A DNA stretch of 64,000 bases from Cyanobium sp. FACHB-13342 (GTDB lineage Bacteria; Cyanobacteriota; Cyanobacteriia; PCC-6307; Cyanobiaceae): positions 1 to 64,000 of the forward strand of contig NZ_JACJRT010000006.1 of the NCBI RefSeq assembly GCF_014697415.1, read 5' to 3'. The notes beneath the pieces were generated by a model. It did no database searches, was not told the DNA's origin, and saw only the letters and a program-made list of their open reading frames with translations. Shown in pieces: positions 1 through 64,000 of this stretch (position 1 is the first letter of the stretch; each line of letters opens with the position of its first letter). A program made the translations under genes and the position numbers.

Positions 1-702
1 CAGAAGGAAACCACGCCCTTCTATCCGCGCAGCCCCTACGGGGTGGCCAAGCTCTACGCCTACTGGATCACGGTGAACTACCGCGAGGCCTACGGCATGT
101 ATGCCTGCAACGGCATCCTGTTCAACCACGAATCCCCGCGACGCGGGGAAACGTTTGTGACGCGCAAAATCACACGGGGGCTGGCGCGCATCAACGAGGG
201 CCTGGAGGACTGCCTCTACATGGGCAACCTCGATTCGCTGCGCGACTGGGGCCACGCCCGCGACTACGTGGAGATGCAGTGGCGGATGCTGCAGCAACCC
301 GGCACCCCGGAAGACTTCGTGATCGCCACGGGCCGGCAGGAATCGGTGCGCCGCTTCATTGAGCTCACGGCCTTGGAGCTGGGCTGGGGAGCCCTCACCT
401 GGGAGGGCAGCGGCGTGCAGGAAACGGGGCGCCGCAGCAGCGGCGAGGTGGTGGTGCGGATCGACCCGCGCTACTTCCGCCCCGCTGAGGTGGAAACGCT
501 GCTCGGCGATCCCACGAAGGCGCGCGAGAAACTGGGCTGGACGCCCACCACCACCCTCGAAGAGCTGGTAGCCGAGATGGTGACGGCGGATCGAGAAGAA
601 GCCCGCAAGGAGGCGATCCTGCGGCTGAAGGGCTTCAACGTGGTGGGCTCAATGGAGAACCCGCCCACCAATCCCTCTGCCGTGGCCGCTGCCCAACCAT
701 GA
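1..702 (+). CDS. gmd: GDP-mannose 4,6-dehydratase, 5'-truncated by window edge
   Basis: The frame is open from base 1, so the gene enters from upstream; 233 residues are visible of a family usually about 340-370 long. The enzyme is an NADP-dependent short-chain dehydrogenase that turns GDP-D-mannose into GDP-4-keto-6-deoxymannose, the first step to GDP-L-fucose. The catalytic YxxxK pair is visible as SPYGVAK (fragment residues 11-17), followed by the substrate-binding stretch [16 protein letters not shown] from about residue 42 and the family C-terminal [14 protein letters not shown]. The TGA overlaps the next ATG (ATGA), so it is translationally coupled to the GDP-fucose synthase gene, the next enzyme in the pathway. 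The extra C-terminal tail rich in Pro and Ala is not conserved in my recollection of the family. Confidence 0.95.
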
Positions 703-1679
703 GTGCGCTGATCACCACGACCGACCGGATCTTCGTGGCCAGCCACCGCGGCATGGCGGGCAGCGCCATCGGCCGGGCGCTGCAGCGCGCCGGTTATGGC
801 GATCTAGCCTAGGGGGGTGCCCTCCTCACCGCCCCGCGCGCTGAGATCGATCTTCGTGATGCCCAGGCGGTGCAGCGCTGGTTTGCCGAACACCAACCCA
901 CCGTGGTGGTGCTGGCGGCGGCGAAGGTGGGCGGCATCCATGCCAACGCCACCTACCCGGCCGATTTCCTGCTCGACAACCTCAAGATCCAAACCGCCGT
1001 GATCGAAACGGCCTTGCGCAGCGGGGTGCGGCGGCTGCTGTTTCTGGGCAGCAGCTGCATTTACCCCAAATTCGCCGAGCAGCCGATCCGGGAGGAGGCC
1101 CTGCTCACTGGGCCGCTGGAAGCGACTAATGAGTGGTATGCCGTCGCCAAGATCGCCGGCCTCAAGCTCTGTGCGGCGCTGCGGCAGCAGCAGGGCTTTG
1201 ATGCGATCAGCTTAATGCCCACCAACCTCTACGGCCCGGGCGACAACTACCACCCCGAAAACAGCCACGTGTTGCCGGCCCTGATCCGCCGCTTCTGCGA
1301 GGCGGCCGACGCCGGCGCCCCCGCGGTGACCTGCTGGCGAACGGGCACCCCCCTCCGGGAATTTCTGCATGTGGACGATCTGGGCGAGGCCTGCGTGTTT
1401 GCTCTGGAGCACTGGCAGCCCGGCCCCGACGAGCTGCAACACCTCAATGTGGGCACGGGGGTGGATCTGACGATCCGGGAGCTGGGGGACGCGGTGGCTG
1501 CGGCCACGGGCTATTCGGGCACGATCCACTGGGATGCCAGCAAACCCGACGGCACCCCGGAGAAACAGCTGGACGTGAGCCGGTTGGCGGCCTTGGGCTG
1601 GCGCGCCCGGATTCTCCTGGCGGAGGGCCTGGCCAGCACTGTGGCTCAGTTCAAGGGCAACTCAGCCCAAAAACAATAA
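699..1679 (+). pseudogene. fcl: GDP-L-fucose synthase with in-frame amber stop
   Basis: This gene encodes the epimerase/reductase that converts GDP-4-keto-6-deoxymannose to GDP-L-fucose. The ATG at 699 overlaps the gmd stop. The N-terminal nucleotide-binding loop is present (HRGMAGSAIG, residues 16-25), but codon 38 is TAG at 810-812. The same frame continues without a shift to 1679 with the rest of the family: LGSSCIYPKF (about residues 117-126, with the catalytic Ser-Ser-Cys) and the YxxxK pair Y147/K151 in EWYAVAK. A single C-to-T change in a CAG codon would explain the stop. A restart at ATG 870 would make a 269-residue protein without the NADP-binding loop, so activity is doubtful unless the stop is a sequencing error or is read through. 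Confidence 0.85.
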
Positions 1680-1992
1680 GGAATTGAATATAAAGCTTGG
1701 CATCACCAGCCGCGTTGCCCCAGGCCATGTGAGAGATGCACAATGCCGAGGACTCCAATCGGCAAACAGGTGTGCAAAGACGGTGCTGGCCCTCAACGCC
1801 GTGCGCATAGCCGACTAGAACAACTCTTATCCAGATCAGCTCATAGTAGACAAGCCTAGAACAAGGAGGCAGATGTAGTCAGGGAGCCTAGCCGAGCTCT
1901 CTCCATTCACAGCGGCGATGAGTTAATTTACACAAAACTAGCTTTAGCTGAGTAAAATCAGGCGACACACTAGCCAAAAACTGCATTTTAAC
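1680..1992. other. Intergenic region at the GC-to-AT transition
   Basis: There is no convincing gene in these 313 bases. Composition falls from the GC-rich coding style of gmd-fcl to AT-rich DNA near 1900. A loose promoter-like pair is visible (TTTACA at about 1926 and TAAAAT about 20 bases later), but the spacing is too long to call. The boundary probably marks one edge of imported DNA. Confidence 0.4.
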
Positions 1993-2511
1993 ATGCGTCA
2001 CTTAATACTCTCAGTGCTCAAGCAACAGCGCTTACTCGTCAAGCATTACTACACTTGGCGAGTTAAGCGATCCGCTAAAGCCTGCGGGGAAAATTTAAAA
2101 GTTAACGGCAAGTCTTCAATAACCAAAAACACTTGGCTTGGCAATAATGTTAATTTCAACGGAATAATGATAACCGGTGGGGGCAAAGTTGTTATAGGCA
2201 ATAATTTTCATTCTGGGCCAGAATGCCTAATGATTGCCCAAAACCATAATTTTGACACTGGCACGAAAATCCCGTACGACAATACATACATTTATAAAGA
2301 TATTATTATCGAAGATCAAGTTTGGCTGGGAAGTCGAGTTATTGTTCTAGGCGGAGTCACTATTGGCGAGGGCGCGGTTATTCAAGCGGGGAGCGTAGTA
2401 GTCAAAGATATACCGAAATATGCCGTAGCCGGTGGCCATCCTTGCCAAGTTTTCAAATACCGTGATATTCAGCATTACAATTGCTTAAAAGCGCAAAGCG
2501 CATTTCACTAA
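1993..2511 (+). CDS. Hexapeptide-repeat (left-handed beta-helix) acyltransferase
   Basis: This is a 172-residue protein of the LbH/WbbJ-CysE-like acetyltransferase superfamily. Such enzymes O- or N-acetylate sugars of surface polysaccharides using acetyl-CoA. Isoleucine/valine/glycine hexads run from about residue 40 to 150 (for example ITKNTWLGNNVNF, IIIEDQVWLGSRVIVLGGVTIG), and QNHNFDTG near residue 82 holds the likely catalytic histidine region. The C-terminal VAGGHPCQVFKYR is the usual end of the coil. Codon use is clearly AT-richer than in gmd-fcl upstream, suggesting transfer with a polysaccharide locus. No Shine-Dalgarno sequence is visible. The acceptor sugar cannot be read from the sequence. 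Confidence 0.85.
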   Translation: MRHLILSVLKQQRLLVKHYYTWRVKRSAKACGENLKVNGKSSITKNTWLGNNVNFNGIMITGGGKVVIGNNFHSGPECLMIAQNHNFDTGTKIPYDNTYIYKDIIIEDQVWLGSRVIVLGGVTIGEGAVIQAGSVVVKDIPKYAVAGGHPCQVFKYRDIQHYNCLKAQSAFH

Positions 2512-3020
2512 GCCAAACCATGGCCGCCTGGACAAACCCAGGAAGCTTGATTGGAAATTAATTCGCAATAACTTAGCCCGTTAGCCGCGACAAAATCAGA
2601 ACGAATTAAGGCTTAAATCCATCGGTCAGCTATTAGAGTTATGTAGACATGAAGCTTTTGCCATGACGTATCTTCGCGGGGAGAGCAATTCAAGCTGTAT
2701 GACGTCTCCTCAACTTCGTCATAAACCAGTGCTAAATTGGGAGAAACATCACCGATAGCTCTTGCTTTTAGAAGAGTAATCTAATGCTTCGTCCTATCCG
2801 ACCATAGTCATCGGCGGGTTCAATATTGATTGCCGCGCATGACTTGCTTGCAATTAAACATTGCCGCGCCCCATCAATAAAGCATAGTGATTGCGAATTA
2901 ACGAACATACATTGGCAATGTGATCGATCAGCGCTAACAGATGCAGGCACGACAACTGGACGCCACTTCAGCAAAAATGCCAAATGCAGAGTCAAGAGCA
3001 AAGAACATGCTTAGATGTTC
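2512..3020. other. AT-rich gene-free region left of the IS481-like element
   Basis: I see no convincing gene on either strand. A 77-codon minus-strand frame (2768-3001) and a 62-codon plus-strand frame overlap one another and show no motif I recognise, so I treat them as chance or decayed sequence. The region ends at the left inverted repeat of the IS element. No target-site duplication flanking that element is evident. Confidence 0.4.
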
Positions 3021-3043
3021 TGTCTCAGCAAGTTGTTCAGTAG
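3021..3043 (+). repeat. Left terminal inverted repeat of the IS481-like element
   Basis: It begins TGTCTCAGCAAGTTG and pairs with the right repeat at 4056-4078 at 19 of 23 positions. The IS boundary was set from this pair. Confidence 0.8.
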
Positions 3044-3105
3044 CCAATGAGGTGTGAGGTCGCTACCGGTTGAGGTGTCACCGCCCAACCGAGACCTCAC
3101 GTCCC

Positions 3106-4062
3106 ATGCATACACACGCCAATGCCCGTCTGACGCAGAAGGGCAGGCTGCGATTGGCTTCTCAACACCTCAACGACCATCGCCCCCTGGCAGAACTGGC
3201 CGCAGAAGCAGGGATTTCACTGCGCTGTGCCTACAAGTGGCTGGCCCGCTACCGCTCAGGTGGACCACCCTCGCTGGCGGATCGACGCAGTGTTCGCCAC
3301 AACCAGCGGCGGACGCTCGATCCGAACCGCCTCCAGCGCGCCGTGGAGCTGCGCCATCAGCGGCTGCACCTGCGTCATATCGCCCGGCCGCTGGTTGCAC
3401 CCTTCTCCACCGTGTCCAGGAGCCTGAACCGCTTAGGCCTGGGGCGATTGCGGAACCTGGAGCCCAAACCTGTGGCGAAGCGTTATGAGCGCCAGACGCC
3501 GGGCGACCTGATTCACATCGACGTCTAGCCGAAGGCTTCTGCGAAGCAGTGGAAGCTGGCCCGCTTCCGCAAGGTGGGTCACCGCATCACCGGCAACCGG
3601 CAGCAGGGCCGTTCCACAGGCGTCGGCTACGACCGGGTCCACGTGGCCATCGACGACGCCACGCGGCTCGCCTATGTGGAGGTTCTTGCTGATGAGCAGC
3701 AAGCCACTGCGATCGGCTTCCTGAGCCGCTCCGTGGCCTGGTTCAACGGCCAGGGCGTCGAGTGCCGTCAGGTGATGAGCGACAACGGTTCGGCCTACAT
3801 CTCCAAGGCCTTTGCCAAGGCCTGCAGCGTCCTCAAGCTCAAGCACATCCGCACCAGGCCCTACACGCCTCGCACGAACGGCAAGGCCGAGCGGTTTATC
3901 CAGACCCTGTGCAAGGAATGGGCCTATGCCATGCCGTTCGAGAACTCCCAGGAGCGGAACCCCTGGCTACCCCGTTACCTGTCGATCTATAACCGGATCA
4001 GGAAACACTCAGCCCTCGGCAGCCGATCCCCTCAGCAGCGGCTCAACGGGCTGCTCTGCTGA
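3106..4062 (+). pseudogene. IS481-family transposase, interrupted by a stop inside a small insertion
   Basis: The start MHTHANARL is typical of IS481 transposases. A helix-turn-helix lies at about residues 28-49 (LAELAAEAGISLRCAYKW). DDE-fold residues are visible as the Asp of LIHIDV (D139), the Asp of VMSDNGSAY, and the Glu of NGKAERFIQT. Codon 141, right after the first catalytic Asp, is TAG (3526-3528). The frame then continues unshifted to 4062. Compared with the usual HIDV-KKL-ARF junction, there seem to be about 24 extra bases here, carrying the stop and a short palindrome. Active transposase therefore cannot be made without readthrough or excision of the insert. Confidence 0.85.
3526..3552 (+). 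repeat. Short palindromic insert within the transposase gene
   Basis: This stretch replaces one expected Lys codon and adds about 24 bases. It holds a perfect hairpin, GCTTC-TGC-GAAGC (3535-3547), preceded by the overlapping palindrome GAAGGCTTC. It keeps the reading frame but introduces TAG. It looks like a small mobile palindromic repeat; I have seen no second copy in this window. Confidence 0.5.
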
Positions 4063-4078
4063 TCAACGTGGTGAGACA
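4056..4078 (-). repeat. Right terminal inverted repeat of the IS481-like element
   Basis: Read on the minus strand it starts TGTCTCACCACGTTG and matches the left end at 19 of 23 positions. It includes the TGA of the transposase gene. Confidence 0.8.
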
Positions 4079-4349
4079 CAAAAGCTTAGGGAGGCTCTGG
4101 GAAACCCAAGCCTTCCGCGCGACAATGGTGCCTTGACCGCAGGCTAGGACTGAGGTGATGGGCGGCAAACAGCTCGGCTTCTCGGATTACGAGCTCACCA
4201 CCGCCAAGAAGCAGACCAAACGCGAGAAGTTTCTCGCTTTCCAAAAGAGCCGTCTACGTGGCCTGGCCAAGAAGCGCTGCAAGATCCATGTGCTGTCAGC
4301 ACTGACGAATCTATTCCTTGCCCGTCGCCGGCTGCTGACAGCAGAATGA
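4079..4349 (+). mobile_element. IS5-family remnant with internal deletion
   Basis: An open frame of 63 codons (ATG at 4158, end 4349) begins with the N-terminus of an IS5-type transposase (GGKQLGFSDYELTTAKKQTK). After about 28 residues it jumps directly to what looks like that family's C-terminus (GLAKKRCKIHVLSALTNLFL). The whole catalytic centre is gone while the frame is kept, so this is a deletion derivative that might be movable in trans but cannot encode a transposase. The left flank GAGGCTCTGGGAAACCC resembles an IS5-type end. I could not find a matching right end, so the boundary at 4349 is only the coding end. Confidence 0.65.
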
Positions 4350-4581
4350 GCATGGGGATAGTGTACCCAATCACCTCAATTCAGGCTCAGCTGCCATTCA
4401 GACGAGGGTGAAATGAGCAGATAGAGCCATCGGGACATGGCCTCAGAGTTACGTGGAGGCAAGAAACAGACCTGTCGAGCTCAGGCAGCCCTCAAGCCTC
4501 TGTTACCCAGAGATTCCTTACCATCCCCAAGCACTAAAGTCTCGAGGACTCTTATCGCAATCTAATATCGGATCAATTTTT

Positions 4582-6396
4582 ATGCATGAGAGAAAAACAA
4601 GAACACAGCCCCCATCGACCCGCACACTGCTGCTAGGCATCTGGAGCCATCTAAGCTGGCGCCGGCGCATCCAGCTGGGCTTGCTTCTGGTGGTAATGCT
4701 AGCCAGTGGCGTGGCGGAGCTGGTGTCGCTGGGGGCTGTACTGCCGTTTCTGGCGGTGCTCAGCGACCCCGAACGGTTGTGGCAACAACCTCTAGTAAAT
4801 GCGCTGTTCAGCCGGGCGGGCTTCACAGGGGGAAGGGAACTTCTGATACCCGCCACGCTGGCGTTTGCGGCGGCGGCGGTGCTGGCGGCGCTGATCCGGC
4901 TGGCGAACCTGTGGCTGAATGGCCGGCTCGCGGCGGCGGTGGGCTCCGACCTGAGCTGTGAGGCCTACCGGCGCACGCTGTATCAGCCCTATCGGATGCA
5001 TGTACAGCGCAACAGCGCGGGTGTGATTACGGGCACCACCACCCAAATCGGTGGCACAGTGGCTGCGCTCACGGCGCTGCTGCAGCTGGTGACGGCGGCG
5101 GTGGTGGCGCTGGGGCTGCTGGCGGGCCTACTGCTGATTGATTGGGCGGTGGCGCTGGGGGCGTCGGCGCTGTTTGCCAGTGTGTATGGGCTGCTGGCAA
5201 TAACGACCCGCCGGGAGCTGCAGCGCAACAGTCAGTGGATTGCGGCCGCGGCCAAACAGCAAATCAAGGCGCTGCAGGAGGGGCTGGGGGCGATCCGCGA
5301 TGTGCTGCTGGATGGCAACCAGCCCACCTATGTGGCGATCTACCGGCAGGCGGATAGGCCGCAGCGCCAGCTGCAGGCCAAGAACCAGTTCCTGGGTGCG
5401 TTTCCGCGCTATGCAATGGAGGCGCTGGGGATGGTGGCGATTGCTCTGATGGGCGGGCTACTGGTGCTGCAGAAGGGGACGGGCGGCGCCACTATCCCGT
5501 TGCTAGGGGCACTGGCCCTCGGCGCCCAACGGCTACTGCCATCGCTGCAGCAGGTGTACAGCGGCTGGGCGGTACTGAAAGGTGCCAACGCAAACATCGC
5601 GGCTGTGCTGGCAATGCTTAACCAACCCCTGGAGCCAATAGTGCGCGTAAATGAACCAATGCCGCTGCGTGCGGGTATACGTCTGGAGGGAGTGCACTTC
5701 CGCTACGGCCCGGGGCAGCCAGAGGTGTTGCGGGGGGTGGAGTTGGAGATCCGCCGCGGCGAGCGGATTGGCTTGATCGGCACCACCGGCAGCGGCAAGA
5801 GCACCACGGTGGACCTGCTGATGGGCCTGCTAGAACCAACGTGTGGAAGGGTGCTGGTGGATGGGGCGGATCTGCATGATCCAGCTCATCCCGAGAGACT
5901 GGCGGCCTGGCGGGCAGCAATTGCCCATGTGCCACAGAGCATCTACCTGGCCGACACCTCGGTTGCCGAAAACATCGCCTTTGGCGTGGCACGCCAGCGG
6001 ATCGACCTAGCCCGCGTGCAGCAGGCGGGCGAGCAGGCCCAGATCGCCAGCTTCATTGAGGCCAGCCCGGAGGGTTACGGGAGCTTGGTGGGCGAGCGGG
6101 GCATTCGCCTCAGCGGCGGCCAGCGCCAACGCATCGGCATTGCCCGGGCGCTGTATAAGCAGGCGCGAGTGCTGGTGTTAGATGAGGCAACTAGTGCGCT
6201 TGATACAGACACTGAACAGGCATTGATCGACGCGGTGAACGCGTTGAGCGAGGAGCTGACAATCGTGATGATTGCTCACCGGTTGACCACGGTGCAACGC
6301 TGTGATCGGGTAATTCGCTTGGAGCAGGGGACGGTGGTGGATGACGGGGTTCCGGAGCAGGTGTTGGCAAGGGAGCGGAGCACGCGCAGGCAGTGA
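4582..6396 (+). CDS. ABC exporter, fused membrane and ATPase domains (PglK/MsbA-like)
   Basis: This 604-residue half-transporter probably flips lipid-linked oligosaccharides or exports glycan across the inner membrane. The first 340 residues hold about six hydrophobic segments (for example GLLLVVMLASGVAELVSLG and VVALGLLAGLLLIDW). The ATPase domain has Walker A GTTGSGKST (residues 400-408), the signature LSGGQRQR (from 510), Walker B VLVLDEATSALD (Asp about 534) and the H-loop AHRLTT (His about 566). I chose ATG 4582 because the longer frame from 4453 adds 43 residues without family character. No wzx-like flippase is seen in the window, so this may be the export step of the locus. Confidence 0.9.
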   Translation: MHERKTRTQPPSTRTLLLGIWSHLSWRRRIQLGLLLVVMLASGVAELVSLGAVLPFLAVLSDPERLWQQPLVNALFSRAGFTGGRELLIPATLAFAAAAVLAALIRLANLWLNGRLAAAVGSDLSCEAYRRTLYQPYRMHVQRNSAGVITGTTTQIGGTVAALTALLQLVTAAVVALGLLAGLLLIDWAVALGASALFASVYGLLAITTRRELQRNSQWIAAAAKQQIKALQEGLGAIRDVLLDGNQPTYVAIYRQADRPQRQLQAKNQFLGAFPRYAMEALGMVAIALMGGLLVLQKGTGGATIPLLGALALGAQRLLPSLQQVYSGWAVLKGANANIAAVLAMLNQPLEPIVRVNEPMPLRAGIRLEGVHFRYGPGQPEVLRGVELEIRRGERIGLIGTTGSGKSTTVDLLMGLLEPTCGRVLVDGADLHDPAHPERLAAWRAAIAHVPQSIYLADTSVAENIAFGVARQRIDLARVQQAGEQAQIASFIEASPEGYGSLVGERGIRLSGGQRQRIGIARALYKQARVLVLDEATSALDTDTEQALIDAVNALSEELTIVMIAHRLTTVQRCDRVIRLEQGTVVDDGVPEQVLARERSTRRQ

Positions 6397-6549
6397 TCCA
6401 ACCGTGATCTGTTTTGATAACATGAAATTGGTGAGTTTTAGCACTCACTCTGGTCACAAGTTGATCGCGACCTCTTACTTAGGAGCCATCGCTATGGCCG
6501 ACCAGGCACTTAATGTGCCACATGACGAACTGATGAATCTGCGACACGC

Positions 6550-6925
6550 GCCCAAACTCAAACCAAGGCTCTATCATTCTAAAAATGCAATCATCCTTAA
6601 ACATACTCAACATCGCCAACCCAACATCTTGCATCGAACTCTAATAACGTTAGCCTAACATTCTCTGTTAAAATACGGTGAGCTTGGTCGCCACGCCAGG
6701 CAGCGGTAAAAAATAACACTTGACTTAGTCCTTGGCCTGCTCGAAGCCAAAGAAAGCAAGCTAGAAGTTGAAAGCCCAGGCAACACCTAACACAACAAAC
6801 GCGTTCAGAATCAAGCCATTGGGTATGTGCCTCAGCAGATCTATCTTGTCGATGCCATCATGACTGACAAGATCGCCTCTGGCTTAGACGCAAAAGACAC
6901 CAAACAAAACCACATGAAGGCCTAA
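6550..6925 (+). pseudogene. Fossil of a second ABC-exporter ATPase domain
   Basis: Pieces of a nucleotide-binding domain can be read in order, with frameshifts between them: QPNIL (about 6600), NNVSLTFSVKIR (6643-6678), a decayed Walker A region VATPGSGKK (about 6689-6714), TLDLVLGLLEAKESKLEV (from about 6718), and then an intact stretch QAIGYVPQQIYLVDAI...GLDAKD (6812-6899) ending in TAA at 6923-6925. The order and wording match the ATPase half of the upstream exporter, but divergence is too high for a recent copy. The stop abuts the ATG of the next gene at 6926. The membrane half is missing, so a former exporter gene was replaced or recombined here. Confidence 0.75.
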
Positions 6926-8026
6926 ATGTACACAATCGCCAACATCCGCCCTCTTGGCTACAACGTCGGGAATCATGCCATTCATTTTGCTCTGCGACAT
7001 ATGCTTTACGAGACCTTTGGAAGGCTGGTGTCGATCATCGATTACCCCGCCACCAGCAAACATGAGTGCACTACAAAGGCTGGGTTGACTCCTGCCACTG
7101 TGCATGAGATCAACCGGTTTGCCGATGGGGTCATCGTCGGCGGTGGAAATCTTTATGAAAACGATGAAATAGCTGTTGATGCACGAGCGCTTGCGGCGCT
7201 GAAGCCGCCCTTGATGTTGTTCTCTAATTCGCGTGGACGGATTTATGACAGGCATGGGCAATTGTCAGACCGGTCAGATGTGATTCCAGATGCCAAGCTT
7301 ACAGCACTTCTGAGGCGAGCAGATATATCTATGTCACGCGATAGTGCCACACAAGGATATTTACAATGTATTGATGCTCGCGAGCTAATTGGGTGGTGTC
7401 CAACAATCAACATGAACCGCTATGCGAATAATTTGCCTGAGTTGCCTGAAAACGAGGATGTTGGCGCATTGATTTCAGTGCGCACTCCACAGTTAATGAA
7501 TGTACCCTACAGATATCAGAGCCGGATTCAATCGCATATCGAAAGTGCTATCGATGCGCTACGATCAGCCGGACATAAGCGCATCCGTATCTTATGCAAT
7601 GACAGCCGCGATCTTGATTTTGCAACTGCATTTCGCTATACAAAGCAAGTTGATTCTGTATACACCAATGATGTTTATCAATATTTGGCATTATTGAGAG
7701 CAGCCCAGATGGTAGTCAGCTATCGACTACATGCATCACTTCCAGCAATTTCATTCGGAACACCAACAGTGAATATCGTTTATGACGAACGGGCGGATTC
7801 CCTTTTTGATGATCTTGGGCTGACCTCAGCGCGATTAAATTTAGTAGAATTGGGTGATAGATTTGTTGAATCACTAACCAAGTCAATAAGCTTGGGAGGA
7901 TACGGGCCTCAACAACATGCGCAGCTGAAGACAGATTGGCAGGCGAAAACTGATATACAGTTCGATCACATGACTAACTTCAAGAGATTGATGGAAAACT
8001 ATCTTAAGACGGGATTACGTTCGTGA
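6926..8026 (+). CDS. Polysaccharide pyruvyl transferase family protein
   Basis: This is a 366-residue member of the PS_pyruv_trans (CsaB-like) family. Known members transfer pyruvate from phosphoenolpyruvate to a sugar, forming a ketal. Family marks are the early GYNVGNHAI, the loop VIVGGGNLYEN (about residues 69-79), SRDSATQGYL, and the C-terminal block SYRLHASLPAISFGTPTVNI. The stop overlaps the start of the next gene and begins a five-gene coupled cassette. The start ATG lies directly after the TAA of the upstream pseudogene, with GAAGG at a suitable distance. Sequence composition is AT-richer than the chromosomal core. Whether it really makes pyruvylated sugar or has another transfer role cannot be settled from sequence. 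Confidence 0.8.
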   Translation: MYTIANIRPLGYNVGNHAIHFALRHMLYETFGRLVSIIDYPATSKHECTTKAGLTPATVHEINRFADGVIVGGGNLYENDEIAVDARALAALKPPLMLFSNSRGRIYDRHGQLSDRSDVIPDAKLTALLRRADISMSRDSATQGYLQCIDARELIGWCPTINMNRYANNLPELPENEDVGALISVRTPQLMNVPYRYQSRIQSHIESAIDALRSAGHKRIRILCNDSRDLDFATAFRYTKQVDSVYTNDVYQYLALLRAAQMVVSYRLHASLPAISFGTPTVNIVYDERADSLFDDLGLTSARLNLVELGDRFVESLTKSISLGGYGPQQHAQLKTDWQAKTDIQFDHMTNFKRLMENYLKTGLRS

Positions 8027-8964
8027 TAATGGCAAATCCTTCCTCTCTGGTGGTATTTCATGTCCAGGCAGGAAGCCGCATCGGCATGGGACATCTGTCT
8101 CGATCGCGGGCGATCATAGGGATGTTGCAGGTTATGGGTTTTAATTGCACTTTGTATCTAGATTCTGATGCTCAGGGTGCAGCAAAAGCTCGCGCATTGG
8201 GCCTAGAGCCGATAGATGCACTTCCGGCAGCTCCGTCCGCATTGGTGATCGATGCAATCACTCTGGATCGCATGCAGGCTGATGTATTGCAGAGCTATGC
8301 TCCGCGGATTCTGATCTCGCCAGTCTTTAATCGTGTAGATATCATCAGCCATGCACTGGTCCGCTCTGCTCCTTTTGGCTTGCTCGATAATCTGCCGGAT
8401 GGAGCAACGCTGCATATCAAGACAGATTACGCCTTTGCCACTGCCCATGGCCTACATCTGCGTAAACTAGATTTTTCAAAGTTGGAAATCGGTCTTTGTT
8501 TGTCAGGGGGAGTGGACTCTATGGAGCCAAACACTGTGTTGTCTGTACTTGATGCCTTGCCACAGGTGGCCGGGGTTAAAGTGATTGATCCTCGTAGCCT
8601 GCCCCCAGTCAAAACCGATTTGCATCACGTATTGCACGCTGATCGACCATGGGATTTACTACAAGGCATAAATGTGTTTGTTGGCGGTGATGGAGTAATG
8701 CTCGCAGAGGCTATTGCTCAAGGATTGCCAACAATCTCTCTAAGTACGCCATCAGGTAATGCCAAGAATATAGGGCTAGTGAAGAGTGGTGCGTTGCGGA
8801 TAATCGAACGTCACATTTACATGCAATATGCACTGTCGACTCTGCTGGACGATAGAGAAGAGTTGGAAGCGATGCACAGTGCAGCACTTAAACTGAACGG
8901 CGCGGCACGTTCCACTCGTCTCGCAGAAGATATCCGAACAATCCTTGAGGAGAAATCCCAATGA
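8023..8964 (+). CDS. PseG/SpsG-like nucleotide-sugar hydrolase or glycosyltransferase
   Basis: The protein has a GT-B-like fold signature with GSRIGMGHLSRSRAI near the N-terminus, matching the GxGHxxR motif of PseG. PseG removes the nucleotide from an activated amino sugar in pseudaminic acid synthesis. SGGVDSMEPNTVLSVLDAL (about residue 160 on) and VFVGGDGVMLAEAIAQGLP (about 228-246) form the C-terminal nucleotide-binding region typical of this group. GTG 8023 overlaps the preceding TGA; ATG 8029 is an equally possible start. It lies directly before a NeuB homologue, as spsG-type genes do next to spsE. I infer that it supplies the free sugar for the next enzyme; a plain glycosyltransferase remains possible. 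Confidence 0.75.
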   Translation: MIMANPSSLVVFHVQAGSRIGMGHLSRSRAIIGMLQVMGFNCTLYLDSDAQGAAKARALGLEPIDALPAAPSALVIDAITLDRMQADVLQSYAPRILISPVFNRVDIISHALVRSAPFGLLDNLPDGATLHIKTDYAFATAHGLHLRKLDFSKLEIGLCLSGGVDSMEPNTVLSVLDALPQVAGVKVIDPRSLPPVKTDLHHVLHADRPWDLLQGINVFVGGDGVMLAEAIAQGLPTISLSTPSGNAKNIGLVKSGALRIIERHIYMQYALSTLLDDREELEAMHSAALKLNGAARSTRLAEDIRTILEEKSQ

Positions 8965-10061
8965 CAAAAGCCCCCGAAATTATCGCTGAGGCCGGAAGCA
9001 ACCACAATGGTGATCCTGACCGCGCCTGTGCCCTAATTGATCTAGCTGCGCGGGTAGGAGCTAGTTCGGTTAAGTTCCAGTTCATCCTGGCTAAGGGCCT
9101 CTATTTGGATGATTTCTATGATGGTAAAGGTTATGTGCCCAACCCCGTTTTCGACCAGCGTAGGTCTGAAGAGTTGTCCGAGGGCGATTGGAGACACATT
9201 TGGGACCATGCCAAAGCGAAGGGTATCCCTGTATCGGCGTCGGTCTTCTGCCAGGAAGGATTAGCTCTGCTGAGGCGGTTGGGCGCGCCATATGTCAAGA
9301 TTGCCTCGACGGATCTGACGAATCACGCGTTGATCGAGAAGGCTTGTACCTTTTTCGATCGGGTTATCGTCTCAACTGGGATGGCAACGCTCGCTGAAAT
9401 CGACACAATGTTGCGTTGTGTGCGTGCGTCACATCCGAAGACTGACCTACAGCTGATGCATTGCGTCTCAGCCTATCCGTGCCCGCTAGAAGATGCGAAT
9501 ACTCAGCGCTTAGGAATGCTCAAGCGAGCCTTCGGGCTTCCTGTGGGTTACTCAGACCATACGGGCGACAACATTTCCGCGGCTATGGCATTGATGCAGG
9601 GAGCCGATTTCTTTGAGAAGCATTTTACAACAGACCAGCGCCTGCCTGGTTTCGATCATCGTCATGCGTTGGATGGGTTGGGTCTAGAAAATTATGTTCG
9701 CACCCTGACTGCTGCCACTGCCTCGCTCAGTCGCCCCGCTAATCACCTGTCAGACCGCGAGCAGGTCACACGCATCCGTGCGCGAAGGGGGGTCTATGCA
9801 GCGCGCGATTTGCCGGCAGGCCATTTACTACGCCCGGAGGATCTACTATTCGTAAGGCCTAGCACTGAGTTCACCGTCACTGATCCGGCGGTTCTAGTTG
9901 GTAAGCGACTGGAAGTCGATGTTGCTCGACATGCCGCACTTGGCCCATCTCACGCTGTGAAGGTCGTGGAGTCGAGGTGGCAGGCTGCCAAGGACTATTG
10001 GGGTCGAGAAATGTCAGAAAAAGGCATGAGCATGTCTGAATCTGCGGAAAAAGCTGACTAA
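8961..10061 (+). CDS. NeuB-family nonulosonic acid synthase (PEP-condensing, with SAF domain)
   Basis: NeuB, PseI and LegI enzymes condense an N-acylated hexose with phosphoenolpyruvate to make nine-carbon sialic, pseudaminic or legionaminic acids. The TIM barrel begins EIIAEAGSNHNGD (residues 6-18) and includes STGMATLAEI, MHCVSAYPCP, GYSDHTGD and EKHFTTD; the two His residues match the metal ligands of the family. A C-terminal SAF (antifreeze-like) domain starts near residue 272 (RARRGVYAARDLPAGHLL). GAGGAG lies 8 bases before the ATG, which overlaps the previous stop as ATGA. Substrate specificity cannot be decided. The B. subtilis homologue SpsE is another possible nearest relative. Confidence 0.9.
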   Translation: MTKAPEIIAEAGSNHNGDPDRACALIDLAARVGASSVKFQFILAKGLYLDDFYDGKGYVPNPVFDQRRSEELSEGDWRHIWDHAKAKGIPVSASVFCQEGLALLRRLGAPYVKIASTDLTNHALIEKACTFFDRVIVSTGMATLAEIDTMLRCVRASHPKTDLQLMHCVSAYPCPLEDANTQRLGMLKRAFGLPVGYSDHTGDNISAAMALMQGADFFEKHFTTDQRLPGFDHRHALDGLGLENYVRTLTAATASLSRPANHLSDREQVTRIRARRGVYAARDLPAGHLLRPEDLLFVRPSTEFTVTDPAVLVGKRLEVDVARHAALGPSHAVKVVESRWQAAKDYWGREMSEKGMSMSESAEKAD

Positions 10062-10064
10062 GCC

Positions 10065-10760
10065 ATGCATCGTGCAGTCTTTGTCTATGCGCGTAACGAT
10101 TCTAAGCGTCTACCTGGCAAGGCACTGATAGCTCTAGGTTCTGGCGGCCCACTTTTGAGCATAGTCCTGAACCGCGCCCGCATGGTTGGGGCCGAGTCCT
10201 GCGCCCTTGTGACTTCGAATCGAGGAGTAGATGACGGGCTGGCTGAAATGGGCGCAGCTCTTGGAGTTCAGGTGGTGCGTGGAGATGCTGTCAATCTTGT
10301 TCGGCGTACCATTCAAGCCATACATGCCACAGGGGCGTCGCATTTCCTGCGAGTGAATGGTGATTCGCCTTTTTTCTCACCGCGTCTGGCACAGCAGGCA
10401 ATGACTCATCTGAATCGTGCCGTACTAATCAGTAATCTTTTTGAGCGCCGTTTCCCTTACGGCGTGGCCGTGGAATGGGTAGCTGCCTCAGCTTATCAAG
10501 CACTAGCCTCCAGCGCGGATGATGCTGAGTGTGAACATGTCACTGCCCATCTTTACCGGAAGCGTGCCGAGCTTTCTCTACTATCGATGACTCAGGCTAG
10601 AGACGATAGCAAGCTTCAACTAACTATTGATACAATAGCTGATCATAAGCGGCTCACCGCGTTGTTGGGACAAGCCGACCCAGTGCAAGCTGAATACTGG
10701 AATCTATATGGCATACCAGTTCCTCAGCCATTACTTAATCTACTCAAAGAAAATAGATGA
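10065..10760 (+). CDS. SpsF/NeuA-like cytidylyltransferase family protein
   Basis: The N-terminus carries ARNDSKRLPGKAL (residues 9-21), the nucleotide-binding signature of SpsF-type sugar cytidylyltransferases. NGDSPFFSP (about residue 98-106) supplies a metal-binding Asp, and KLQLTIDTIADHKRL is the family C-terminal signature. Such enzymes activate nonulosonic acids with CTP to CMP-sugars. It begins 3 bases after the NeuB homologue and its stop overlaps the next gene by four bases. At 231 residues its length fits the family. The role in making a CMP-activated nine-carbon sugar is inferred from the neighbour. Confidence 0.8.
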   Translation: MHRAVFVYARNDSKRLPGKALIALGSGGPLLSIVLNRARMVGAESCALVTSNRGVDDGLAEMGAALGVQVVRGDAVNLVRRTIQAIHATGASHFLRVNGDSPFFSPRLAQQAMTHLNRAVLISNLFERRFPYGVAVEWVAASAYQALASSADDAECEHVTAHLYRKRAELSLLSMTQARDDSKLQLTIDTIADHKRLTALLGQADPVQAEYWNLYGIPVPQPLLNLLKENR

Positions 10761-12199
10761 ACTGGCTTCAGAGAATATTACTTGCTTTGCATTATGAGCC
10801 AGAAGTTTGGGCTGCATATCTTTTGGGCCAGATGTTTAATGAACGTGCTTCCGGAATTCCGCCTAAACCACGTTACTCAGGGTTGCCGCTACGTCTGGTT
10901 GCATATACTCGTGAATTGATAAGGTCTGTTCGGTTTAAATTGTCAGCTCGTGAGCATCCTTCGGTAGATGTACTCGTAATAGCACAGACCGCCAACCAAG
11001 CAAGTTCATTGGCTACAACAGTAAAGCATCTTCGCAGCCAAGGTGTTTCTGTTCACGCCGTGACTAGTGGCCATAGTGCAATTACCATATTAGAAAGGTT
11101 TGCATGTGATGAACATGAATGGATAACACTTAGCCCAGTTGGTGTGTTAAAAGTTGCTTTACTAACGATAATTCGAACGCCGGTTATATGGTGGCATCTA
11201 GCAGGCAAAGATCAAAGGCTGGGGCAGTGGTTCTTAGATGAGTTTCTGCGCTGTCATATCTATCTAGTCTATTTCGATAAGAAGCTGGCCACAATAAACC
11301 CGCGACTTATTCTGGTGAGCAATGATCACAATACGCCCCAGAGATGTTTGCTAGCACTGGCAAGAGTAAAAGGCATCAAAACAGCTTATCTGCAGCATGC
11401 CTCTGTTTCACAGTTATTTCCAGCTCTCGTTTTTGATTACAGTCTTCTTGATGGAGAAAAGGCAATGCATACTTATATCAAATGCGAATCAAATAAGCCT
11501 GATATCGCAGCAAAACCGAATCAAAGGCATCTGTTCTTGACAGGCCAGAAGAAATCTATTCATCGCTCCAAAGAAGTATCGTCCAATACTGTTGGATTGG
11601 CCATTAAACCATTAGATAACATGCAGGATGTGATGAAGATTGCTACTGCGATTAGTCAAGCCGGATATCCAGTGCTGTTGCGTTGGCACCCTGCGATGAG
11701 CAGGGAAAAAGCCGATGAGTTTCGTAAAGCATGCTCATCGAATCCATCCGTCACATTTAGCGAACCATTACTTGAGCCAGTCGGTAATTTTTTAGCGCAG
11801 CTTGTCGTGCTTGTTGCGGCCAATAGCAGCATTCACCTAGAGGCTGCAGTTGCGGGCTTAGTGCCCATTTATTTTGAAATCTCGCCTGTAAGCACACGGG
11901 ATTACTACGGCTTTGTGAAAAATGGGTTGAGCGCCGAAGCCAAAGATATAGATGCTATCATTCACTTGATTGGCGAAGTAATTGCTGGTCATCGCAAAAT
12001 AGATTCGATAGCAGTGCAGACTTACAGCGCTACTTACGACACGGAGTGGGAAGGCCGGGAAGGTGAATTAGCTGGCAGCATTATTAAAGATCTTCTAGAT
12101 GGCATCGAGCCTGCAGATTGCTGGGGCTATGCGGGCGTGCTGGGATCGGTGATAAGCCAGAAGATCGACGCTATGGAATCCCAGGAATCCAGAAATTGA
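10757..12199 (+). CDS. Predicted GT-B-like surface glycan transferase, unassigned family
   Basis: I do not recognise a named enzyme in this 480-residue protein. A central block (INPRLILVSNDHNTPQRC, then KTAYLQHASVSQLFPAL and FDYSLLDGEKA) and a late block (LLRWHPAM, ANSSIHLEAAVAGLVPIYFE) resemble capsule polysialyltransferase and CDP-glycerol-type GT-B transferases. In those families a His-containing centre and a late Ser/Glu pair hold the donor nucleotide. As the last gene of the coupled cassette it is the best candidate to transfer the CMP-activated sugar. The final 35 or so residues look unlike the rest and may be readthrough into the decayed Uma2 DNA that follows. Confidence 0.6.
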   Translation: MNWLQRILLALHYEPEVWAAYLLGQMFNERASGIPPKPRYSGLPLRLVAYTRELIRSVRFKLSAREHPSVDVLVIAQTANQASSLATTVKHLRSQGVSVHAVTSGHSAITILERFACDEHEWITLSPVGVLKVALLTIIRTPVIWWHLAGKDQRLGQWFLDEFLRCHIYLVYFDKKLATINPRLILVSNDHNTPQRCLLALARVKGIKTAYLQHASVSQLFPALVFDYSLLDGEKAMHTYIKCESNKPDIAAKPNQRHLFLTGQKKSIHRSKEVSSNTVGLAIKPLDNMQDVMKIATAISQAGYPVLLRWHPAMSREKADEFRKACSSNPSVTFSEPLLEPVGNFLAQLVVLVAANSSIHLEAAVAGLVPIYFEISPVSTRDYYGFVKNGLSAEAKDIDAIIHLIGEVIAGHRKIDSIAVQTYSATYDTEWEGREGELAGSIIKDLLDGIEPADCWGYAGVLGSVISQKIDAMESQESRN

Positions 12200-12218
12200 C
12201 CTACCCAACCATCCAGCT

Positions 12219-12549
12219 TCTACTTATGGAAGCGGCTTCCGCTTGCCAAAGGTTTCGGTTCGCAGCCCGGATAAACGCCACGTCTTTCCGTCGCTCTATC
12301 CCCGACCTAGTGGTGAATCTGGCCAGCTCCAGTGATGAGGGTCCACCGGGAGTGACTGCATTGCGCAAGAAGATGGCCGCCTATCAAGGCAATGGCGCCA
12401 GGCTGGTCTGGCTGCTGCCACACGCGCAGGCCGAGGAGGTAAGGCTCGCCAATGGCGAACCGCAACAGCTGGAGCAGGGTCCCGTGCTGGAGGCCAGCGC
12501 GGAGTTCCCCGGGCTGCAGTTGCAGCTGGCTGAGATTTGCATCGGGTGA
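12219..12549 (+). pseudogene. Uma2-type (DUF820) endonuclease remnant with frameshift
   Basis: The C-terminal half of a Uma2 family nuclease-fold protein is readable: PDLVVNLASSSDEG (from about 12301), KKMAAYQGNGARLVWLLPH, then EFPGLQLQLAEICIG ending in TGA at 12547. The preceding core reads in a different frame as SGFRLPKVSVRSPD (from about 12231), so there is a frameshift between about 12260 and 12304 as well as loss of the N-terminal 80 or so residues. Uma2 genes are very abundant in cyanobacteria, often as mobile or decayed copies. GC content rises here compared with the cassette upstream, pointing to a junction between DNA of different origin. Confidence 0.7.
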
Positions 12550-13372
12550 GGTCTGGGCTCGATGACGTTAGTGATCCGGTGCTGTTTGTAAAGCTCACAC
12601 CCACTCGCCAACCGCTAGGGCTTCCATGCCAAACAGCAGGTGCCTGAGAATTCACCAACGACAACCCCAAAAGACCTGCTTGAGAGCTGAACAGTTCGGC
12701 ACCCCTACAAGTTGATTACTCTTCAACACCACATTTTGCGAACTGCAGCCCATCCTCCATCAAGCCCAGAAGCCTCAGATGGTGCGTGCCACGAGCAATA
12801 CATTGATGACGCAGGAGGCCGCTCAACATTGCATGCAACTGGGCAAGGGGGGCCATGAATCGACCCTACATTGAAACGCAAATTCACGAAGTTAATTATA
12901 AGAACTGTGCTGCAGCCTGGAGGATCTGCTGACCCCGCATGCTGGGCCCGTCTTCGGTGCAGCCAAGGTGGTGGAACACGAGGGGCCGCATTTTGTGAGT
13001 TGCAGCGTGTCGGCTATCTTCCCGCCCAGCCCAATAAAAATGTAGCCATAATAGCAGCTTTTCGGGATCACTGGCGAAATTACCTGCTCCAGCCTTGTCA
13101 GCTTTAAGGGCAGATTTGGTTCCAGAGAGGATCAACAGGCTATCGTCGCTAAGATACTCAAGAAATAGGGCGTAGGCGGTGAGGACCTTCAAGGGCTGAT
13201 TGCAGCAGTTGTTGGCCAACTCGGCAAGCGATCCGCTGGAATAGGAGGATAACGCATTGCAAAACAGATTGTGGATAGGATTTTAGATTTCCTTGTTGAA
13301 GGCGCTTGCAGACCCCTTTGAATCGGGGAAGGATGCCAGGCACAATCGCGTTCAACAGCACGATATGTTCCA
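12550..13372. other. Gene-poor junction region with possible decayed minus-strand gene
   Basis: No intact recognisable gene is present. Two overlapping minus-strand frames (13382-13158 and 13219-12896) could be parts of one decayed gene, because the second continues in another frame with protein-like text (LAELANNCCNQPLKVLTAYALFLEYLSDDSLL). I cannot assign it to a family. The region lies between the Uma2 remnant and the next glycosyltransferase. Confidence 0.35.
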
Positions 13373-13402
13373 TTGACATCATATATTTTGTCGTTCTATT
13401 AT
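13373..13402 (+). promoter_or_regulatory. Sigma-70-type promoter before the GT4 gene
   Basis: A perfect -35 box TTGACA (13373-13378) and a near-perfect -10 box TATTAT (13397-13402) are separated by 18 bases. The ATG of the glycosyltransferase follows at 13419, which would leave a very short leader. It is the best promoter match I saw in the accessory region. Confidence 0.6.
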
Positions 13403-13418
13403 GGCCGCCAGTTAATCG

Positions 13419-14654
13419 ATGAAGATTCTACACATCGCAGCTGGGGAGCTCTCTGGTGGGGCGGCCAAAGGCTCGTATCTTCTCCACCAGGCGCAGTGCA
13501 AAATAGGTGTAAATTCAAAGCTTCTTATCTCCGGCGGTGATTCCTACGGTGATGAATCGGTAATCGCCCTCACGGCTTGCTCGCAGCACAAGCGCATCGA
13601 GCTTGCGCTGAGTCAGCGAATTGGGAACCTCCCTTTAAGCCTTTATCGGAGGCGTAGGCCCTGGATATTTAATACGGGCCTAGCTGGAATTGATTTCACT
13701 CGCTTGCCCGATTACAAAAGTGCGGACTTAGTCCATTTGCACTGGATCAATGGGCTTGTGGCAATACCTTCTCTGCAGAAGGTCAAAAAGCCGATCGTCT
13801 GGACGATGCGTGACATGTGGCCCCTCACCGGTGGCTGCCACTATTCGATGGAGTGCAACCGCTATCAAGAAGGCTGTGGCAAATGCCCACAGCTACAGAG
13901 CAGATCATATTTTGACATATCGCGCTTCACTGTCTCCATGAAACGGAGATGCCTGCCTGCCAAACTACAACCTGTTGGCATCAGCTTTTGGCTTAGTAAT
14001 GCGGCATCTTCGTCGGCTGTGTTTGCTAATCACTCAGTACGGACAATCAGCAATAATATTGATACGCGTGTATTTGCCCCTACAGACCAAGGCACTGCCA
14101 GATCACTGCTTAGCTTGCCATCTGCTAACAAGATCATTCTTATTGGAGCCCAGAAGCTAACAGATTTTTATAAAGGATTTGATCTTTTTCTAGATGCCAT
14201 CCGATACCTTGCAAGAGATGACATCCATGTAGTCACCTTCGGCCATGCCGCAAAGGCAGCAATGGCTTCCATTTTGATCCCACAAATCCACCTTGGCTTC
14301 TTGGCGGATTCAATCTCTCTGCGGCTTGCCTACAGCGCTGCCGATCTCTTTGTTGCGCCATCCCGGATGGAGGCCTTCGGCAAGACGCTAGCTGAATCGT
14401 TGGCGTGTGGCACGCCCGCTGTCTGCTTCAATGCCACTGGACCGAGGGATATCGTTGATCACAAGCGCACTGGCTACAAGGCACAGCCTTTTGATGCCGC
14501 TGATCTTGCTAGAGGAATCGACTGGGTTTTGGGCCTTCCGCCTGACCACTATCAGGCCATGCGATCAGAATGCCGAGAAACCGCTCTAAAGCGGTTTGAT
14601 TCACGGGTCATCGCTCGCCAGTATCTTAATCTTTACCAAGAGATTCTTGAGTGA
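13419..14654 (+). CDS. Family GT4 glycosyltransferase
   Basis: This 411-residue retaining glycosyltransferase has GT-B architecture. The N-terminal domain starts MKILHIAAGELSGGAAKGSY, and HLHWINGLVAIPSL and WTMRDMWPLTGGCHYS are typical of WcaC/Bme6-like capsule transferases. The C-terminal donor-binding domain includes IGAQKLTDFYKGFDLFLDA and the E-x7-E motif in PSRMEAFGKTLAESL (about residues 309-323), then GTPAVCFNATGP. It presumably adds one sugar to the lipid-linked repeat unit in the cytoplasm. A strong promoter precedes it. Donor and acceptor are unknown. Confidence 0.85.
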   Translation: MKILHIAAGELSGGAAKGSYLLHQAQCKIGVNSKLLISGGDSYGDESVIALTACSQHKRIELALSQRIGNLPLSLYRRRRPWIFNTGLAGIDFTRLPDYKSADLVHLHWINGLVAIPSLQKVKKPIVWTMRDMWPLTGGCHYSMECNRYQEGCGKCPQLQSRSYFDISRFTVSMKRRCLPAKLQPVGISFWLSNAASSSAVFANHSVRTISNNIDTRVFAPTDQGTARSLLSLPSANKIILIGAQKLTDFYKGFDLFLDAIRYLARDDIHVVTFGHAAKAAMASILIPQIHLGFLADSISLRLAYSAADLFVAPSRMEAFGKTLAESLACGTPAVCFNATGPRDIVDHKRTGYKAQPFDAADLARGIDWVLGLPPDHYQAMRSECRETALKRFDSRVIARQYLNLYQEILE

Positions 14655-14769
14655 TTGCATCACTTGAATCTAGCCTATCCGCCCAGTTCTCCTGGTTAGT
14701 TCTTCATTATTTTCTGACATTGCTACAATTGCATTTATTTTCCCTGATCCTCACAGCACATAAAACATT

Positions 14770-15561
14770 GTGACGTCTAATCCAAATGGGTCATGCTTAC
14801 TTTCCATTCTTACCACTACACGCAGTGACCCTAGGCTGGCGAGGTGCATCCGATCGACACTGCCCTTGCTGAATTATCTGAACTTTGAGCATATTATTCA
14901 CGAAGGTGGCTCAACCTCAGAAGAAGCGGAACTTCTCATTAATTCTTATTCGCATATCCGTTATTCATGCTATCCAGATGCTGGCATATATGATGGAATG
15001 AATATATGCCTTTCTGCTGCACTCGGAGATTATTGTGTTACTCTTAACTCTGATGACACACTGATAGAAGATTCATTTCCATTTTTGAAGCTATTATTAG
15101 ATTTGGACGAGGATGTCTTTTGTTTTGACGTTCTTGTCTGCGGTCCTTCACCTGGAGCGTCCTCGTTTCTGTTTTCAAGTATATTATCTGCTCGTTTATC
15201 GCTAGTTCATCTTTCGCTGGGGATGGCCTATCCCCATCCAGGATTTATTTCTAAAACTAGCCTCGCTAAGCTAGTCAAATTTAATACTAATGCCGGAGTC
15301 CAGGCGGATTTGTTGTTTATATATAATATGCTTTCAATGCTCGCTCGTCGCCCGACGTTTCTGATCGGAATCCCCCTGCAGCGCTTTGAGCTGGGTGGGG
15401 CTAGTTGCAAACAAATTGGCCTAATAGCCTCCAATCCTCACATTCAAGGCTTACATCTAGTGTTTCTTAGTAGCTTGCCGCTACGAAGCAAGCTCATAGG
15501 CATACCCATAAAACTGCTTCAATCACTCTTTTATATTATTAAGCAACTGATGCCATCATAG
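14770..15561 (+). CDS. Family GT2 glycosyltransferase
   Basis: A 263-residue inverting GT-A transferase. It opens with LLSILTTTRSDPRLARCI, and YPDAGIYDGMNICLSAALG followed by TLNSDDTLIED (about residues 94-104) gives the nucleotide and metal-binding region of WcaA/WbbN-type enzymes. GMAYPHPGFISKTSL is the acceptor-side motif seen in many capsule transferases. The start is GTG at 14770, chosen because the conserved strand begins about 10 residues later. Composition is strongly AT-rich. The C-terminal end is hydrophobic and may contact the membrane. The sugar transferred is unknown. Confidence 0.8.
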   Translation: MTSNPNGSCLLSILTTTRSDPRLARCIRSTLPLLNYLNFEHIIHEGGSTSEEAELLINSYSHIRYSCYPDAGIYDGMNICLSAALGDYCVTLNSDDTLIEDSFPFLKLLLDLDEDVFCFDVLVCGPSPGASSFLFSSILSARLSLVHLSLGMAYPHPGFISKTSLAKLVKFNTNAGVQADLLFIYNMLSMLARRPTFLIGIPLQRFELGGASCKQIGLIASNPHIQGLHLVFLSSLPLRSKLIGIPIKLLQSLFYIIKQLMPS

Positions 15562-15889
15562 CCTCACAGACTTAAATTAATGCAAAGGCTGCCAAGCATT
15601 ATCCGCCTCGGGGTCCCGATAATCATTAGCAGCTGTAACTCTGTACCTCAAGGCATTTAGCCATAATAAGTGTTCATTTAAGATAGCAGACAGGATCGCC
15701 AAGCATCGCAGACTTCTGCCTGCCATAAACCCATAAGAGCCGTTTAATTTTTTTTGAGGGTTTTATCATAGCCTCTCTAAAGTGCGTCATGCGAACAATT
15801 TGTCGTTCAGATATTAAGCTTAGTGCAATAGTCTGGTTCGATTACTAAGCATCTCCGTTTCTCCATCCTTGCCTTTGGAATTACCCCGG
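15562..15889. other. AT-rich intergenic stretch before the IS3 remnant
   Basis: No gene is evident in these 328 bases. A T-run near 15750 (AATTTTTTTTGAGG) follows no strong hairpin that I can pair, so I do not call a terminator. Confidence 0.35.
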
Positions 15890-16130
15890 TTCGTTGGAGA
15901 GGCGTGAAGCTTTAGCAATTTTAGTGTATAAGTTTTGACAAACTGCTGCTCATAGTCGATAGAGCTAAGGCAGCCTATTGTCGAGTGATAAAGCTTGTGA
16001 CTGCAGTAACTCTCTATCTATAAGACAAACTTGCTGATCTAGTGCTGGGGGGTTGTTCAAGATCTCGCCTTCGTCATCGAGAGGCAATTCAAGTTTGAGG
16101 GTGGAGAAGAAGCTCTCCACCGCTGCGCTT
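15890..16130 (-). mobile_element. IS3-family OrfB (integrase) C-terminal remnant
   Basis: Read on the minus strand, AVESFFSTLKLELPLDDEG (from about 16125) is followed, after a gap and an internal stop, by IESYCSHKLYHSTIGCLSS and DYEQQFVKTY. This is the characteristic end of IS3-type transposases (the NAAVESFFSTLK and RRHSALGYLSP regions), with several lesions and no N-terminal part. It is a scar of past insertion; no terminal repeats could be identified. Confidence 0.65.
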
Positions 16131-16240
16131 GACACTGTGGTATGAAGTGGGTGATGTCACTGGCCCTACAGCGGTTAGGGGCTGATAGGTTGCAATCCTG
16201 CTAAGGCAAGTTCTTTGCGATTCCAGCGGCATTGGTGTTT

Positions 16241-16417
16241 ATGTTGCGGGATGGCCTACCCCCGAACACCAACCTCACTGAAGCAGAGCTCTACAGCCTC
16301 CTAGCTTTGCTGCGCCGTAACCCTGCCTTATCTTTGTCCTTGGACATTGATGGACAGCCTGAGCCTCATGACGTGAGCCCCATAACCTTCCTACGAAATC
16401 AGAGCAAACACACTTGA
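16241..16417 (+). CDS. Small open frame of unknown function
   Basis: A 58-codon frame lies between the IS3 scar and the next glycosyltransferase. Its text (GLPPNTNLTEAELYSLLALLRRNPALSLSLDIDGQ) reads like a plausible protein segment with a helix, but I do not recognise a family. It could be the end of a larger lost gene. A real gene is possible but unproven. Confidence 0.2.
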   Translation: MLRDGLPPNTNLTEAELYSLLALLRRNPALSLSLDIDGQPEPHDVSPITFLRNQSKHT

Positions 16418-16502
16418 ATTATAAAGCGGTTTATTTGGAAAGTACATATTGCAACGAGGCTGTATTATTTGCACCCTTGCAGCTTCTTGTTTTCTGCCCA
16501 TT

Positions 16503-17372
16503 ATGACTGCCGAAAACAATAGTAAGCCAGTCCGCAACCTAACCGTCTTCTATCTTTGCTACAACCAATGGGATATCATAACAGAATCACTGCTTAATCT
16601 AGCATCCGGCCTGTCAAGCGACATCATATCTTCAGTCAGAGTGTTCATCTGCGACGATTGCTCGTCTCGCGATAAAAGCAAAGATCTCTTATTCAGCCTT
16701 AATTGCTATCCCAAGCTCGAAGTTAGGATTTACCGAAATAGCAATAATCTCGGCCCAGGCCCTTCACGGAATTATCTTTTAAGCATTTGCAATTCCAGCC
16801 ACTTCTGTTTTGTGGATGGAGATGATGCAATATCGGCACCTGCGATCCATGAGTTCTTTAATGCCCCTGCTGATTTTGAGATATATCAATTTCCCATAAT
16901 ATTAGGTAGCAGATTCATTTCAACAGCTGTTTCGACTCCAAATTCATCATATTTGCATTGGCTGTATCCACGGTGGGGCTTATGCACTGGAAGACAAAAA
17001 TTATTATTCACATCGTGCTCAAGAATAATCTCTAGTAGTTTTGCACGGAAATATTCTTATTGCTATGGCACATCTCGGAGATATGAAGATATTTTGCCGT
17101 ACGCAATCTGCTCTATTTATGCAGGCTCAATTAGAATCTGCCTCGAGCCTCTGATCCGGGCAAGGGTATCCCTCACGTCAGGGTCAAGATCTGTAAAGCT
17201 TGCATTCTATAGATATCTGTTGGAGTCTTTGCGAAGCCTCTGGACTTTCGATTTTCCCTCTACTTCATTTATTTTTCTAACCAGCTTAACGCTGCAGTCT
17301 GTTAGGTCTGTATCGTTTTCCTATCTCCGTTCCCTTTTCCATAGACAATTTACTGCGATTAGTCGAAAATGA
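16503..17372 (+). CDS. Family GT2 glycosyltransferase
   Basis: A 289-residue GT-A transferase with NLTVFYLCYNQWDIITESL at the N-terminus, VFICDDCSSRDKS (first Asp pair), and the DxD-like metal site FCFVDGDDAIS near residue 103. GTSRRYEDILPYAIC holds a likely catalytic ED pair. ATG 16503 was preferred to an in-frame TTG at 16449 because the conserved first strand starts just after it. The C-terminal 60 residues are rich in Ser, Phe and Leu. The stop overlaps the next ATG (ATGA), coupling it to the acetyltransferase. AT-rich composition marks it as part of the imported block. Confidence 0.8.
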   Translation: MTAENNSKPVRNLTVFYLCYNQWDIITESLLNLASGLSSDIISSVRVFICDDCSSRDKSKDLLFSLNCYPKLEVRIYRNSNNLGPGPSRNYLLSICNSSHFCFVDGDDAISAPAIHEFFNAPADFEIYQFPIILGSRFISTAVSTPNSSYLHWLYPRWGLCTGRQKLLFTSCSRIISSSFARKYSYCYGTSRRYEDILPYAICSIYAGSIRICLEPLIRARVSLTSGSRSVKLAFYRYLLESLRSLWTFDFPSTSFIFLTSLTLQSVRSVSFSYLRSLFHRQFTAISRK

Positions 17373-17962
17373 AGAATGTCGCATTTTTTAGATACTCGCT
17401 ATTTGACTATGTCAGTTTAGCTTTAAATATACTCCTCAGCAAGTTGCTATACCCACGCTCACGCCTAATACGATTCCCCTTTTATGTGCGTGGATTTGCT
17501 CAGATTGAATTCGGGAAAAACCTGACGACTGGTCGTTTTTGTCGCATCGACGCACTTTGCTTATCTACAGTTTTACCTGAATTGCCTGTAAAAAAGCTCG
17601 TTTTTGGAGAGAACATTCAGATAGGTGATCGTGTCCACATTGCTGTTGCAGAAAAGATCATCATTGGAGATCACTGTCTGATTGCCAGTAATGTCTTCAT
17701 ATCTGACCATGATCATGGATCCACAGATCTAGACTCTATGTTAATCCCACCATCCGCGCGGGAACTCATCACGGCCCCCATCCAAATTGGTCATTCTTGC
17801 TGGTTAGGTCAGAATGTGTGCATTCTTAAGGGAGTGACACTCGGAGAGCACTGCATTGTTGCCGCAGGTGCTGTGGTGACACGTTCTTTTCCAGCTTTTT
17901 CCATTATTGGAGGTGTTCCCGCAAAAATCTTAAAATCCCCGCAAAAGATGCGGCCAAGCTAA
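17369..17962 (+). CDS. WbbJ-like hexapeptide-repeat acetyltransferase
   Basis: A 197-residue left-handed beta-helix enzyme. The characteristic loop ISDHDHGSTD (about residues 111-120) carries the catalytic His, and hexads such as IQIGDRVHIAVAEKIIIGDH and CWLGQNVCILKGVTLGEH precede the closing IGGVPAKILK. It likely O-acetylates a sugar of the repeat unit from acetyl-CoA in the cytoplasm. It is coupled to the GT2 gene upstream by a four-base overlap, suggesting that the two act on the same residue of the glycan. Confidence 0.85.
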   Translation: MKNVAFFRYSLFDYVSLALNILLSKLLYPRSRLIRFPFYVRGFAQIEFGKNLTTGRFCRIDALCLSTVLPELPVKKLVFGENIQIGDRVHIAVAEKIIIGDHCLIASNVFISDHDHGSTDLDSMLIPPSARELITAPIQIGHSCWLGQNVCILKGVTLGEHCIVAAGAVVTRSFPAFSIIGGVPAKILKSPQKMRPS

Positions 17963-18246
17963 TTCTTGGCACATTTTCTACTCTTTCCTTGTTTGCTTGG
18001 AGCAGTTCTTAGCACGGTGACTTTCAGAAAAGGAATAACTCATTGCTGCTGATTAGGCAGCCTGCACCAACGATAGTCAAGGGGGATGCGTTAAGTTTAT
18101 CTGGCGCCTGATTAATCCACACCACCTCGGGCTTTATCGGTTCCTGGATAATTTCCTTTTCGCATTTATAATGTTCTCTAGCTAGCTCACCTCAAGCCCT
18201 GAAGCTCATTGAGCCACTAGTCAATATCTTACTTATCTCTGCGCTG

Positions 18247-19062
18247 ATGTCTATTCGAGTAAGCTTTTCTCTGGTTCTGTTCAGACATGTGTTGGGCGAT
18301 ATTAGCCCACTTCTGTCATCCATTGCGTCTCTTTCCCGTTTTCAGCCTCACCTTGGCATAGAGTTATGCATTTATAATGGCTCTGGCGCTAATTTTGCCG
18401 GGCCCACTTTTTCAGAGCTCCAAGCTTGTGTGCCTGGGGTAACACTCCTGTACGAAAAAGGGGGAAATATTGGGTTTGGCAGGGCGAATAACTTGAATTA
18501 CCGCCAGGCTTCACTTTCCAATAATGATATCTTTATTGTAGCCAATCCTGATACATCTTTTGCTCCTTCTGACCTTGTTAGCCTTTTGGATTGGCTGATT
18601 TCCAAACCATCTGTTGCGTGTGTTGCTCCCCTTGTAATCGGAGCCGATGGAGCCTTACAGCACTCTGCTAAGCGAAACCCCACCGTTCTGTCCCTTGCCT
18701 TGGGGCGTTTCCCTTGTTTCGCAAGATTTCAATTCCTTCGGAGGTATGATGCTTGGCACAAGAATCTAGACAAAAATTATAAAACTGATTGCTTTAAAAG
18801 CCCTTATCTATCGGGTTGTTTTTTAATCATCCCTTCTCATTTTTACTCCGCAGTTGGCGGTTTTTGTCCTCGTTTCTTCCTCCATCTTGAGGATGCGGAT
18901 TTGGTTAGAAGGCTTTCTTCGGTGGGTGAAACGCTGCACAATCCTATTGGCTCTATAACACATCGCTGGGCAAGGGGCTCCCATAAATCATTGACCCAAT
19001 CGTTGCATCTACTCAGGTCGTGCATCACCTATTTTCGAATTTGGGGCTTTACCCTGCTTTAG
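18247..19062 (+). CDS. Family GT2 glycosyltransferase, rhamnosyltransferase-like (WbbL type)
   Basis: A 271-residue GT-A enzyme. NIGFGRANNLNY (about residues 79-90) and VANPDTSFAPSDL (about 99-111) are the donor-site motifs of WbbL-type rhamnosyltransferases. DGALQHSAKRNPTVLSL and FFLHLEDADLVRRL (general base ED pair) complete the fold. Since dTDP-rhamnose genes lie a few kilobases downstream, rhamnose is a reasonable donor, but this is inference. About 280 bases without a gene precede it. Composition is AT-rich, in contrast with the GC-rich genes that start around 19.4 kb. Confidence 0.8.
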   Translation: MSIRVSFSLVLFRHVLGDISPLLSSIASLSRFQPHLGIELCIYNGSGANFAGPTFSELQACVPGVTLLYEKGGNIGFGRANNLNYRQASLSNNDIFIVANPDTSFAPSDLVSLLDWLISKPSVACVAPLVIGADGALQHSAKRNPTVLSLALGRFPCFARFQFLRRYDAWHKNLDKNYKTDCFKSPYLSGCFLIIPSHFYSAVGGFCPRFFLHLEDADLVRRLSSVGETLHNPIGSITHRWARGSHKSLTQSLHLLRSCITYFRIWGFTLL

Positions 19063-19114
19063 TGCTTCTTCAATCCCCCTATTAGGCGGTACAACTTCTT
19101 GATTTTTCAAAGTA

Positions 19115-20053
19115 GTGCAAATCTCCTCGTCTGTATTGCCTCAACTTCACCTCTTCGGTGCAGCTACGCCAGCTGGCAACTCCTTCGTCGAGCTCGTGCG
19201 CGCTAACCCATGCCCATGGCCACTGTTTGGTTATTCGCGTGATCCCTCGAAGCAAGCAGAATGGATACATCGCGCTGACTTACACGATCCAAAATCTTTC
19301 AATCCACAAGGTGATCGAAGGTCATGCAAAAATGATCTGTGGATCAGCTTTGCGCCGATTTGGCTACTGGCCCCCTTTTTAGACCAGCTAACTGACAGCC
19401 ACCCTGAGCGTTTGCAGGGTATTCGTGGCCTGATCGCCTGCTCATCCTCCTCGGTGATCACAAAGCGCTTTGCCTCTAATGGCTCTGATCGTGAGCTCGT
19501 GACCCGGCTCAGCGGTGCTGAAGATCAGCTGCTGGCCACTTGCCGCCGCTTGCAGGTGCCCTGCCATATCCTGCAGCCCACCCTTATCTACGGCCAAGCG
19601 GGGCCCTACAGCGATCGCAATCTCAGTAAGTTTCTTCAGATGCTCCGGCGGCTGCCCTGCTTACCCCTTCCTGCTGACTCCGGCCTGCGCCAGCCGATCC
19701 ATGCCACCCAGCTCGCCGCCGTTGTGCTTCACATAGCTCAACAGATCAGTGCGACTGGCCGCGATCATTGCTTACCGGAACGCATCACCCTGGGTGGCGA
19801 CACCACCCTCACCTACACAGCCATGATCAAGGCCCTGCAACAGTGCCAACCTCCGGGGGATCCTGCACGCCATTGCCACCTACTGCCCATCCCAAACCGC
19901 CTGTTCTTTTCCCTCGCTGCTCCCCTCTTGCTGCGGTCGCCCAAGGCCTTCGAAGCGGTGTTGCGCATAGGCGCCAACCTCTCTGGCTTCACCCCCGCCC
20001 ACCAGCTACTGGGCCGTGAACCCCAGCCCTTTCCGGTGTTGCCGCTGGCCTGA
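19115..20053 (+). CDS. Extended SDR, WbpV-like UDP-4-keto-sugar reductase
   Basis: A 312-residue NAD(P)-dependent SDR. The nucleotide loop is a degenerate glycine motif (LFGAATPAGNSFV), and the central segment SSSSVITKRF followed about 15 residues later by RLSGAEDQL matches the WbpV/RmlD-like 4-reductases of UDP-QuiNAc or FucNAc pathways, where the usual YxxxK is absent. QPTLIYGQAGPYSDRNL and RQPIHATQLAAVVLH follow the same pattern. The next two genes encode the matching lipid-carrier transferase and 4,6-dehydratase. Coding becomes GC-rich within this gene. The start (GTG 19115) is uncertain. Confidence 0.7.
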   Translation: MQISSSVLPQLHLFGAATPAGNSFVELVRANPCPWPLFGYSRDPSKQAEWIHRADLHDPKSFNPQGDRRSCKNDLWISFAPIWLLAPFLDQLTDSHPERLQGIRGLIACSSSSVITKRFASNGSDRELVTRLSGAEDQLLATCRRLQVPCHILQPTLIYGQAGPYSDRNLSKFLQMLRRLPCLPLPADSGLRQPIHATQLAAVVLHIAQQISATGRDHCLPERITLGGDTTLTYTAMIKALQQCQPPGDPARHCHLLPIPNRLFFSLAAPLLLRSPKAFEAVLRIGANLSGFTPAHQLLGREPQPFPVLPLA

Positions 20054-21066
20054 TGCTGCTGTCCGTGTTTGTTGGGGTAGCGCTACCTGCTTTTGCTGCC
20101 TGGTGGCTCCTACATGAGTTGATACCCAATCTGCGCCATCGCCTGCTCGACGAGCCCAACGCTCGCAGCTCCCACAGCCAGCCCACACCCCGGGGTGGCG
20201 GCGTGGCGTTTGTGCTCGTGGCCGTAGCTGCAAGCGCGATTGGCTGGTTTGGTTGTGCCTTCTCTGGTCAGCCGGGCCTTGCAGGCAGACCGTGGGCCAT
20301 GGTGGCCTTGCCCCTGCTGGCCCTGCCGCTGGCTGTGGTGGGCTTTCTCGACGACCGCCACAACCTCCCCGCCAGCCTGCGCTATGGCGTGCAGCTGGCC
20401 ACGGCGCTGCTGTTGATTCTGATGAGTCCGCTGCCGCTGCCATGGTTGGCGCTGCCCCTACTGTTCATTGCCGTCACTGCGGTGATCAACTTCACCAACT
20501 TCATGGACGGGCTGGATGGCCTGGTAACCGGCTGCATGGCCGTGGCCCTCAGCGCAATTGCCACGGAGCTCGCCGCCCCTTGGCCCCTCTGGGCGCTGGT
20601 GGGTGCCTTACTTGGCTTCCTGCTCTGGAACTGGAGCCCGGCCAAGGTGTTCATGGGCGATGTGGGCAGCACCTTTCTGGGAGCTGTGTTCGCCGGACTG
20701 GTGTTGCAGGCTCGCAGCTGGCCCGAAGCCCTGGGGATGCTGCTAGTGGCCACCCCCCTACTGGCTGATGCCTGCCTCTGCGTACCCCGCCGCCTAATGG
20801 CCGGCCAGCCCGTGTTCAAGGCCCACCGCCTGCACCTGTTCCAGCGCCTGCACCAGGCCGGCTGGTCCCATGGCCAAGTGGCCAGCCTCTACATCGCGGC
20901 CACCGCTGCATCGGCGGTTGCCCTGCTCTGGGGCGGATTGCAGGCGGTGCTGACGCTGGCCGCTACGGAGCTGCTGGTGGGACTCTGGCTCGATCAACGT
21001 GTGGCTGTTCCCTTCGCAAAGGCTCTGGCGGGCACACGCGCCCACCAACCCGTGGTGCCGGAGTGA
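20053..21066 (+). CDS. WecA/WbpL-family undecaprenyl-phosphate sugar-1-phosphate transferase
   Basis: This 337-residue polytopic membrane enzyme starts glycan assembly by moving an N-acetylamino-sugar phosphate from UDP onto undecaprenyl phosphate. About ten hydrophobic segments are visible. Cytoplasmic motifs are NARSSHSQPTPRGGG (about residues 36-50), LDDRHNLPA, NFMDGLDGL (Mg-binding DxxDG, about 151-159), KVFMGDVGSTFLG, and a His-containing loop KAHRLHLFQRL. It overlaps the preceding SDR gene by one base (TGATG) and the next by one base, so all three are translated together. The sugar is probably QuiNAc or FucNAc given the neighbours, but GlcNAc is not excluded. Confidence 0.9.
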   Translation: MLLSVFVGVALPAFAAWWLLHELIPNLRHRLLDEPNARSSHSQPTPRGGGVAFVLVAVAASAIGWFGCAFSGQPGLAGRPWAMVALPLLALPLAVVGFLDDRHNLPASLRYGVQLATALLLILMSPLPLPWLALPLLFIAVTAVINFTNFMDGLDGLVTGCMAVALSAIATELAAPWPLWALVGALLGFLLWNWSPAKVFMGDVGSTFLGAVFAGLVLQARSWPEALGMLLVATPLLADACLCVPRRLMAGQPVFKAHRLHLFQRLHQAGWSHGQVASLYIAATAASAVALLWGGLQAVLTLAATELLVGLWLDQRVAVPFAKALAGTRAHQPVVPE

Positions 21067-22946
21067 TGCAGGTCAATGTTCTCACCAACCAGCTCAGCCT
21101 TCGGGCACTGCGGCTGTCGCCCTTGCGGCGCCGCTTCCTCTTGATTGGGGCCGATGTCCTGCTGATCCCCCTGGCGGTATGGCTCAGCTTCTGGTTGCGG
21201 CTTGCCGATCCTTGGAGCCCCTTTCTCCAGGACAGCCTGTGGATGGTGCCCACGGCCTGGCTGATCGCCCTCCCCCTCTATGCCCTCACCGGCCAATACA
21301 AGGGGCTCACGCGCTACGTGGGCAGCGGCGCTCTCTACCGCCTGGCTGGGCGCAACGGGCTCCTGGTTCTCCTGCTGGCGATGGCTGGGGTGATGCTGCA
21401 ACTGCCATTGCCCCCGCGCAGCAGCTGGCTCTTGCTGTGGCTCCTGCTCACCGGCCTCACCGGAACCGTGCGGTTTGCCCTGCGCGATGCCCTGCTCAAA
21501 CTGCAAGACGGAATTGGCCAGCGCCGCGTCCGCGTGGCGATCTACGGAGCCGGGGCCGCCGGTGCCCAGCTTGCGGCCTCCCTGCGCCTCGCCGGCGGTC
21601 ACAGCATCACCGCCTTTCTCGACGATGCTCCCCAGCTCTGGCGCCGCAGCATCAACGGCATCGCGATCCATCCCCCTGATCACCTGAACAGCCTGCGCCG
21701 CGAGGTGGATCAGGTGTTGCTGGCGATCCCATCGGTGAGTCGCCGGCGTCGCCGCGAAATCGTGGAGCAGCTCCAGGAGCTCCGCATCCCGGTGCTGCAG
21801 GTGCCCTCGGTGGAGGAGATCACCAGCGGCCGCGCCACGATTGATGCCCTGAGGCCCATCCCCATCGAGGAATTGCTGGGTCGCGACAGCGTGCCCCCCG
21901 ATCCCCAGCTGCTCGGTCCGGGCATCCGCGGTGCCGTGGTGTGCGTGAGTGGCGCTGGCGGCTCCATCGGTGGCGAGCTCTGCCGCCAGATCCTGGCGCT
22001 TAACCCGCGGAGGCTGGTGCTGCTCGAGCGCAGCGAACCCAGCCTGTACGCCATCGATCAGGAGCTGCACCGCAGCCTCCCCGCTGATGTGGAGCTGGTG
22101 CCGGTGCTGGGCAGTGCCGCCGATGGCCCGCTGGTGGAGCGCACGTTGCGGGAGCAGGGGGTACAGGTGCTGTTCCACGCCGCCGCCTACAAGCACGTGC
22201 CCCTGGTGCAGGCCAATCCCCTCGCTGGCCTGGCCAACAACGTGCTCGGCACCCTGGTGCTGGCCCGCGCCGCCGCCCGCTGCGGGGTGGCCAGCTTCAC
22301 GTTGATTTCCACGGACAAAGCCGTGCGACCCACCAACGTGATGGGCGCCTCCAAGCGCGCGGCCGAACTGGTGATCCAGGCCCTGGCCCAGGAGCCCAGC
22401 GCCACCCGCTTCGCCATGGTGCGGTTCGGCAATGTGCTCGGTTCGTCCGGGTCGGTGGTACCCCTGTTTCGCCAGCAGATCGCCAAGGGAGGGCCGATCA
22501 CCCTCACCCACCCCGAGATCATCCGCTATTTCATGACCATTCCGGAGGCCGCCCAGCTGGTGCTCCAGGCCGCCGTGCTGGCCCGCGGTGGCGATCTGTT
22601 CCTGCTCGACATGGGCGAGCCCATGCCCATCCTCGATCTGGCCAGACAGATGGTGCGGCTCAGTGGCCTCACCCTGCGCGACAGCCAACACCCCCAAGGC
22701 GATATCGAGATCGTGTGCACAGGCCTGCGCCCCGGTGAAAAGCTCTACGAGGAGCTCCTGATCGATGCCGAAAGTGAACCAACTGCACACCCGCTGATCT
22801 ACCGCGCCAGCGAACGCGCGATTCCACCCCAGCAGCTCTGGCCGCAGATCGAGGCGCTGCAATCAGCCGTGTGCCAGCAAGACGCGGAGGCGGCGCTGGC
22901 GGTGCTGGCGCAGCTGGTGCCGGAGTGGGTTCGAGACAACGGCTGA
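21066..22946 (+). CDS. FlaA1/WbpM/CapD-type UDP-GlcNAc 4,6-dehydratase, membrane form
   Basis: A 626-residue two-part protein. Four membrane helices (about residues 20-150) are followed by a CoA-binding-like domain (VAIYGAGAAGAQLAASL, about 160-176) and a C-terminal SDR. In the SDR, VCVSGAGGSIGGELCRQI is the NAD loop, AAAYKHVPLVQANP is family-specific, and STDKAVRPTNVMGASKR holds the Ser-Asp-Lys and Met-x3-Lys centre that replaces the classical YxxxK in WbpM and FlaA1. It makes UDP-4-keto-6-deoxy-GlcNAc, feeding the WbpV-like reductase two genes upstream. The start is ATG 21066 overlapping the previous TGA; a GTG three bases earlier is possible. Confidence 0.9.
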   Translation: MQVNVLTNQLSLRALRLSPLRRRFLLIGADVLLIPLAVWLSFWLRLADPWSPFLQDSLWMVPTAWLIALPLYALTGQYKGLTRYVGSGALYRLAGRNGLLVLLLAMAGVMLQLPLPPRSSWLLLWLLLTGLTGTVRFALRDALLKLQDGIGQRRVRVAIYGAGAAGAQLAASLRLAGGHSITAFLDDAPQLWRRSINGIAIHPPDHLNSLRREVDQVLLAIPSVSRRRRREIVEQLQELRIPVLQVPSVEEITSGRATIDALRPIPIEELLGRDSVPPDPQLLGPGIRGAVVCVSGAGGSIGGELCRQILALNPRRLVLLERSEPSLYAIDQELHRSLPADVELVPVLGSAADGPLVERTLREQGVQVLFHAAAYKHVPLVQANPLAGLANNVLGTLVLARAAARCGVASFTLISTDKAVRPTNVMGASKRAAELVIQALAQEPSATRFAMVRFGNVLGSSGSVVPLFRQQIAKGGPITLTHPEIIRYFMTIPEAAQLVLQAAVLARGGDLFLLDMGEPMPILDLARQMVRLSGLTLRDSQHPQGDIEIVCTGLRPGEKLYEELLIDAESEPTAHPLIYRASERAIPPQQLWPQIEALQSAVCQQDAEAALAVLAQLVPEWVRDNG

Positions 22947-22956
22947 GCCGAAACGC

Positions 22957-24036
22957 TCAAGCCACCAGAGCCTGGCGTGAAGCGGCATGGGCCAGGGTCC
23001 AGCGCACGGTGGCCTCCAGCCCCTGCTCAAAGCTGTGCCGCGGCCGCCAGCCCAACTCCCGCGTGATCTTGGACGCATCAATGGCATAGCGGCGGTCGTG
23101 GCCGGGGCGGTCGGCCACCGGCGTGATCAAGCGGCTGTGGGGGGCACCAGCGGCACGCAGGCCATCCAGGAGAGCGCAGATCACCCGCACCACCTCCGAG
23201 TTGCTGCGCTCACTGGGGCTGCCGTGATCGCCGGCACCGCCCACGCAATAGCTCTCGCCCAGGCGGCCCCGGCTGGCCGCCAACAGCAGGGCCTCCACGT
23301 GGTCCTCCACGTACAGCCAATCGCGCACGTTCTGGCCATCGCCGTAGAGCGGAATCGGCTCCCCAGCCACCGCCTTGAGGATCACCACCGGGATCAGCTT
23401 CTCGGGAAACTGCCAGGGGCCGTAGTTGTTGGAGCAGTTGGTGAGCACCACCGGCAGGCCGTAGGTGTGGTGCCAGGCCATCACCAGATGGTCGCTGGCG
23501 GCCTTGCTGGCGGAATAGGGGGAGCGGGGGGCGTAAGGGGTGGTTTCGCTAAAACGGCCCGTGGGCCCCAAGGAGCCGAACACCTCATCGGTGCTGATGT
23601 GGTGCAGGCGGAAGCGCTCCTGCCGCTCCTGAGGCAGCTGCTCCCAGTGGGCCCGCACCGCCTGCAGCAGGTGGAAAGTGCCCTGCACATTGCTCTCGAT
23701 GAAGGCCCCTGGGCCACTGATCGAGCGGTCCACATGGCTCTCGGCCGCCAGATGGAACACCAGATCTGGATCGGCCTGCCGCACCGCCTCAGCCGTGGCT
23801 TCGGCCTCGGCCAGATCCACCCGCAGCAGCTGGTGCCGGCCCTGCACCGCCGCGCCCAGCTCGGCCAGGGTGAGCTCGATGCTGGTGAGATCGCTCGCGT
23901 AACCGAGCTTGTCGAGGTTGAACACCGTGGCACCGGTATCCCGCAGCAACCGCCGCACCAGCGCCCCACCGATGAAGCCAGCGCCGCCGGTCACCAGTAC
24001 CCGCTGAACACAACTGGCGAGCAAGGGGGTGGTCAC
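22957..24036 (-). CDS. rfbB: dTDP-glucose 4,6-dehydratase
   Basis: Second step of dTDP-L-rhamnose synthesis: dTDP-glucose to dTDP-4-keto-6-deoxyglucose, NAD-dependent. The 359-residue SDR has GGAGFIGGALVRRLL (residues 16-30), HLAAESHVDRSISGP, the catalytic STDEVFG, and the YxxxK pair in YSASKAASDHLV. NNYGPWQFPEKLIPV and DWLYVEDHVEALLLA are family hallmarks. Its start overlaps the stop of rfbD by four bases, placing it last in the rfbACDB operon. The 3' end faces the 3' end of the WbpM-like gene with only 10 bases between them. Confidence 0.95.
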   Translation of the reverse strand: MTTPLLASCVQRVLVTGGAGFIGGALVRRLLRDTGATVFNLDKLGYASDLTSIELTLAELGAAVQGRHQLLRVDLAEAEATAEAVRQADPDLVFHLAAESHVDRSISGPGAFIESNVQGTFHLLQAVRAHWEQLPQERQERFRLHHISTDEVFGSLGPTGRFSETTPYAPRSPYSASKAASDHLVMAWHHTYGLPVVLTNCSNNYGPWQFPEKLIPVVILKAVAGEPIPLYGDGQNVRDWLYVEDHVEALLLAASRGRLGESYCVGGAGDHGSPSERSNSEVVRVICALLDGLRAAGAPHSRLITPVADRPGHDRRYAIDASKITRELGWRPRHSFEQGLEATVRWTLAHAASRQALVA

Positions 24037-24935
24037 GCAACTCGCCTCGATGGGTCCAGGGTAGGAGAGAGATCAGACAGCACCTGGGCTAACGCCGCTC
24101 TCCAATGCAGCGGCTCCAGACCCAGGGCCACGCGGCTGGCGCTGCAGTCAAGCAGGGAGTAGCTGGGACGCCGAGCCGGAGTGGGGTAGTCGGTTGTGCT
24201 GATCGGCAGCACGCGGGCGGCACGCTCCAGCAGGCCAGCCGCCACGCCCAGCTCGCCAATCGCCACAGCGAAGTCATACCAACTGGCGGCGCCGGCATCG
24301 CTCCAGTGCAGAATGCGCGGGACCTCAACCCCAATCGCCCGCCAGCAAGCCGCCGCCAGGGTGGCGGTGCTGGTGGGACAGCCCACCTGGTCGGCCACCA
24401 CGCCGAGCTGCTGACGCTCCCGGTGCAAGCGCAGCATCGTGAGGCAGAAGTTGTGGCCCACCGGGCCATACACCCAACCGGTGCGCAGCACCAGGGCCCC
24501 GGGCAACTGCAACGCCGCCGCTTCCCCCGCCGCCTTGGTGGCGCCGTAGACCCCCAGGGGATCCACGGCTTGCTCTGGCTTGTAGGGGCTGCCCTGGGCG
24601 CCGTTGAACACAAAGTCGGTGCTCACCTGCAGGAGCCGGCCGCCCGTTTCGGCCAACGCATCAGCAAAGGCAGCCGGAGCATCGGCATTGACGGCGTGAG
24701 CCAGTTCGGGCTCGCTCTCGGCCCGATCCACGGCCGTGTAGGCGCCAGCATTCAGCACCCAATCCGGGCAGTGCGCCTGCACCGCAGCTCGGCAGTCCTC
24801 GGGGTTGGCGAGATCCAACGCCAGCAGGCCATCGCCGCCACTGCGGCTGGTGGCGATCAGCTCCACCCCATGGGGTTTCGAGGCGATCAGGGCGTGGCCC
24901 AGCTGGCCGGTGGCGCCCGTGAGCAGCACTTTCAT
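24033..24935 (-). CDS. rfbD: dTDP-4-dehydrorhamnose reductase
   Basis: Last enzyme of dTDP-L-rhamnose synthesis. The 300-residue SDR begins [17 protein letters not shown], followed by NAGAYTAVDRAESEPELA, STDFVFNGAQGSPYKP and the YxxxK motif in YGATKAAGE. CPTSTATLAAACW is the typical late motif. Its ATG overlaps the rfbC stop by one base (TGATG), and its stop overlaps the rfbB start. Length and motifs are normal. Confidence 0.95.
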   Translation of the reverse strand: MKVLLTGATGQLGHALIASKPHGVELIATSRSGGDGLLALDLANPEDCRAAVQAHCPDWVLNAGAYTAVDRAESEPELAHAVNADAPAAFADALAETGGRLLQVSTDFVFNGAQGSPYKPEQAVDPLGVYGATKAAGEAAALQLPGALVLRTGWVYGPVGHNFCLTMLRLHRERQQLGVVADQVGCPTSTATLAAACWRAIGVEVPRILHWSDAGAASWYDFAVAIGELGVAAGLLERAARVLPISTTDYPTPARRPSYSLLDCSASRVALGLEPLHWRAALAQVLSDLSPTLDPSRRVA

Positions 24936-25606
24936 CAGGCCTCTCCCCGAGAAGGCCCGTCCTGAATCTGTACAGGCTGTACAGAAGTCCAGACACAGCT
25001 GAGCAGCTCAGCGCGGAGCTCCGCCAGCAACGGCGCCACCGCGTCCTTGTCTGAAAGCTGGGGGGCCCCCAGGGCAGGCATCCCACCGGTCGAAGCCTCC
25101 ATGGGCCAGGCGATCGCCACCTCAGGATCGTCCCAGCGGATGGCGCGCTCACAGTCGCGATCCCAAAAATCAGTGGTCTTGTAGAGCACTTCGGCCTGCT
25201 CGCTCAGGGTGAGAAAACCATGGGCAAAACCCGGCGGCACCCAGAGCTGCTGGTGGTTCTCAGCGCTCAAGTGCGCCCCCACCCACTGGCCAAAGCTGGC
25301 CGAGTCCGGGCGAATATCCACCACCACATCACAGATCTCCCCCACCACGCAGCGCACCAGCTTTCCCTGGGGGTGCGGCGGCAGTTGAACATGCAACCCC
25401 CGCAGCACGCCGCGGCTGGAGCGGGAATGGTTGTCCTGCACAAACGTGGGCGCGGGCTGCCCATGGGCCGCCAGCAGCTCGGTAAAGCGGCGGTCGTTCC
25501 AGCTCTCAAAGAAGAACCCGCGCTCGTCTCCAAACACCCGGGGCGTCAGCAGCAGCGGGCCCTGCACCGCCAAGCCGGCCGCCGTAGTGAGCCCTTCAGC
25601 CTGCAT
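24935..25606 (-). CDS. rfbC: dTDP-4-dehydrorhamnose 3,5-epimerase
   Basis: A 223-residue cupin that epimerises dTDP-4-keto-6-deoxyglucose at C3 and C5. Motifs: [33 protein letters not shown] (catalytic His in the last turn), [19 protein letters not shown] and [12 protein letters not shown]. The start at 25606 overlaps the end of rfbA by 11 bases; longer upstream frames are shadows of rfbA. The C-terminal tail [11 protein letters not shown] is encoded by two TGTACA units of a 9-base repeat (24969-24983) and looks like an added extension beyond the normal RmlC end. Confidence 0.93.
24969..24983. repeat. Two TGTACA units at 9-base spacing inside rfbC
   Basis: TGTACA occurs at 24969-24974 and 24978-24983. 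The surrounding TCTGTACAGGCTGTACA is identical to the start of the four-unit array at 31356-31396. On the coding strand it reads as VQPVQ near the end of rfbC. Confidence 0.75.
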
Positions 25607-26480
25607 CGGGGGTCTCCAGCAATTGCAGTAGGTAGTCGCCGTAGCCACTTTTGCGCAGCGGCGAAGCCAGGCAGGCGAGCTCGTCGGCACTGATCCAGCC
25701 CAGCCGCCAGGCCACCTCCTCGGGGCAGCCCACCTTGAGGCCTTGGCGGTGCTCCAGGGTGCGGATGTAACTGCCGGCCTCATGCAGCGAATCGCAGGTG
25801 CCCGTATCGAGCCAGGCCATGCCCCGGCCCATCAGCTCCACCTGCAGCAGCCCCTCCTCGAGGTACTGGCGGTTGAGGTCGGTGATCTCGAGCTCCCCCC
25901 GAGCGGAGGGCTGCACCCGCCGGGCCCGCTCCACCACCGAACCGTCATAGAAATAAAGCCCGGTCACCGCATAGCGCGACTTGGGCTTGCTGGGTTTTTC
26001 CTCCAGACTCAGCACCCGGCCATCCGGCGCAAACTCCACCACGCCATAGCGCTCCGGATCCCGCACCGGATAGGCAAACACCGTGGCGCCCGCGCCAACG
26101 CCGTTGCTCGCCTGCAGCTGGGGGATCAGGTCGTGGCCGTGGAAGAGGTTGTCACCCAGCACCAGAGCCGCCGGAGCGCCATCCAGGAAGTGGGCGCCGA
26201 TCAGAAACGCCTGGGCCAGGCCATCCGGGCTGGGCTGCACGGCGTAGGCGATCGTCATACCCCAGGCCGAACCATCACCCAGCAACCGCTGAAAAGCCTG
26301 CTGATCCTGGGGCGTGCTGATGATCAGCACCTCCCGAATCCCCGCCAGCATCAAGGTGCTGAGCGGGTAATAAATCATCGGCTTGTCGTACACCGGCAGC
26401 AGCTGCTTGCTCACCGCCTGGGTGATCGGATGCAACCGGGTGCCCGTACCGCCGGCCAGGATGATGCCCTTGCGGCTCAT
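25596..26480 (-). CDS. rfbA: Glucose-1-phosphate thymidylyltransferase
   Basis: First enzyme of the dTDP-rhamnose pathway, joining dTTP and glucose-1-phosphate. The 294-residue protein opens [20 protein letters not shown], the nucleotide-binding G-G-T-G-T-R loop, and includes [29 protein letters not shown] (metal-binding Asp), [22 protein letters not shown] and [11 protein letters not shown]. The start MSRKG at 26480 was chosen; 13 further in-frame residues upstream overlap the divergent GNAT gene. It heads the operon rfbA-rfbC-rfbD-rfbB. Rhamnose is a likely component of the nearby polysaccharide. Confidence 0.95.
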
Positions 26481-26509
26481 GGAGCACACTCCGCTGGGAA
26501 GATGTTGCC

Positions 26510-27037
26510 ATGGCAGCACTGCAGCTCCTGATCCACGCCCCGGGTGCGCCAGGCCTGCGCTTGTTCGGCCTCGGCCCCGGCCTGCGGCCGAGCCGGGGCC
26601 TGTGGAAGCTGCAGCGCCTGTTCAACAAGCACGCCTTCTGGGCCCAGGGGCGCAGCGTTGCGGATCTGCGTCGCCTGCTCGCCGGCAGCCGCGTGGTGGT
26701 GAGCCTCTGGCAGGGCAAACGGCTGGTGGGCTTCGGTCGGGCGAGCAGCGACGGCATCTGCCGCGCCGTGCTCTGGGATGTGGTGGTGGCGGGCGACCTG
26801 CACGGCCAGGGCCTCGGCCGCCGGGTGGTGGAGGCCCTGCTGGCCGCGCCGGCCCTGCGCGGGGTCGAGCGCATCTACCTGATGACCACTAATAGTGCCG
26901 GCTTCTACGAGCAGCTGGGCTTCCGCAACGCGGCCCCCCAGGCCCTGCTGGTGAAATCCCTCAGCCGGGCAACGCCGCCATCAGACTGCCCATCTCCAGC
27001 GCCTGCAGGCCGTAGTTCCAGCCCAGGTTGCTCTTGA
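26510..27037 (+). CDS. GNAT-family N-acetyltransferase
   Basis: A 175-residue acetyl-CoA-dependent acetyltransferase of unknown substrate. The acetyl-CoA loop is [17 protein letters not shown] (about residues 96-112), preceded by the beta strand LWDVVVAG and followed by [17 protein letters not shown]. It is divergent from rfbA with 29 bases between starts. The last 25 residues ([14 protein letters not shown]...) lie antisense to the end of ribH, a 77-base tail-to-tail overlap, and are low-complexity, suggesting loss of an earlier stop codon. Similar genes in this position occur in cyanobacteria, to my recollection. Confidence 0.85.
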
Positions 27038-27440
27038 TACCGGCCCGCTCCAGGGCTTGCTGCAGCGTATCGGTGGTTAGCACGCCGAAGATCACGGGCA
27101 CGCCGGTGGAGCGGCTCACGGCGGCCACGCCCTTGCTCACCTCAGCCACCACCACATCAAAGTGGGGGGTGTCGCCGCGGATCACGGCCCCCAGGGTGAT
27201 CACCACCTGGTAGCGACCACTGGCCGCCAGGCGCTGGGCCACCAGGGGGATCTCGAAGCTGCCGGGCACCCAGGCGATATCGAGCTGGGCGCTAGTGGCC
27301 GCAGTATCAATCCCGTGCCGGCTCAGGCAATCCAGACAACCGCTCAACAGCTTGCCGGTCACCAGATCGTTGAACCGGGCCACCACGATGGCGATGCGAA
27401 GACCACTGGCACCGGTGAAGGTGCCCTCGAAGCTGGCCAC
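26961..27440 (-). CDS. ribH: 6,7-dimethyl-8-ribityllumazine synthase
   Basis: Penultimate step of riboflavin synthesis: condenses 5-amino-6-ribitylaminouracil with 3,4-dihydroxybutanone 4-phosphate. The 159-residue protein has [17 protein letters not shown] (residues 20-36), [15 protein letters not shown], the catalytic loop [14 protein letters not shown] (His about 96) and [16 protein letters not shown] with the closing [11 protein letters not shown]. Length matches the family, which forms icosahedral shells or pentamers. The 3' end overlaps the GNAT gene on the other strand. psbZ lies upstream on the same strand, 40 bases away. Confidence 0.95.
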
Positions 27441-27480
27441 TGGGTTGGGATGCGAATGCCTTCAGGCTACGCAGCAGCGC

Positions 27481-27669
27481 CTAGACCACAAAGAAGCTCA
27501 CGCCCCAGTTGAGCAGCACTAGGGCTACCCAGGCGATGCCGCCGAGCAGGATCAGGCGGTTGGAGCGGCCCGAATCCTCAGTGCTGGCGTAGAGCACCGG
27601 CACCGCCACGATCAGGGCGAACGACAGCACCACCAAGGCCAGAACGGTGAGGGTGTTGAGGATCTGCAT
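27481..27669 (-). CDS. psbZ: Photosystem II reaction centre protein Z
   Basis: This 62-residue thylakoid protein has two membrane helices: [20 protein letters not shown] (residues 4-23) and [17 protein letters not shown] (39-55), with a short loop containing YASTEDSG. Size and layout match PsbZ (Ycf9), a peripheral photosystem II core subunit near CP43. It confirms a photosynthetic cyanobacterium. It runs divergently from mutS; the promoter must lie within the region 27670-27833. Confidence 0.93.
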
Positions 27670-27833
27670 GGCGGATGCGGCGAATAGCGCGGAGCCAGAT
27701 CAGAGCGGGGCCTGATCAAGTCAGTGGGCGGATTCTCACACGACGGCCTGGCCACCCGCCGAGCGGCCCTGGCGATCCTTCACAAGTTGTGGGGTGCGCC
27801 TACCATCAGGCCCCTCTGAGCAACCCCGTCGCC

Positions 27834-30605
27834 GTGGCCGCGGAAGCCGACCAGCAGCTTTCGCTCGCCGCCGCCCTGGGCCTGCCCGAGGAGACTCCGG
27901 TCCCAGCAGCAACCGAGCCCGACTCTGAGCCCGAAGCGCTCGCCTCCGGCCCCGGGCGGCCCCGCACCCGCCAGCGCAAGACCACGCCGGAAGCCGCGCC
28001 GGCCACCAGCCCCGATACCCCCACCGAGCCCGACTCCGGAGAGCCCGACTCCGACCTGCCCGCCTGGCACCACCACGGCCTGGTGGATCCCGAGCAGCTC
28101 ACGCCGATGCTGCGCCACTACGTGGAGCTCAAGGCGGCCCATCCCGATCGGGTGCTGCTCTACCGCCTGGGCGACTTCTTCGAGTGCTTCTTCGAAGACG
28201 CCATCACCCTTTCGCGCCTGCTGGAGCTCACCCTCACCGGCAAGGAGGGCGGCAAGAGCGTCGGCCGGGTGCCGATGGCGGGCATCCCTCACCACGCCGC
28301 CGAGCGCTACTGCGGTGAACTGGTGCGCCGCGGCCTCAGCGTCGCCCTCTGCGACCAGCTCGAAACCACCCCCGCCAAGGGCGAACTGCTCAAGCGCGGC
28401 ATCACCCGGGTGCTCACCCCCGGCACCGTGCTCGAGGAGGGCCTACTGGCGGCTCGCCGCAACAACTGGCTCTGCGCCGTGGTGCTCGAGGGCGCGCACT
28501 GGGGCCTGGCGGTGGCCGATGTGAGCACCGGCGAATTCAGGGTCACCGAGCGCAGCGGCAGCGACGCCCTGCACCAGGAGCTGCTGCAGGTGGAGGCCGC
28601 CGAGGTGCTCTGGCCCGCTGCCAGCACCAGCGACGAGAGCAGCAGCCCCGCCTGGTGCCCCGAGGCCCTGCGGCTGACGCCCCTGCCCCGCACCCCCTTT
28701 GAGGCGCCGGAAGCCTCCGCCACCCTCAAGCAGCGCTTCGGCCTGGCCAGCCTCGCTGGCCTGGGGCTGGGCGAGCTGCCCCTGGCACTGCGGGCGGCCG
28801 GCGGCCTGGTGGCCTACCTCGACAGCACCCTCCAGGAAGCCCGGGTGCCCCTCGATCCCCCCACCACCTGGCACGCCGGCGACGCCCTGGTGCTCGATGC
28901 GGCCACCCGCCGCAACCTGGAGCTCACCAAAACCCAGCTGGGCGGCAGCGTGCACGGCTCCCTGCTCTGGGCGCTGGATCGCACCCACACCGCCATGGGC
29001 GGCCGCTGCCTGCGCCGCTGGCTGCAGGCGCCGCTAGTAGAGCGCGTAGCGATCCTGGAGCGCCAGGGGGGTGTGAGCGAGCTGGTGGCGAGCCGCGGCC
29101 TGCGGCTGACCCTGCGGCGCCTGCTGCGCCCGATGGGCGACCTGGAGCGCCTGGCCGGCCGCGCCGGCGCCGGCAGCGCCTCGGCCCGGGACCTGGTGGC
29201 CCTCGCCGATGGCCTGGAACGCCTGCCCCAGCTGGCCGCCCAGCTCACCCAAACCAGCAGCGCCCCGCTCCAGGCCCTGGCCCGCCCCTGGCCCGAGCTC
29301 GACGCCCTCGCCGCCGACCTGCGCCACACCCTGCTCGATGCCCCGCCTCTCTCCCTCACCGAGGGCGGCCTCATCCACGACGGCGTCGACCCAGCCCTCG
29401 ACGATCTGCGCAACCAGCTCGACGACCAGGACGCCTGGCTGGCCCAGCAGGAGGCCGAGGAGCGCCGGATCAGCGGCATCAGCACCCTCAAGCTCCAGTA
29501 CCACCGCACCTTCGGCTACTTCCTGGCGGTGTCCAAGGCCCGGGCGGCGGCGGTGCCGGAGCACTGGATCCGCCGCCAAACCCTGGCCAACGAGGAGCGC
29601 TTCGTCACCCCAGCCCTACGCAACCGCGAGGGCGCCATCCAGCAGCTCAAGGCCCGCGCCGCCCAGCGCGAATACGAGCTCTTCTGCGCCCTGCGCACCC
29701 GCGTCGGCGAGCAGGCCGCCGCCATCCGCACCGCCGCCCGGCTGGTGGCCGAGCTCGATGCGGTCGCCGCCCTGGCCGAAGTGGCCGCCACCTCCGGCTA
29801 CTGCTGCCCCGAGATCACCGACCCCACCGGCCCCGAGGCCCGCCTGCTCCAGATCGAGGCCGGCCGCCACCCGGTGGTGGAGCAGCTGCTGGTGGAGGAA
29901 CCCTTCACCGCCAACAGCGTGGTGCTGGGCGCCGACCCCGAGGGAGCCAACCCCGACCTCTTGATCCTCACCGGCCCCAACGCCAGCGGCAAGAGCTGCT
30001 ACCTGCGCCAGACGGGCCTGCTGCAGCTGATGGCCCAGATGGGCAGCTGGATCCCGGCCACCGCCGCGCGCTTGGGCATCGCCGACCGCATCTTCACCCG
30101 CGTCGGCGCCGGCGACGACCTGGCCGCCGGCCAGTCCACCTTCATGGTGGAGATGGCCGAGACAGCCAACATCCTTCACCACGCCACGCCAAGCTCGTTG
30201 GTGCTGCTCGACGAGATCGGCCGCGGCACTGCCACCTTCGACGGCCTCTCGATCGCCTGGGCCGTGGCCGAACACCTGGCCACCGAGCCCGAACGCGGCG
30301 GCATCGGCGCCCGTTCGATCTTCGCCACCCACTACCACGAGCTCAACGCCCTGGCCGACCAGCTGCCCAACGTGGCCAACGCCCAGGTGCTGGTGGAGGA
30401 AACCGGCGACGCCCTGCTGTTCCTGCACCGGGTGGCCCCGGGCGGCGCCAGCCGCAGCTATGGCATCGAGGCCGCCCGCCTGGCCGGCGTTCCGGCGGCA
30501 GTGGTGCTGCGCGCCCGCCAGGTGCTGGGCCGCATCGAGGCCAACAGCGTCGTACGGGTGGATCAGGAACAGGACGACGGGCCAGACGGGGCGCTCGCCG
30601 CCTGA
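27834..30605 (+). CDS. mutS: DNA mismatch repair protein MutS
   Basis: ATPase that recognises mismatched bases. Starting from GTG 27834 it has 923 residues. A Pro/Glu/Ser-rich extension of about 85 residues precedes domain I, where [11 protein letters not shown] holds the F-x-E mismatch wedge. The clamp and lever domains follow, then the ATPase: Walker [12 protein letters not shown], Walker [18 protein letters not shown], and [11 protein letters not shown]. The start is uncertain: the frame stays open to 27675, only 6 bases from the psbZ start, so I chose the later GTG. The 3' end overlaps cobH by 43 bases tail to tail. MutL is not nearby. Confidence 0.93.
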
Positions 30606-31264
30606 CACCAGCCCGCCCGCAGCAAGGCGTTGCAGGCCGCGGCCACCAGTCCGGCTCCGCCCTTGGAGCCCTCGAGCCCGATGTGCGCCAGGCCACTCGC
30701 AGCCAGGTGACGCTTGCTCTCCGCCACCCCCACAAACCCCACCGGCATGCCGATCACCAGGGCTGGAGCCTGAACCGTGCCGGCGACCGTCTGATCGAGC
30801 AGCACCTCTAGGGCCGTGGGGGCGCTGCCAATCAGCACCACCGCCGGCTGCTCCAGCTGGGCCAGCGCCGCCCCCATTCCGGCGGCCGTGCGCGTGGAGC
30901 CCGCCGGCGCCTGGTCAGGGGCCCAATCCAACACGCTGCGCACGGCATTGCCAAAGGTGCGCCGCGCCATCGGCGCCACCGCCGCCGCCGCCATCGCCGT
31001 GTCCGTGAGGATTGGCGCCCCGGCGGCCAGGGCCGCCAAGCCGGCCTCACAGCCCCCCGGCGCAAACCGCACCGCACAGGCCAGCTCCGGATCGCCGCTG
31101 CTGTGGATCAGGCGCAACACCACGTCCTGCTGCAGCGGGGTGAGCGGCGCCAGAGCGGCCGCCGTGCCCGGCAGCACCCGAATCAGCCGCAGGCTCTCGC
31201 GAAAGATCGGGTGATCGAACCCGGCCCCGAAATCAGCCTCACCATCCGCGCCGGCAGCGGCCAT
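30563..31264 (-). CDS. cobH: Precorrin-8X methylmutase (CobH/CbiC)
   Basis: Moves the C11 methyl group to C12 on the way to hydrogenobyrinic or cobyrinic acid in vitamin B12 synthesis. In the 233-residue protein the catalytic His lies in [10 protein letters not shown] (about residue 54); [13 protein letters not shown] and [15 protein letters not shown] are family motifs, with the closing [20 protein letters not shown]. The 3' end overlaps the mutS end on the opposite strand. Another corrin gene, cbiD, is found at the far end of the window, so the pathway genes are scattered. Confidence 0.93.
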
Positions 31265-31355
31265 ACAACGTCCTCAGTCGCCGTCCAACCCTGCCGCAGC
31301 CCCTGGCACCTGAACCCAACACGACTCCATCCACCCCAAATCAACCCTGTCCCCA

Positions 31356-31396
31356 ATTCTGTACAGGCTGTACAACTTGTACAGGTTGTACAGAAT
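31356..31396. repeat. Four TGTACA boxes at exact 9-base spacing; 41-base near-palindrome
   Basis: TGTACA starts at 31360, 31369, 31378 and 31387. The block 31356-31396 is also an inverted repeat: 20-base arms around base 31376 match at 18 of 20 positions. It ends 11 bases before the GTG start of the Phd-PIN fusion gene, where an autoregulatory operator of an antitoxin would be expected. The same unit appears twice inside rfbC, so a dispersed repeat family is an alternative. Confidence 0.8.
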
Positions 31397-31407
31397 CCCG
31401 CAGGCAC

Positions 31408-32199
31408 GTGCGCACACCCCAGCCCAGCTCAGCCACCACAGCGGAGGCCGCCTTTGGCGTGGAAGCGGCCCGACGCCGACTGCCGGAACTGATGGAGCGG
31501 GCCGCGGCCGGAGAGCGGATCGTGCTCCAGCGCCACCGCACCCCCATGGCCGCCCTGGTGCCCCTGGCGGGGCAAGCACCCACCGATCCGAGCCTGCGGC
31601 AGCGGCAAGTGCAAAGCCTGATGGCCCTGCAGGGCAGCGGCCGTGGCTGCTGGGACCCCAACCAACGGCATCCAGCCCGCCCAGCCCCGCCAGCCCCTGC
31701 TTTTGTGCAGCCCGTTCAGCACCTGGGGCCCCCAGGTGAAGCACAGCGCCAGCGCTCGTTTAACCCGCGCCTCCTGGCCCACGGCTCCCGGATCGCCCTC
31801 GACGGCACCGCACTGGTGGCCTTTCTGGCCGACGCCAAGGGCGCCGGCAAACACCTCGAACCCCTCCTGCAGGGCATTGCGGCGGGGTATTGGATCGGGG
31901 TCGTGAGCAGCGTGAGCCTGATCCGGGTGCTCGAGGGACCCCTGGCCCGTGGCGATGAGGCCCTGGCCCAGCGCTACGCCAAGGCCTTCGACAACCCCCA
32001 GCAGTGGCACGTGGTGCCCGCCGATGCCGCCATCGCGGCGGCGGCCGTGCGCCTGCGCCGCCAGGAACCCCAGCTGGATGACAGCGCCGCGATCGAACTG
32101 GCCACGGCCATTCAGAGCGAAGCGGTGGTGCTGGTCACCGACCATCCCGCCCTGGCCCAGACTGGCCAGCACCCCGTGCTCAGTGCCCTGCGCCTCTGA
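31408..32199 (+). CDS. Fused Phd/YefM-like antitoxin and PIN-domain toxin-like protein
   Basis: Residues 12-75 resemble Phd/YefM antitoxins (VEAARRRLPELMERAAAGERIVLQRHRTPMAALVPL region), which bind operator DNA. After GSGRGCW and a Pro/Ala/Gln linker (about 85-120), residues 127-263 read as a PIN ribonuclease fold (IALDGTALVAFL ... VLVTDHPAL). Normally these are two genes. Of the PIN acidic residues, the first Asp (D132) is present, but the usual Glu in the SLAEVL-like motif is Arg (SLIRVL, R173), the LPDA-like Asp is Ala (A228, with D224/D225 nearby), and TND reads TDH. It may be a catalytically weakened, domesticated regulator. A TGTACA array precedes the GTG start; holA follows by 12 bases. 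Confidence 0.7.
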   Translation: MRTPQPSSATTAEAAFGVEAARRRLPELMERAAAGERIVLQRHRTPMAALVPLAGQAPTDPSLRQRQVQSLMALQGSGRGCWDPNQRHPARPAPPAPAFVQPVQHLGPPGEAQRQRSFNPRLLAHGSRIALDGTALVAFLADAKGAGKHLEPLLQGIAAGYWIGVVSSVSLIRVLEGPLARGDEALAQRYAKAFDNPQQWHVVPADAAIAAAAVRLRRQEPQLDDSAAIELATAIQSEAVVLVTDHPALAQTGQHPVLSALRL

Positions 32200-32211
32200 G
32201 TCCCCCACCCC

Positions 32212-33192
32212 ATGCCCATCCACCTGTTCTGGGGCGACGACGAGGCGGCCCGCAACCGCGCCGTGGAAGCGCTGGTGCAGGAGCAGCTCGATCCCGGCTG
32301 GGCCAGCCTCAACCTCAGCCGCCTCGATGGCAGCGACGCCGGCCAGGCCGCCCAGGCCCTGGAGGAGGCCCGCACCCCCCCCTTCGGTGCCGGCAGCCGG
32401 GTGGTGCTGCTGCAGCGCAGCCCCTTCTGCAGCCAGTGCCCGGCCGAGCTGGCCGAGGGCTTTGAGGCCGCCCTGGCCCAGGTGGCGGATGGCTGCCACC
32501 TGCTGCTGGTGAGCGCCGGCAAGCCCGACGCCCGGCTGCGCACCACCAAGGCCCTGCAGAAGCTGGTGAAGGCGGGCCAGGCCAGCGAGCAGAGCTTTGC
32601 CCTGCCGGCCATCTGGGACGGGGCCGGCCAGGTGGAACTGGTGAGCCGCACCGCGCGGGAACTCGGGCTGAAGCTCGAGCCCGCCGCCGCCGAAGCCCTG
32701 GCCGACGCCATCGGCAGCGACAGCGCCCGCCTGGCCAGCGAACTGGAAAAACTCAGCCTCTACGCCGCCCCGGGCGCGCCGATCAGCCTGGCCGCCGTGC
32801 AGGCCCTGGTGGGCGGCCAGAGCACCAGTGCCCTGGCGGTGGGTGACGCCCTGCTGGCGGGCCAACCGGCCGAGGCCATCGCCTGCCTCGACGCCCTGCT
32901 GGAGGCCAACGAACCGGCCCTGCGCATCGTGGCCGCCCTCACCAGCCAGATCCGCGGCTGGCTGTGGGTGACCCTGCTGGAGCGCTCCGGCGAACAGGAC
33001 GTGGCCGTGATCGCCAAGGCCGCCGGCATCGGCAACCCCAAGAGGATCTACGTGATGCGCAAGCAGATCCGGGGCCGCCAGCCCGCCGTCTTTCTGCGCC
33101 TGCTCAGCCAGCTGCTCGATGTGGAAGCCGCTCTCAAACGGGGCAGCGACGCCGGCGACGCCTTCCGCGACGGCTTCCTGCTCGGCTCCTGA
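32212..33192 (+). CDS. holA: DNA polymerase III, delta subunit
   Basis: The 326-residue clamp-loader subunit opens the sliding clamp. The N-terminus IHLFWGDDEAARNRAVEAL is typical of HolA, and the AAA-like fold lacks a proper Walker A, as expected for delta. Other family stretches are GAGSRVVLLQRSPF, ELEKLSLYA (about residue 176) and the C-terminal IRGWLWVTLLERSGEQDVAVIAKA-type region followed by NPKRIYVMRKQIRG (quoted as separate parts). The gene follows the PIN fusion closely and precedes lysC by 74 bases. Confidence 0.9.
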   Translation: MPIHLFWGDDEAARNRAVEALVQEQLDPGWASLNLSRLDGSDAGQAAQALEEARTPPFGAGSRVVLLQRSPFCSQCPAELAEGFEAALAQVADGCHLLLVSAGKPDARLRTTKALQKLVKAGQASEQSFALPAIWDGAGQVELVSRTARELGLKLEPAAAEALADAIGSDSARLASELEKLSLYAAPGAPISLAAVQALVGGQSTSALAVGDALLAGQPAEAIACLDALLEANEPALRIVAALTSQIRGWLWVTLLERSGEQDVAVIAKAAGIGNPKRIYVMRKQIRGRQPAVFLRLLSQLLDVEAALKRGSDAGDAFRDGFLLGS

Positions 33193-33266
33193 GTCCTCAG
33201 CCCAAGCCATAGACCAGGACGGATAATCAAGCCTTCTCTCCCCAACGCCCGCCGCCGCGCCCCACC

Positions 33267-35093
33267 ATGGCCCTGCTGGTTCAGAAGTTCGGCGGCACCT
33301 CGGTGGCCGATGTGGAGCGCATCCAGGCGGTGGCCCGCCGCATCGCCCACTGCCGCGAGGAGGGCCATGAGCTGGTGATCGTGGTGTCAGCCATGGGCCA
33401 CACCACCGACCAGCTCACCGGCCTCGCCCGGGCGATCAGCACCGATCCGCCCCAGCGGGAGATGGACATGCTGCTGGCCACCGGCGAACAGGTGTCGATT
33501 GCCCTGCTGTCGATGGCGCTCCATGCGGAGGGCGTTCCGGCGGTTTCGATGACCGGCACCCAGGCGGGGATCGTCACCGAATCGGCCCACGGCCGGGCCC
33601 GCATCCTGGAGATCCGCACCGAACGGTTGCGCCGCCTGCTGGCCGAGGGCCAGGTGGTGGTGGTGGCCGGCTTCCAGGGCACCAGCAGCGGTGCCGGCGG
33701 TACCCCCGAGATCACCACCCTGGGTCGCGGCGGCTCCGACACCTCGGCCGTGGCCCTCGCCGCCGCGCTCGGGGCCGATGCCTGCGAGATCTACACCGAT
33801 GTGCCCGGCGTGCTCACCACCGACCCCCGCAAGGTGGCCGACGCCCAGCTGATGGACACCGTCACCTGCGACGAGATGCTGGAGCTGGCCAGCCTGGGAG
33901 CCGCCGTGCTGCACCCGCGGGCGGTGGAGATCGCCCGCAACTACGGCGTGCCCCTGGTGGTGCGTTCCAGCTGGAGCGAAGAGCCGGGCACCCGCCTCAC
34001 CAGTGGCACGCCGCGGCCGATCGGCCATGAGGGGCTGGAGCTGGGCAAACCGGTGGATGGCGCCGAGCTCGACACCGACCAGGCCGTGCTCGCCCTCTCC
34101 CACGTGCCCGACCGGCCCGGGGTGGCGGCCCAGCTGTTTGAGGCCCTCGGCCAGGCGGGCCTCAACGTGGATCTGATCGTGCAGGCCACCCACGAGGGGG
34201 CCTCCAACGACATCGCCTTCACCCTGGCGGCCGCCGAAAGCGACCGGGCCCAGCTGGTGTGCCGGGAGGTGCTGGCAGGAATGGGGGCAGCCCTGGGGGA
34301 TGGGGGCGCCCAGCTCAGCGCCGAAGCGGGGCTAGCCAAGCTCAGCATTTCCGGCGCCGGCATCATGGGCCGGCCGGGGGTGGCCGCCAAGCTGTTCGAC
34401 ACCCTGGCCCGCACCGGCATCAACCTGCGTCTGATCGCCACCAGCGAAGTGAAAGTGAGTTGCCTGGTGGCCGGGCACCAGGCCGCCAAGGCCCTGCGGG
34501 CCGCGGCCGAGGCCTTCGAGCTGCCCGAGCAGCACCTGCGTCGCAATCCCGAGCCCTGCCACCTGGGCACCCCGGCCGTGCGCGGTGTCGCCCTCGACCG
34601 CGACCAGGCCCAGGTGGCCGTGCAGCGCCTGCCAGATCGCCCCGGCACCGCAGCAGCCGTCTGCCGCACCCTGGCCGATGCGGGCATCAGCCTCGATGCG
34701 ATCGTGCAGTCGGAGCGCACCCACGGTGAGGGCGAGGCCAGCAGCCGCGACATGAGCTTCGTGCTCAAGCGCGACGATCTGGCCCGGGCCGAGCAAACCC
34801 TGGCCCCCCTGCTGCGCCAGTGGCCCGGCGCCCGCTTCGAAGAGGGGCCCGCCATCGCCCGCGTCAGCGCCGTCGGCGCCGGCATGCCCTGCACCCCCGG
34901 TACCGCCGCCCGCATGTTCCGCTGCCTGGCCGACGCGGGCATCAACATCGAGCTGATCGCCACCAGCGAGATCCGCACCAGTTGCGTGGTGGCCGAAGCC
35001 GACGGCCTTGCGGCCCTGCAGGCGGTGCATGCGGCCTTTGGGCTGGGCGGGGCCATCAACCACCGGGCCGAAGGCACAGAAGCACCCGTTTAG
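33267..35093 (+). CDS. lysC: Aspartate kinase with repeated ACT domains
   Basis: Phosphorylates aspartate, the entry to lysine, threonine and methionine. The kinase domain begins [16 protein letters not shown] (residues 3-18), with [33 protein letters not shown] and [14 protein letters not shown]. After about residue 265, four ACT-type modules recur: [58 protein letters not shown] and [19 protein letters not shown]. The four-ACT arrangement, for feedback binding of amino acids, is typical of cyanobacteria; total length 608 fits. It converges with uvrB, and the two stop codons share bases 35090-35093. Confidence 0.95.
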
Positions 35094-37096
35094 GCCTTGC
35101 CCACCAGCTTCTGGCGCAGGGTCTTGATCTTGTCGCGCAGGTTGGCCGCCTCCTCGAACTCCAGGTTCTTGGCGGCCGTTTTCATCTTTTCCTCGAGCTG
35201 CTGAATCAGCTCCGGCAGGGCATCGAGGGGTACGCCGTTGTGCTCAGCCTGCTCGGTGGCCTGCTCCAGCTGGTCGTCGTTGAGCCGGCGCGACACCTCC
35301 AGAAAGGCCAGGATCGAATTGCCCGCCCGTTTGCCCGCCGGGGTGGGCGTGATGCCGTGCTTCACGTTGTAGGCGTGCTGGATGGCGCGGCGGCGCTCGG
35401 TTTCCGAGATGGCCTTGGCCATCGAATCGGTGAGGTTGTCGGCGTAGAGCAGGGCCACCCCCTCGATGTGGCGGGCCGCCCGGCCGATGGTCTGGATCAG
35501 GGAGCGCTCCGCCCGCAGGAAGCCCTCCTTGTCGGCATCGAGGATCGCCACCAGGGACACCTCGGGCAGATCCAGGCCTTCCCGCAGCAGGTTGACGCCC
35601 ACCAGCACGTCGTACTCCCCATTACGCAGATCCTGGATGATCTCGATCCGCTCAATCGAGTGGATCTCGGAGTGCAGGTAGCGCACCCGCACCCCGTTCT
35701 CGGCCAGGTAGTCGGTGAGGTCCTCAGCCATGCGCTTGGTGAGGGTGGTCACCAGCACCCGCTCCCGCTTCTCAGCCCGGGTGCGGATCTCGCCGAGCAG
35801 GTCGTCCACCTGGCCTTCGGTGGGGCGCACCTCCACGATCGGATCGAGCACGCCGGTGGGGCGGATCACCTGCTCCACCACCTGACCTGAGCTCTGCCCC
35901 AGCTCCCAGCCACCGGGCGTGGCACTCACGAAAATCGTCTGCCGGGCCTTCTCCCAAAACTCCGAGCCCTGCAACGGCCGGTTGTCCGCCGCGCTGGGCA
36001 ACCGGAAGCCGTGCTCGATCAGCACCTGCTTGCGGGATTGGTCGCCGTTGTACATGGCCTGCAGCTGGGAGCAGGTGACGTGGCTCTCATCCACCACCAG
36101 CAGCCAGTCGTCGGGGAAATAGTCGATCAGGCATTCGGGCGGCGTGCCGGCTTCGCGGCCAGCGAGGTGGCGGGCGTAGTTCTCCACGCCGTTGCAGTAG
36201 CCCACCTGCTCCAGCATCTCCAGGTCGTAGGTGGTGCGCTGCTCCAGCCGCTGGGCCTCCAGCAGCCGGCCCTGGCCATTGAGCACCTCGAGCCGCTCCC
36301 GCAATTCGGCGCGGATCGCCTGGATGGCGTCGGCCAGCCGCTCCTTCGGGGTCACAAAGTGCTTGGCCGGATAGATGTTGATGCTGTCGAGGCTCTGCAG
36401 AATCTCACCGGTGGTGGGATCCACGTAGCGGATGGCCTCCACCTCGTCGCCGAACAGCTCGATGCGCACCAACCGGTCTTCGTAGGCCGGGCCGATCTCC
36501 AGCACATCGCCGCGCACCCGGAAGCGGCCACGGGAGATTTCGAGGTCGTTGCGGGAGTACTGGTTGTTGACCAGCTCCCGTAGGGAACCGCGCAGGTTGA
36601 GGGTTTCACCCACCTGGAATTTCACCGCCGCCTTGAGGTATTCCGAGGGAATGCCCAGGCCGTAGATGCAGCTGATCGAGGCCACCACGATCACATCTTT
36701 GCGCTCGAACAACGAACGCGTCGCCGAGTGGCGCAGCATGTCGATCTCCTCGTTGATCGACGCCGTCTTGGCGATGTAGGTGTCGGAGACGGGCACATAC
36801 GCCTCCGGCTGGTAGTAGTCGTAGTAGCTGATGAAATATTCAACGGCGTTGTTCGGGAAGAATTCCCGCAGCTCGTTGCAGAGCTGGGCCGCCAGGGTCT
36901 TGTTGTGGGCCAGCACCAGGGCCGGTCGCCCCGTCTGGGCGATCACGTTGGCGATGGTGAAGGTCTTGCCGGTGCCGGTGGCCCCCAGCAGGGTCTGGTA
37001 GCGCTCGCCCCCCTCCACGCCCTGCACCAACCCAGCGATGGCCGTGGGCTGGTCACCCTTGGGCTGGTAGGGGGCGTGGAGCTGGAACGGAACCAT
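35090..37096 (-). CDS. uvrB: Excinuclease ABC subunit B
   Basis: Helicase-like ATPase of nucleotide excision repair that verifies damage delivered by UvrA. The protein (668 residues from ATG 37096; a longer frame from 37117 is possible) starts [16 protein letters not shown]. Walker A is [13 protein letters not shown], the damage-probing beta-hairpin is [12 protein letters not shown], the DEAD-like motif reads VVDESHV, and motif VI lies in [12 protein letters not shown]. The UVR domain ([20 protein letters not shown], about residues 630-650) binds UvrA or UvrC. Ordinary length; stop TAA overlaps the lysC TAG antisense. Confidence 0.96.
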
Positions 37097-37147
37097 CCCC
37101 CCATTCTCGGGGGCCACTGGAGTCGCTGTGACTCCGGCAAACCGAAC

Positions 37148-37573
37148 TCAGGCCAGCGGCGCCGTGGTGATCAACGCGGCCGCCCGGGTGAAGTCCACGT
37201 CGAGGCCCAACAGCCTCAGGATCAGGGCCGAGAGCACCGCGTACACCACACCGCCCAGAATCGCGCTCAGCACCCCGTTCTTGAGGCGGAACCCCTTGAT
37301 CAGCCAGGCCGCCAGGCCAAACAGGATCACGGTGATCACCCAGTTGAACAGCAGGCTCACCGGACTGATCAACCCGCCCAGGCTGGTGATCGCCCAGACG
37401 GGGCCCAGCACCAGCTTCAACGGCCAGATCAACAGGGTGCCCAGCAGGCCGATCACCACGGCGGAGAGCAGGGCAACCGGAAAGCTGCTCACCTCCACGC
37501 CGAGGGGCAGCCAGGCCACGATCAACAGCACAATGGCCCGGATCGGCCACTGCAACAGCCACATCAAACCCAT
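37148..37573 (-). CDS. Small membrane protein, phage holin family 4 / YvlD-like
   Basis: A 141-residue protein with about four membrane segments: MWLLQWPIRAIVLLIVAWL, ALLSAVVIGLLGTLLIWPL, ISPVSLLFNWVITVILFGLA and VLSAILGGVVYAVLSALIL. The pattern with short RLKNG-type loops is that of the superfamily IV membrane proteins (YvlD). Function is unknown in cyanobacteria; a role in envelope stress is only a guess. It follows uvrB's start by about 50 bases on the same strand, so it might be upstream in a shared transcript. Confidence 0.75.
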   Translation of the reverse strand: MGLMWLLQWPIRAIVLLIVAWLPLGVEVSSFPVALLSAVVIGLLGTLLIWPLKLVLGPVWAITSLGGLISPVSLLFNWVITVILFGLAAWLIKGFRLKNGVLSAILGGVVYAVLSALILRLLGLDVDFTRAAALITTAPLA

Positions 37574-37641
37574 GACAGACGAGCAGGGATCAACCCCCGC
37601 AACGTAGACATGGGTTCAACACAGGGCCAACTCTCCTGGCG

Positions 37642-38421
37642 TCAAACGGCAACGTTGGCGCGGTTGGCAAGGGCTTCCCGCAGACCACGCACCACCGCCA
37701 CCATGGCCAGCTCGTCCTGGAGCCTGTTGATCGCCGACCCCACGCCCACCCCGGCGGCGCCGGCGGCAATGGCCAGCGGCACCGTGACGGCCGACAGGCC
37801 CGAGGCACACAGCACCGGAGCGATGGCCCCGGCCGACCGCAAAGCGCGGCTGATGCTGTGGGCCGCCGCCAGGGTGGGGGCCGCCTTCTCGATCAGGCCC
37901 AGGCTGCCGGCGCTGAAGGGCTTGGCGCTGGTGCCGCCTTCGGTCTGGATGATGTCGGCACCAGCCGCCACCAGATCCACGGCCAACTGCTCCTGCTGAT
38001 CGAGGGGCAGCACATGGGGCACGGTGACACTCAACACCACCTCGGGCAGCAGGGCCCGGGTGCGGCGGGTGAGCTCCAGCACTTCAGCCGCGTCGAAAAT
38101 TCGGCCTAAGGGGTAGAAGGCGTCGTAGTTGCCAATCTCCACCAGGGCGGCACCGGCAGCCACGGCGGCCGGGAACAGCTCGGGGTCCACGGCACTCACA
38201 CAGATCGGCAGACCGCTCACCTCGGCCGCCAGGCGTACCAGGGCCGAATCGCAGGCCACATCGATCAGATCGGCGCCACCCAGGCCGGCGGCGCGGCTGA
38301 TGCGCTCCACACTGGCGGCGTCGAAGTTGGTCAGGCCGGCGATCACCTTCAGGGCTCGGCGCTCGGCCAGGGCCGTGCGGAGCGAGGCGGGCAGCTGTGC
38401 CAGACGCGACTTCGCAACCAT
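37642..38421 (-). CDS. DUF561 (Ycf23-like) TIM-barrel protein
   Basis: A 259-residue protein conserved in cyanobacteria and red-algal plastids. The barrel text includes KVIAGLTNFDAASVERISRA, DVACDSALVRLA, ICVSAVDPELFPAAVAAGA, EIGNYDAFYPLGRIFDA (the most conserved block), and IIQTEGGTSAKPF. It resembles phosphate-binding barrels (NanE or ThiG-like), but no reaction is established. The start MVAKSRLAQLP at 38421 was chosen; the frame stays open 13 residues further, overlapping the region before tilS, which runs in the opposite direction. Confidence 0.85.
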   Translation of the reverse strand: MVAKSRLAQLPASLRTALAERRALKVIAGLTNFDAASVERISRAAGLGGADLIDVACDSALVRLAAEVSGLPICVSAVDPELFPAAVAAGAALVEIGNYDAFYPLGRIFDAAEVLELTRRTRALLPEVVLSVTVPHVLPLDQQEQLAVDLVAAGADIIQTEGGTSAKPFSAGSLGLIEKAAPTLAAAHSISRALRSAGAIAPVLCASGLSAVTVPLAIAAGAAGVGVGSAINRLQDELAMVAVVRGLREALANRANVAV

Positions 38422-38447
38422 GGGGACACAAGCATTGGGATAGTGGG

Positions 38448-39533
38448 GTGATTCTCCCATCCAGAGGCCCTACGGCCCAGGCCCCAAGCCACCAACCCGC
38501 TCAGCGCTGGGGGCCCGACCACCTGCGGCTGCACCGTCACCTGCTGCGCCATCCGGAACTGCTGCCTGCGGGGGCCACCCTGCTGCTGGCCCTCTCGGGC
38601 GGGCAGGACTCCATGGCCCTGCTGGCCCTGCTGCACGACCTGGGCCGCCTGCACCAGTGGTCCCTGCGGCTCTGGCACGGCGACCACCGCTGGCGGCCCG
38701 ACTCCAGCCACCAGGCCGCCGAGTTGGAGCGCTGGACCGCCTCCCTGGGGCTGGAGCTGCACATCGACACCTGGGAGCCACCAACGACCCAAAACGGCCG
38801 GGATCCCCGCAACGAAGCCGGCGCCCGCCAGTGGCGTTACGGCCAGCTGGAAGCCAGGGCCAGGGCCCTGGGGGCCACCCATGTGGTGACGGCCCACACC
38901 GCCAGCGACCGGGCCGAAACCCTGCTCCTGCACCTTGCCCGCGGCAGCCACCGCCGCGGCCTGGCCAGCCTGCGGGGCCAACGGCCCCTCAGCCCCGCAG
39001 GGGAAGACAGCACCCCCATCCTGTTGACCCGGCCCCTGCTGACCTTCTCCCGGGCCGACACGGCCCGCCTCTGCAGCCAGCTGGGCCTGCCGGTTTGGAC
39101 CGACCCGTCGAACAGCGAGCGCCGCTTCAGCCGCAACCGCATCCGGGCCGAGGTGCTGCCCGTGCTGGAGGAGCTGCATCCCGGCGCCGCCCAGCGCATC
39201 AGCGCCCAAGCCGAACGGTTGGTGGAGGAGGTGAACAACCGCGATGCCCTGGTCGACCTGGCCCTGCAGGGCCTCGGGGCTGGTGGACGAGAGCTGGCCC
39301 TGCGGCGCCCCGAGCTGGTGCGGCAGGACGCCGCCACCCAGCGCCAACTGCTGCATCGCTGGATCGAACGCCTCACGGGCCAGGCCTTGACGGCCAGGCC
39401 ACTGGAAGAGCTGCTGCCGCGGCTGCAGGCCGGCCAGCCGCCTGGCACAACGGCCCTGCGCGCAGGTTGGCAGCTCCGGTGGGATCGCTGCACACTGTGG
39501 CTGAATCCTCCCTCCCCACACCCCACGCAATGA
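38448..39533 (+). CDS. tilS: tRNA(Ile)-lysidine synthetase
   Basis: Adds lysine to C34 of the CAU-anticodon isoleucine tRNA using ATP. The PP-loop LALSGGQDSMALLALLHDL (about residues 46-64) is the ATP site. HGDHRWRPDSSHQAAE, WRYGQLEARARALGATHVV and AHTASDRAETLLLHLARGS follow as in the family, with WTDPSNSERRFSRNRIR. Start choice is difficult: no ATG lies near, and GTG 38448 gives 361 residues; GTG 38397 would overlap the divergent DUF561 gene. The stop overlaps the next ATG by four bases. Confidence 0.92.
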   Translation: MILPSRGPTAQAPSHQPAQRWGPDHLRLHRHLLRHPELLPAGATLLLALSGGQDSMALLALLHDLGRLHQWSLRLWHGDHRWRPDSSHQAAELERWTASLGLELHIDTWEPPTTQNGRDPRNEAGARQWRYGQLEARARALGATHVVTAHTASDRAETLLLHLARGSHRRGLASLRGQRPLSPAGEDSTPILLTRPLLTFSRADTARLCSQLGLPVWTDPSNSERRFSRNRIRAEVLPVLEELHPGAAQRISAQAERLVEEVNNRDALVDLALQGLGAGGRELALRRPELVRQDAATQRQLLHRWIERLTGQALTARPLEELLPRLQAGQPPGTTALRAGWQLRWDRCTLWLNPPSPHPTQ

Positions 39534-40192
39534 CCGCCTCGCCGGAGTCTCTGCAACAGCGCTACGAAGCCATCGAGCGGGTCTACAGCGAGCGGCAGTG
39601 GGACGACGTGGCCCGCCTGAGCGAGGCGCTGCTGCTGGAACTGCCAGACGACGCCGGCCACCCCCTGCGTCAACGGCTGCAGCTGTTGCTGGGCCACACC
39701 TACCTGTACGGCTACGAAGATGCCGCCACGGCCACCGGCTTCTACAACCGGGTGCGCGCCGCCACCTCAGAAGCCGTTCTGCGGGATATCGCCGACCAGG
39801 GGCTGGAGCAGTGCGCCAGCCAGGCCGCTGGAAACAAACCGACCTCAGGCCCAGGCCCGTCCTCGGCGGAGGGCTCCGCGGCTGCAGGCGGCCAGGCGTT
39901 CCCGTTCAGCTCCACACCCGTGGCTGCTGGGGCGGGCGCCACGGATGCCATACCCGCCATGCCCTGGATGACCCAACGGGATGAGATCCCTGTGCCGGAA
40001 GCCGAGCCGGAGCTGGTGGTGGACGTGGTCGAAGAGCCCGAGCTGATCGATGTGGCCCAGGCCGATCCTGCCCGGGCCGAAGAGCTGGAGGTGGCCATCC
40101 GTTCGGAGAGCACCCACGCGCCCGTGGGCGGATTCAGCCCCGAGGAGATTGCCGATCTCTCCAAGGGGCTGCTGCGGGTGGTGATCCGCTAG
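39530..40192 (+). CDS. Conserved cyanobacterial protein of unknown function
   Basis: A 220-residue protein coupled to tilS by an ATGA overlap. The N-terminal 90 residues look helical and TPR-like (RYEAIERVYSERQWDDVARL, HTYLYGYEDAATATGFYNRV). A low-complexity Gly/Pro/Ala linker and an acidic stretch (PEAEPELVVDVVEEPELID) follow, and the end is a short conserved-looking helix (PEEIADLSKGLLRVVIR). No catalytic motif is seen. It could be a scaffold or adaptor; I do not assign a function. It converges on rnj with about 20 bases between stops. Confidence 0.75.
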   Translation: MTASPESLQQRYEAIERVYSERQWDDVARLSEALLLELPDDAGHPLRQRLQLLLGHTYLYGYEDAATATGFYNRVRAATSEAVLRDIADQGLEQCASQAAGNKPTSGPGPSSAEGSAAAGGQAFPFSSTPVAAGAGATDAIPAMPWMTQRDEIPVPEAEPELVVDVVEEPELIDVAQADPARAEELEVAIRSESTHAPVGGFSPEEIADLSKGLLRVVIR

Positions 40193-40211
40193 GGCTGCAA
40201 CCCGGCCAGGC

Positions 40212-42227
40212 TCAGCCGGCGGCGGCGGAGCGGCGGCGGCGGGTGCGGCCAGCGGGTTCTGGCTCCAGCTCCACCGGTGCCGCTGAAACCGCTGCTGCCG
40301 CAACGGCTGTGGACGGAGCAGAGGCCGGAGCCGGGGTGGCCGGAGCGCCGACGGCGGCCAGCTGACGCTGGGGGGCTGGCGCCCGTCCCCGCTCATCCCG
40401 AGCTGCATCCCGACCACCCCCGCGACCACGGGGGGCCGGGCGGCTGTCGGGCTCGGCATCGGCCCGTCCCTTGTAGGCCGGTGTGCCGGCGGGGGCGGGC
40501 TGGACCAGGCAGATGATCAGGGGCTCCACCTGCAGCTCGCGGCGCAGGCGGCGCTGCAGGCCCACCTCCACCTCCCGCTGCACACCCACCCAGTCGACGT
40601 CGGGGGCCTTGCCACCGGTGTTGCGGCAGAGCTGGTTCCAGCGGTTCTCCAGCACCCAGCCGATTTCCCGCTCGGCCCACATCGAAAGCTTGCGGGCATC
40701 CGCCGTGGTGACCACACCGCGGAGGTTCACCCGGGGCGGCGCCGCCATCACGCCATCGATGCTGATCACCGCCAACAGGGTGATCACGCCGTCTTCCGCC
40801 AGCTGCTGGCGCTCCTTCAGCACCCGGGCATCGACGATGCCGTTGCGGGAAGCATCCAGCAGTTCGATACCCGCCTTCACCGGATCCCCCTTGCGGATCG
40901 AATCGGCGGTGAGTTGCACCACGTCGCCGTTGTCGATGATCAGGATGTTGTCGGCCGGCACACCCATCGATTGGGCAGTCTTGCTGTGGGCCACGAGCAT
41001 GCGGTGCTCGCCGTGCACCGGCACGAAGTATTTGGGCTTGGTGAGGGCCAGCATCAGCTTCTGGTCTTCCTGGAAGCCATGGCCGGACACGTGAATGCCC
41101 TCGCCCTTGCCGTAGACCACCTTGGCTCCCTGCATCATCAGCCGGTCGATGGTGTTCACCACCGAGATGGTGTTACCGGGGATCGGGCTGGCCGAGAAGA
41201 TGATCGTGTCGGTGCTCTTCACCTGCACCTGGGGGTGCTCGCCCCGGGAAATGCGGCTCAGGGCGGCCAGCGGTTCACCCTGACTGCCGGTCATCAGCAG
41301 CAGGGTTTCCCGGTCGGGCAGATCGCGGATCTGCTTGATCGGCACGAACAGGTCGTCGGGGGCGCGCATGTAGCCCAACTCCCGCGCCTTGGCGATCACG
41401 TTGAGCATGGAGCGGCCCAGCAGGCCCACCTTGCGGCCGTTCTTGAGGGCCAGCTCCAGGATCATCGAGACGCGATGGATTGAGCTGGCGAAGGTGGTGA
41501 TGATCACCCGGCCTTCCGCCTGGGAGATGTGGCGATCCAGGCAGGGGAAGACGGAACGCTCGGGCGGGCAGAAGCCCGGCACCTCGGCGTTGGTGGAGTC
41601 GCTGAACAGGCACAGCACGCCCTGCTCGCCGTAGTGGGCCAGGCGGGCCATGTCGAAGGTTTCGCCATCCACCGGGGTGTGGTCGAACTTGAAGTCGCCG
41701 GTGAAGATCACCGTGCCCACGGGGGTGGTGATGGCCAGCGAGAAGCTGTCGGCCATCGAGTGGGTGTTGCGGATGAACTCCACCGAGAAGTGCTGGCCCA
41801 CCTTCACCACGTCACGCGGAGCGACGGTCTGGAGGATGGTGCGATCCATCACGCCGGCTTCTTCCATCTTTCCGGTGAGCATGGCCAGCGCCAGGCGCGG
41901 CCCATGAATCACGGGGATGTTGAAGTTCTTGAGGTGGTGGGCAATGCCACCGATGTGATCTTCGTGACCGTGGGTCACGATCATGCCGCGAATGCGCTTC
42001 TGGTTTTCCTTCAGATAGCTGGTGTCCGGCATCACCACGTTGACGCCATGCATGCCATCGCTGGGGAAGGCCAGGCCGGCATCCACCAGCATGATGTCGT
42101 CGCCGTACTCGAACACGCAGGTGTTCTTGCCGATCTCGTGCAGGCCGCCGAGGGGGATCACCCGCAGGTGGGGCTGGCTGGGGCTGGCGGACCGGGTGCC
42201 GTGGTTGCTGCCATTGGAACTAGTCAT
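40212..42227 (-). CDS. rnj: Ribonuclease J
   Basis: A metallo-beta-lactamase/beta-CASP ribonuclease (endo- and 5'-exonuclease) for mRNA decay and rRNA processing. In the 671-residue form from ATG 42227, VIPLGGLHEIGKNTCVFEYG starts the fold; the metal motif THGHEDHIGG lies near residue 82, with HSMADSFSLAI, FTGDFKFDHTPVDG, and the beta-CASP motifs MTGSQGEPLAAL, HVSGHG and PVHGEHRML. After about residue 555 comes a low-complexity Arg/Gly/Ala/Pro tail, as in cyanobacterial RNase J, possibly for partner or RNA binding. It is the third gene of the asd-dapA-rnj run. Confidence 0.95.
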   Translation of the reverse strand: MTSSNGSNHGTRSASPSQPHLRVIPLGGLHEIGKNTCVFEYGDDIMLVDAGLAFPSDGMHGVNVVMPDTSYLKENQKRIRGMIVTHGHEDHIGGIAHHLKNFNIPVIHGPRLALAMLTGKMEEAGVMDRTILQTVAPRDVVKVGQHFSVEFIRNTHSMADSFSLAITTPVGTVIFTGDFKFDHTPVDGETFDMARLAHYGEQGVLCLFSDSTNAEVPGFCPPERSVFPCLDRHISQAEGRVIITTFASSIHRVSMILELALKNGRKVGLLGRSMLNVIAKARELGYMRAPDDLFVPIKQIRDLPDRETLLLMTGSQGEPLAALSRISRGEHPQVQVKSTDTIIFSASPIPGNTISVVNTIDRLMMQGAKVVYGKGEGIHVSGHGFQEDQKLMLALTKPKYFVPVHGEHRMLVAHSKTAQSMGVPADNILIIDNGDVVQLTADSIRKGDPVKAGIELLDASRNGIVDARVLKERQQLAEDGVITLLAVISIDGVMAAPPRVNLRGVVTTADARKLSMWAEREIGWVLENRWNQLCRNTGGKAPDVDWVGVQREVEVGLQRRLRRELQVEPLIICLVQPAPAGTPAYKGRADAEPDSRPAPRGRGGGRDAARDERGRAPAPQRQLAAVGAPATPAPASAPSTAVAAAAVSAAPVELEPEPAGRTRRRRSAAAG

Positions 42228-42287
42228 AAAGGAGGGGCGTTCAGGAAAGGAAAACGGACGGAGCGGATCTGGTCTCAAGCCTTGGCG

Positions 42288-43193
42288 TCATGTGGGACGC
42301 AGGGCGGCCAGGGTTTCGGAGAGGCGTTGTCGCACGTCGGCAGGGGCGGACGGCAAAGGAAGACGGGGGGCACCCACCGGCCAGCCGCAGAGCTCCAGGG
42401 CGGCTTTGACGGGGATGGGATTGGTGGTGCAGAAGAGGGCCTTGCACAGGGGCAACAGCTGCTCATGCAGGGCCAGGGCCAGGGCCTGATCGCCCTCGAG
42501 GAAGGCGCGCACCATCGCACTGATCTGGGGGCCGGCCAGGTGGCTGGCCACACTCACCACCCCCACGGCCCCGACGGCGAGCATCGGCAGGGTGAGGGCG
42601 TCATCGCCGCTGTAGATGGCCAGACGGTCGCCACAGAGGGCCCGCAGCGCACTCACCTCTTCGGTGGTGCCGCTGGCGGCCTTGAAGCTCACCACATTGG
42701 GGCAGTCGAGCAGCCGCGCCGTGGTCTCCGGGCTGAGGCTGCAGCCGGTGCGGCCGGGGATGTTGTAAAGCATCAGCGGCAACGCGGGAGCCGCAGCGGC
42801 CACGGCACGGAAATGGGCTTCCAGGCCGTCCTGGGGAGGCTTGTTGTAGTAAGGCACCACCACCAGGGCACCGTCGGCACCCAGGGCTGCGGCCTGGCGG
42901 GTGGCCTCCACCGCCTCGGCGGTGCAGTTGCTGCCGCTGCCGGCCAGCACCTTGGCCCGATCGCCCACGGCTCCCTTCACCGCCGCAAACAGGGCGTGCT
43001 GCTCGTCCCAGCTGAGGGTGGGGGATTCGCCGGTGGTGCCGCACACCACCAACCCATCGGAGCCATGGCCCACCAGGTGGTCGGCCAACCGGGCGGTGAG
43101 GGCCAAATCCACCGAGCCATCGGCGGCAAACGGCGTGACCATGGCCGTCACCACCCGACCAAAGGGCGCACAGGCGTCTGGGCTGCGGCTCAA
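42288..43193 (-). CDS. dapA: 4-hydroxy-tetrahydrodipicolinate synthase
   Basis: Condenses pyruvate with aspartate semialdehyde in lysine and diaminopimelate synthesis. The 301-residue TIM barrel has [36 protein letters not shown] (the TTGE motif), [14 protein letters not shown] (catalytic Tyr), [17 protein letters not shown] and [14 protein letters not shown] with the Schiff-base Lys. The start overlaps the end of asd by four bases. Its substrate is the product of that neighbour, and lysC upstream in the window provides the first step of the same pathway. Confidence 0.96.
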
Positions 43194-44269
43194 GCGGCAC
43201 CTCCTGGGGTGGCGTTCGGGCCCTGGATCAGCAGTTCGGCGATCTGGATGGCATTGAGGGCGGCACCCTTGCGGATCTGATCGCCGCAGAGCCAGAGCTC
43301 CAGGGCATTGGGCTCGCTCAAGTCTTGGCGGATGCGACCCACGGCCACCGGATCCCGGCCGGTCACATCCGTGGGCATGGGAAAGCGGTTGGCCTCGAAG
43401 TTCTCCAGCAGTTCCACCCCGGGGGCCACCGCCAGCAGGGCGCGGGCTTCGTCCACCGGAAAGGGCTCGTGGAATTCGATGTTGACGGCTTCGGAGTGGG
43501 CCCGCAGAACTGGCACCCGCACACAGGTGGCCGAGAGCCGCAGCTCAGGAACCCCCATGATCTTGCGGGTTTCATTGACCATCTTCAACTCCTCCTCGCA
43601 GTAGCCGTTGGGCTGGAGCGGCGAGTTGTGCAGGAAGAGGTTGAAGGCCAGGGAGTGGGGCAACACCGCACTCACCGGTTCGCCCCCGTCGAGCACGGTG
43701 CGGCTCAGGCTGCGTAGCTCCTCCATGGCCCGGGCTCCGGCACCACTGGCGCTCTGGTAGGTGCTCACCACCACCCGACGGATCGCCCGACGGGCCGCCA
43801 GGGGAGCCAGGGCCAGGGTGAGCAGGATCGTGGTGCAGTTGGGGTTGGCGATGATGCCCCGATGGCTGAAGGCGGCCTCGGGGTTCACCTCAGGCACCAC
43901 CAGCGGCACCTCCGGGTCCATCCGGAAAGCACTGGAGTTGTCGATCACCACGGCACCGGCCTGGGCCGCCACCGGAGCCCACTGACGCGACACCGAACCT
44001 CCGGCCGAGGCCAGCACCAGATCGACACCCGCAAAGGCAGCGGCCTCAACGGGCTGGATGGTGAGGGCCTGGTCCTGCCAGCGCAGGCTCTGGCCGGCGG
44101 AGCGGGGCGAGGCCAGCGGGATCAGCTCGGCCACGGGAAAGTGGCGTTCCTCGAGCAGTTCGAGCAGTTCTTGGCCCACCGCACCGGTAGCTCCCAGCAC
44201 CGCCACCCGCAGGGGTCGGTTGGGAAGGGCGATCGGGGTGGGGGAAAGGGCGGTCTGGGCGGCGGTCAA
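43190..44269 (-). CDS. asd: Aspartate-semialdehyde dehydrogenase
   Basis: Reduces aspartyl phosphate to aspartate semialdehyde with NADPH. The NADP loop [19 protein letters not shown] is near the N-terminus, the catalytic Cys lies in [16 protein letters not shown] (about residue 148), and [17 protein letters not shown] and the late [19 protein letters not shown] are family motifs. I set the start at TTG 44269 (359 residues); the frame stays open far upstream only because it runs antisense to tig. The true start could be slightly further in. It is the first gene of asd-dapA-rnj and divergent from tig. Confidence 0.93.
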
Positions 44270-44444
44270 GGGAGCGGGAACGGGATCGAAAGCGAGTGGC
44301 GGAACCGAGTGGGGGACGAAACCCGGGCCGAATGCTGAAGGGCCGGAGGGCTGAAGCTGCCGCAAAGCGCAGGGTCTGCATTCAGACCTGCGGATGCCGA
44401 TTGGGAAGCTATCGCCTTCGTCGTGCGCCGTCCCGACAATACGC

Positions 44445-44476
44445 GTTCCGGGTCCGGAACGGTCAGTTTCTAGGAT
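44445..44476 (+). promoter_or_regulatory. Perfect inverted repeat and -10-like box upstream of tig
   Basis: GTTCCGG-GT-CCGGAAC (44445-44460) is a perfect 7+7 inverted repeat. TAGGAT (44471-44476), a reasonable -10 box, follows 10 bases later, and the tig ATG is at 44498. The position over the expected -35 region suggests an operator, or just part of the asd/tig intergenic region. Function is inferred. Confidence 0.4.
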
Positions 44477-44497
44477 CGGCGGCTGCATCCGTTTTCC

Positions 44498-45931
44498 ATG
44501 AGCTCTGCCGCCGCCCCATCCACCAGCCTGTCCGTCAAGGCCACCCCCCGCCCGGGCAGCCGCGTGGCCCTCGAGGTGGCCATCCCCGGCGGCCGCAGCC
44601 AGGCCAGCTACGACGCCGCGGTGGAGAAACTGAGCCGCAGCATCAAGCTGCCCGGTTTCCGCAAGGGCAAGGTGCCCCGGCCCGTGCTGCTGCAGCAGAT
44701 CGGCCCCCTCCGCATCCGCGCCACGGCCCTGGAAGATCTGGTGGACTCCGCCTTCCGCGACGCCCTGGAGCAGGAGCCGGTGGCGGCCATCGGCCGGCCC
44801 GAGCTCAGCGAGGGCTTCGAGGCCGTGCTGGAACGCTTCGAGCCCGGCAGCGCCCTCACCATCACCCTGGAGCTCGACGTCGAGCCCACGCCCACCCTCA
44901 AGGCCACCAAGGGCCTGAAGGCCGAAGCCGAGGCCGTGGACTTCGATCCAGCCCGGGTCGATGAGCTGATTGAACAGTCGCGCAAGCAGCTGGCCACCCT
45001 GGTGCCCGTGGAGGGACGTGCTGCCGCCAGCGGGGATGTGGCCGTGCTGAGTTTCAGCGGGGTTTACGCCGACACCAACGAGGCGATCAGCGGCGGCAGC
45101 AGCGACGCCATGGAGGTGGAACTGGAGGAGGGCCGCATGATCCCCGGCTTCGTCGAGGGGGTGATCGGCATGGCCGTGGGCGACACCAAGACCATCGATT
45201 GCCAGTTCCCGGACAGCTATCCCCAGGAAGAATCCGCCGGCCGGCCGGCCCGCTTTGACATCGGCCTCAAGGACCTCAAGAGCCGGGAGCTGCCCGTCCT
45301 TGACGACGCCTTCGCCCAGCAGGCCAGCGACAAGACCACCCTGGCGGAGCTGCGCGCCGACCTGGAAACCCGACTGAAGGACGACGCCGAGCGCCGGGCC
45401 AAGGCCAACCGCCACGACGCCCTGCTCGCCGCCCTGGTGCAGGAGCTGGAGGTGGAGCTGCCCGAAACCCTGGTGCAGCAGGAAATCCGCAACCTGGTGG
45501 AGCAGACCGCCAGCCAGATCGCCCAGCAGGGCATGGACGTCAAGAAGCTGTTCACCCCCGACCTGGTGCGCAGCCTGATGGACACCTCCCGCCCCGAGGC
45601 CGAGGAGCGTCTGCGCCGCAGCCTGGCCCTCAAGGCCCTCGCCACCGCTGAGGCGATCGAGGTGGAGGCCAAGGAGCTGGAGGCCAAGGTGAAGGAGATC
45701 AGCCGGGGCCTGAGCCAACAGGGCAACATTGATCCCGAGCGCCTGCGCCTGGCCGTGGCCGACGACCTGCTGCGCGACAAGCTGCTGGAGTGGCTCGAGG
45801 CCAACAGCACCATCACCGAGAAGGCACCCGAATCGGCCTCGGCGGGCGACGGTGCGGGCAAGCCCAAGGCAAAGGCCAAAGCCAAGGCCGCCAAAGGCGA
45901 AACCAAGGCCGACGCCACCGCCGAGGCCTGA
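44498..45931 (+). CDS. tig: Trigger factor chaperone
   Basis: Ribosome-bound folding chaperone and peptidyl-prolyl isomerase. The N-terminal ribosome-binding domain has the signature [15 protein letters not shown] (about residues 51-65). The FKBP-like domain reads [14 protein letters not shown] through [20 protein letters not shown] (about 178-230), followed by the helical arms ([20 protein letters not shown] and onward). The tail is a Lys/Ala-rich low-complexity stretch (about 448-477). At 477 residues it matches cyanobacterial homologues. It precedes clpP and clpX, the usual order. Confidence 0.96.
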
Positions 45932-45989
45932 TCCGGGCCCGGTGCCGGGTCAAAGCCCATAGATTGCAACCACGAGCCCTCCCCCGCGC

Positions 45990-46649
45990 GTGATCGACGC
46001 CACCATCCGCCACCCCATCCACAGCAGCTGGAGCCCCAGCGGCTCCCCCGGGGTGCTGCCCACCGTGGTGGAGCAGTCGGGCAAGGGCGACCGTGCCTTT
46101 GACATCTATTCGCGCCTGCTGCGCGAACGGATCATCTTCCTGGGCACCGGCATCGACGACCAGGTGGCCGATTCCCTCGTGGCCCAGCTGCTGTTCCTGG
46201 AAGCCGAGGATCCGGAGAAAGACATCCAGATCTACGTGAATTCGCCGGGCGGCTCGGTGACCGCCGGCCTGGCGATCTACGACACCATGCAGCAGGTGGC
46301 CCCCGACGTGGTGACCATCTGTTACGGCCTGGCGGCCTCCATGGGCGCCTTTCTGCTGTCGGGCGGCACCAAGGGCAAGCGGCTGGCCCTGCCCAATGCC
46401 CGGATCATGATCCACCAACCCCTCGGCGGCGCCCAGGGCCAGGCCGTCGACATTGAGATCCAGGCCAAGGAGATCCTGTTCCTCAAGGACACCCTCAACG
46501 ACCTGATGGCCGAACACACCGGCCAGCCCCTCGAGAAAATCACCGAAGACACCGATCGCGACTACTTCCTTTCCCCAGCAGAGGCGGTTGAATACGGCCT
46601 GATTGATCAGGTGGTGACCGACTCCAGCGCGGCCACGGCCCTGGTTTGA
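45990..46649 (+). CDS. clpP: ATP-dependent Clp protease proteolytic subunit (ClpP2-type)
   Basis: A serine protease forming two heptameric rings. In 219 residues the triad is visible: nucleophile Ser in [12 protein letters not shown] (about residue 116), His in [11 protein letters not shown] (about 141), and Asp in [10 protein letters not shown]. The start is GTG at 45990 and gives an extension of about 20 residues before the conserved [20 protein letters not shown]. Cyanobacteria have several ClpP/ClpR proteins; being next to clpX, this is the ClpP2 type, the partner of ClpX. All catalytic residues are intact. Confidence 0.95.
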
Positions 46650-46726
46650 TCCTTAAGGACGGCTGACGAACCGAGTTTTCCGTCGATCCTGAATCCAGGA
46701 CCCCCTGCCCGCCCGTCGCCGCCCCG

Positions 46727-48094
46727 ATGGCCAAGTTCGACGCCCACCTGAAGTGCTCGTTCTGTGGCAAGTCCCAGGAACAGGTGCGCAAACTGATCGC
46801 CGGCCCCGGCGTTTACATCTGCGACGAATGCATCGATCTCTGCAACGAGATCCTGGATGAGGAACTGGTGGACGGCCAAGGCAGCGGCAGCAGTGGCGGC
46901 CGGCACGCCCCGGAAACCGGCCGCAGCAAGGCTCCCGCCAAGAAAACCTCCAAGCCAGCGCCCACCCTGGCCGAGGTGCCCAAGCCCCACGAGATCAAGG
47001 CCTTCCTCGACCGCCAGGTGGTGGGCCAGGAGGAGGCCAAGAAAAACCTGTCGGTGGCGGTCTACAATCACTACAAACGGCTGGCCTGGCAGGGCGACGG
47101 CAAGGGCGAAACCGATCAGACGGCCACCCGCCTGCACAAGAGCAACATCCTGCTGATCGGCCCCACCGGCTGCGGCAAGACCCTGCTGGCCCAGACCCTG
47201 GCCGAGATGCTCGACGTGCCCTTCGCCGTGGCCGACGCCACCACCCTCACGGAGGCGGGCTACGTCGGTGAAGACGTGGAAAACATCCTGCTGCGGCTGC
47301 TCCAGAAAGCCGATCTGGATGTGGAGCAGGCCCAGCGGGGCATCATCTACATCGACGAGATCGACAAGATCGCCCGCAAGAGCGAAAACCCCTCGATCAC
47401 CCGCGATGTGTCCGGCGAGGGCGTGCAGCAGGCCCTGCTGAAGATGCTCGAGGGCACCGTGGCCAACGTGCCCCCCCAGGGCGGCCGCAAGCACCCCTAC
47501 CAGGACTGCATCCAGATCGACACCAGCCAGATCCTGTTCATCTGCGGAGGCGCCTTCGTCGGTCTCGAAGACGTGGTGCAGAAGCGGATGGGCCGCAATG
47601 CCATTGGCTTCCTCAGCGCCGATGGCAGCAGCCGGCCCCGCACTGGCAAGGATCGGCACGCAGCCGAGGTGCTGCGCCACCTCGAACCCGACGACCTGGT
47701 GCGCTACGGCCTGATCCCTGAATTCATCGGTCGGCTGCCGGTGAGTGCGGTGCTCGAACCGCTCGACACCACCGCCCTGAAGTCGATCCTCACCGAACCG
47801 CGCGATGCCCTGATCAAGCAGTTCCAGACCCTGCTGAGCATGGACAACGTCCTGCTCGAGTTCGAGCCGGGGGCCGTCGAGGCCATCGCCATCGAGGCCC
47901 ACCGGCGCAAGACCGGCGCCCGGGCCCTGCGCGGCATCGTGGAAGAGCTGATGCTTGATCTGATGTACGACCTGCCCTCCCGCAAGGACGTCACCTCCTT
48001 CACCGTGACCCGGGACCTGGTGGAACAGCGCAGCAAGGCCCAGGTGCTGCCGCTGGGCGGGACCGTTGAGGAAGCCCAGCAGGCCAGCGCCTGA
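46727..48094 (+). CDS. clpX: Clp protease ATP-binding subunit ClpX
   Basis: AAA+ unfoldase that feeds proteins to ClpP. The 455-residue protein starts with a C4 zinc finger: [14 protein letters not shown] and [12 protein letters not shown] (residues 8-45). A low-complexity Gly/Ser/Lys linker follows, then Walker [32 protein letters not shown], Walker [15 protein letters not shown] and the pore-loop region around [12 protein letters not shown]. The IGF-type loop that docks ClpP lies near [11 protein letters not shown]. No intein is present. It is 77 bases after clpP. Confidence 0.96.
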
Positions 48095-48107
48095 TCCAGC
48101 CCCACCG

Positions 48108-48755
48108 ATGACCGCTGCCGACCACCTGCAGGTGCCGCGCCAGCATGGCCTGTTCCTGCACCACGGCATCGATCTGGGCGACGGCAGCGTGGCCCACTAC
48201 CTGGAGGGGCGCGAAATTCTGCGCAGCCCGGTGGTGGACTTCAGCCGCGGCCAACCCGTGGCCGTGGTGCCCTACGCCGAAGGCACCTGCTCACCCGTCG
48301 GCGTGACCCTGCGGCGCGCCATGGGGCGGCTGGGCGAACAGAACTACAACCTGCTGTTCAACAACTGCGAGCACTTCGCCCACTGGTGCAAAACAGGCCG
48401 CCACCGCAGCGCCCAGGTCGAAGACTGGCTCCATACCGGCAGCCTGGGGGCCCTGGCCCTCGGCCAATGGATGCCCGCCGCCGTGCTCACCGGTGCCCGG
48501 ATGCTGCTGGGCCAAAGCCCCCAGCTGGAGAAGGGCAAGGAGCTGGCGCGGCGCAGTCTTGACCAGCTCGACCAGCTCCGCCTCAGCCTGCAGCAGAAGC
48601 TGGAGGAGGAACTCGCCCGGGCCGAAGCACGCTGGGGGGAGGAGCGCTTCGAGAGCCTGCGGCTGGCGGCCCAGAACCTGGCCGACCGGCTCACGGAGGT
48701 GGAAGAACTGGAAGAGCGCCTGCGGCGCCAGTTCGAACCGGGACAGGACCAGTAA
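48108..48755 (+). CDS. LRAT-like (H-rev107 fold) domain protein
   Basis: A 215-residue protein. Residues 9-100 match the lecithin:retinol acyltransferase/NlpC-like fold: a His motif in LFLHHGIDLGDGSVAHYLEG (about 16-35) and the catalytic-Cys motif YNLLFNNCEHFAHWCKTG (about 76-93, Cys in NCEHF). These domains are thiol acyltransferases, phospholipases or hydrolases. The second half is a long charged helix, likely coiled coil (about 140-215). The start is ATG 48108, 14 bases after clpX. Substrate is unknown; the location between clpX and dnaX suggests co-transcription only. Confidence 0.75.
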   Translation: MTAADHLQVPRQHGLFLHHGIDLGDGSVAHYLEGREILRSPVVDFSRGQPVAVVPYAEGTCSPVGVTLRRAMGRLGEQNYNLLFNNCEHFAHWCKTGRHRSAQVEDWLHTGSLGALALGQWMPAAVLTGARMLLGQSPQLEKGKELARRSLDQLDQLRLSLQQKLEEELARAEARWGEERFESLRLAAQNLADRLTEVEELEERLRRQFEPGQDQ

Positions 48756-48804
48756 TCTCAACCATCCGCCTCTTCGAGGCAGCCTCCCTGCGCGCCGCTG
48801 CCCC

Positions 48805-50592
48805 ATGAGCCCAACGGCGATCCCCAGCTACCAGCCCCTCCACCACAAGTACCGGCCCCAGCGGTTCAACCAGCTGGTGGGTCAGGAGGCGATCGCCGCC
48901 ACCCTGGGCAATGCGCTGCGCACCGGGCGAATCGCGCCGGCCTACCTCTTCTGCGGCCCCCGCGGCACCGGCAAAACCTCCAGTGCCCGCATCCTGGCCC
49001 GCTCGCTCAATTGCATCGGCGCCGCGGGTCCCACCCCGGAACCCTGCGGCGTCTGCGAGCTCTGCACCTCCATCGCCGCGGGCAATGCCCTCGATGTGAT
49101 CGAGATCGACGCCGCCTCCAACACCGGCGTCGACAACATCCGCGAGCTGATCGAACGCTCCCGCTTCGCGCCGGTGCAAGCCCGCTGGAAGGTGTACGTG
49201 GTGGACGAGTGCCACATGCTCTCCACCGCGGCCTTCAACGCCCTGCTGAAAACCCTGGAGGAGCCGCCGCCGCGGGTGGTGTTCGTGCTGGCCACCACGG
49301 ACCCCCAGCGGGTGCTGCCCACGATCCTGAGCCGCTGCCAGCGCTTTGATTTCCGCCGCATTCCGCTCCAGGCCCTGGAACAGCACCTGGCCTGGATCGC
49401 CGAACAGGAATCCATCGGCATCACCCCCGAGGCCCTTCACGTGGTGGCCCAGCGGGCCCAGGGGGGCCTGCGCGATGCCGAGAGCCTGCTGGATCAGCTG
49501 AGCCTGCTGCCGGCGCCGATCGAGGCCACGGCGGTGTGGGAACTGCTGGGGGCGGTGCCGGAACAGGAGCTGCTGGCCCTAGCCCAGGCCCTGGCCAGGG
49601 CCGAACCCCTCGCCCTGCTGGTGGGCAGCCGGGAGCTACTCGAGCGGGGTCGCGAGCCTGCCGCCGTGCTGCAGGGGTTGGTGAGCCTGCTGCGGGATCT
49701 GGTGCTGGCCGGCACCGCCCCCGATCGGCTGGAGCTCACCAGCGTGTCGCCCCAATTCCGCGGCGACCTGCCCGATCTGGCCCGGGCCATCGGCAAAACG
49801 CGGCTGCTGCAGTGGCAGGCCCAGCTCAAGGGCAGCGAACAGCAACTGCGCCACAGCGTCAATCCACGCCTGTGGCTGGAGGTGCTGCTCCTCGGGCTGT
49901 TAGCCGAACCGGTTGCCGTTGCCACGGCAGCCCCGGTGGCCACTCCTATTGCGACTCCCGCCCCAGCCCCCGCACCCCCGGCCCCACCCCTGGCAGCGAC
50001 CCCGGCTCCAGCCGCACCCGCAGAAACACCCCCGGCCGCGACAGAGACCGCAACCGAAACGGCCGCAGCGGAGCAGGCCCCCAACCTGCCGGAACTGTGG
50101 CAACAGATCCTGGCCGGTTTGGAGCTGCCCTCCACCCGCATGCTGCTGTCCCAGCAGGCCCAGCTGGTGCGGCTGGACGAGCGCCGGGCCGTGGTGCAGG
50201 TGGCAGGCAACTGGATGGCGATGGTGCAAAGCCGCCTCTCCCTGCTCGAGACGGCGGTGACCAAGGCCCTCGGCAGCCCGCGCCAGCTGGTGCTCGAAGG
50301 CGGCGGGGAGCCCATGCCCCCGCCCAGCGCCGCCCCAGCCCCAACGGTCTCCCGGGTGATCCCGGCAGCAACGCCGACAGAAAAGCCGGCACCGACGCCG
50401 GCCGCCCCGGCCATGGAGGAGCCCCCCACTCCCGCTGCCCCGGAGAGTCCCACACCCGTTTCGGTTGCCGCTCCGGCCCCCACCGCCCCCCTGGATGAAA
50501 AGGCACGGCGGCTGGCCGAGTTCTTCAACGGCGAGGTGGTCGAACTCGATGGCCCCCTCGACGGGCTCCCCCCCGACGAAGCGGCGGCCTGA
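48805..50592 (+). CDS. dnaX: DNA polymerase III gamma/tau subunit
   Basis: Clamp-loader ATPase. The 595-residue protein begins HHKYRPQRFNQLVGQEAI, with Walker A GPRGTGKTSSARILARSL (about residues 52-69), a four-Cys zinc site (CIGAAGPTPEPCGVCELC), Walker B VVDECHML, TLEEPP and the SRC motif (ILSRCQRF). No intein interrupts the ATPase, unlike in Synechocystis to my recollection. After about residue 375 an Ala/Pro/Thr-rich linker leads to a tau-like domain (LPELWQQILAGLELPSTRML) and another Pro-rich stretch. The start MSPTAIPS was chosen because upstream frame text is a shadow of the LRAT gene. Confidence 0.95.
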   Translation: MSPTAIPSYQPLHHKYRPQRFNQLVGQEAIAATLGNALRTGRIAPAYLFCGPRGTGKTSSARILARSLNCIGAAGPTPEPCGVCELCTSIAAGNALDVIEIDAASNTGVDNIRELIERSRFAPVQARWKVYVVDECHMLSTAAFNALLKTLEEPPPRVVFVLATTDPQRVLPTILSRCQRFDFRRIPLQALEQHLAWIAEQESIGITPEALHVVAQRAQGGLRDAESLLDQLSLLPAPIEATAVWELLGAVPEQELLALAQALARAEPLALLVGSRELLERGREPAAVLQGLVSLLRDLVLAGTAPDRLELTSVSPQFRGDLPDLARAIGKTRLLQWQAQLKGSEQQLRHSVNPRLWLEVLLLGLLAEPVAVATAAPVATPIATPAPAPAPPAPPLAATPAPAAPAETPPAATETATETAAAEQAPNLPELWQQILAGLELPSTRMLLSQQAQLVRLDERRAVVQVAGNWMAMVQSRLSLLETAVTKALGSPRQLVLEGGGEPMPPPSAAPAPTVSRVIPAATPTEKPAPTPAAPAMEEPPTPAAPESPTPVSVAAPAPTAPLDEKARRLAEFFNGEVVELDGPLDGLPPDEAAA

Positions 50593-50596
50593 GCCC

Positions 50597-51961
50597 TCAG
50601 GCGGCGGCCGGATCCTCCATCGGCGCCTCGTCGTCTTCGCCGAGGTGCATGGTCTTGGCCCAGACCAGGCTCTTGGGCAACAGGGCCATGCGCAGGCTGG
50701 TCCAGGGAATCACCACAAACCAGTGGCCGAGATAGGCAATGCCCAGGGCCAAATTCCAGGGATTCATCGCGGGCAGGGGCGGACCCTCGCCGGGTCGACG
50801 ACAGCCGGCCAGGATGGCGCCCCCCGAGAGTCCGAAGGCCACAAAGGACAGGGGCCAGACCGTGGGGGACGTGCGGGTGATCAGGGCTCCGAGCAGATCG
50901 GCGATCGCCACCACCGGCAGCCCGTACTGGAGCAGGAAAAAACAGGCCAGATCAAGCTTCTGGGCCCCACTGAGCCGGTCCGACAACAGGCCAGGCCCGT
51001 AGTCGAAGAACCGCTGCAAGCCCCCTTCAGCCCAGCGCTGGCGCTGACGCCAGAGGGCCGCCAGGCTGAGCACGGCCTCCTCCTGCACGGGAGGGTCCCA
51101 GAGCAAGCCCACCGGCTGGCCGTCGAGCAGAAGCCGGAAGCTGAGGTCAAGGTCGTCGGTGACCGTGGCCTCATTGAATCCACCGCTGCTGATCAGGGCA
51201 TCGCGGCGCAGCAACTGGCCGTTGCCGCGCAACTCGACCACGCCACCCACCGCCAGCCGTCCCTGCTGGATCACGGCGTCCAGGGCCATCTCCATCGCTT
51301 GCGCCCGGGTGAGCCAATTGGCCGTGGCATTCACCTCGGCCTTGCGCAGCTGAACGGCAGCCCACCCGCCCTGCTCCGCATAGGGAATCAGGCGCTCCAG
51401 GGTGTCGCTCTGGAGATCGGCGTCGGCATCGAGCACGAACATCCAGCGACCCTGGAGCTGTTGCAACACCAAATTCAGGGCCCCCGACTTGCCACCCCCG
51501 GCATCGGCCTCGCGACGGAGCACCCGCAGAAAGGCATGGCGTTCCTGAAGCTCGGCCAGCACCTGGGGGGTTCGATCACGGCTGGCGTCATCGATCACCC
51601 AGAGCCGCAGTTGCCCCTCCGGGTAACGCAACTGGGCGATGCGCTCCACCAACCGCCCGATCACGGCCTGTTCATCGCGGGCTGCCACCACCACGTCCAC
51701 CGCCGGCAACGCAGCCATCGCGGCCCCCTCGCCCTCGGCGAGCGGTGCCGCCGGATCGGCAGCGGAGGACGAGGACCCAAAGGCCCGCAGCAGCACGGTG
51801 CGCAGGGTGTATCCCCCCAGCAACACCGCCAGAGTGATGGCGGGAACCAACCGCAGGGAACCCTGCAGCCAATGGGGCGCCATCCCTGCCCAGCCACAGC
51901 CGATCAGGAACAGGGCAGACTTGCCACGACGGTGATCGGTGGAACGGCCACCCGCAGCCAT
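50597..51961 (-). CDS. mgdA: Beta-monoglucosyldiacylglycerol synthase (GT2, membrane)
   Basis: A processive-type GT2 enzyme that transfers glucose from UDP-glucose to diacylglycerol, the first step of cyanobacterial galactolipid synthesis (Sll1377 type). In 454 residues: VDVVVAARDEQAVIGRLVER (about 89-108), DDASRDRTPQVL, GGGKSGALNLVLQQL, the DxD site VLDADADLQ (about 172-180), GGVVELRGNGQLLRRDAL, the TDD motif (about 268) and QRQRWAEGG (about 307-315). Two or more C-terminal membrane segments follow. Motifs match the family closely; a different lipid acceptor is the main alternative. It converges on dnaX. Confidence 0.85.
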   Translation of the reverse strand: MAAGGRSTDHRRGKSALFLIGCGWAGMAPHWLQGSLRLVPAITLAVLLGGYTLRTVLLRAFGSSSSAADPAAPLAEGEGAAMAALPAVDVVVAARDEQAVIGRLVERIAQLRYPEGQLRLWVIDDASRDRTPQVLAELQERHAFLRVLRREADAGGGKSGALNLVLQQLQGRWMFVLDADADLQSDTLERLIPYAEQGGWAAVQLRKAEVNATANWLTRAQAMEMALDAVIQQGRLAVGGVVELRGNGQLLRRDALISSGGFNEATVTDDLDLSFRLLLDGQPVGLLWDPPVQEEAVLSLAALWRQRQRWAEGGLQRFFDYGPGLLSDRLSGAQKLDLACFFLLQYGLPVVAIADLLGALITRTSPTVWPLSFVAFGLSGGAILAGCRRPGEGPPLPAMNPWNLALGIAYLGHWFVVIPWTSLRMALLPKSLVWAKTMHLGEDDEAPMEDPAAA

Positions 51962-51985
51962 GGCGATCCCAGAAGTCGCCGAACT

Positions 51986-53569
51986 CTAAGGGGAGCCTGC
52001 AGAAGCACCGGTGGGCTCGGCTCCAACCCCGCGGATGAGAGCCCGAAGGGGCTCCAGGCTGGTGCCCGGATAGTAGTGATGGAGGATTCGGGTCAGGCTC
52101 CAACCACGACGGGCCAGGTCGATCGCTCCCGCCTGGGACAGGCCAGCACCATGGCCAAACCCACCCCCGTCGAAACGCCACCGTCCCGGACCCTCAGGGC
52201 GCAGCACAAACAAGGTGCTGGGCAACTGCCGCAGGGTGCGCCGAATGGCATCGCGCCTCAGCACCAGTCGCTGGGGGGATCCGGCCGGAGCCTGGAGGGT
52301 GATGGCCAGGGCCAGGACCCGGCCACTGGGGCCCCGCTCCAGCACCGCCAGTCCGGTGGGCAGGCCAACCTGGGGGGCCGTACGGGCCAGGGCCTGGCGA
52401 ATCTGGGCCGCGTCGAGGCTGCGGCTCCAGCGGAACCGGGGATGGTCAGCCCCGTAAGCCCGGGAGGTGGCCGCCAGGGCCGCGGCAACCCCGGCCGGCG
52501 GCAGGGGTAGGGCCACGCTGGCCTCCATGGCGGGCGGACCATCCACCCGCGGCCGGAGATAGGGCAGGGACGACCCACTCCAAACCTCCTCAAACCCAGC
52601 CGCCAGACCCCCGTTGGTGGCGTGATAGACCCCATGGATCGGGGCGCCCTGCCAGGCCAGCACCTGATGTCGGGTCGCCCCGACCGCCTGCCGCACGGCC
52701 GCTCCGGCCTGACGGGGATCGGCGTACACCTGGCATTGGGTGTCGGCACAGAGGTGGTAGCCATCCACGGCGAACCGCTCCTGGTTGCGCACGGCCCAGG
52801 TGCGGGCCAACACCGCCTGGGCTGCCAACGCGGCCGCAGGAGCACCGGCCCCAATCTCGTGGGGCACCACCCCGAGCAAGTAACGCTCCAAGGGCACCTG
52901 CTCCACCAGGGTCCAGCTGCCGTAGGCATCGCTCTGCAACCGGAAGGGCCCGGCATAGACGCCCCCCTGCCAGCGCAATCCCCCCGGGGCCTCCAGTCGC
53001 AGCGGACCCTCCAACAGCAGCGGGCCCTCAGGGCGCCGCAGCTCCAACACGAGGCGCTGGCGCTGGAGCTGCTCCAGTCGCCTCGGCGAAGCTCCGGGGG
53101 GCACGGGGGCCTGCAGGGGGGCCCACAACTCCCATTCGGCCGGATGGGCAATCACCGCAGCCGCTCCGGCCTGGCGCCAACGGGTGGCCGCATCCTGGGC
53201 GCTTTCATAGCTGGCAAAGGGACCCCAGACCTGGCGCCGCAGGGTCAGGGGCTGGGCCAAGGGCAGGCTGCGCCACTGCAACGTGAGCTGGGGGGCCCGG
53301 AAGCGCTGGCCCGACGCTGTCTCCAGGGTGAGGTTGCCGGCGGCGCTGCGCAGCAGCAGGGGGGCCGGAGGGCGCAGATGGGCAGCCAGGGCCACCCACA
53401 GCACCGGCGCTGCCGCATCCAGCGCGGGCGGGGCGGGCACGGGCCAGTGCGTGGTGCTCGATGGTGGGGCGGGCACGTCGGCCCGACAGCCCCCAGCCAG
53501 GGCCAGGGAACCGGCCCAGGCCGCCAGCGGGAGCAGCGATGGGAGCGAGGCCATCCGGAGCGAAACCAT
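51986..53569 (-). CDS. SpoIID/LytB domain exported protein
   Basis: A 527-residue protein with a signal peptide ([20 protein letters not shown]; a Cys at the end suggests a weak lipobox). An SPOR-like segment ([20 protein letters not shown]) precedes the SpoIID domain, which includes [41 protein letters not shown], and [12 protein letters not shown], and ends with [21 protein letters not shown]. SpoIID homologues bind or cut peptidoglycan glycan strands; cyanobacterial copies probably work in cell-wall remodelling. The gene lies directly upstream of the glucosyltransferase with a 24-base gap. MASLPSL five codons later is an alternative start. Confidence 0.85.
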
Positions 53570-53646
53570 GGCTGGCGAAGAGGGGGCTTGGAGGAAGGCA
53601 CTGCCACGTCGTACTCTGCTTGTTTGTGCACGCCGCGACGCGAGAC

Positions 53647-53844
53647 ATGCCGAAGCTCAAGACCCGCAAAGCAGCCGCCAAGCGGTTCAAGGCCACCGGC
53701 AGCGGCAAATTCCTGCGTCGCCGGGCGTTCCGCAGCCACCTCCTTGACCACAAGAGCCCGAAGCGCAAGCGCTACCTGGGCACGATGGCGGTGGTCGACG
53801 AGCGCGACGCGGACAACGTGAGCGCGATGCTCCCCTACGCCTGA
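53647..53844 (+). CDS. rpmI: Ribosomal protein L35
   Basis: The 65-residue protein of the large subunit begins [20 protein letters not shown] and ends in the family pattern [20 protein letters not shown]. It forms the usual pair with rplT, 50 bases downstream. A modest promoter-like pair lies upstream (TTGGAG at 53588 and TACTCT at 53612, 18 bases apart). infC, often first in this operon in other bacteria, is not present here. Confidence 0.95.
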
Positions 53845-53848
53845 TCCC

Positions 53849-53880
53849 ACGGGGCCCCTGCCCGTCCGTTTTCATTTTTT
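53849..53880 (+). terminator. Hairpin and T-rich run between rpmI and rplT
   Basis: ACGGG (53849-53853) can pair with CCCGT (53861-53865) across a 7-base loop, followed by TTTTCATTTTTT. It resembles a weak intrinsic terminator or attenuator within the L35-L20 operon, where rplT autoregulation is known in other bacteria. The stem is short, so this is tentative. Confidence 0.3.
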
Positions 53881-53894
53881 CCTGATTCCCTGCC

Positions 53895-54242
53895 ATGGCT
53901 CGCGTCAAGAGGGGCAACGTTGCCCGCAAACGCCGTAACAAGATCCTTCGCCTCGCCCGCGGCTTCCGCGGTGGCAACGGCTCCCTCTTCCGCACCGCCA
54001 ACCAGCGGGTGATGAAGGCGCTTTGCAACGCCTACCGGGACCGTCGGCGTCGCAAGCGCGACTTCCGCCGCCTTTGGATTGCCCGCATCAACGCGGCTGC
54101 ACGCCTGAACGGTCTGAGCTACAGCCGCCTGATGGGTGGCCTGAAAAAAGCCGACGTGCGCCTCAATCGCAAGATGCTGGCCCAGCTGGCCGTGGTCGAT
54201 CCCGGCAGCTTCACCAGCGTGGTGGGTGCCGCCAAAAACTGA
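53895..54242 (+). CDS. rplT: Ribosomal protein L20
   Basis: The 115-residue protein binds 23S rRNA early in large-subunit assembly. It starts [20 protein letters not shown] and contains [40 protein letters not shown] and [17 protein letters not shown], all typical. Length is normal. It lies 19 bases before the ycf37-like gene. Confidence 0.97.
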
Positions 54243-54261
54243 GTCCCCCCGGTAGGTCCCC

Positions 54262-54804
54262 TTGGACGCCCTCCTTCCGCAGGCCTACCTGATTGGGCTG
54301 ATTGTTCTTCTCGGGGTCGCCGCGATCGTGGTGGCCCGCCAAATCTGGCGGGTGCGTGCCGATGAGGTCACGCTGGCCAAGTTGGAACGCAACGACAGCG
54401 CCAAGCCCTCCGATGCCGCCAGCTTGTATGAACTGGGTTCGGTGCAGCTGCGCAAGCGGCTCTATGGGCAAGCCGCCGAATCCCTAAAGCAGGCCCTGAA
54501 GAAGGCAGAAGCCGAAAAGGAGCCGGCCGAAGCCAGGGCGGTGATCCAAAACGCCCTCGGATTTGCCCTCGCCGCCCAAAACAATTACAAAGCCGCCATG
54601 CGCCACTACAAACTGGCGCTTGAGGCCAAACCCGCCTACCCAGTGGCCCTCAACAACCTGGCCTACGCCCTCGAAAAGCAGCTCAAATGGGAAGAGGCCA
54701 GGGAGACCTACGAACGGGTCCTTGGCTTGGATGCCACCAACAAGACGGCGCGCAAACGGCTCAAGCTTCTCGAACGCAAGGTCGGCACTGACAAGGTGGC
54801 CTGA
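54262..54804 (+). CDS. ycf37: Ycf37-like TPR protein, photosystem I assembly
   Basis: A 180-residue protein with one N-terminal membrane helix (AYLIGLIVLLGVAAIVVARQI, about residues 8-28) and about three TPR units: LYELGSVQLRKRLYGQAAES, AVIQNALGFALAAQNNYKAA and PVALNNLAYALEKQLKWEEA. The layout matches Ycf37/Pyg7, which helps photosystem I assembly or stability at the thylakoid. The start is TTG 54262; no nearer ATG precedes the helix. Another TPR protein of similar size is the main alternative. Confidence 0.75.
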   Translation: MDALLPQAYLIGLIVLLGVAAIVVARQIWRVRADEVTLAKLERNDSAKPSDAASLYELGSVQLRKRLYGQAAESLKQALKKAEAEKEPAEARAVIQNALGFALAAQNNYKAAMRHYKLALEAKPAYPVALNNLAYALEKQLKWEEARETYERVLGLDATNKTARKRLKLLERKVGTDKVA

Positions 54805-54835
54805 ACGGCGCGTCCAGGCCCTTCGTGCCTACCGC

Positions 54836-55480
54836 TCACCAGAGTCCGCGGACCGCGGATCCGGAGCCTGCGCCTGAGCCTGACCCATAGGCATTGCGGC
54901 TGGTGGCCGTTCGGGTGGTGCTGACGGGCCGCAGATCGAGGCGACCACCTCGGCTGGTCAGTCGGGGAGCTTGCCAGCCGGACAGCTGCAGGCCCTCCAG
55001 ACCGGTGAACACCCCACCCAGCTCCAGACCTGCGACATCGCACTGACACAGCACCAACAGATCCAGCTGGTCAGACTCGGCATTGAGATTGCCCTGCACG
55101 GGAGTGGTCACCCCCCCCACGGTGAGCTCACCCCGCAGGTCAATCATCTGGCCCATCGGCCGGGCCGAAGCCAACCGCAGCTCGGCGTTGACGGTCTGGG
55201 AATTGTCGAAAGACTGATACACCCCGCTCCAGGTGAGGGGCAGATCCACCGCCAGCAGCTGGGCGCGGGCGACGGGATCGAAGGTTTCGGCCCCACCCAG
55301 ACCACTGAGGGACTCCCCGCCGGAGCTGGCGGCCGCGGGGGCCATGAAGGGGACGAAGGCCTCACTGGCCAGGGGTGTGGCCGCCCGCGCCGGGGACTGC
55401 AGCTGCGGCACCCCAAGGAGTGGAAGAACGGCCAGGGGCACAAAAGCCAGGGGCACGGCAGCCCGAACAACGACGGACAC
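54836..55480 (-). CDS. Predicted exported protein, cyanobacteria-specific
   Basis: A 214-residue protein with a signal-peptide-like start (AAVPLAFVPLAVLPLLGVP; possible cleavage after ARA near residue 33). A conserved-looking core follows: LPLTWSGVYQSFDNSQTVNAEL-type text (about 80-100), DLRGELTVGGVTTPVQGNL and LLVLCQCDVAGLELGGVF, rich in beta structure. The tail is Ser/Gly repeats (GSGSGAGSGS). No family name comes to mind. It probably sits in the periplasm or at the thylakoid lumen side. It is divergent from thiG with 59 bases between starts. Confidence 0.65.
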   Translation of the reverse strand: MSVVVRAAVPLAFVPLAVLPLLGVPQLQSPARAATPLASEAFVPFMAPAAASSGGESLSGLGGAETFDPVARAQLLAVDLPLTWSGVYQSFDNSQTVNAELRLASARPMGQMIDLRGELTVGGVTTPVQGNLNAESDQLDLLVLCQCDVAGLELGGVFTGLEGLQLSGWQAPRLTSRGGRLDLRPVSTTRTATSRNAYGSGSGAGSGSAVRGLW

Positions 55481-55539
55481 GACGGAGGGGAACCAACTGA
55501 TGGGAGGCTAGGACCGTTGCCGAGATCTGGCCCTGTTCC

Positions 55540-56394
55540 GTGGTCACCACAGCCCCCCCCAGCGATCCGCACACCGATTCGCACCCGGATCCAGCCCCAC
55601 GCCAGGACCCACTGCTGATCGGTGGCCGCCATTTTGGCAGCCGGTTGATGACCGGCACGGGCAAATATCCAAGCCTGGCGGCGATGCAGGCCAGCCTCGT
55701 GGCCAGTGGCTGCGAGATCGTCACCGTGGCGGTGCGACGGGTGCAAAGCCAGGCCGACGGCCACCAGGGGCTGATGGAGGCGATCGACTGGACCCGCATC
55801 TGGATGCTGCCCAACACGGCCGGCTGCGCCACCGCCGAGGAGGCCATCCGGGTGGCCCGACTGGGTCGGGAGCTGGCCAAGCTGGCCGGCCAGGAGGACA
55901 ACACCTTCGTGAAGCTGGAGGTGATCCCCGATACAAAACACCTGCTGCCCGACCCATTCGGAACCCTGGAAGCGGCCGAGCAGCTGGTGAAAGAGGGATT
56001 CACGGTGCTGCCCTACATCAACGCCGATCCGCTGCTGGCCAAACGACTCGAGGAGGCGGGCTGTGCCACGGTCATGCCGCTGGGGTCGCCGATCGGCTCG
56101 GGCCAGGGCATCCGCAACGCCGCCAACATCGCCCTGATCATCGAGAACGCGGCCGTCCCGGTGGTGGTGGATGCCGGCATCGGCGTGCCCAGCGAGGCCG
56201 CCCAGGCCATGGAGATGGGGGCTGACGCCCTGCTGATCAACAGCGCCATCGCCCTGGCGGGCGATCCCCCGGCCATGGCGCGGGCCATGGCCCTGGCCAC
56301 CGAAGCTGGTCGGAGTGCCTTCCAGGCCGGCCGGTTACCCGTGAGGGGGCAGGCGAGCGCCAGTTCGCCCAGCTCCGGACGGGTGGGCAGCTGA
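55540..56394 (+). CDS. thiG: Thiazole synthase
   Basis: Forms the thiazole phosphate of thiamin from deoxyxylulose phosphate, ThiS thiocarboxylate and an imine. The 284-residue barrel has [20 protein letters not shown] (about residues 27-46), [34 protein letters not shown] (Schiff-base Lys region), [14 protein letters not shown] and [20 protein letters not shown]. The start GTG 55540 leaves about 25 extra Pro/Asp/His-rich residues before the barrel, so a later start is possible. The C-terminal 20 residues are low-complexity. No thi-box riboswitch was noticed upstream. Confidence 0.94.
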
Positions 56395-56495
56395 CGCCCT
56401 CGGCCACAGGCCGGGCGCTCTGTGACGATCCATGCCAGGGCCTGGGCAGCCAGGGACAGCATCCATAAGTTGATCGTCCTTGCGCACCCTCTCCC

Positions 56496-56663
56496 ATGCA
56501 AGTGACTGAAGAAGACGGCGGCAGGCTCAACGCCTTCGCCCGCGAACCCCGCATGGTGGTGATGGACCGGGCTGAAGCCAGCGCCTCCAACTCCCGCCTG
56601 CTGCTGATCGGCGGAGCCGTGCTGGTGGCGGTCCTGGTGCTGGTGGCCACCTGGATCAGCTGA
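56496..56663 (+). CDS. psb34: Photosystem II assembly-associated small protein Psb34 (Ssl1498 family)
   Basis: A 55-residue gene too short for most ORF filters. The N-terminal motif TEEDGGRLNAFAREP (residues 4-18) is the hallmark of the Ssl1498/Psb34 family, followed by one membrane helix (LLLIGGAVLVAVLVLVATWI, about 35-54). Psb34 binds the CP47 side of photosystem II assembly intermediates at the site otherwise used by high-light-inducible proteins. It lies 101 bases after thiG and 96 bases before sqdB, on the same strand. Recognition rests on the N-terminal motif and the length. Confidence 0.85.
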   Translation: MQVTEEDGGRLNAFAREPRMVVMDRAEASASNSRLLLIGGAVLVAVLVLVATWIS

Positions 56664-56759
56664 GCCCTAGGCCGAACGCCTGTAGTAGCTTGCGAGGCAG
56701 AGCACCCGCTCGTCCTGCTGGAGTTGGGTTCACGGAATGAGTTCGGCATGGGGGTTGCG

Positions 56760-57953
56760 ATGAAGGTCTTCGTTCTCGGCGGCGACGGCTTCTGCGGTTG
56801 GCCCTGTGCGGTGAACCTGGCCGACGCTGGCCACGAGGTCGTCATCCTCGACAACCTCAGCCGCCGCAAGATCGACATCGATCTGGAGGTGGAGTCGCTC
56901 ACGCCGATCGCCACCATGGGCGACCGCCTCAGGGCCTGGGAGCAGGTGGGCGGCAAGCCGATGCGGTTCGTGCACCTCGACCTGGCCCACGAGTACCAGC
57001 GGCTGGTGGATCTCCTTCTGGCGGAGCGTCCTGATGCAGTCGTCCACTTCGCCGAGCAGCGGGCCGCCCCCTACTCGATGAAGAGCAGCGCCACCAAGCG
57101 CTACACCGTTGACAACAACGTCAACGGCACCCACAACCTGCTAGCCGCCATCGTGGAGAGCGGCCTCGACATTCACATCGTGCACCTGGGCACGATGGGG
57201 GTGTACGGCTACGGCTCCCACCGCGGCGCCACCATCCCGGAGGGCTACCTCAAGGTGGAGGTGCCCCAGCCCGACGGCTCGCGCTTTGAAGAGGAAATCC
57301 TGCACCCGGCGAGTCCGGGCAGCGTCTACCACATGACCAAGACGCTGGATCAGCTGCTGTTCCTCTACTACAACAAGAACGACCAGGTCCGCATCACCGA
57401 CCTGCACCAGGGCATCGTCTGGGGCACCAATACGGAGGCCACCGAGCGGGATCCCCGGCTCACCAACCGCTTCGACTACGACGGCGACTACGGCACCGTG
57501 CTCAACCGCTTCCTGATGCAGGCGGCGATCGGCTACCCCCTCACCGTGCATGGCACCGGCGGCCAGACCCGCGCCTTCATCCACATCCGCGACTCGGTGA
57601 AGTGCGTGCAACTGGCCCTGGAGAACCCGCCGGAGCGGGGCGAGCGGGTGAAGATCTTCAACCAGATGACCGAAAGCCACCAGGTGGGCGAGCTGGCCCG
57701 CAAGGTGGCTGCCCTGACAGGTGCCGAGATCAACTACCTGCCCAACCCCCGCAATGAGGCCGTCGAAAACGACCTGATCGTGGACAACCGCTGCTTCATC
57801 GAGCTGGGCCTCAATCCCACCACCCTCGATGACGGCCTGTTGGCGGAAGTGGTGGATGTGGCCCGCCGCTGGGCCGATCGCTGTGACCGCAGCCGCATCC
57901 CCTGTGTGTCGGCTTGGACCCGCACCCAGGCCCAGGCCATTCAGACGGCCTGA
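56760..57953 (+). CDS. sqdB: UDP-sulfoquinovose synthase
   Basis: Makes UDP-sulfoquinovose from UDP-glucose and sulfite for the thylakoid sulfolipid SQDG. The 397-residue SDR starts KVFVLGGDGFCGWPCAVNLA (NAD loop), with LDNLSRRKIDIDLEVESL, HFAEQRAAPYSMKSS, HLGTMGVYGYG (catalytic Thr) and the YxxxK pair in SVYHMTKTLDQLLF. ATG 56760 was chosen because the next residue begins the Rossmann strand; the frame is open 12 codons further. sqdX follows 17 bases later, the second enzyme of the pathway. Confidence 0.96.
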   Translation: MKVFVLGGDGFCGWPCAVNLADAGHEVVILDNLSRRKIDIDLEVESLTPIATMGDRLRAWEQVGGKPMRFVHLDLAHEYQRLVDLLLAERPDAVVHFAEQRAAPYSMKSSATKRYTVDNNVNGTHNLLAAIVESGLDIHIVHLGTMGVYGYGSHRGATIPEGYLKVEVPQPDGSRFEEEILHPASPGSVYHMTKTLDQLLFLYYNKNDQVRITDLHQGIVWGTNTEATERDPRLTNRFDYDGDYGTVLNRFLMQAAIGYPLTVHGTGGQTRAFIHIRDSVKCVQLALENPPERGERVKIFNQMTESHQVGELARKVAALTGAEINYLPNPRNEAVENDLIVDNRCFIELGLNPTTLDDGLLAEVVDVARRWADRCDRSRIPCVSAWTRTQAQAIQTA

Positions 57954-57970
57954 GGCGCCCCAGATCACCC

Positions 57971-59107
57971 TTGAAGATCGCCTTTTTCACCGAGACCTTC
58001 CTGCCCAAGGTTGACGGGATCGTCACCCGCCTCACCAAGACGGTGCAGCACCTGGTGGCCGCCGGCGACGACGTGCTGATCTTCTGCCCGGAGGGGGCCC
58101 CCGACACCTACATGGGGGCGCAGGTGGTTGGGGTGCCGGCCATGCCGCTGCCCCTCTACCCCGAGCTGAAACTGGCCCTGCCGCGGCCAGCCGTGGCCGA
58201 AGCCCTGGACCGCTTCCAGCCTGACCTCGTCCACGTGGTGAACCCGGCGGTGCTGGGCCTCGGGGGCATCTGGCTGGCCAAGACCAAGGCCTACCCCCTG
58301 GTGGCCAGCTACCACACCCACCTGCCCAAATACCTGGAGCACTACGGCATGGGCATGCTGGAACCCCTGCTGTGGGAGCTGCTCAAGGCCGCCCACAACC
58401 AGGCCCGGCTCAACCTCTGCACCTCGACAGCGATGGTGCAGGAGCTGAGCGAGAAGGGGATCCAGCACACCGACCTCTGGCAGCGGGGCGTCGACACCGA
58501 CCTGTTCCAGCCGGCCCTGCGCTCCGATGCCATGCGGGCCCGGCTGCTCAATGGCCAGAGCGACACCGGCAAGCTGCTGCTCTACATCGGTCGCCTCTCG
58601 GCCGAGAAACAGATCGAACGGATCCGCCCCGTGCTCGAGGCCATGCCCGAGGCCCGGCTGGCCCTGGTGGGGGATGGCCCCTACCGCCAGCAACTGGAAA
58701 AGATCTTCGCCGGCACCCCCACCCACTTCGTCGGCTACCTGGCCGGTGAAGAGCTGGCCGCCGCCTACGCCAGTGGCGACGCCTTCCTGTTCCCCTCCAG
58801 CACCGAAACCCTGGGCCTGGTGCTTCTGGAAGCCATGGCAGCGGGCTGCCCCGTGGTGGGAGCCAACCGGGGCGGCATTCCGGACATCGTCAGCGATGGG
58901 GTGAATGGCTGCCTCTACGAGCCGAACCAGGAGGGCAGCCTGGCGGCCGCGGTGGAACGGCTGCTGGGCGATGCCAGCCAGCGCTCCCAGCTCCGCCGCA
59001 ACGCCCGCGAGGAAGCCGAGCGCTGGGGCTGGGCCGGGGCCACCGAGCAGCTCCGCGGCTACTACCGCCGGCTGCTGGACCATCCCGAACTGCAACTCGT
59101 CGCCTGA
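57971..59107 (+). CDS. sqdX: Sulfoquinovosyltransferase
   Basis: Transfers sulfoquinovose from its UDP form to diacylglycerol to finish SQDG. The 378-residue GT4 protein starts KIAFFTETFLPKVDGIVTRL from TTG 57971; this choice puts the Rossmann strand at the very start, and longer frames overlap sqdB. HVVNPAVLGLGG, ASYHTHLPKYLEHYG and the donor motif FPSSTETLGLVLLEAMAAG (E-x7-E, about residues 278-296) identify the family. It is directly downstream of sqdB. Start codon type is unusual but supported by the overlap limit. Confidence 0.94.
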   Translation: MKIAFFTETFLPKVDGIVTRLTKTVQHLVAAGDDVLIFCPEGAPDTYMGAQVVGVPAMPLPLYPELKLALPRPAVAEALDRFQPDLVHVVNPAVLGLGGIWLAKTKAYPLVASYHTHLPKYLEHYGMGMLEPLLWELLKAAHNQARLNLCTSTAMVQELSEKGIQHTDLWQRGVDTDLFQPALRSDAMRARLLNGQSDTGKLLLYIGRLSAEKQIERIRPVLEAMPEARLALVGDGPYRQQLEKIFAGTPTHFVGYLAGEELAAAYASGDAFLFPSSTETLGLVLLEAMAAGCPVVGANRGGIPDIVSDGVNGCLYEPNQEGSLAAAVERLLGDASQRSQLRRNAREEAERWGWAGATEQLRGYYRRLLDHPELQLVA

Positions 59108-59114
59108 GCCTGAG

Positions 59115-60872
59115 TCAGGAACGGGGCGAGGGGCTGGGGAGACTGCCGCGAAACCAGGTGGTCATCAGCGCCTTCACCATGGGGGCGGCAACGGTGCCGC
59201 CGTAGCCCCCGGAATTTTCACCAAACGCGATGATCACCAGGGTGGGCTTACCGGCAGGGGCGTAGCCGCCGAACCAGGCGTGATCGGGACGGGGGGGATC
59301 CTCTCCGGTGCCGGTTTTACCCGCCACCGGCGGGAGGCTGGGATCGTTGAGCAGCGTGGCGGTGCCATTGGTCACCACCTGGCGCAGTCCATCGCGCAAC
59401 ACCTGAAGGGTGGCCGGTTTGAGACCGATCCAGATGCGTTCCGTGGGGCGCTCCACCAGGTGGGGCGTCACCAGCCAGCCGCCATTCGCCACCGCGGCAT
59501 ACAGCCGGGCCATCTGGATCGGCGTCACCTGCAGAGCCCCCTGGCCGATCGCTGAGGTGATCGTGTCCACAGGCGTCCAGGCCTCCCCCAGCACCTCCCG
59601 TTTCCAGGCCTGATCCCCCAGCAGACCCGGCGTCTCCTCCTCCTTCAGCTCAATGCCCGTGACCTGGCCGTAGCCCATGCGCCGGGCGGCCTTGAACAGC
59701 TCATCGGGACCCACCTTGAGCCCCACCTGGTAGTAGAAGGTGTTGCTGCTCACCGCCAGGGCCAAGGGGAAGCCGATCGCCCCATGGGCGCCGTGGTCGC
59801 CGTAGCAGAGGCCGGCGTAGCAGAAGGAATTCATCGTCATCACCTTCGAGCCAGCGGTGTAGCGGCCGGATTCCAGGCCCGCCACCGTGGTGACGATCTT
59901 GAAGGTGCTGGCGGGGGGGAAGCCCTGGAAGGCCCGATTCAACAGGGGGGCCGTCGGCGCGTTGAGGGCGGACCACTGGCTCGTGCTGGGCGCGGGCGAG
60001 AAGACGTTGGGATCAAAGGTGGGCCGACTGGCCAGGGCCCGGATGGCTCCGGTCTGGGGGTCGAGCGCCACGATCGCTCCCTTGCGCACCCCATCAAGGG
60101 CCCGCTCCGCCGCCTGCTGCAGAGCCAGATCGAGGGTGAGGCGCAGGTCCTTGCCGGCCTTGGCGGGTTTTTCGCCCAGGATCCGCTGCACCTGACCCGC
60201 CGCATTCACCTCCACCTGCTGGCCGCCCCATTCCCCACGCAGGTGCGCCTCGTATTGCTTCTCCACGCCACTGCGGCCCACCCGGTCCAGGATCCGGTAA
60301 CCCTTGGCTTCGAGCTGGGCGTATTCCTCTTCGGTGATGCCGCTGGTGTAGCCGAGCACGTGGGCTGCCAAGCGCCCATGGGGATAGCTGCGCAGGATGT
60401 CCACATCCACCTCGGCCCCCGCCAACCCGGAGGCCTGCTCCCGGAAACGCAGGACCTGCTCGGGCTTGAGACCACTGGCGAGGGCAATACGGAACCCCTC
60501 CGCATTGGCACCGCTGCGCCGCCGCGCCTCCAGCTGGGCCGCAGGGACGCCCATCACCGCCACCAGTCGATCGCGCAGGGCGGGCCATTGGGCGTCGCTG
60601 ACCTCCCGGGGCTGGATGTAGAGGTTGTAGGTGAGGCGACTGGTGGCCAGCACCTGGCCATGGCGATCCAGCAGCCGGCCCCGGATGGGATTGCGGGCCA
60701 TCAGGCGGATCCGATTTTCATCGGCCCTGGCCCGGTTTTCAGCGCCATGCAGCAGCTGGAGCCAGGCCAGCCGGGCCACCATGGCCCCGCAGAACACCAA
60801 CACCACCGCCAGCAGCAGCGCCGGCTGACGGCCCATGCCGGTGTGGCGCGATGCCCCGGAGACAAACGCCAC
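59115..60872 (-). CDS. mrdA: Class B penicillin-binding protein (PBP2/MrdA-like)
   Basis: Peptidoglycan transpeptidase for cell elongation. The 585-residue protein has an N-terminal membrane helix (LLLAVVLVFCGAMVARLAWL, about residues 19-38), then the dimerisation domain with RLMARNPIRGRLLDRHG and VLGYTSGITEEEY. The transpeptidase domain has the SxxK site PPASTFKIVTTV (about residues 320-331), SSN (in LAVSSNTFYYQVG) and KTG (VAGKTGTGEDPP). GTG 60872 is the start used; ATG 60836 is an alternative. All active-site motifs are intact. Confidence 0.92.
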   Translation of the reverse strand: MAFVSGASRHTGMGRQPALLLAVVLVFCGAMVARLAWLQLLHGAENRARADENRIRLMARNPIRGRLLDRHGQVLATSRLTYNLYIQPREVSDAQWPALRDRLVAVMGVPAAQLEARRRSGANAEGFRIALASGLKPEQVLRFREQASGLAGAEVDVDILRSYPHGRLAAHVLGYTSGITEEEYAQLEAKGYRILDRVGRSGVEKQYEAHLRGEWGGQQVEVNAAGQVQRILGEKPAKAGKDLRLTLDLALQQAAERALDGVRKGAIVALDPQTGAIRALASRPTFDPNVFSPAPSTSQWSALNAPTAPLLNRAFQGFPPASTFKIVTTVAGLESGRYTAGSKVMTMNSFCYAGLCYGDHGAHGAIGFPLALAVSSNTFYYQVGLKVGPDELFKAARRMGYGQVTGIELKEEETPGLLGDQAWKREVLGEAWTPVDTITSAIGQGALQVTPIQMARLYAAVANGGWLVTPHLVERPTERIWIGLKPATLQVLRDGLRQVVTNGTATLLNDPSLPPVAGKTGTGEDPPRPDHAWFGGYAPAGKPTLVIIAFGENSGGYGGTVAAPMVKALMTTWFRGSLPSPSPRS

Positions 60873-60874
60873 GG

Positions 60875-61276
60875 TCAGTTGCCGCCCCCTTCGGTGGGGT
60901 TGGCGAGCCCAAGCCGCTGCTCCAGCAGCTCCAGGCGCCCGGCAATCAGGGCCAGGCCCTGCTGCAAGGCCAGGGCGTCCTGGGGATCGGCCCCATGGAC
61001 ATCACCAGCGTCAGGGTGGGCCATCTCGTGCACATCCACCTTCATCACGGGATTGCCCAGACCAGGACTGACCCGATCCAGTCCCTGCCGCACCTGACTG
61101 GCGGCAGGCTCACCCTCCTGGCGCAAGGTGCCGAGGGGATCGGCAGACCGGCCATCAAAGGCCGCCATCACCTCCTGGGCACCGCCCTTGCGGGCCCGCT
61201 CCACCACCGCCAGACCCACGGGCAGGACGTCCTGCATGAGGGTCAGCCGGAGGGCATCAAGGGGATCGGTGGCCAT
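60875..61276 (-). CDS. Conserved protein of unknown function upstream of the PBP gene
   Basis: A 133-residue, mostly helical protein (DALRLTLMQDVLPVGLAVVE, then QDALALQQGLALIAGRLELLEQRL) with a possible coiled coil at the end. No catalytic motif or membrane segment is seen. The stop lies 2 bases before the PBP start, so the two are very probably translated from one transcript. I do not recognise a family; a role as a helper in envelope synthesis is only a guess. Confidence 0.65.
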   Translation of the reverse strand: MATDPLDALRLTLMQDVLPVGLAVVERARKGGAQEVMAAFDGRSADPLGTLRQEGEPAASQVRQGLDRVSPGLGNPVMKVDVHEMAHPDAGDVHGADPQDALALQQGLALIAGRLELLEQRLGLANPTEGGGN

Positions 61277-61327
61277 GGCGGCAGTCCTGGCACTGGATCT
61301 CCAGTCTGACGCGCCGGCACCCGAACC

Positions 61328-61957
61328 TCAGGGCGCCAACCGCTGAATCCCCGGATCGACGATCACCTGCCGGCAGTTCTGCTGGCTGCCCCACCACCAG
61401 CCAGCCGCCACCGCGATCACCAGAAGGGAGGCCAAGGGCACCAGCGCCTGGCGGGTCACATCAAGGGAGAGCCACTCGCCCCAGGCCCGCAGGGTGCGCT
61501 CGCGATCGAAGCGCCGGCGAGCCTTCTCCTCCTCCTGCTGACGCCGGCGCAGGGAACGGGCCACCCAGCGCTCAAACGACTTTTTCTTGGTGACCGCCAT
61601 CTTGCGCTCAACCTCAAGCAGCTGACCGGCCGTGAGCTCGGGGTTGAAGGTGCTGATCAGCTCCAAACTCTTGAGGAACATCTCAACGGCGCCATCCTTG
61701 GCGGCCCGCTCCGCCTCATCGAGCAACTCCCAGTCGACCTCGGGATAGAAGCGGGCGCGGTTGCTGACGATCTGGTCTTCCATCAACTGGCCGGGCTCCC
61801 GGAGCCAGCGGTCGGTGTTGGCGTCGAACCGACGCCAATAGAGGAAGGGATTGAGGTAGATGGTCTTGCCGCCCAACAGGATGCTGTCCTGCTGCAGCCG
61901 TCGCTGCATGTCGGAATCGGGAGTTGTCGAGCTGGGGGGCGCGGAGGCGGCAGTCAC
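61328..61957 (-). CDS. Membrane-anchored conserved cyanobacterial protein
   Basis: A 209-residue protein. The N-terminal part has conserved-looking text (DSILLGGKTIYLNPFLYWRR, DQIVSNRARFYPEVDWELLD), followed by a Lys/Arg/Glu-rich helix (about residues 120-160), and one C-terminal membrane helix (ALVPLASLLVIAVAAGWWWG, about 172-191). It is probably anchored by the C-terminal end with the main domain in the cytoplasm. I do not recognise a family or function. It lies between guaA and the PBP operon on the same strand. Confidence 0.65.
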   Translation of the reverse strand: MTAASAPPSSTTPDSDMQRRLQQDSILLGGKTIYLNPFLYWRRFDANTDRWLREPGQLMEDQIVSNRARFYPEVDWELLDEAERAAKDGAVEMFLKSLELISTFNPELTAGQLLEVERKMAVTKKKSFERWVARSLRRRQQEEEKARRRFDRERTLRAWGEWLSLDVTRQALVPLASLLVIAVAAGWWWGSQQNCRQVIVDPGIQRLAP

Positions 61958-62003
61958 GACGGCGGGGCTGGGAGCCGATGGTATCGAACGTCGACCGGCG
62001 GGG

Positions 62004-63623
62004 CTACTCCCACTCGATCGTGCCGGGGGGCTTGCTGGTGATGTCGAGCACCACCCGGTTCACGCCCTTCACCTCGTTGACGATGCGGTTGGAAATGGTC
62101 TCCAGCAGGTCGTAGGGGAGGCGCGACCAATCGGCGGTCATGCCGTCCTCCGACGACACGCAACGCAGCACGATCGGGAAGGCATAGGTGCGTTTGTCGC
62201 CCATCACCCCGACGCTGCGCACCGGCAGCAACACCGCAAAGGCCTGCCAGATCTCGTTGTAGAGGCCAGCCTCCTTGACCTCTTCACGCACGATCAGGTC
62301 GGCATCGCGCAGGATGTTGAGCTTCTCGCTGGTCACCTCCCCAAGGATGCGGATCGCCAGGCCCGGGCCCGGGAAGGGATGGCGACCGACGATCTCCTCA
62401 GGCAGGCCGAGGGAACGGCCCACCTTGCGCACCTCGTCCTTGAACAGGCGACGCAGGGGCTCCACCAGCTTGAACTGCAGGTCCTTGGGCAAGCCGCCCA
62501 CGTTGTGGTGACTCTTGATCTTCACGGCCACCCGCTCGCCGGTCTTGGGGTCGATGTTGGTGCCCGCACTTTCAATCACGTCGGGATAGAGGGTGCCCTG
62601 GGCCAGGTAGTCGAAGGGGCCAAGGCGCTTGCTCTCCTCCTCGAACACCCGGATGAATTCCGTGCCGATCAGTTTGCGTTTCTCCTCGGGATCGGTGATG
62701 CCATCAAGCTTGCTGATGAAGCGCTCGCGGGCATTGATGTATTCCACGTTGATGTGGAAGCGCTTGTCGAAGAATTCGACCAGAAACTCGGGCTCGCCTT
62801 TGCGCATGAAGCCCTGGTCAATAAACATGCAGGTGAGCTGATCGCCGATCGCCTTGTGCAGCAGGAAGGCGAGGGTGGAGGAGTCGACGCCACCGGAGAG
62901 GGCGAGCAGCACCCGCTTGTCACCCACCTGACGGCGCACATCTTCGACCGCTTCGTCGATGAAGGCGGCGGTGGTCCAGTCGGCCTCACAACCGCAGATG
63001 TGATACACGAAGTTCCGCAGCATCGCCATGCCGCCGGTGGAATGCACCACTTCGGGATGGAACTGCACGCCGTACAGCCGGCGCTGGTGATCGGCAACCG
63101 CCGCCTCGGGCGTGTTGTCGGTGTGACCCAGGCGCACGAAGCCATCGGGCAGGCGCTCCACCGAATCGCCATGGCTCATCCACATCGTCGAACCGTCTTC
63201 GACGTTGGTGAGCAGATCCACCGGATCATCCACATGCAACGGCGCCTTGCCGTATTCGGCGCGGCCCGCCGCCACCACCGACCCGCCCAACTGCTGCACC
63301 ATCAGCTGCATGCCGTAGCAAACCCCCAGCACGGGAATGCCCAGCTCCCAGATGGCCGGGTCGCACACCGGCGCGCCCGGCTCATAGACCGAGCTGGGTC
63401 CGCCGCTGAGGATGATTCCCTTCGGCGCAATCGCCCGCAGCTCCTCCGCCGTCGTGGTGTAACCCATCACCAGGGAGAACACCTCCGTTTCCCGCACCCG
63501 CCTGGCGATCAGCTCGGAGTATTGGGAACCGAAATCCAGGATGACGATCGCGGGGTGGCGCGACGACTGGGAGGTGGCGTCGAGCTGGGCCGACTGGGTA
63601 GGAGGGGACGCGGTTTGGGACAT
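62004..63623 (-). CDS. guaA: GMP synthase (glutamine-hydrolysing)
   Basis: Converts XMP to GMP with glutamine nitrogen and ATP. The 539-residue protein has an N-terminal class I amidotransferase domain: [20 protein letters not shown], the nucleophile Cys in [16 protein letters not shown] (about residue 101) and the His/Glu region FHPEVVHST. The ATP pyrophosphatase domain has the PP-loop [19 protein letters not shown] (about 234-252), and the dimerisation domain ends KPPGTIEWE, as usual. The upstream neighbour is cbiD on the same strand. Confidence 0.97.
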
Positions 63624-63656
63624 CGACAGCGTTGGACCCGGGGCATTCGGACCACC

Positions 63657-64000
63657 CTAGGCGGGGTCCCGCAGGGCGGTGAGCAACTCCAGACCCACCG
63701 GGCCCTGGGCGCAGATCTGGCGGGAGCGGTCAAACAGCACGGCCCCCGCCGCCATGGCCTCCTGGCCGTAGCGGGCCAGATAGCGCCGGCTGCGCTCCTC
63801 CACCGCCGCTGCGATGGACTGGCGCAACTGCTGGGCCCGGGATCCATCCCGCAGGGCCAGCTCCGCCAGGGCCGTCTCAACCGTGGGGGCGTCATACAGG
63901 GCCTGAAGGGCCTCCCCATCCAGGCCCCCCAGGGCGGCCAGGGCCGTGAGCACCTCGGCCCGTCCATCGGCCAGGTGGTGGTGGGTGTGGAAGATGCCCC
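63657..64000 (-). CDS. cbiD: Cobalt-precorrin-5B C1-methyltransferase, C-terminal part
   Basis: The gene continues beyond the window end; about 113 C-terminal residues are visible. The first visible text GIFHTHHHLADGRAEVLTAL is the conserved His-rich motif of CbiD, which methylates C1 of the corrin ring in anaerobic-type B12 synthesis. The remaining C-terminal part is helical and ends ALRDPA before TAG at 63657-63659. It lies 33 bases upstream of guaA on the same strand, an arrangement I recall from related Synechococcus genomes. Confidence 0.85.
   Translation of the reverse strand, partial: GIFHTHHHLADGRAEVLTALAALGGLDGEALQALYDAPTVETALAELALRDGSRAQQLRQSIAAAVEERSRRYLARYGQEAMAAGAVLFDRSRQICAQGPVGLELLTALRDPA

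Follow-up and report, generated by a model that had tools for sequence, protein, structure and literature searches.

Layout of the cassette and its surroundings

Five genes on the forward strand occupy positions 6926-12199 of the window (the whole 64,000-nucleotide stretch that was analysed), within a surface-polysaccharide locus with the following features:

3574-4062, near the cassette: integrase-core fragment
4453..6396, +: ABC exporter of the MsbA/PglK type, a possible flippase, upstream of the cassette (PF00005, 104.8 bits)
6926..8026, +: gene 1, PF04230 polysaccharide pyruvyltransferase of the module clade (PPT), 366 aa
8023..8964, +: gene 2, PseG/SpsG-like NDP-sugar hydrolase, 313 aa
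8961..10061, +: gene 3, NeuB-family PEP-condensing synthase with SAF domain, module clade, 366 aa
10065..10760, +: gene 4, SpsF-like CMP-sugar cytidylyltransferase, 231 aa
10757..12199, +: gene 5 (gt5), probable glycosyltransferase of no family, 480 aa
12118-12549, near the cassette: Uma2 fragment
13419..17962, +: GT4 and two GT2 genes with a below-cut-off WbbJ-like acetyltransferase, all within the low-GC island of the cassette
20053..22946, +: initiating transferase of the WecA/MraY type, then a WbpM-like 4,6-dehydratase, both with the composition of the backbone (GC 0.66-0.68)

All five frames were open, kept their conserved residues and were tightly coupled, overlapping by 4 bases at three junctions and standing 3 bases apart at the other (ORF list), as the first-pass annotation had described them. 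The cassette is part of a low-GC island: its genes had a GC of 0.45-0.54 and a GC3 of 0.41-0.55, against a GC of 0.688 for the window at 24-64 kb, and the module was probably gained along with the surface-polysaccharide island. In scans for promoters and terminators the sequence did no better than its shuffles. The ABC exporter scored 279.9 bits for MsbA and 245.4 bits for PglK (both below cut-off), and the WbpM-like gene (21063), which has the composition of the backbone, scored 146 bits against a PseB cut-off of 407.75. Two hexapeptide acetyltransferases were present in the window.

Gene families and recurrence of the module

Gene 1 matched PF04230 above the gathering cut-off (51.8 bits; cut-off 25.3, Pfam) and was 39-46% identical to orthologues at G196, G485/L065, G585, L147 and L226. 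The PEP-site pattern R...R...RxH was kept in all six PPTs (R138, R186, R267 and H269 in the window protein), with PEP-site R148 and R207 placed via homologues and not via CsaB itself. By family and PEP-site residues the PPT is a predicted ketal-pyruvyltransferase, for which PEP-dependent ketal formation would be expected. It shares both features with CsaB and WcaK and is set apart from them by scores far below both equivalog cut-offs (49.4 bits for CsaB, TIGR03609; cut-off 213.1), by an adjoining NeuB and by a lysine-to-arginine signature: R289 of the window PPT stands where the PF04230 family has lysine, and the CsaB K328 column holds arginine in 6/6 PPTs and lysine in 15/15 other rows (13 distinct). 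A K328R variant of CsaB is described as active in PMC10435577.

The AF2 model of the PPT (pLDDT 83, pTM 0.85) had a predicted GT-B fold. The matches listed for it (50 rows in each of two structure searches) were 2-epimerases and GT4 enzymes, and the solved pyruvyltransferase Pvg1p (5ax7) was absent among them; the PPT profile gave three matches to PDB sequences, at E 0.036 or worse, which were taken as chance. The E-values of PPT matches in the phylum passed from 1.7e-70 to 1.8e-5 with none between, and in a second search (291 genomes) they fell from 9.4e-113 to 1.5e-10. Weaker PF04230-type matches were widespread (110/291 genomes, G196 included). A match in G705 (E 6.3e-25) blurs the edge of the clade; being too distant, it is not counted among the six loci. 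For the window PPT, tblastn against the phage and plasmid collections gave no match at 1e-3.

Pfam gave no match for gene 2, and its PseG match was weak and confined to the N-terminal part (TIGR03590, 23.9 bits; cut-off 153.55). The L065 and L147 hydrolases scored 75.8 and 78.8 bits on the same model (4e-21 and 5e-22), likewise below cut-off. The hydrolase of the window shares just 22-27% identity with two other module hydrolases, and aligned with those of L065, L147 and G585 at an hhalign probability of 94.8 over 286 columns; it carries a GMGHLSR motif, which we take to tie it to PseG/SpsG-like hydrolases. Gene 4 belongs to CTP_transf_3 (PF02348, 59.2 bits; gathering score 22.6), was 28-37% identical to the other module SpsFs, and had as its best PDB match 6oew, 'Cytidylyltransferase' (1.2e-19).

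Gene 5 is a putative, probable transferase. Pfam, NCBIfam and PHROG assigned it no family, a search of 385 other genomes of the phylum gave no match, and a profile built from it and its relatives found no PDB sequence; these relatives are the N-terminal part of a protein of about 1024 aa (25-26% identity) on Sinorhizobium/Ensifer plasmids, where a NeuB homologue lies 6-10 kb away. Its single-sequence structure model was poor (pLDDT 40).

Genes of the PPT, NeuB, SpsF-like and PseG-like families stood together in 5/6 distinct PPT-clade loci found, in the window genome, a second cyanobacterium (G196), two planctomycetes, one of them L065, and a marine viral contig. Because the same four families recur in five of six distinct loci, their co-occurrence is more than chance, and the PF04230 gene at the head, which the first-pass annotation had thought unusual, is part of the set. 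All five module loci carried the PseG-like hydrolase, and in the four outside the window the PPT gene directly followed the cytidylyltransferase gene. The G196 copy had interrupted NeuB and PseG frames. Near the G585 module a DegT gene lay at about 4 kb, and an amidotransferase-type set (HisH-like, HisF-like and amidotransferase-like genes) adjoined PseG. In the viral module a weak MptE-like gene, presumably Maf-like, adjoined SpsF. At the sixth locus (L226, a second viral contig) the PPT stood among glycosyltransferase-like genes, with no NeuB, SpsF or PseG in the 12.8 of 19.1 kb examined. No relative was found when genome contigs were scanned with the window NeuB alone; a second scan, with an alignment, gave relatives, and since the best 80 of 545 were taken there (from 587 candidates) and the best 80 of 569 in the viral-contig scan (from 600 candidates), there may be more module loci than these five.

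Synthase specificity and the early steps

Gene 3 matched NeuB (PF03102, 189 bits) and SAF (PF08666, 29.5 bits), both above the gathering score, and SpsE (1vli) was its best single-sequence PDB match. These Pfam matches, and not the tree, rule out a KDO8P or DAHP synthase; the clustering with KDO8P synthases that the first-pass annotation had named as fatal was not seen, in a tree that held no such synthase. Three module NeuBs (window, L065 and L147) were scored on the equivalog models: they reached 227.7, 269.7 and 257.9 bits for Neu5Ac synthase (TIGR03569; cut-off 399.65) and 183.8, 249.4 and 234.4 bits for pseudaminic acid synthase (TIGR03586; cut-off 340.25), all below cut-off. Among 149 related genomes, 50 had a NeuB (own included); of the others, none was more than 37% identical, apart from a fragment of 40 residues that reached 48%.

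The four intact module NeuBs, with the G196 protein left out, formed one clade apart from the reference pseI and neuB rows (SH-aLRT 100 in two trees). Its branch measured 0.98 changes per column, or 1.25 without three long rows, and in the latter tree the module fell inside a 31-row set with 5 pseI rows (support 95). The clade is marked by V63, R67 and A236, of which V63 and R67 were each found in 5/5 module rows and 1/120 others; R273 was rejected as a mark because PseI-type rows also have R or K there (15/120). By alignment with 1xuu, V63 and R67 map to the segment to which C4-C6 specificity is attributed (PMC7371886, section 7). The marker for pseudaminic acid synthases given in PMC7371886 is a Phe that follows the conserved C2-site Ser. 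That residue was T, C, C and C in the four intact module NeuBs and G in G196, against G in 4/4 neuB and F in 4/5 pseI references, so that no module NeuB has the Phe. NeuB carries a stretch [RK]-x-RR-[SG]-[ILV]-Y that is also present in PseI rows. With the pseI-side tree placement, it makes the prediction lean to a Pse-like substrate, which would have no O9, so that a 7,9-ketal would be impossible.

Early-step genes were searched for in the genome (completeness 99.39%) with PF01041, PF02350, PseB, PseC and LegB, and candidates from the two Pfam searches were scored for LegC and NeuC. For PF01041, 8 places were reported, given as two strong proteins and five weak places (18-32 bits); the strong proteins were a generic PseC-like DegT on contig C12 (PseC 255.5 bits; cut-off 423.5) and RfbH. 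The best LegB (TIGR04180) score over 12 places was 122.6 bits (cut-off 475), the two strong DegT proteins gave 195.8 (the PseC-like one) and 87.2 bits for LegC (TIGR04181; cut-off 420), and the sole Epimerase_2 place was WecB (484.2 bits), with 79.5 bits on the NeuC model (cut-off 235.9). PseB and PseC were above cut-off in 0/4 module genomes. The suggestion that the early steps lie elsewhere in the genome is thus not borne out for the families searched: no PseB, PseC, LegB, LegC or NeuC candidate scored reached its cut-off, which gives no support to the idea of a standard cluster of the Neu, Pse or Leg kind whose early genes are scattered. The late steps proposed with it (NDP-sugar hydrolysis, PEP condensation and CMP activation) are upheld at the level of predicted gene families.

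Readings of the module

With the pseudaminic acid pathway (PseB-C-H-G-I-F) the module shares PseG-like hydrolysis, PEP condensation and CMP activation, but PseB and PseC stay below cut-off, NeuB stays below the PseI cut-off without the marker Phe, and a PF04230 gene is additional. Like the NeuC-B-A and LegB-C-H-G-I-F pathways it has a NeuB synthase with SAF and a cytidylyltransferase; unlike them it has no NeuC, LegB or LegC candidate above cut-off, a PseG-like hydrolase replaces NeuC/LegG, and the marker Gly is replaced in the four intact NeuBs (G196 keeps it). The SpsE/F/G-like trio recalls the Bacillus subtilis sps operon, which we take to comprise SpsC-D-E-F-G, but the cassette has no SpsC or SpsD partner and adds a pyruvyltransferase.

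Our main reading, held at a probability of about 0.5, is that of a dedicated late-step module for a CMP-activated nonulosonic (sialic-like) acid of its own branch, probably bearing a pyruvate ketal and meant for the cell surface. In its favour are the gene families, their recurrence in 5/6 PPT-clade loci, the sharp fall in PPT matches, the well-supported NeuB clade with R67 and V63, the PEP-binding residues kept in the PPTs, and standard early enzymes that stay below cut-off among those searched. We infer the reactions, the order of the steps, the substrate and the product of the module. The PseG-like hydrolase would split a nucleotide sugar and release its hexose, which the NeuB-family enzyme would condense with PEP, giving a nine-carbon 2-keto acid that the SpsF-like enzyme would convert to a CMP sugar; the PF04230 enzyme would attach a further pyruvate in ketal form, either to the hexose or to the nine-carbon sugar, and gene 5 may encode a transferase using the product. 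The 7,9-pyruvylated Kdn of Promicromonospora citrea is a precedent for such a ketal on a nonulosonic acid, likened by product only, as its teichulosonic acid is an actinobacterial cell-wall polymer (PMC6801904). Counting against the main reading are the broken G196 frames, the L226 PPT without NeuB, G705 near the clade edge, the far-diverged window hydrolase, the G585 DegT and amidotransferase-type set, the listed fold matches of the PPT, which are 2-epimerases and GT4 enzymes and not Pvg1p, and the loss of O9 in a Pse-like substrate.

A route to a CMP-activated 7,9-O-pyruvate-ketal nonulosonic acid in which pyruvylation comes first is put forward tentatively. The PseG-like enzyme would hydrolyse UDP-ManNAc made by the housekeeping WecB, or another nucleotide hexose like it, and the PF04230 enzyme would form a 4,6-ketal on the freed hexose, the reaction that CsaB carries out on ManNAc. 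The clade arginine of NeuB, R67 of the C4-C6 segment, would read the added carboxylate, and NeuB would condense the ketal hexose with PEP. Hexose O4 and O6 would end up as O7 and O9 in the nine-carbon acid, so that two PEP molecules would give a doubly acidic sugar, and dehydratase, aminotransferase and acetyltransferase would be unneeded.

It is somewhat unlikely that a Pse- or Leg-type acid is made from a diamino sugar by generalist enzymes, with the PPT acting on another glycan residue. The WbpM-like dehydratase at 21063, the C12 DegT (255.5 bits to PseC) and the two acetyltransferases could serve such a route, and the PseG-like hydrolase in every module locus, the genes near the G585 module and the pseI-side placement without long rows are consistent with it; yet the candidate early enzymes fall below curated cut-offs, as do PseB and PseC in all four module genomes, and the C2 marker is T or C in 4/5 module NeuBs. 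That the PF04230 protein is a repurposed glycosyltransferase, which would take the nonulosonic acid off CMP and pass it to an acceptor, is improbable: its modelled GT-B fold, its listed epimerase and GT4-type matches and its position directly 3' of the cytidylyltransferase gene in the other four loci would suit this role, but the PEP-binding arginines and histidine are kept in 6/6, and other candidate transferases exist (the MptE-like protein of the viral module and gt5 in the window).

PF04230 genes are common to many surface-glycan clusters, and the L226 PPT among glycosyltransferase-like genes could likewise suggest that pyruvylation and nonulosonic acid synthesis are independent decorations of one polysaccharide, whose surface-glycan genes travel together. 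This is quite improbable, since the same PPT and NeuB clades meet in 5/6 loci of distant hosts (G196 NeuB outside the trees) and weaker PF04230-type matches are widespread. The integrase-core and Uma2 fragments and the G196 copy would fit an incomplete or decaying cassette without product; against the intact, coupled frames of the window this is very improbable.

A literature search returned nothing joining NeuB, 'polysaccharide pyruvyl transferase' and cytidylyltransferase, and, going by titles and abstract openings, no work on pyruvyltransferases and nonulosonic acids tied the PF04230 clade of the PPT to these acids. Clusters for nonulosonic acids are assigned to Neu, Pse or Leg routes by the genes they contain (PMC7371886); by the tests made, the module fits none of the three and seems to form a branch of its own within a known type of sugar pathway. 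It is a defined four-gene set with a readable specificity signature in its NeuB, and its genes are candidates for making a pyruvylated nonulosonic acid, of which PMC6801904 reports an example from one actinobacterium. That a marine viral contig carries the module would suggest that viruses alter or spread surface sugars.

Cassette and genomic surroundings

The first-pass annotation described a coupled five-gene cassette, and this was borne out: five ORFs occupy 6926-12199 (strand +), joined by three 4-base overlaps and one 3-base gap. Pfam assigned PF04230 (ketal-pyruvyltransferase; PPT) to gene 1, NeuB and SAF domains to gene 3 and CTP_transf_3 (SpsF-like cytidylyltransferase) to gene 4, with no match for gene 2 (PseG-like hydrolase) or gene 5. 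The host genome is 2.37 Mb (completeness 99.39%). GC content of the cassette genes is 0.45-0.54, versus 0.688 for window 24-64 kb. The same low-GC stretch contains three glycosyltransferases and an acetyltransferase; a MsbA/PglK-type ABC exporter is its upstream neighbour, and downstream lie a WecA-like and a WbpM-like gene whose composition is that of the backbone.

Features of the window
3574-4062: integrase-core transposase fragment, flanking the cassette on one side
10757-12199, strand +: gene 5 (gt5)
12118-12549: Uma2-family gene fragment, flanking the cassette on the other side
37642-38460: DUF561 gene, of a cyanobacterial/plastid family, which fits the first-pass annotation's 'picocyanobacterium'

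GDP-mannose-dehydratase-type sequence was found at two contig ends (window 1-689 and the end of L056 on contig C3; 92% identity over 690 bases). Repeated copies of the gene may be the reason why the assembly breaks next to two surface-sugar loci. Contig C3 (L056) also carries a further low-GC surface-sugar island adjoining RfbH, in which genes for CDP-dideoxyhexoses resemble, by eye, RfbF and RfbG. On contig C12 (L054, 43-1391), a second CTP_transf_3 gene (139 bits) stands beside a HAD-type hydrolase; the pair is KdsB-KdsC-like by eye, and the host genome may therefore also make Kdo.

No family was assigned to gene 5 by profile search, and no relatives were detected in the 385 other genomes of the host phylum. 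Its 25-26% identity is with part of the following protein:

L058, L059 and L060, around 15.5-18.8 kb: ~1024-aa protein of Sinorhizobium/Ensifer loci, N-terminal part gene-5-like

A NeuB homologue lies 6-10 kb from this protein; the two such homologues included in the tree are of PseI type. A GT-D-like domain was found in the L060 copy, the one scanned. Gene 5 is probably a transferase.

Recurrence of the module

NeuB relatives were present in 50 of the 149 related genomes searched, a count that includes the host itself. Leaving aside one 40-residue fragment, none of those in the other genomes exceeded 37% identity. In several relatives (loci L013, L019, L026, L027, L029, L030), NeuB lies inside a single open frame of 770-890 aa, perhaps a fusion with other domains. 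Scanning with the NeuB alignment returned, among the best 80 of 545 relatives, one at 45% from a Lake Baikal Gemmataceae MAG (L065) and, among the best 80 of 569 viral relatives, others at 39% on three contigs of marine viruses (L145-L147). These three share one gene layout and were counted as one locus. The neighbours of NeuB in L065 and on the viral contigs belong to the same families: SpsF, PPT and PseG-like hydrolase.

PPT searches yielded one other genome of 386 in the host phylum, presumably Cyanobacteria (G196, a second cyanobacterium; order SpsF-PPT-NeuB-PseG) and one other clear match in 343 planctomycete genomes (G585; SpsF-PPT-NeuB together, PseG ~4 kb away on the opposite strand). 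A match in another planctomycete, G705, was distant (6.3e-25) and was left out of the count. A second viral contig, L226, carries a capsid gene and a module-clade PPT (7995-9017) amid glycosyltransferase-like genes (by eye), with no other module genes within the 12.8 kb examined of 19.1 kb. All four families thus occur together in five of the six distinct loci found. SpsF is immediately 5' of PPT in the other four module loci: the two genes overlap by 4 bases in L065, L147 and G585 (start codons as chosen here) and are 121 bases apart in G196; the window order differs (PPT-PseG-NeuB-SpsF).

In the G196 copy (L243, 7236-9275) the SpsF and PPT frames are open, but the matches to NeuB and PseG are scattered across more than one frame, reflecting a decaying module or assembly errors. 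Next to the G585 PseG (L289, 12528-16324) are genes resembling HisH and HisF, and another that is amidotransferase-like by eye and has no Pfam match; the set suggests an acetamidino group on that planctomycete's sugar. Besides a weak late-sigma-factor match, the viral module contig has a nucleotide-sugar epimerase gene and genes of the fucosyltransferase families GT11 and GT10; with this mixed content, its 'viral' label rests mainly on the IMG/VR source. Before the viral module (L147, 5403-6254) lies a gene with a weak match (21.9 bits against a cut-off of 34.6) to MptE, the Maf-type nonulosonic acid transferase domain.

In open-licence PMC full text, no paper was found to unite NeuB, 'polysaccharide pyruvyl transferase' and cytidylyltransferase, and no description of the module was found in open-licence literature among the matches listed, judged by titles and abstract openings.

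NeuB specificity and early-step enzymes

In a 124-row tree, the four intact module NeuBs formed one group (SH-aLRT 100; branch 0.98 changes per column), and the five pseI and four neuB rows formed a separate group each. The pseI labels of L058 and L060 were assigned here on the basis of the Sinorhizobium K-antigen locus; those of the three other pseI rows and of the neuB rows come from the annotation of their records. When three long rows were removed, the module clade persisted and lay, together with the pseI rows, inside a set of 31 rows (95). This placement leans to the Pse side and speaks against a substrate of Neu type. Both equivalog cut-offs were missed by the window NeuB (227.7 vs 399.65; 183.8 vs 340.25), as did L065 and L147, the other module NeuBs scored.

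Positions were mapped by alignment to SiaC (1xuu), with the role of Arg314 taken from a passage of PMC6795526; metal, substrate and N-acyl-binding positions are retained (E10, H200, H221, R299). The C2 marker, in the relevant passage of PMC7371886, is Gly in Neu and Leg synthases and Phe in Pse synthases. The references behaved as expected (G in 4/4 neuB, F in 4/5 pseI); the intact module NeuBs have T, C, C and C, and G196 has G. In the segment that the same passage ties to C4-C6 (nmNeuB 70-85), V63 and R67 each occur in 5/5 module rows versus 1/120 other rows. The four intact module NeuBs also carry A236 (S in 114/120 other rows) and F/L231 (P in 92/120).

The proposal that the early steps are encoded elsewhere in the genome was not supported by PseB, PseC and LegB searches. 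No LegB (top score 122.6 vs 475) or PseB (146.3 vs 407.75) exceeded its cut-off in the host genome, to which the LegB, LegC and NeuC searches were confined, and neither PseB nor PseC did so in any of four module genomes; scores below cut-off do not prove a function absent. PF01041 was found at eight places in the host genome, among them two strong proteins, PseC-like on C12 (255.5 bits vs 423.5) and RfbH on C3 (628.5 bits), and five weak places. The single PF02350 protein is WecB (484.2 bits). A DegT gene (268.5 bits) lies ~4 kb from the G585 module; because of this, and because a low score is no proof of absence, a diamino sugar is kept as a possible substrate.

Pyruvyltransferase and proposed pathway

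The PPT model (pLDDT 83, from four sequences) has a predicted GT-B fold. The PDB matches listed for it are 2-epimerases and glycosyltransferases (Z 16-20), and so indicate fold and not function. PPTs were compared with 15 rows (E. coli WcaK and, from 32 PF04230-type candidates, the first 14; two of the places are represented twice). The PEP-site arginines and RxH are retained in all six module PPTs (the second arginine in 13/15 comparison rows), and all six have R where 15/15 comparison rows have K. The counterparts in P. alvei CsaB are R148, R207, R306, H308 and K328; according to PMC10435577, R148K/Q, R207D, H308A and H308R abolished activity and K328R was active. The RxH and K/R positions align cleanly to CsaB (H and K/R are 20 residues apart in either case), and R148 and R207 were mapped via homologues only. 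The retained PEP-site residues and the active K328R make a functional PEP-dependent pyruvyltransferase more likely than a glycosyltransferase that has been repurposed.

In the pathway judged most likely, PseG-like hydrolysis would release a free hexose, NeuB would join PEP to it, SpsF would produce the CMP sugar and PPT would attach the pyruvate ketal. It is conceivable, if unlikely, that PPT acts first, in which case the NeuB clade arginine could read the new carboxylate and the early enzymes would be unnecessary. By PEP condensation, O4 and O6 of the hexose become O7 and O9. CsaB has been linked to a 4,6-ketal on ManNAc (PMC10435577), and a natural pyruvylated nonulosonic acid, 7,9-Pyr-Kdn, is described from Promicromonospora citrea in a passage of PMC6801904.
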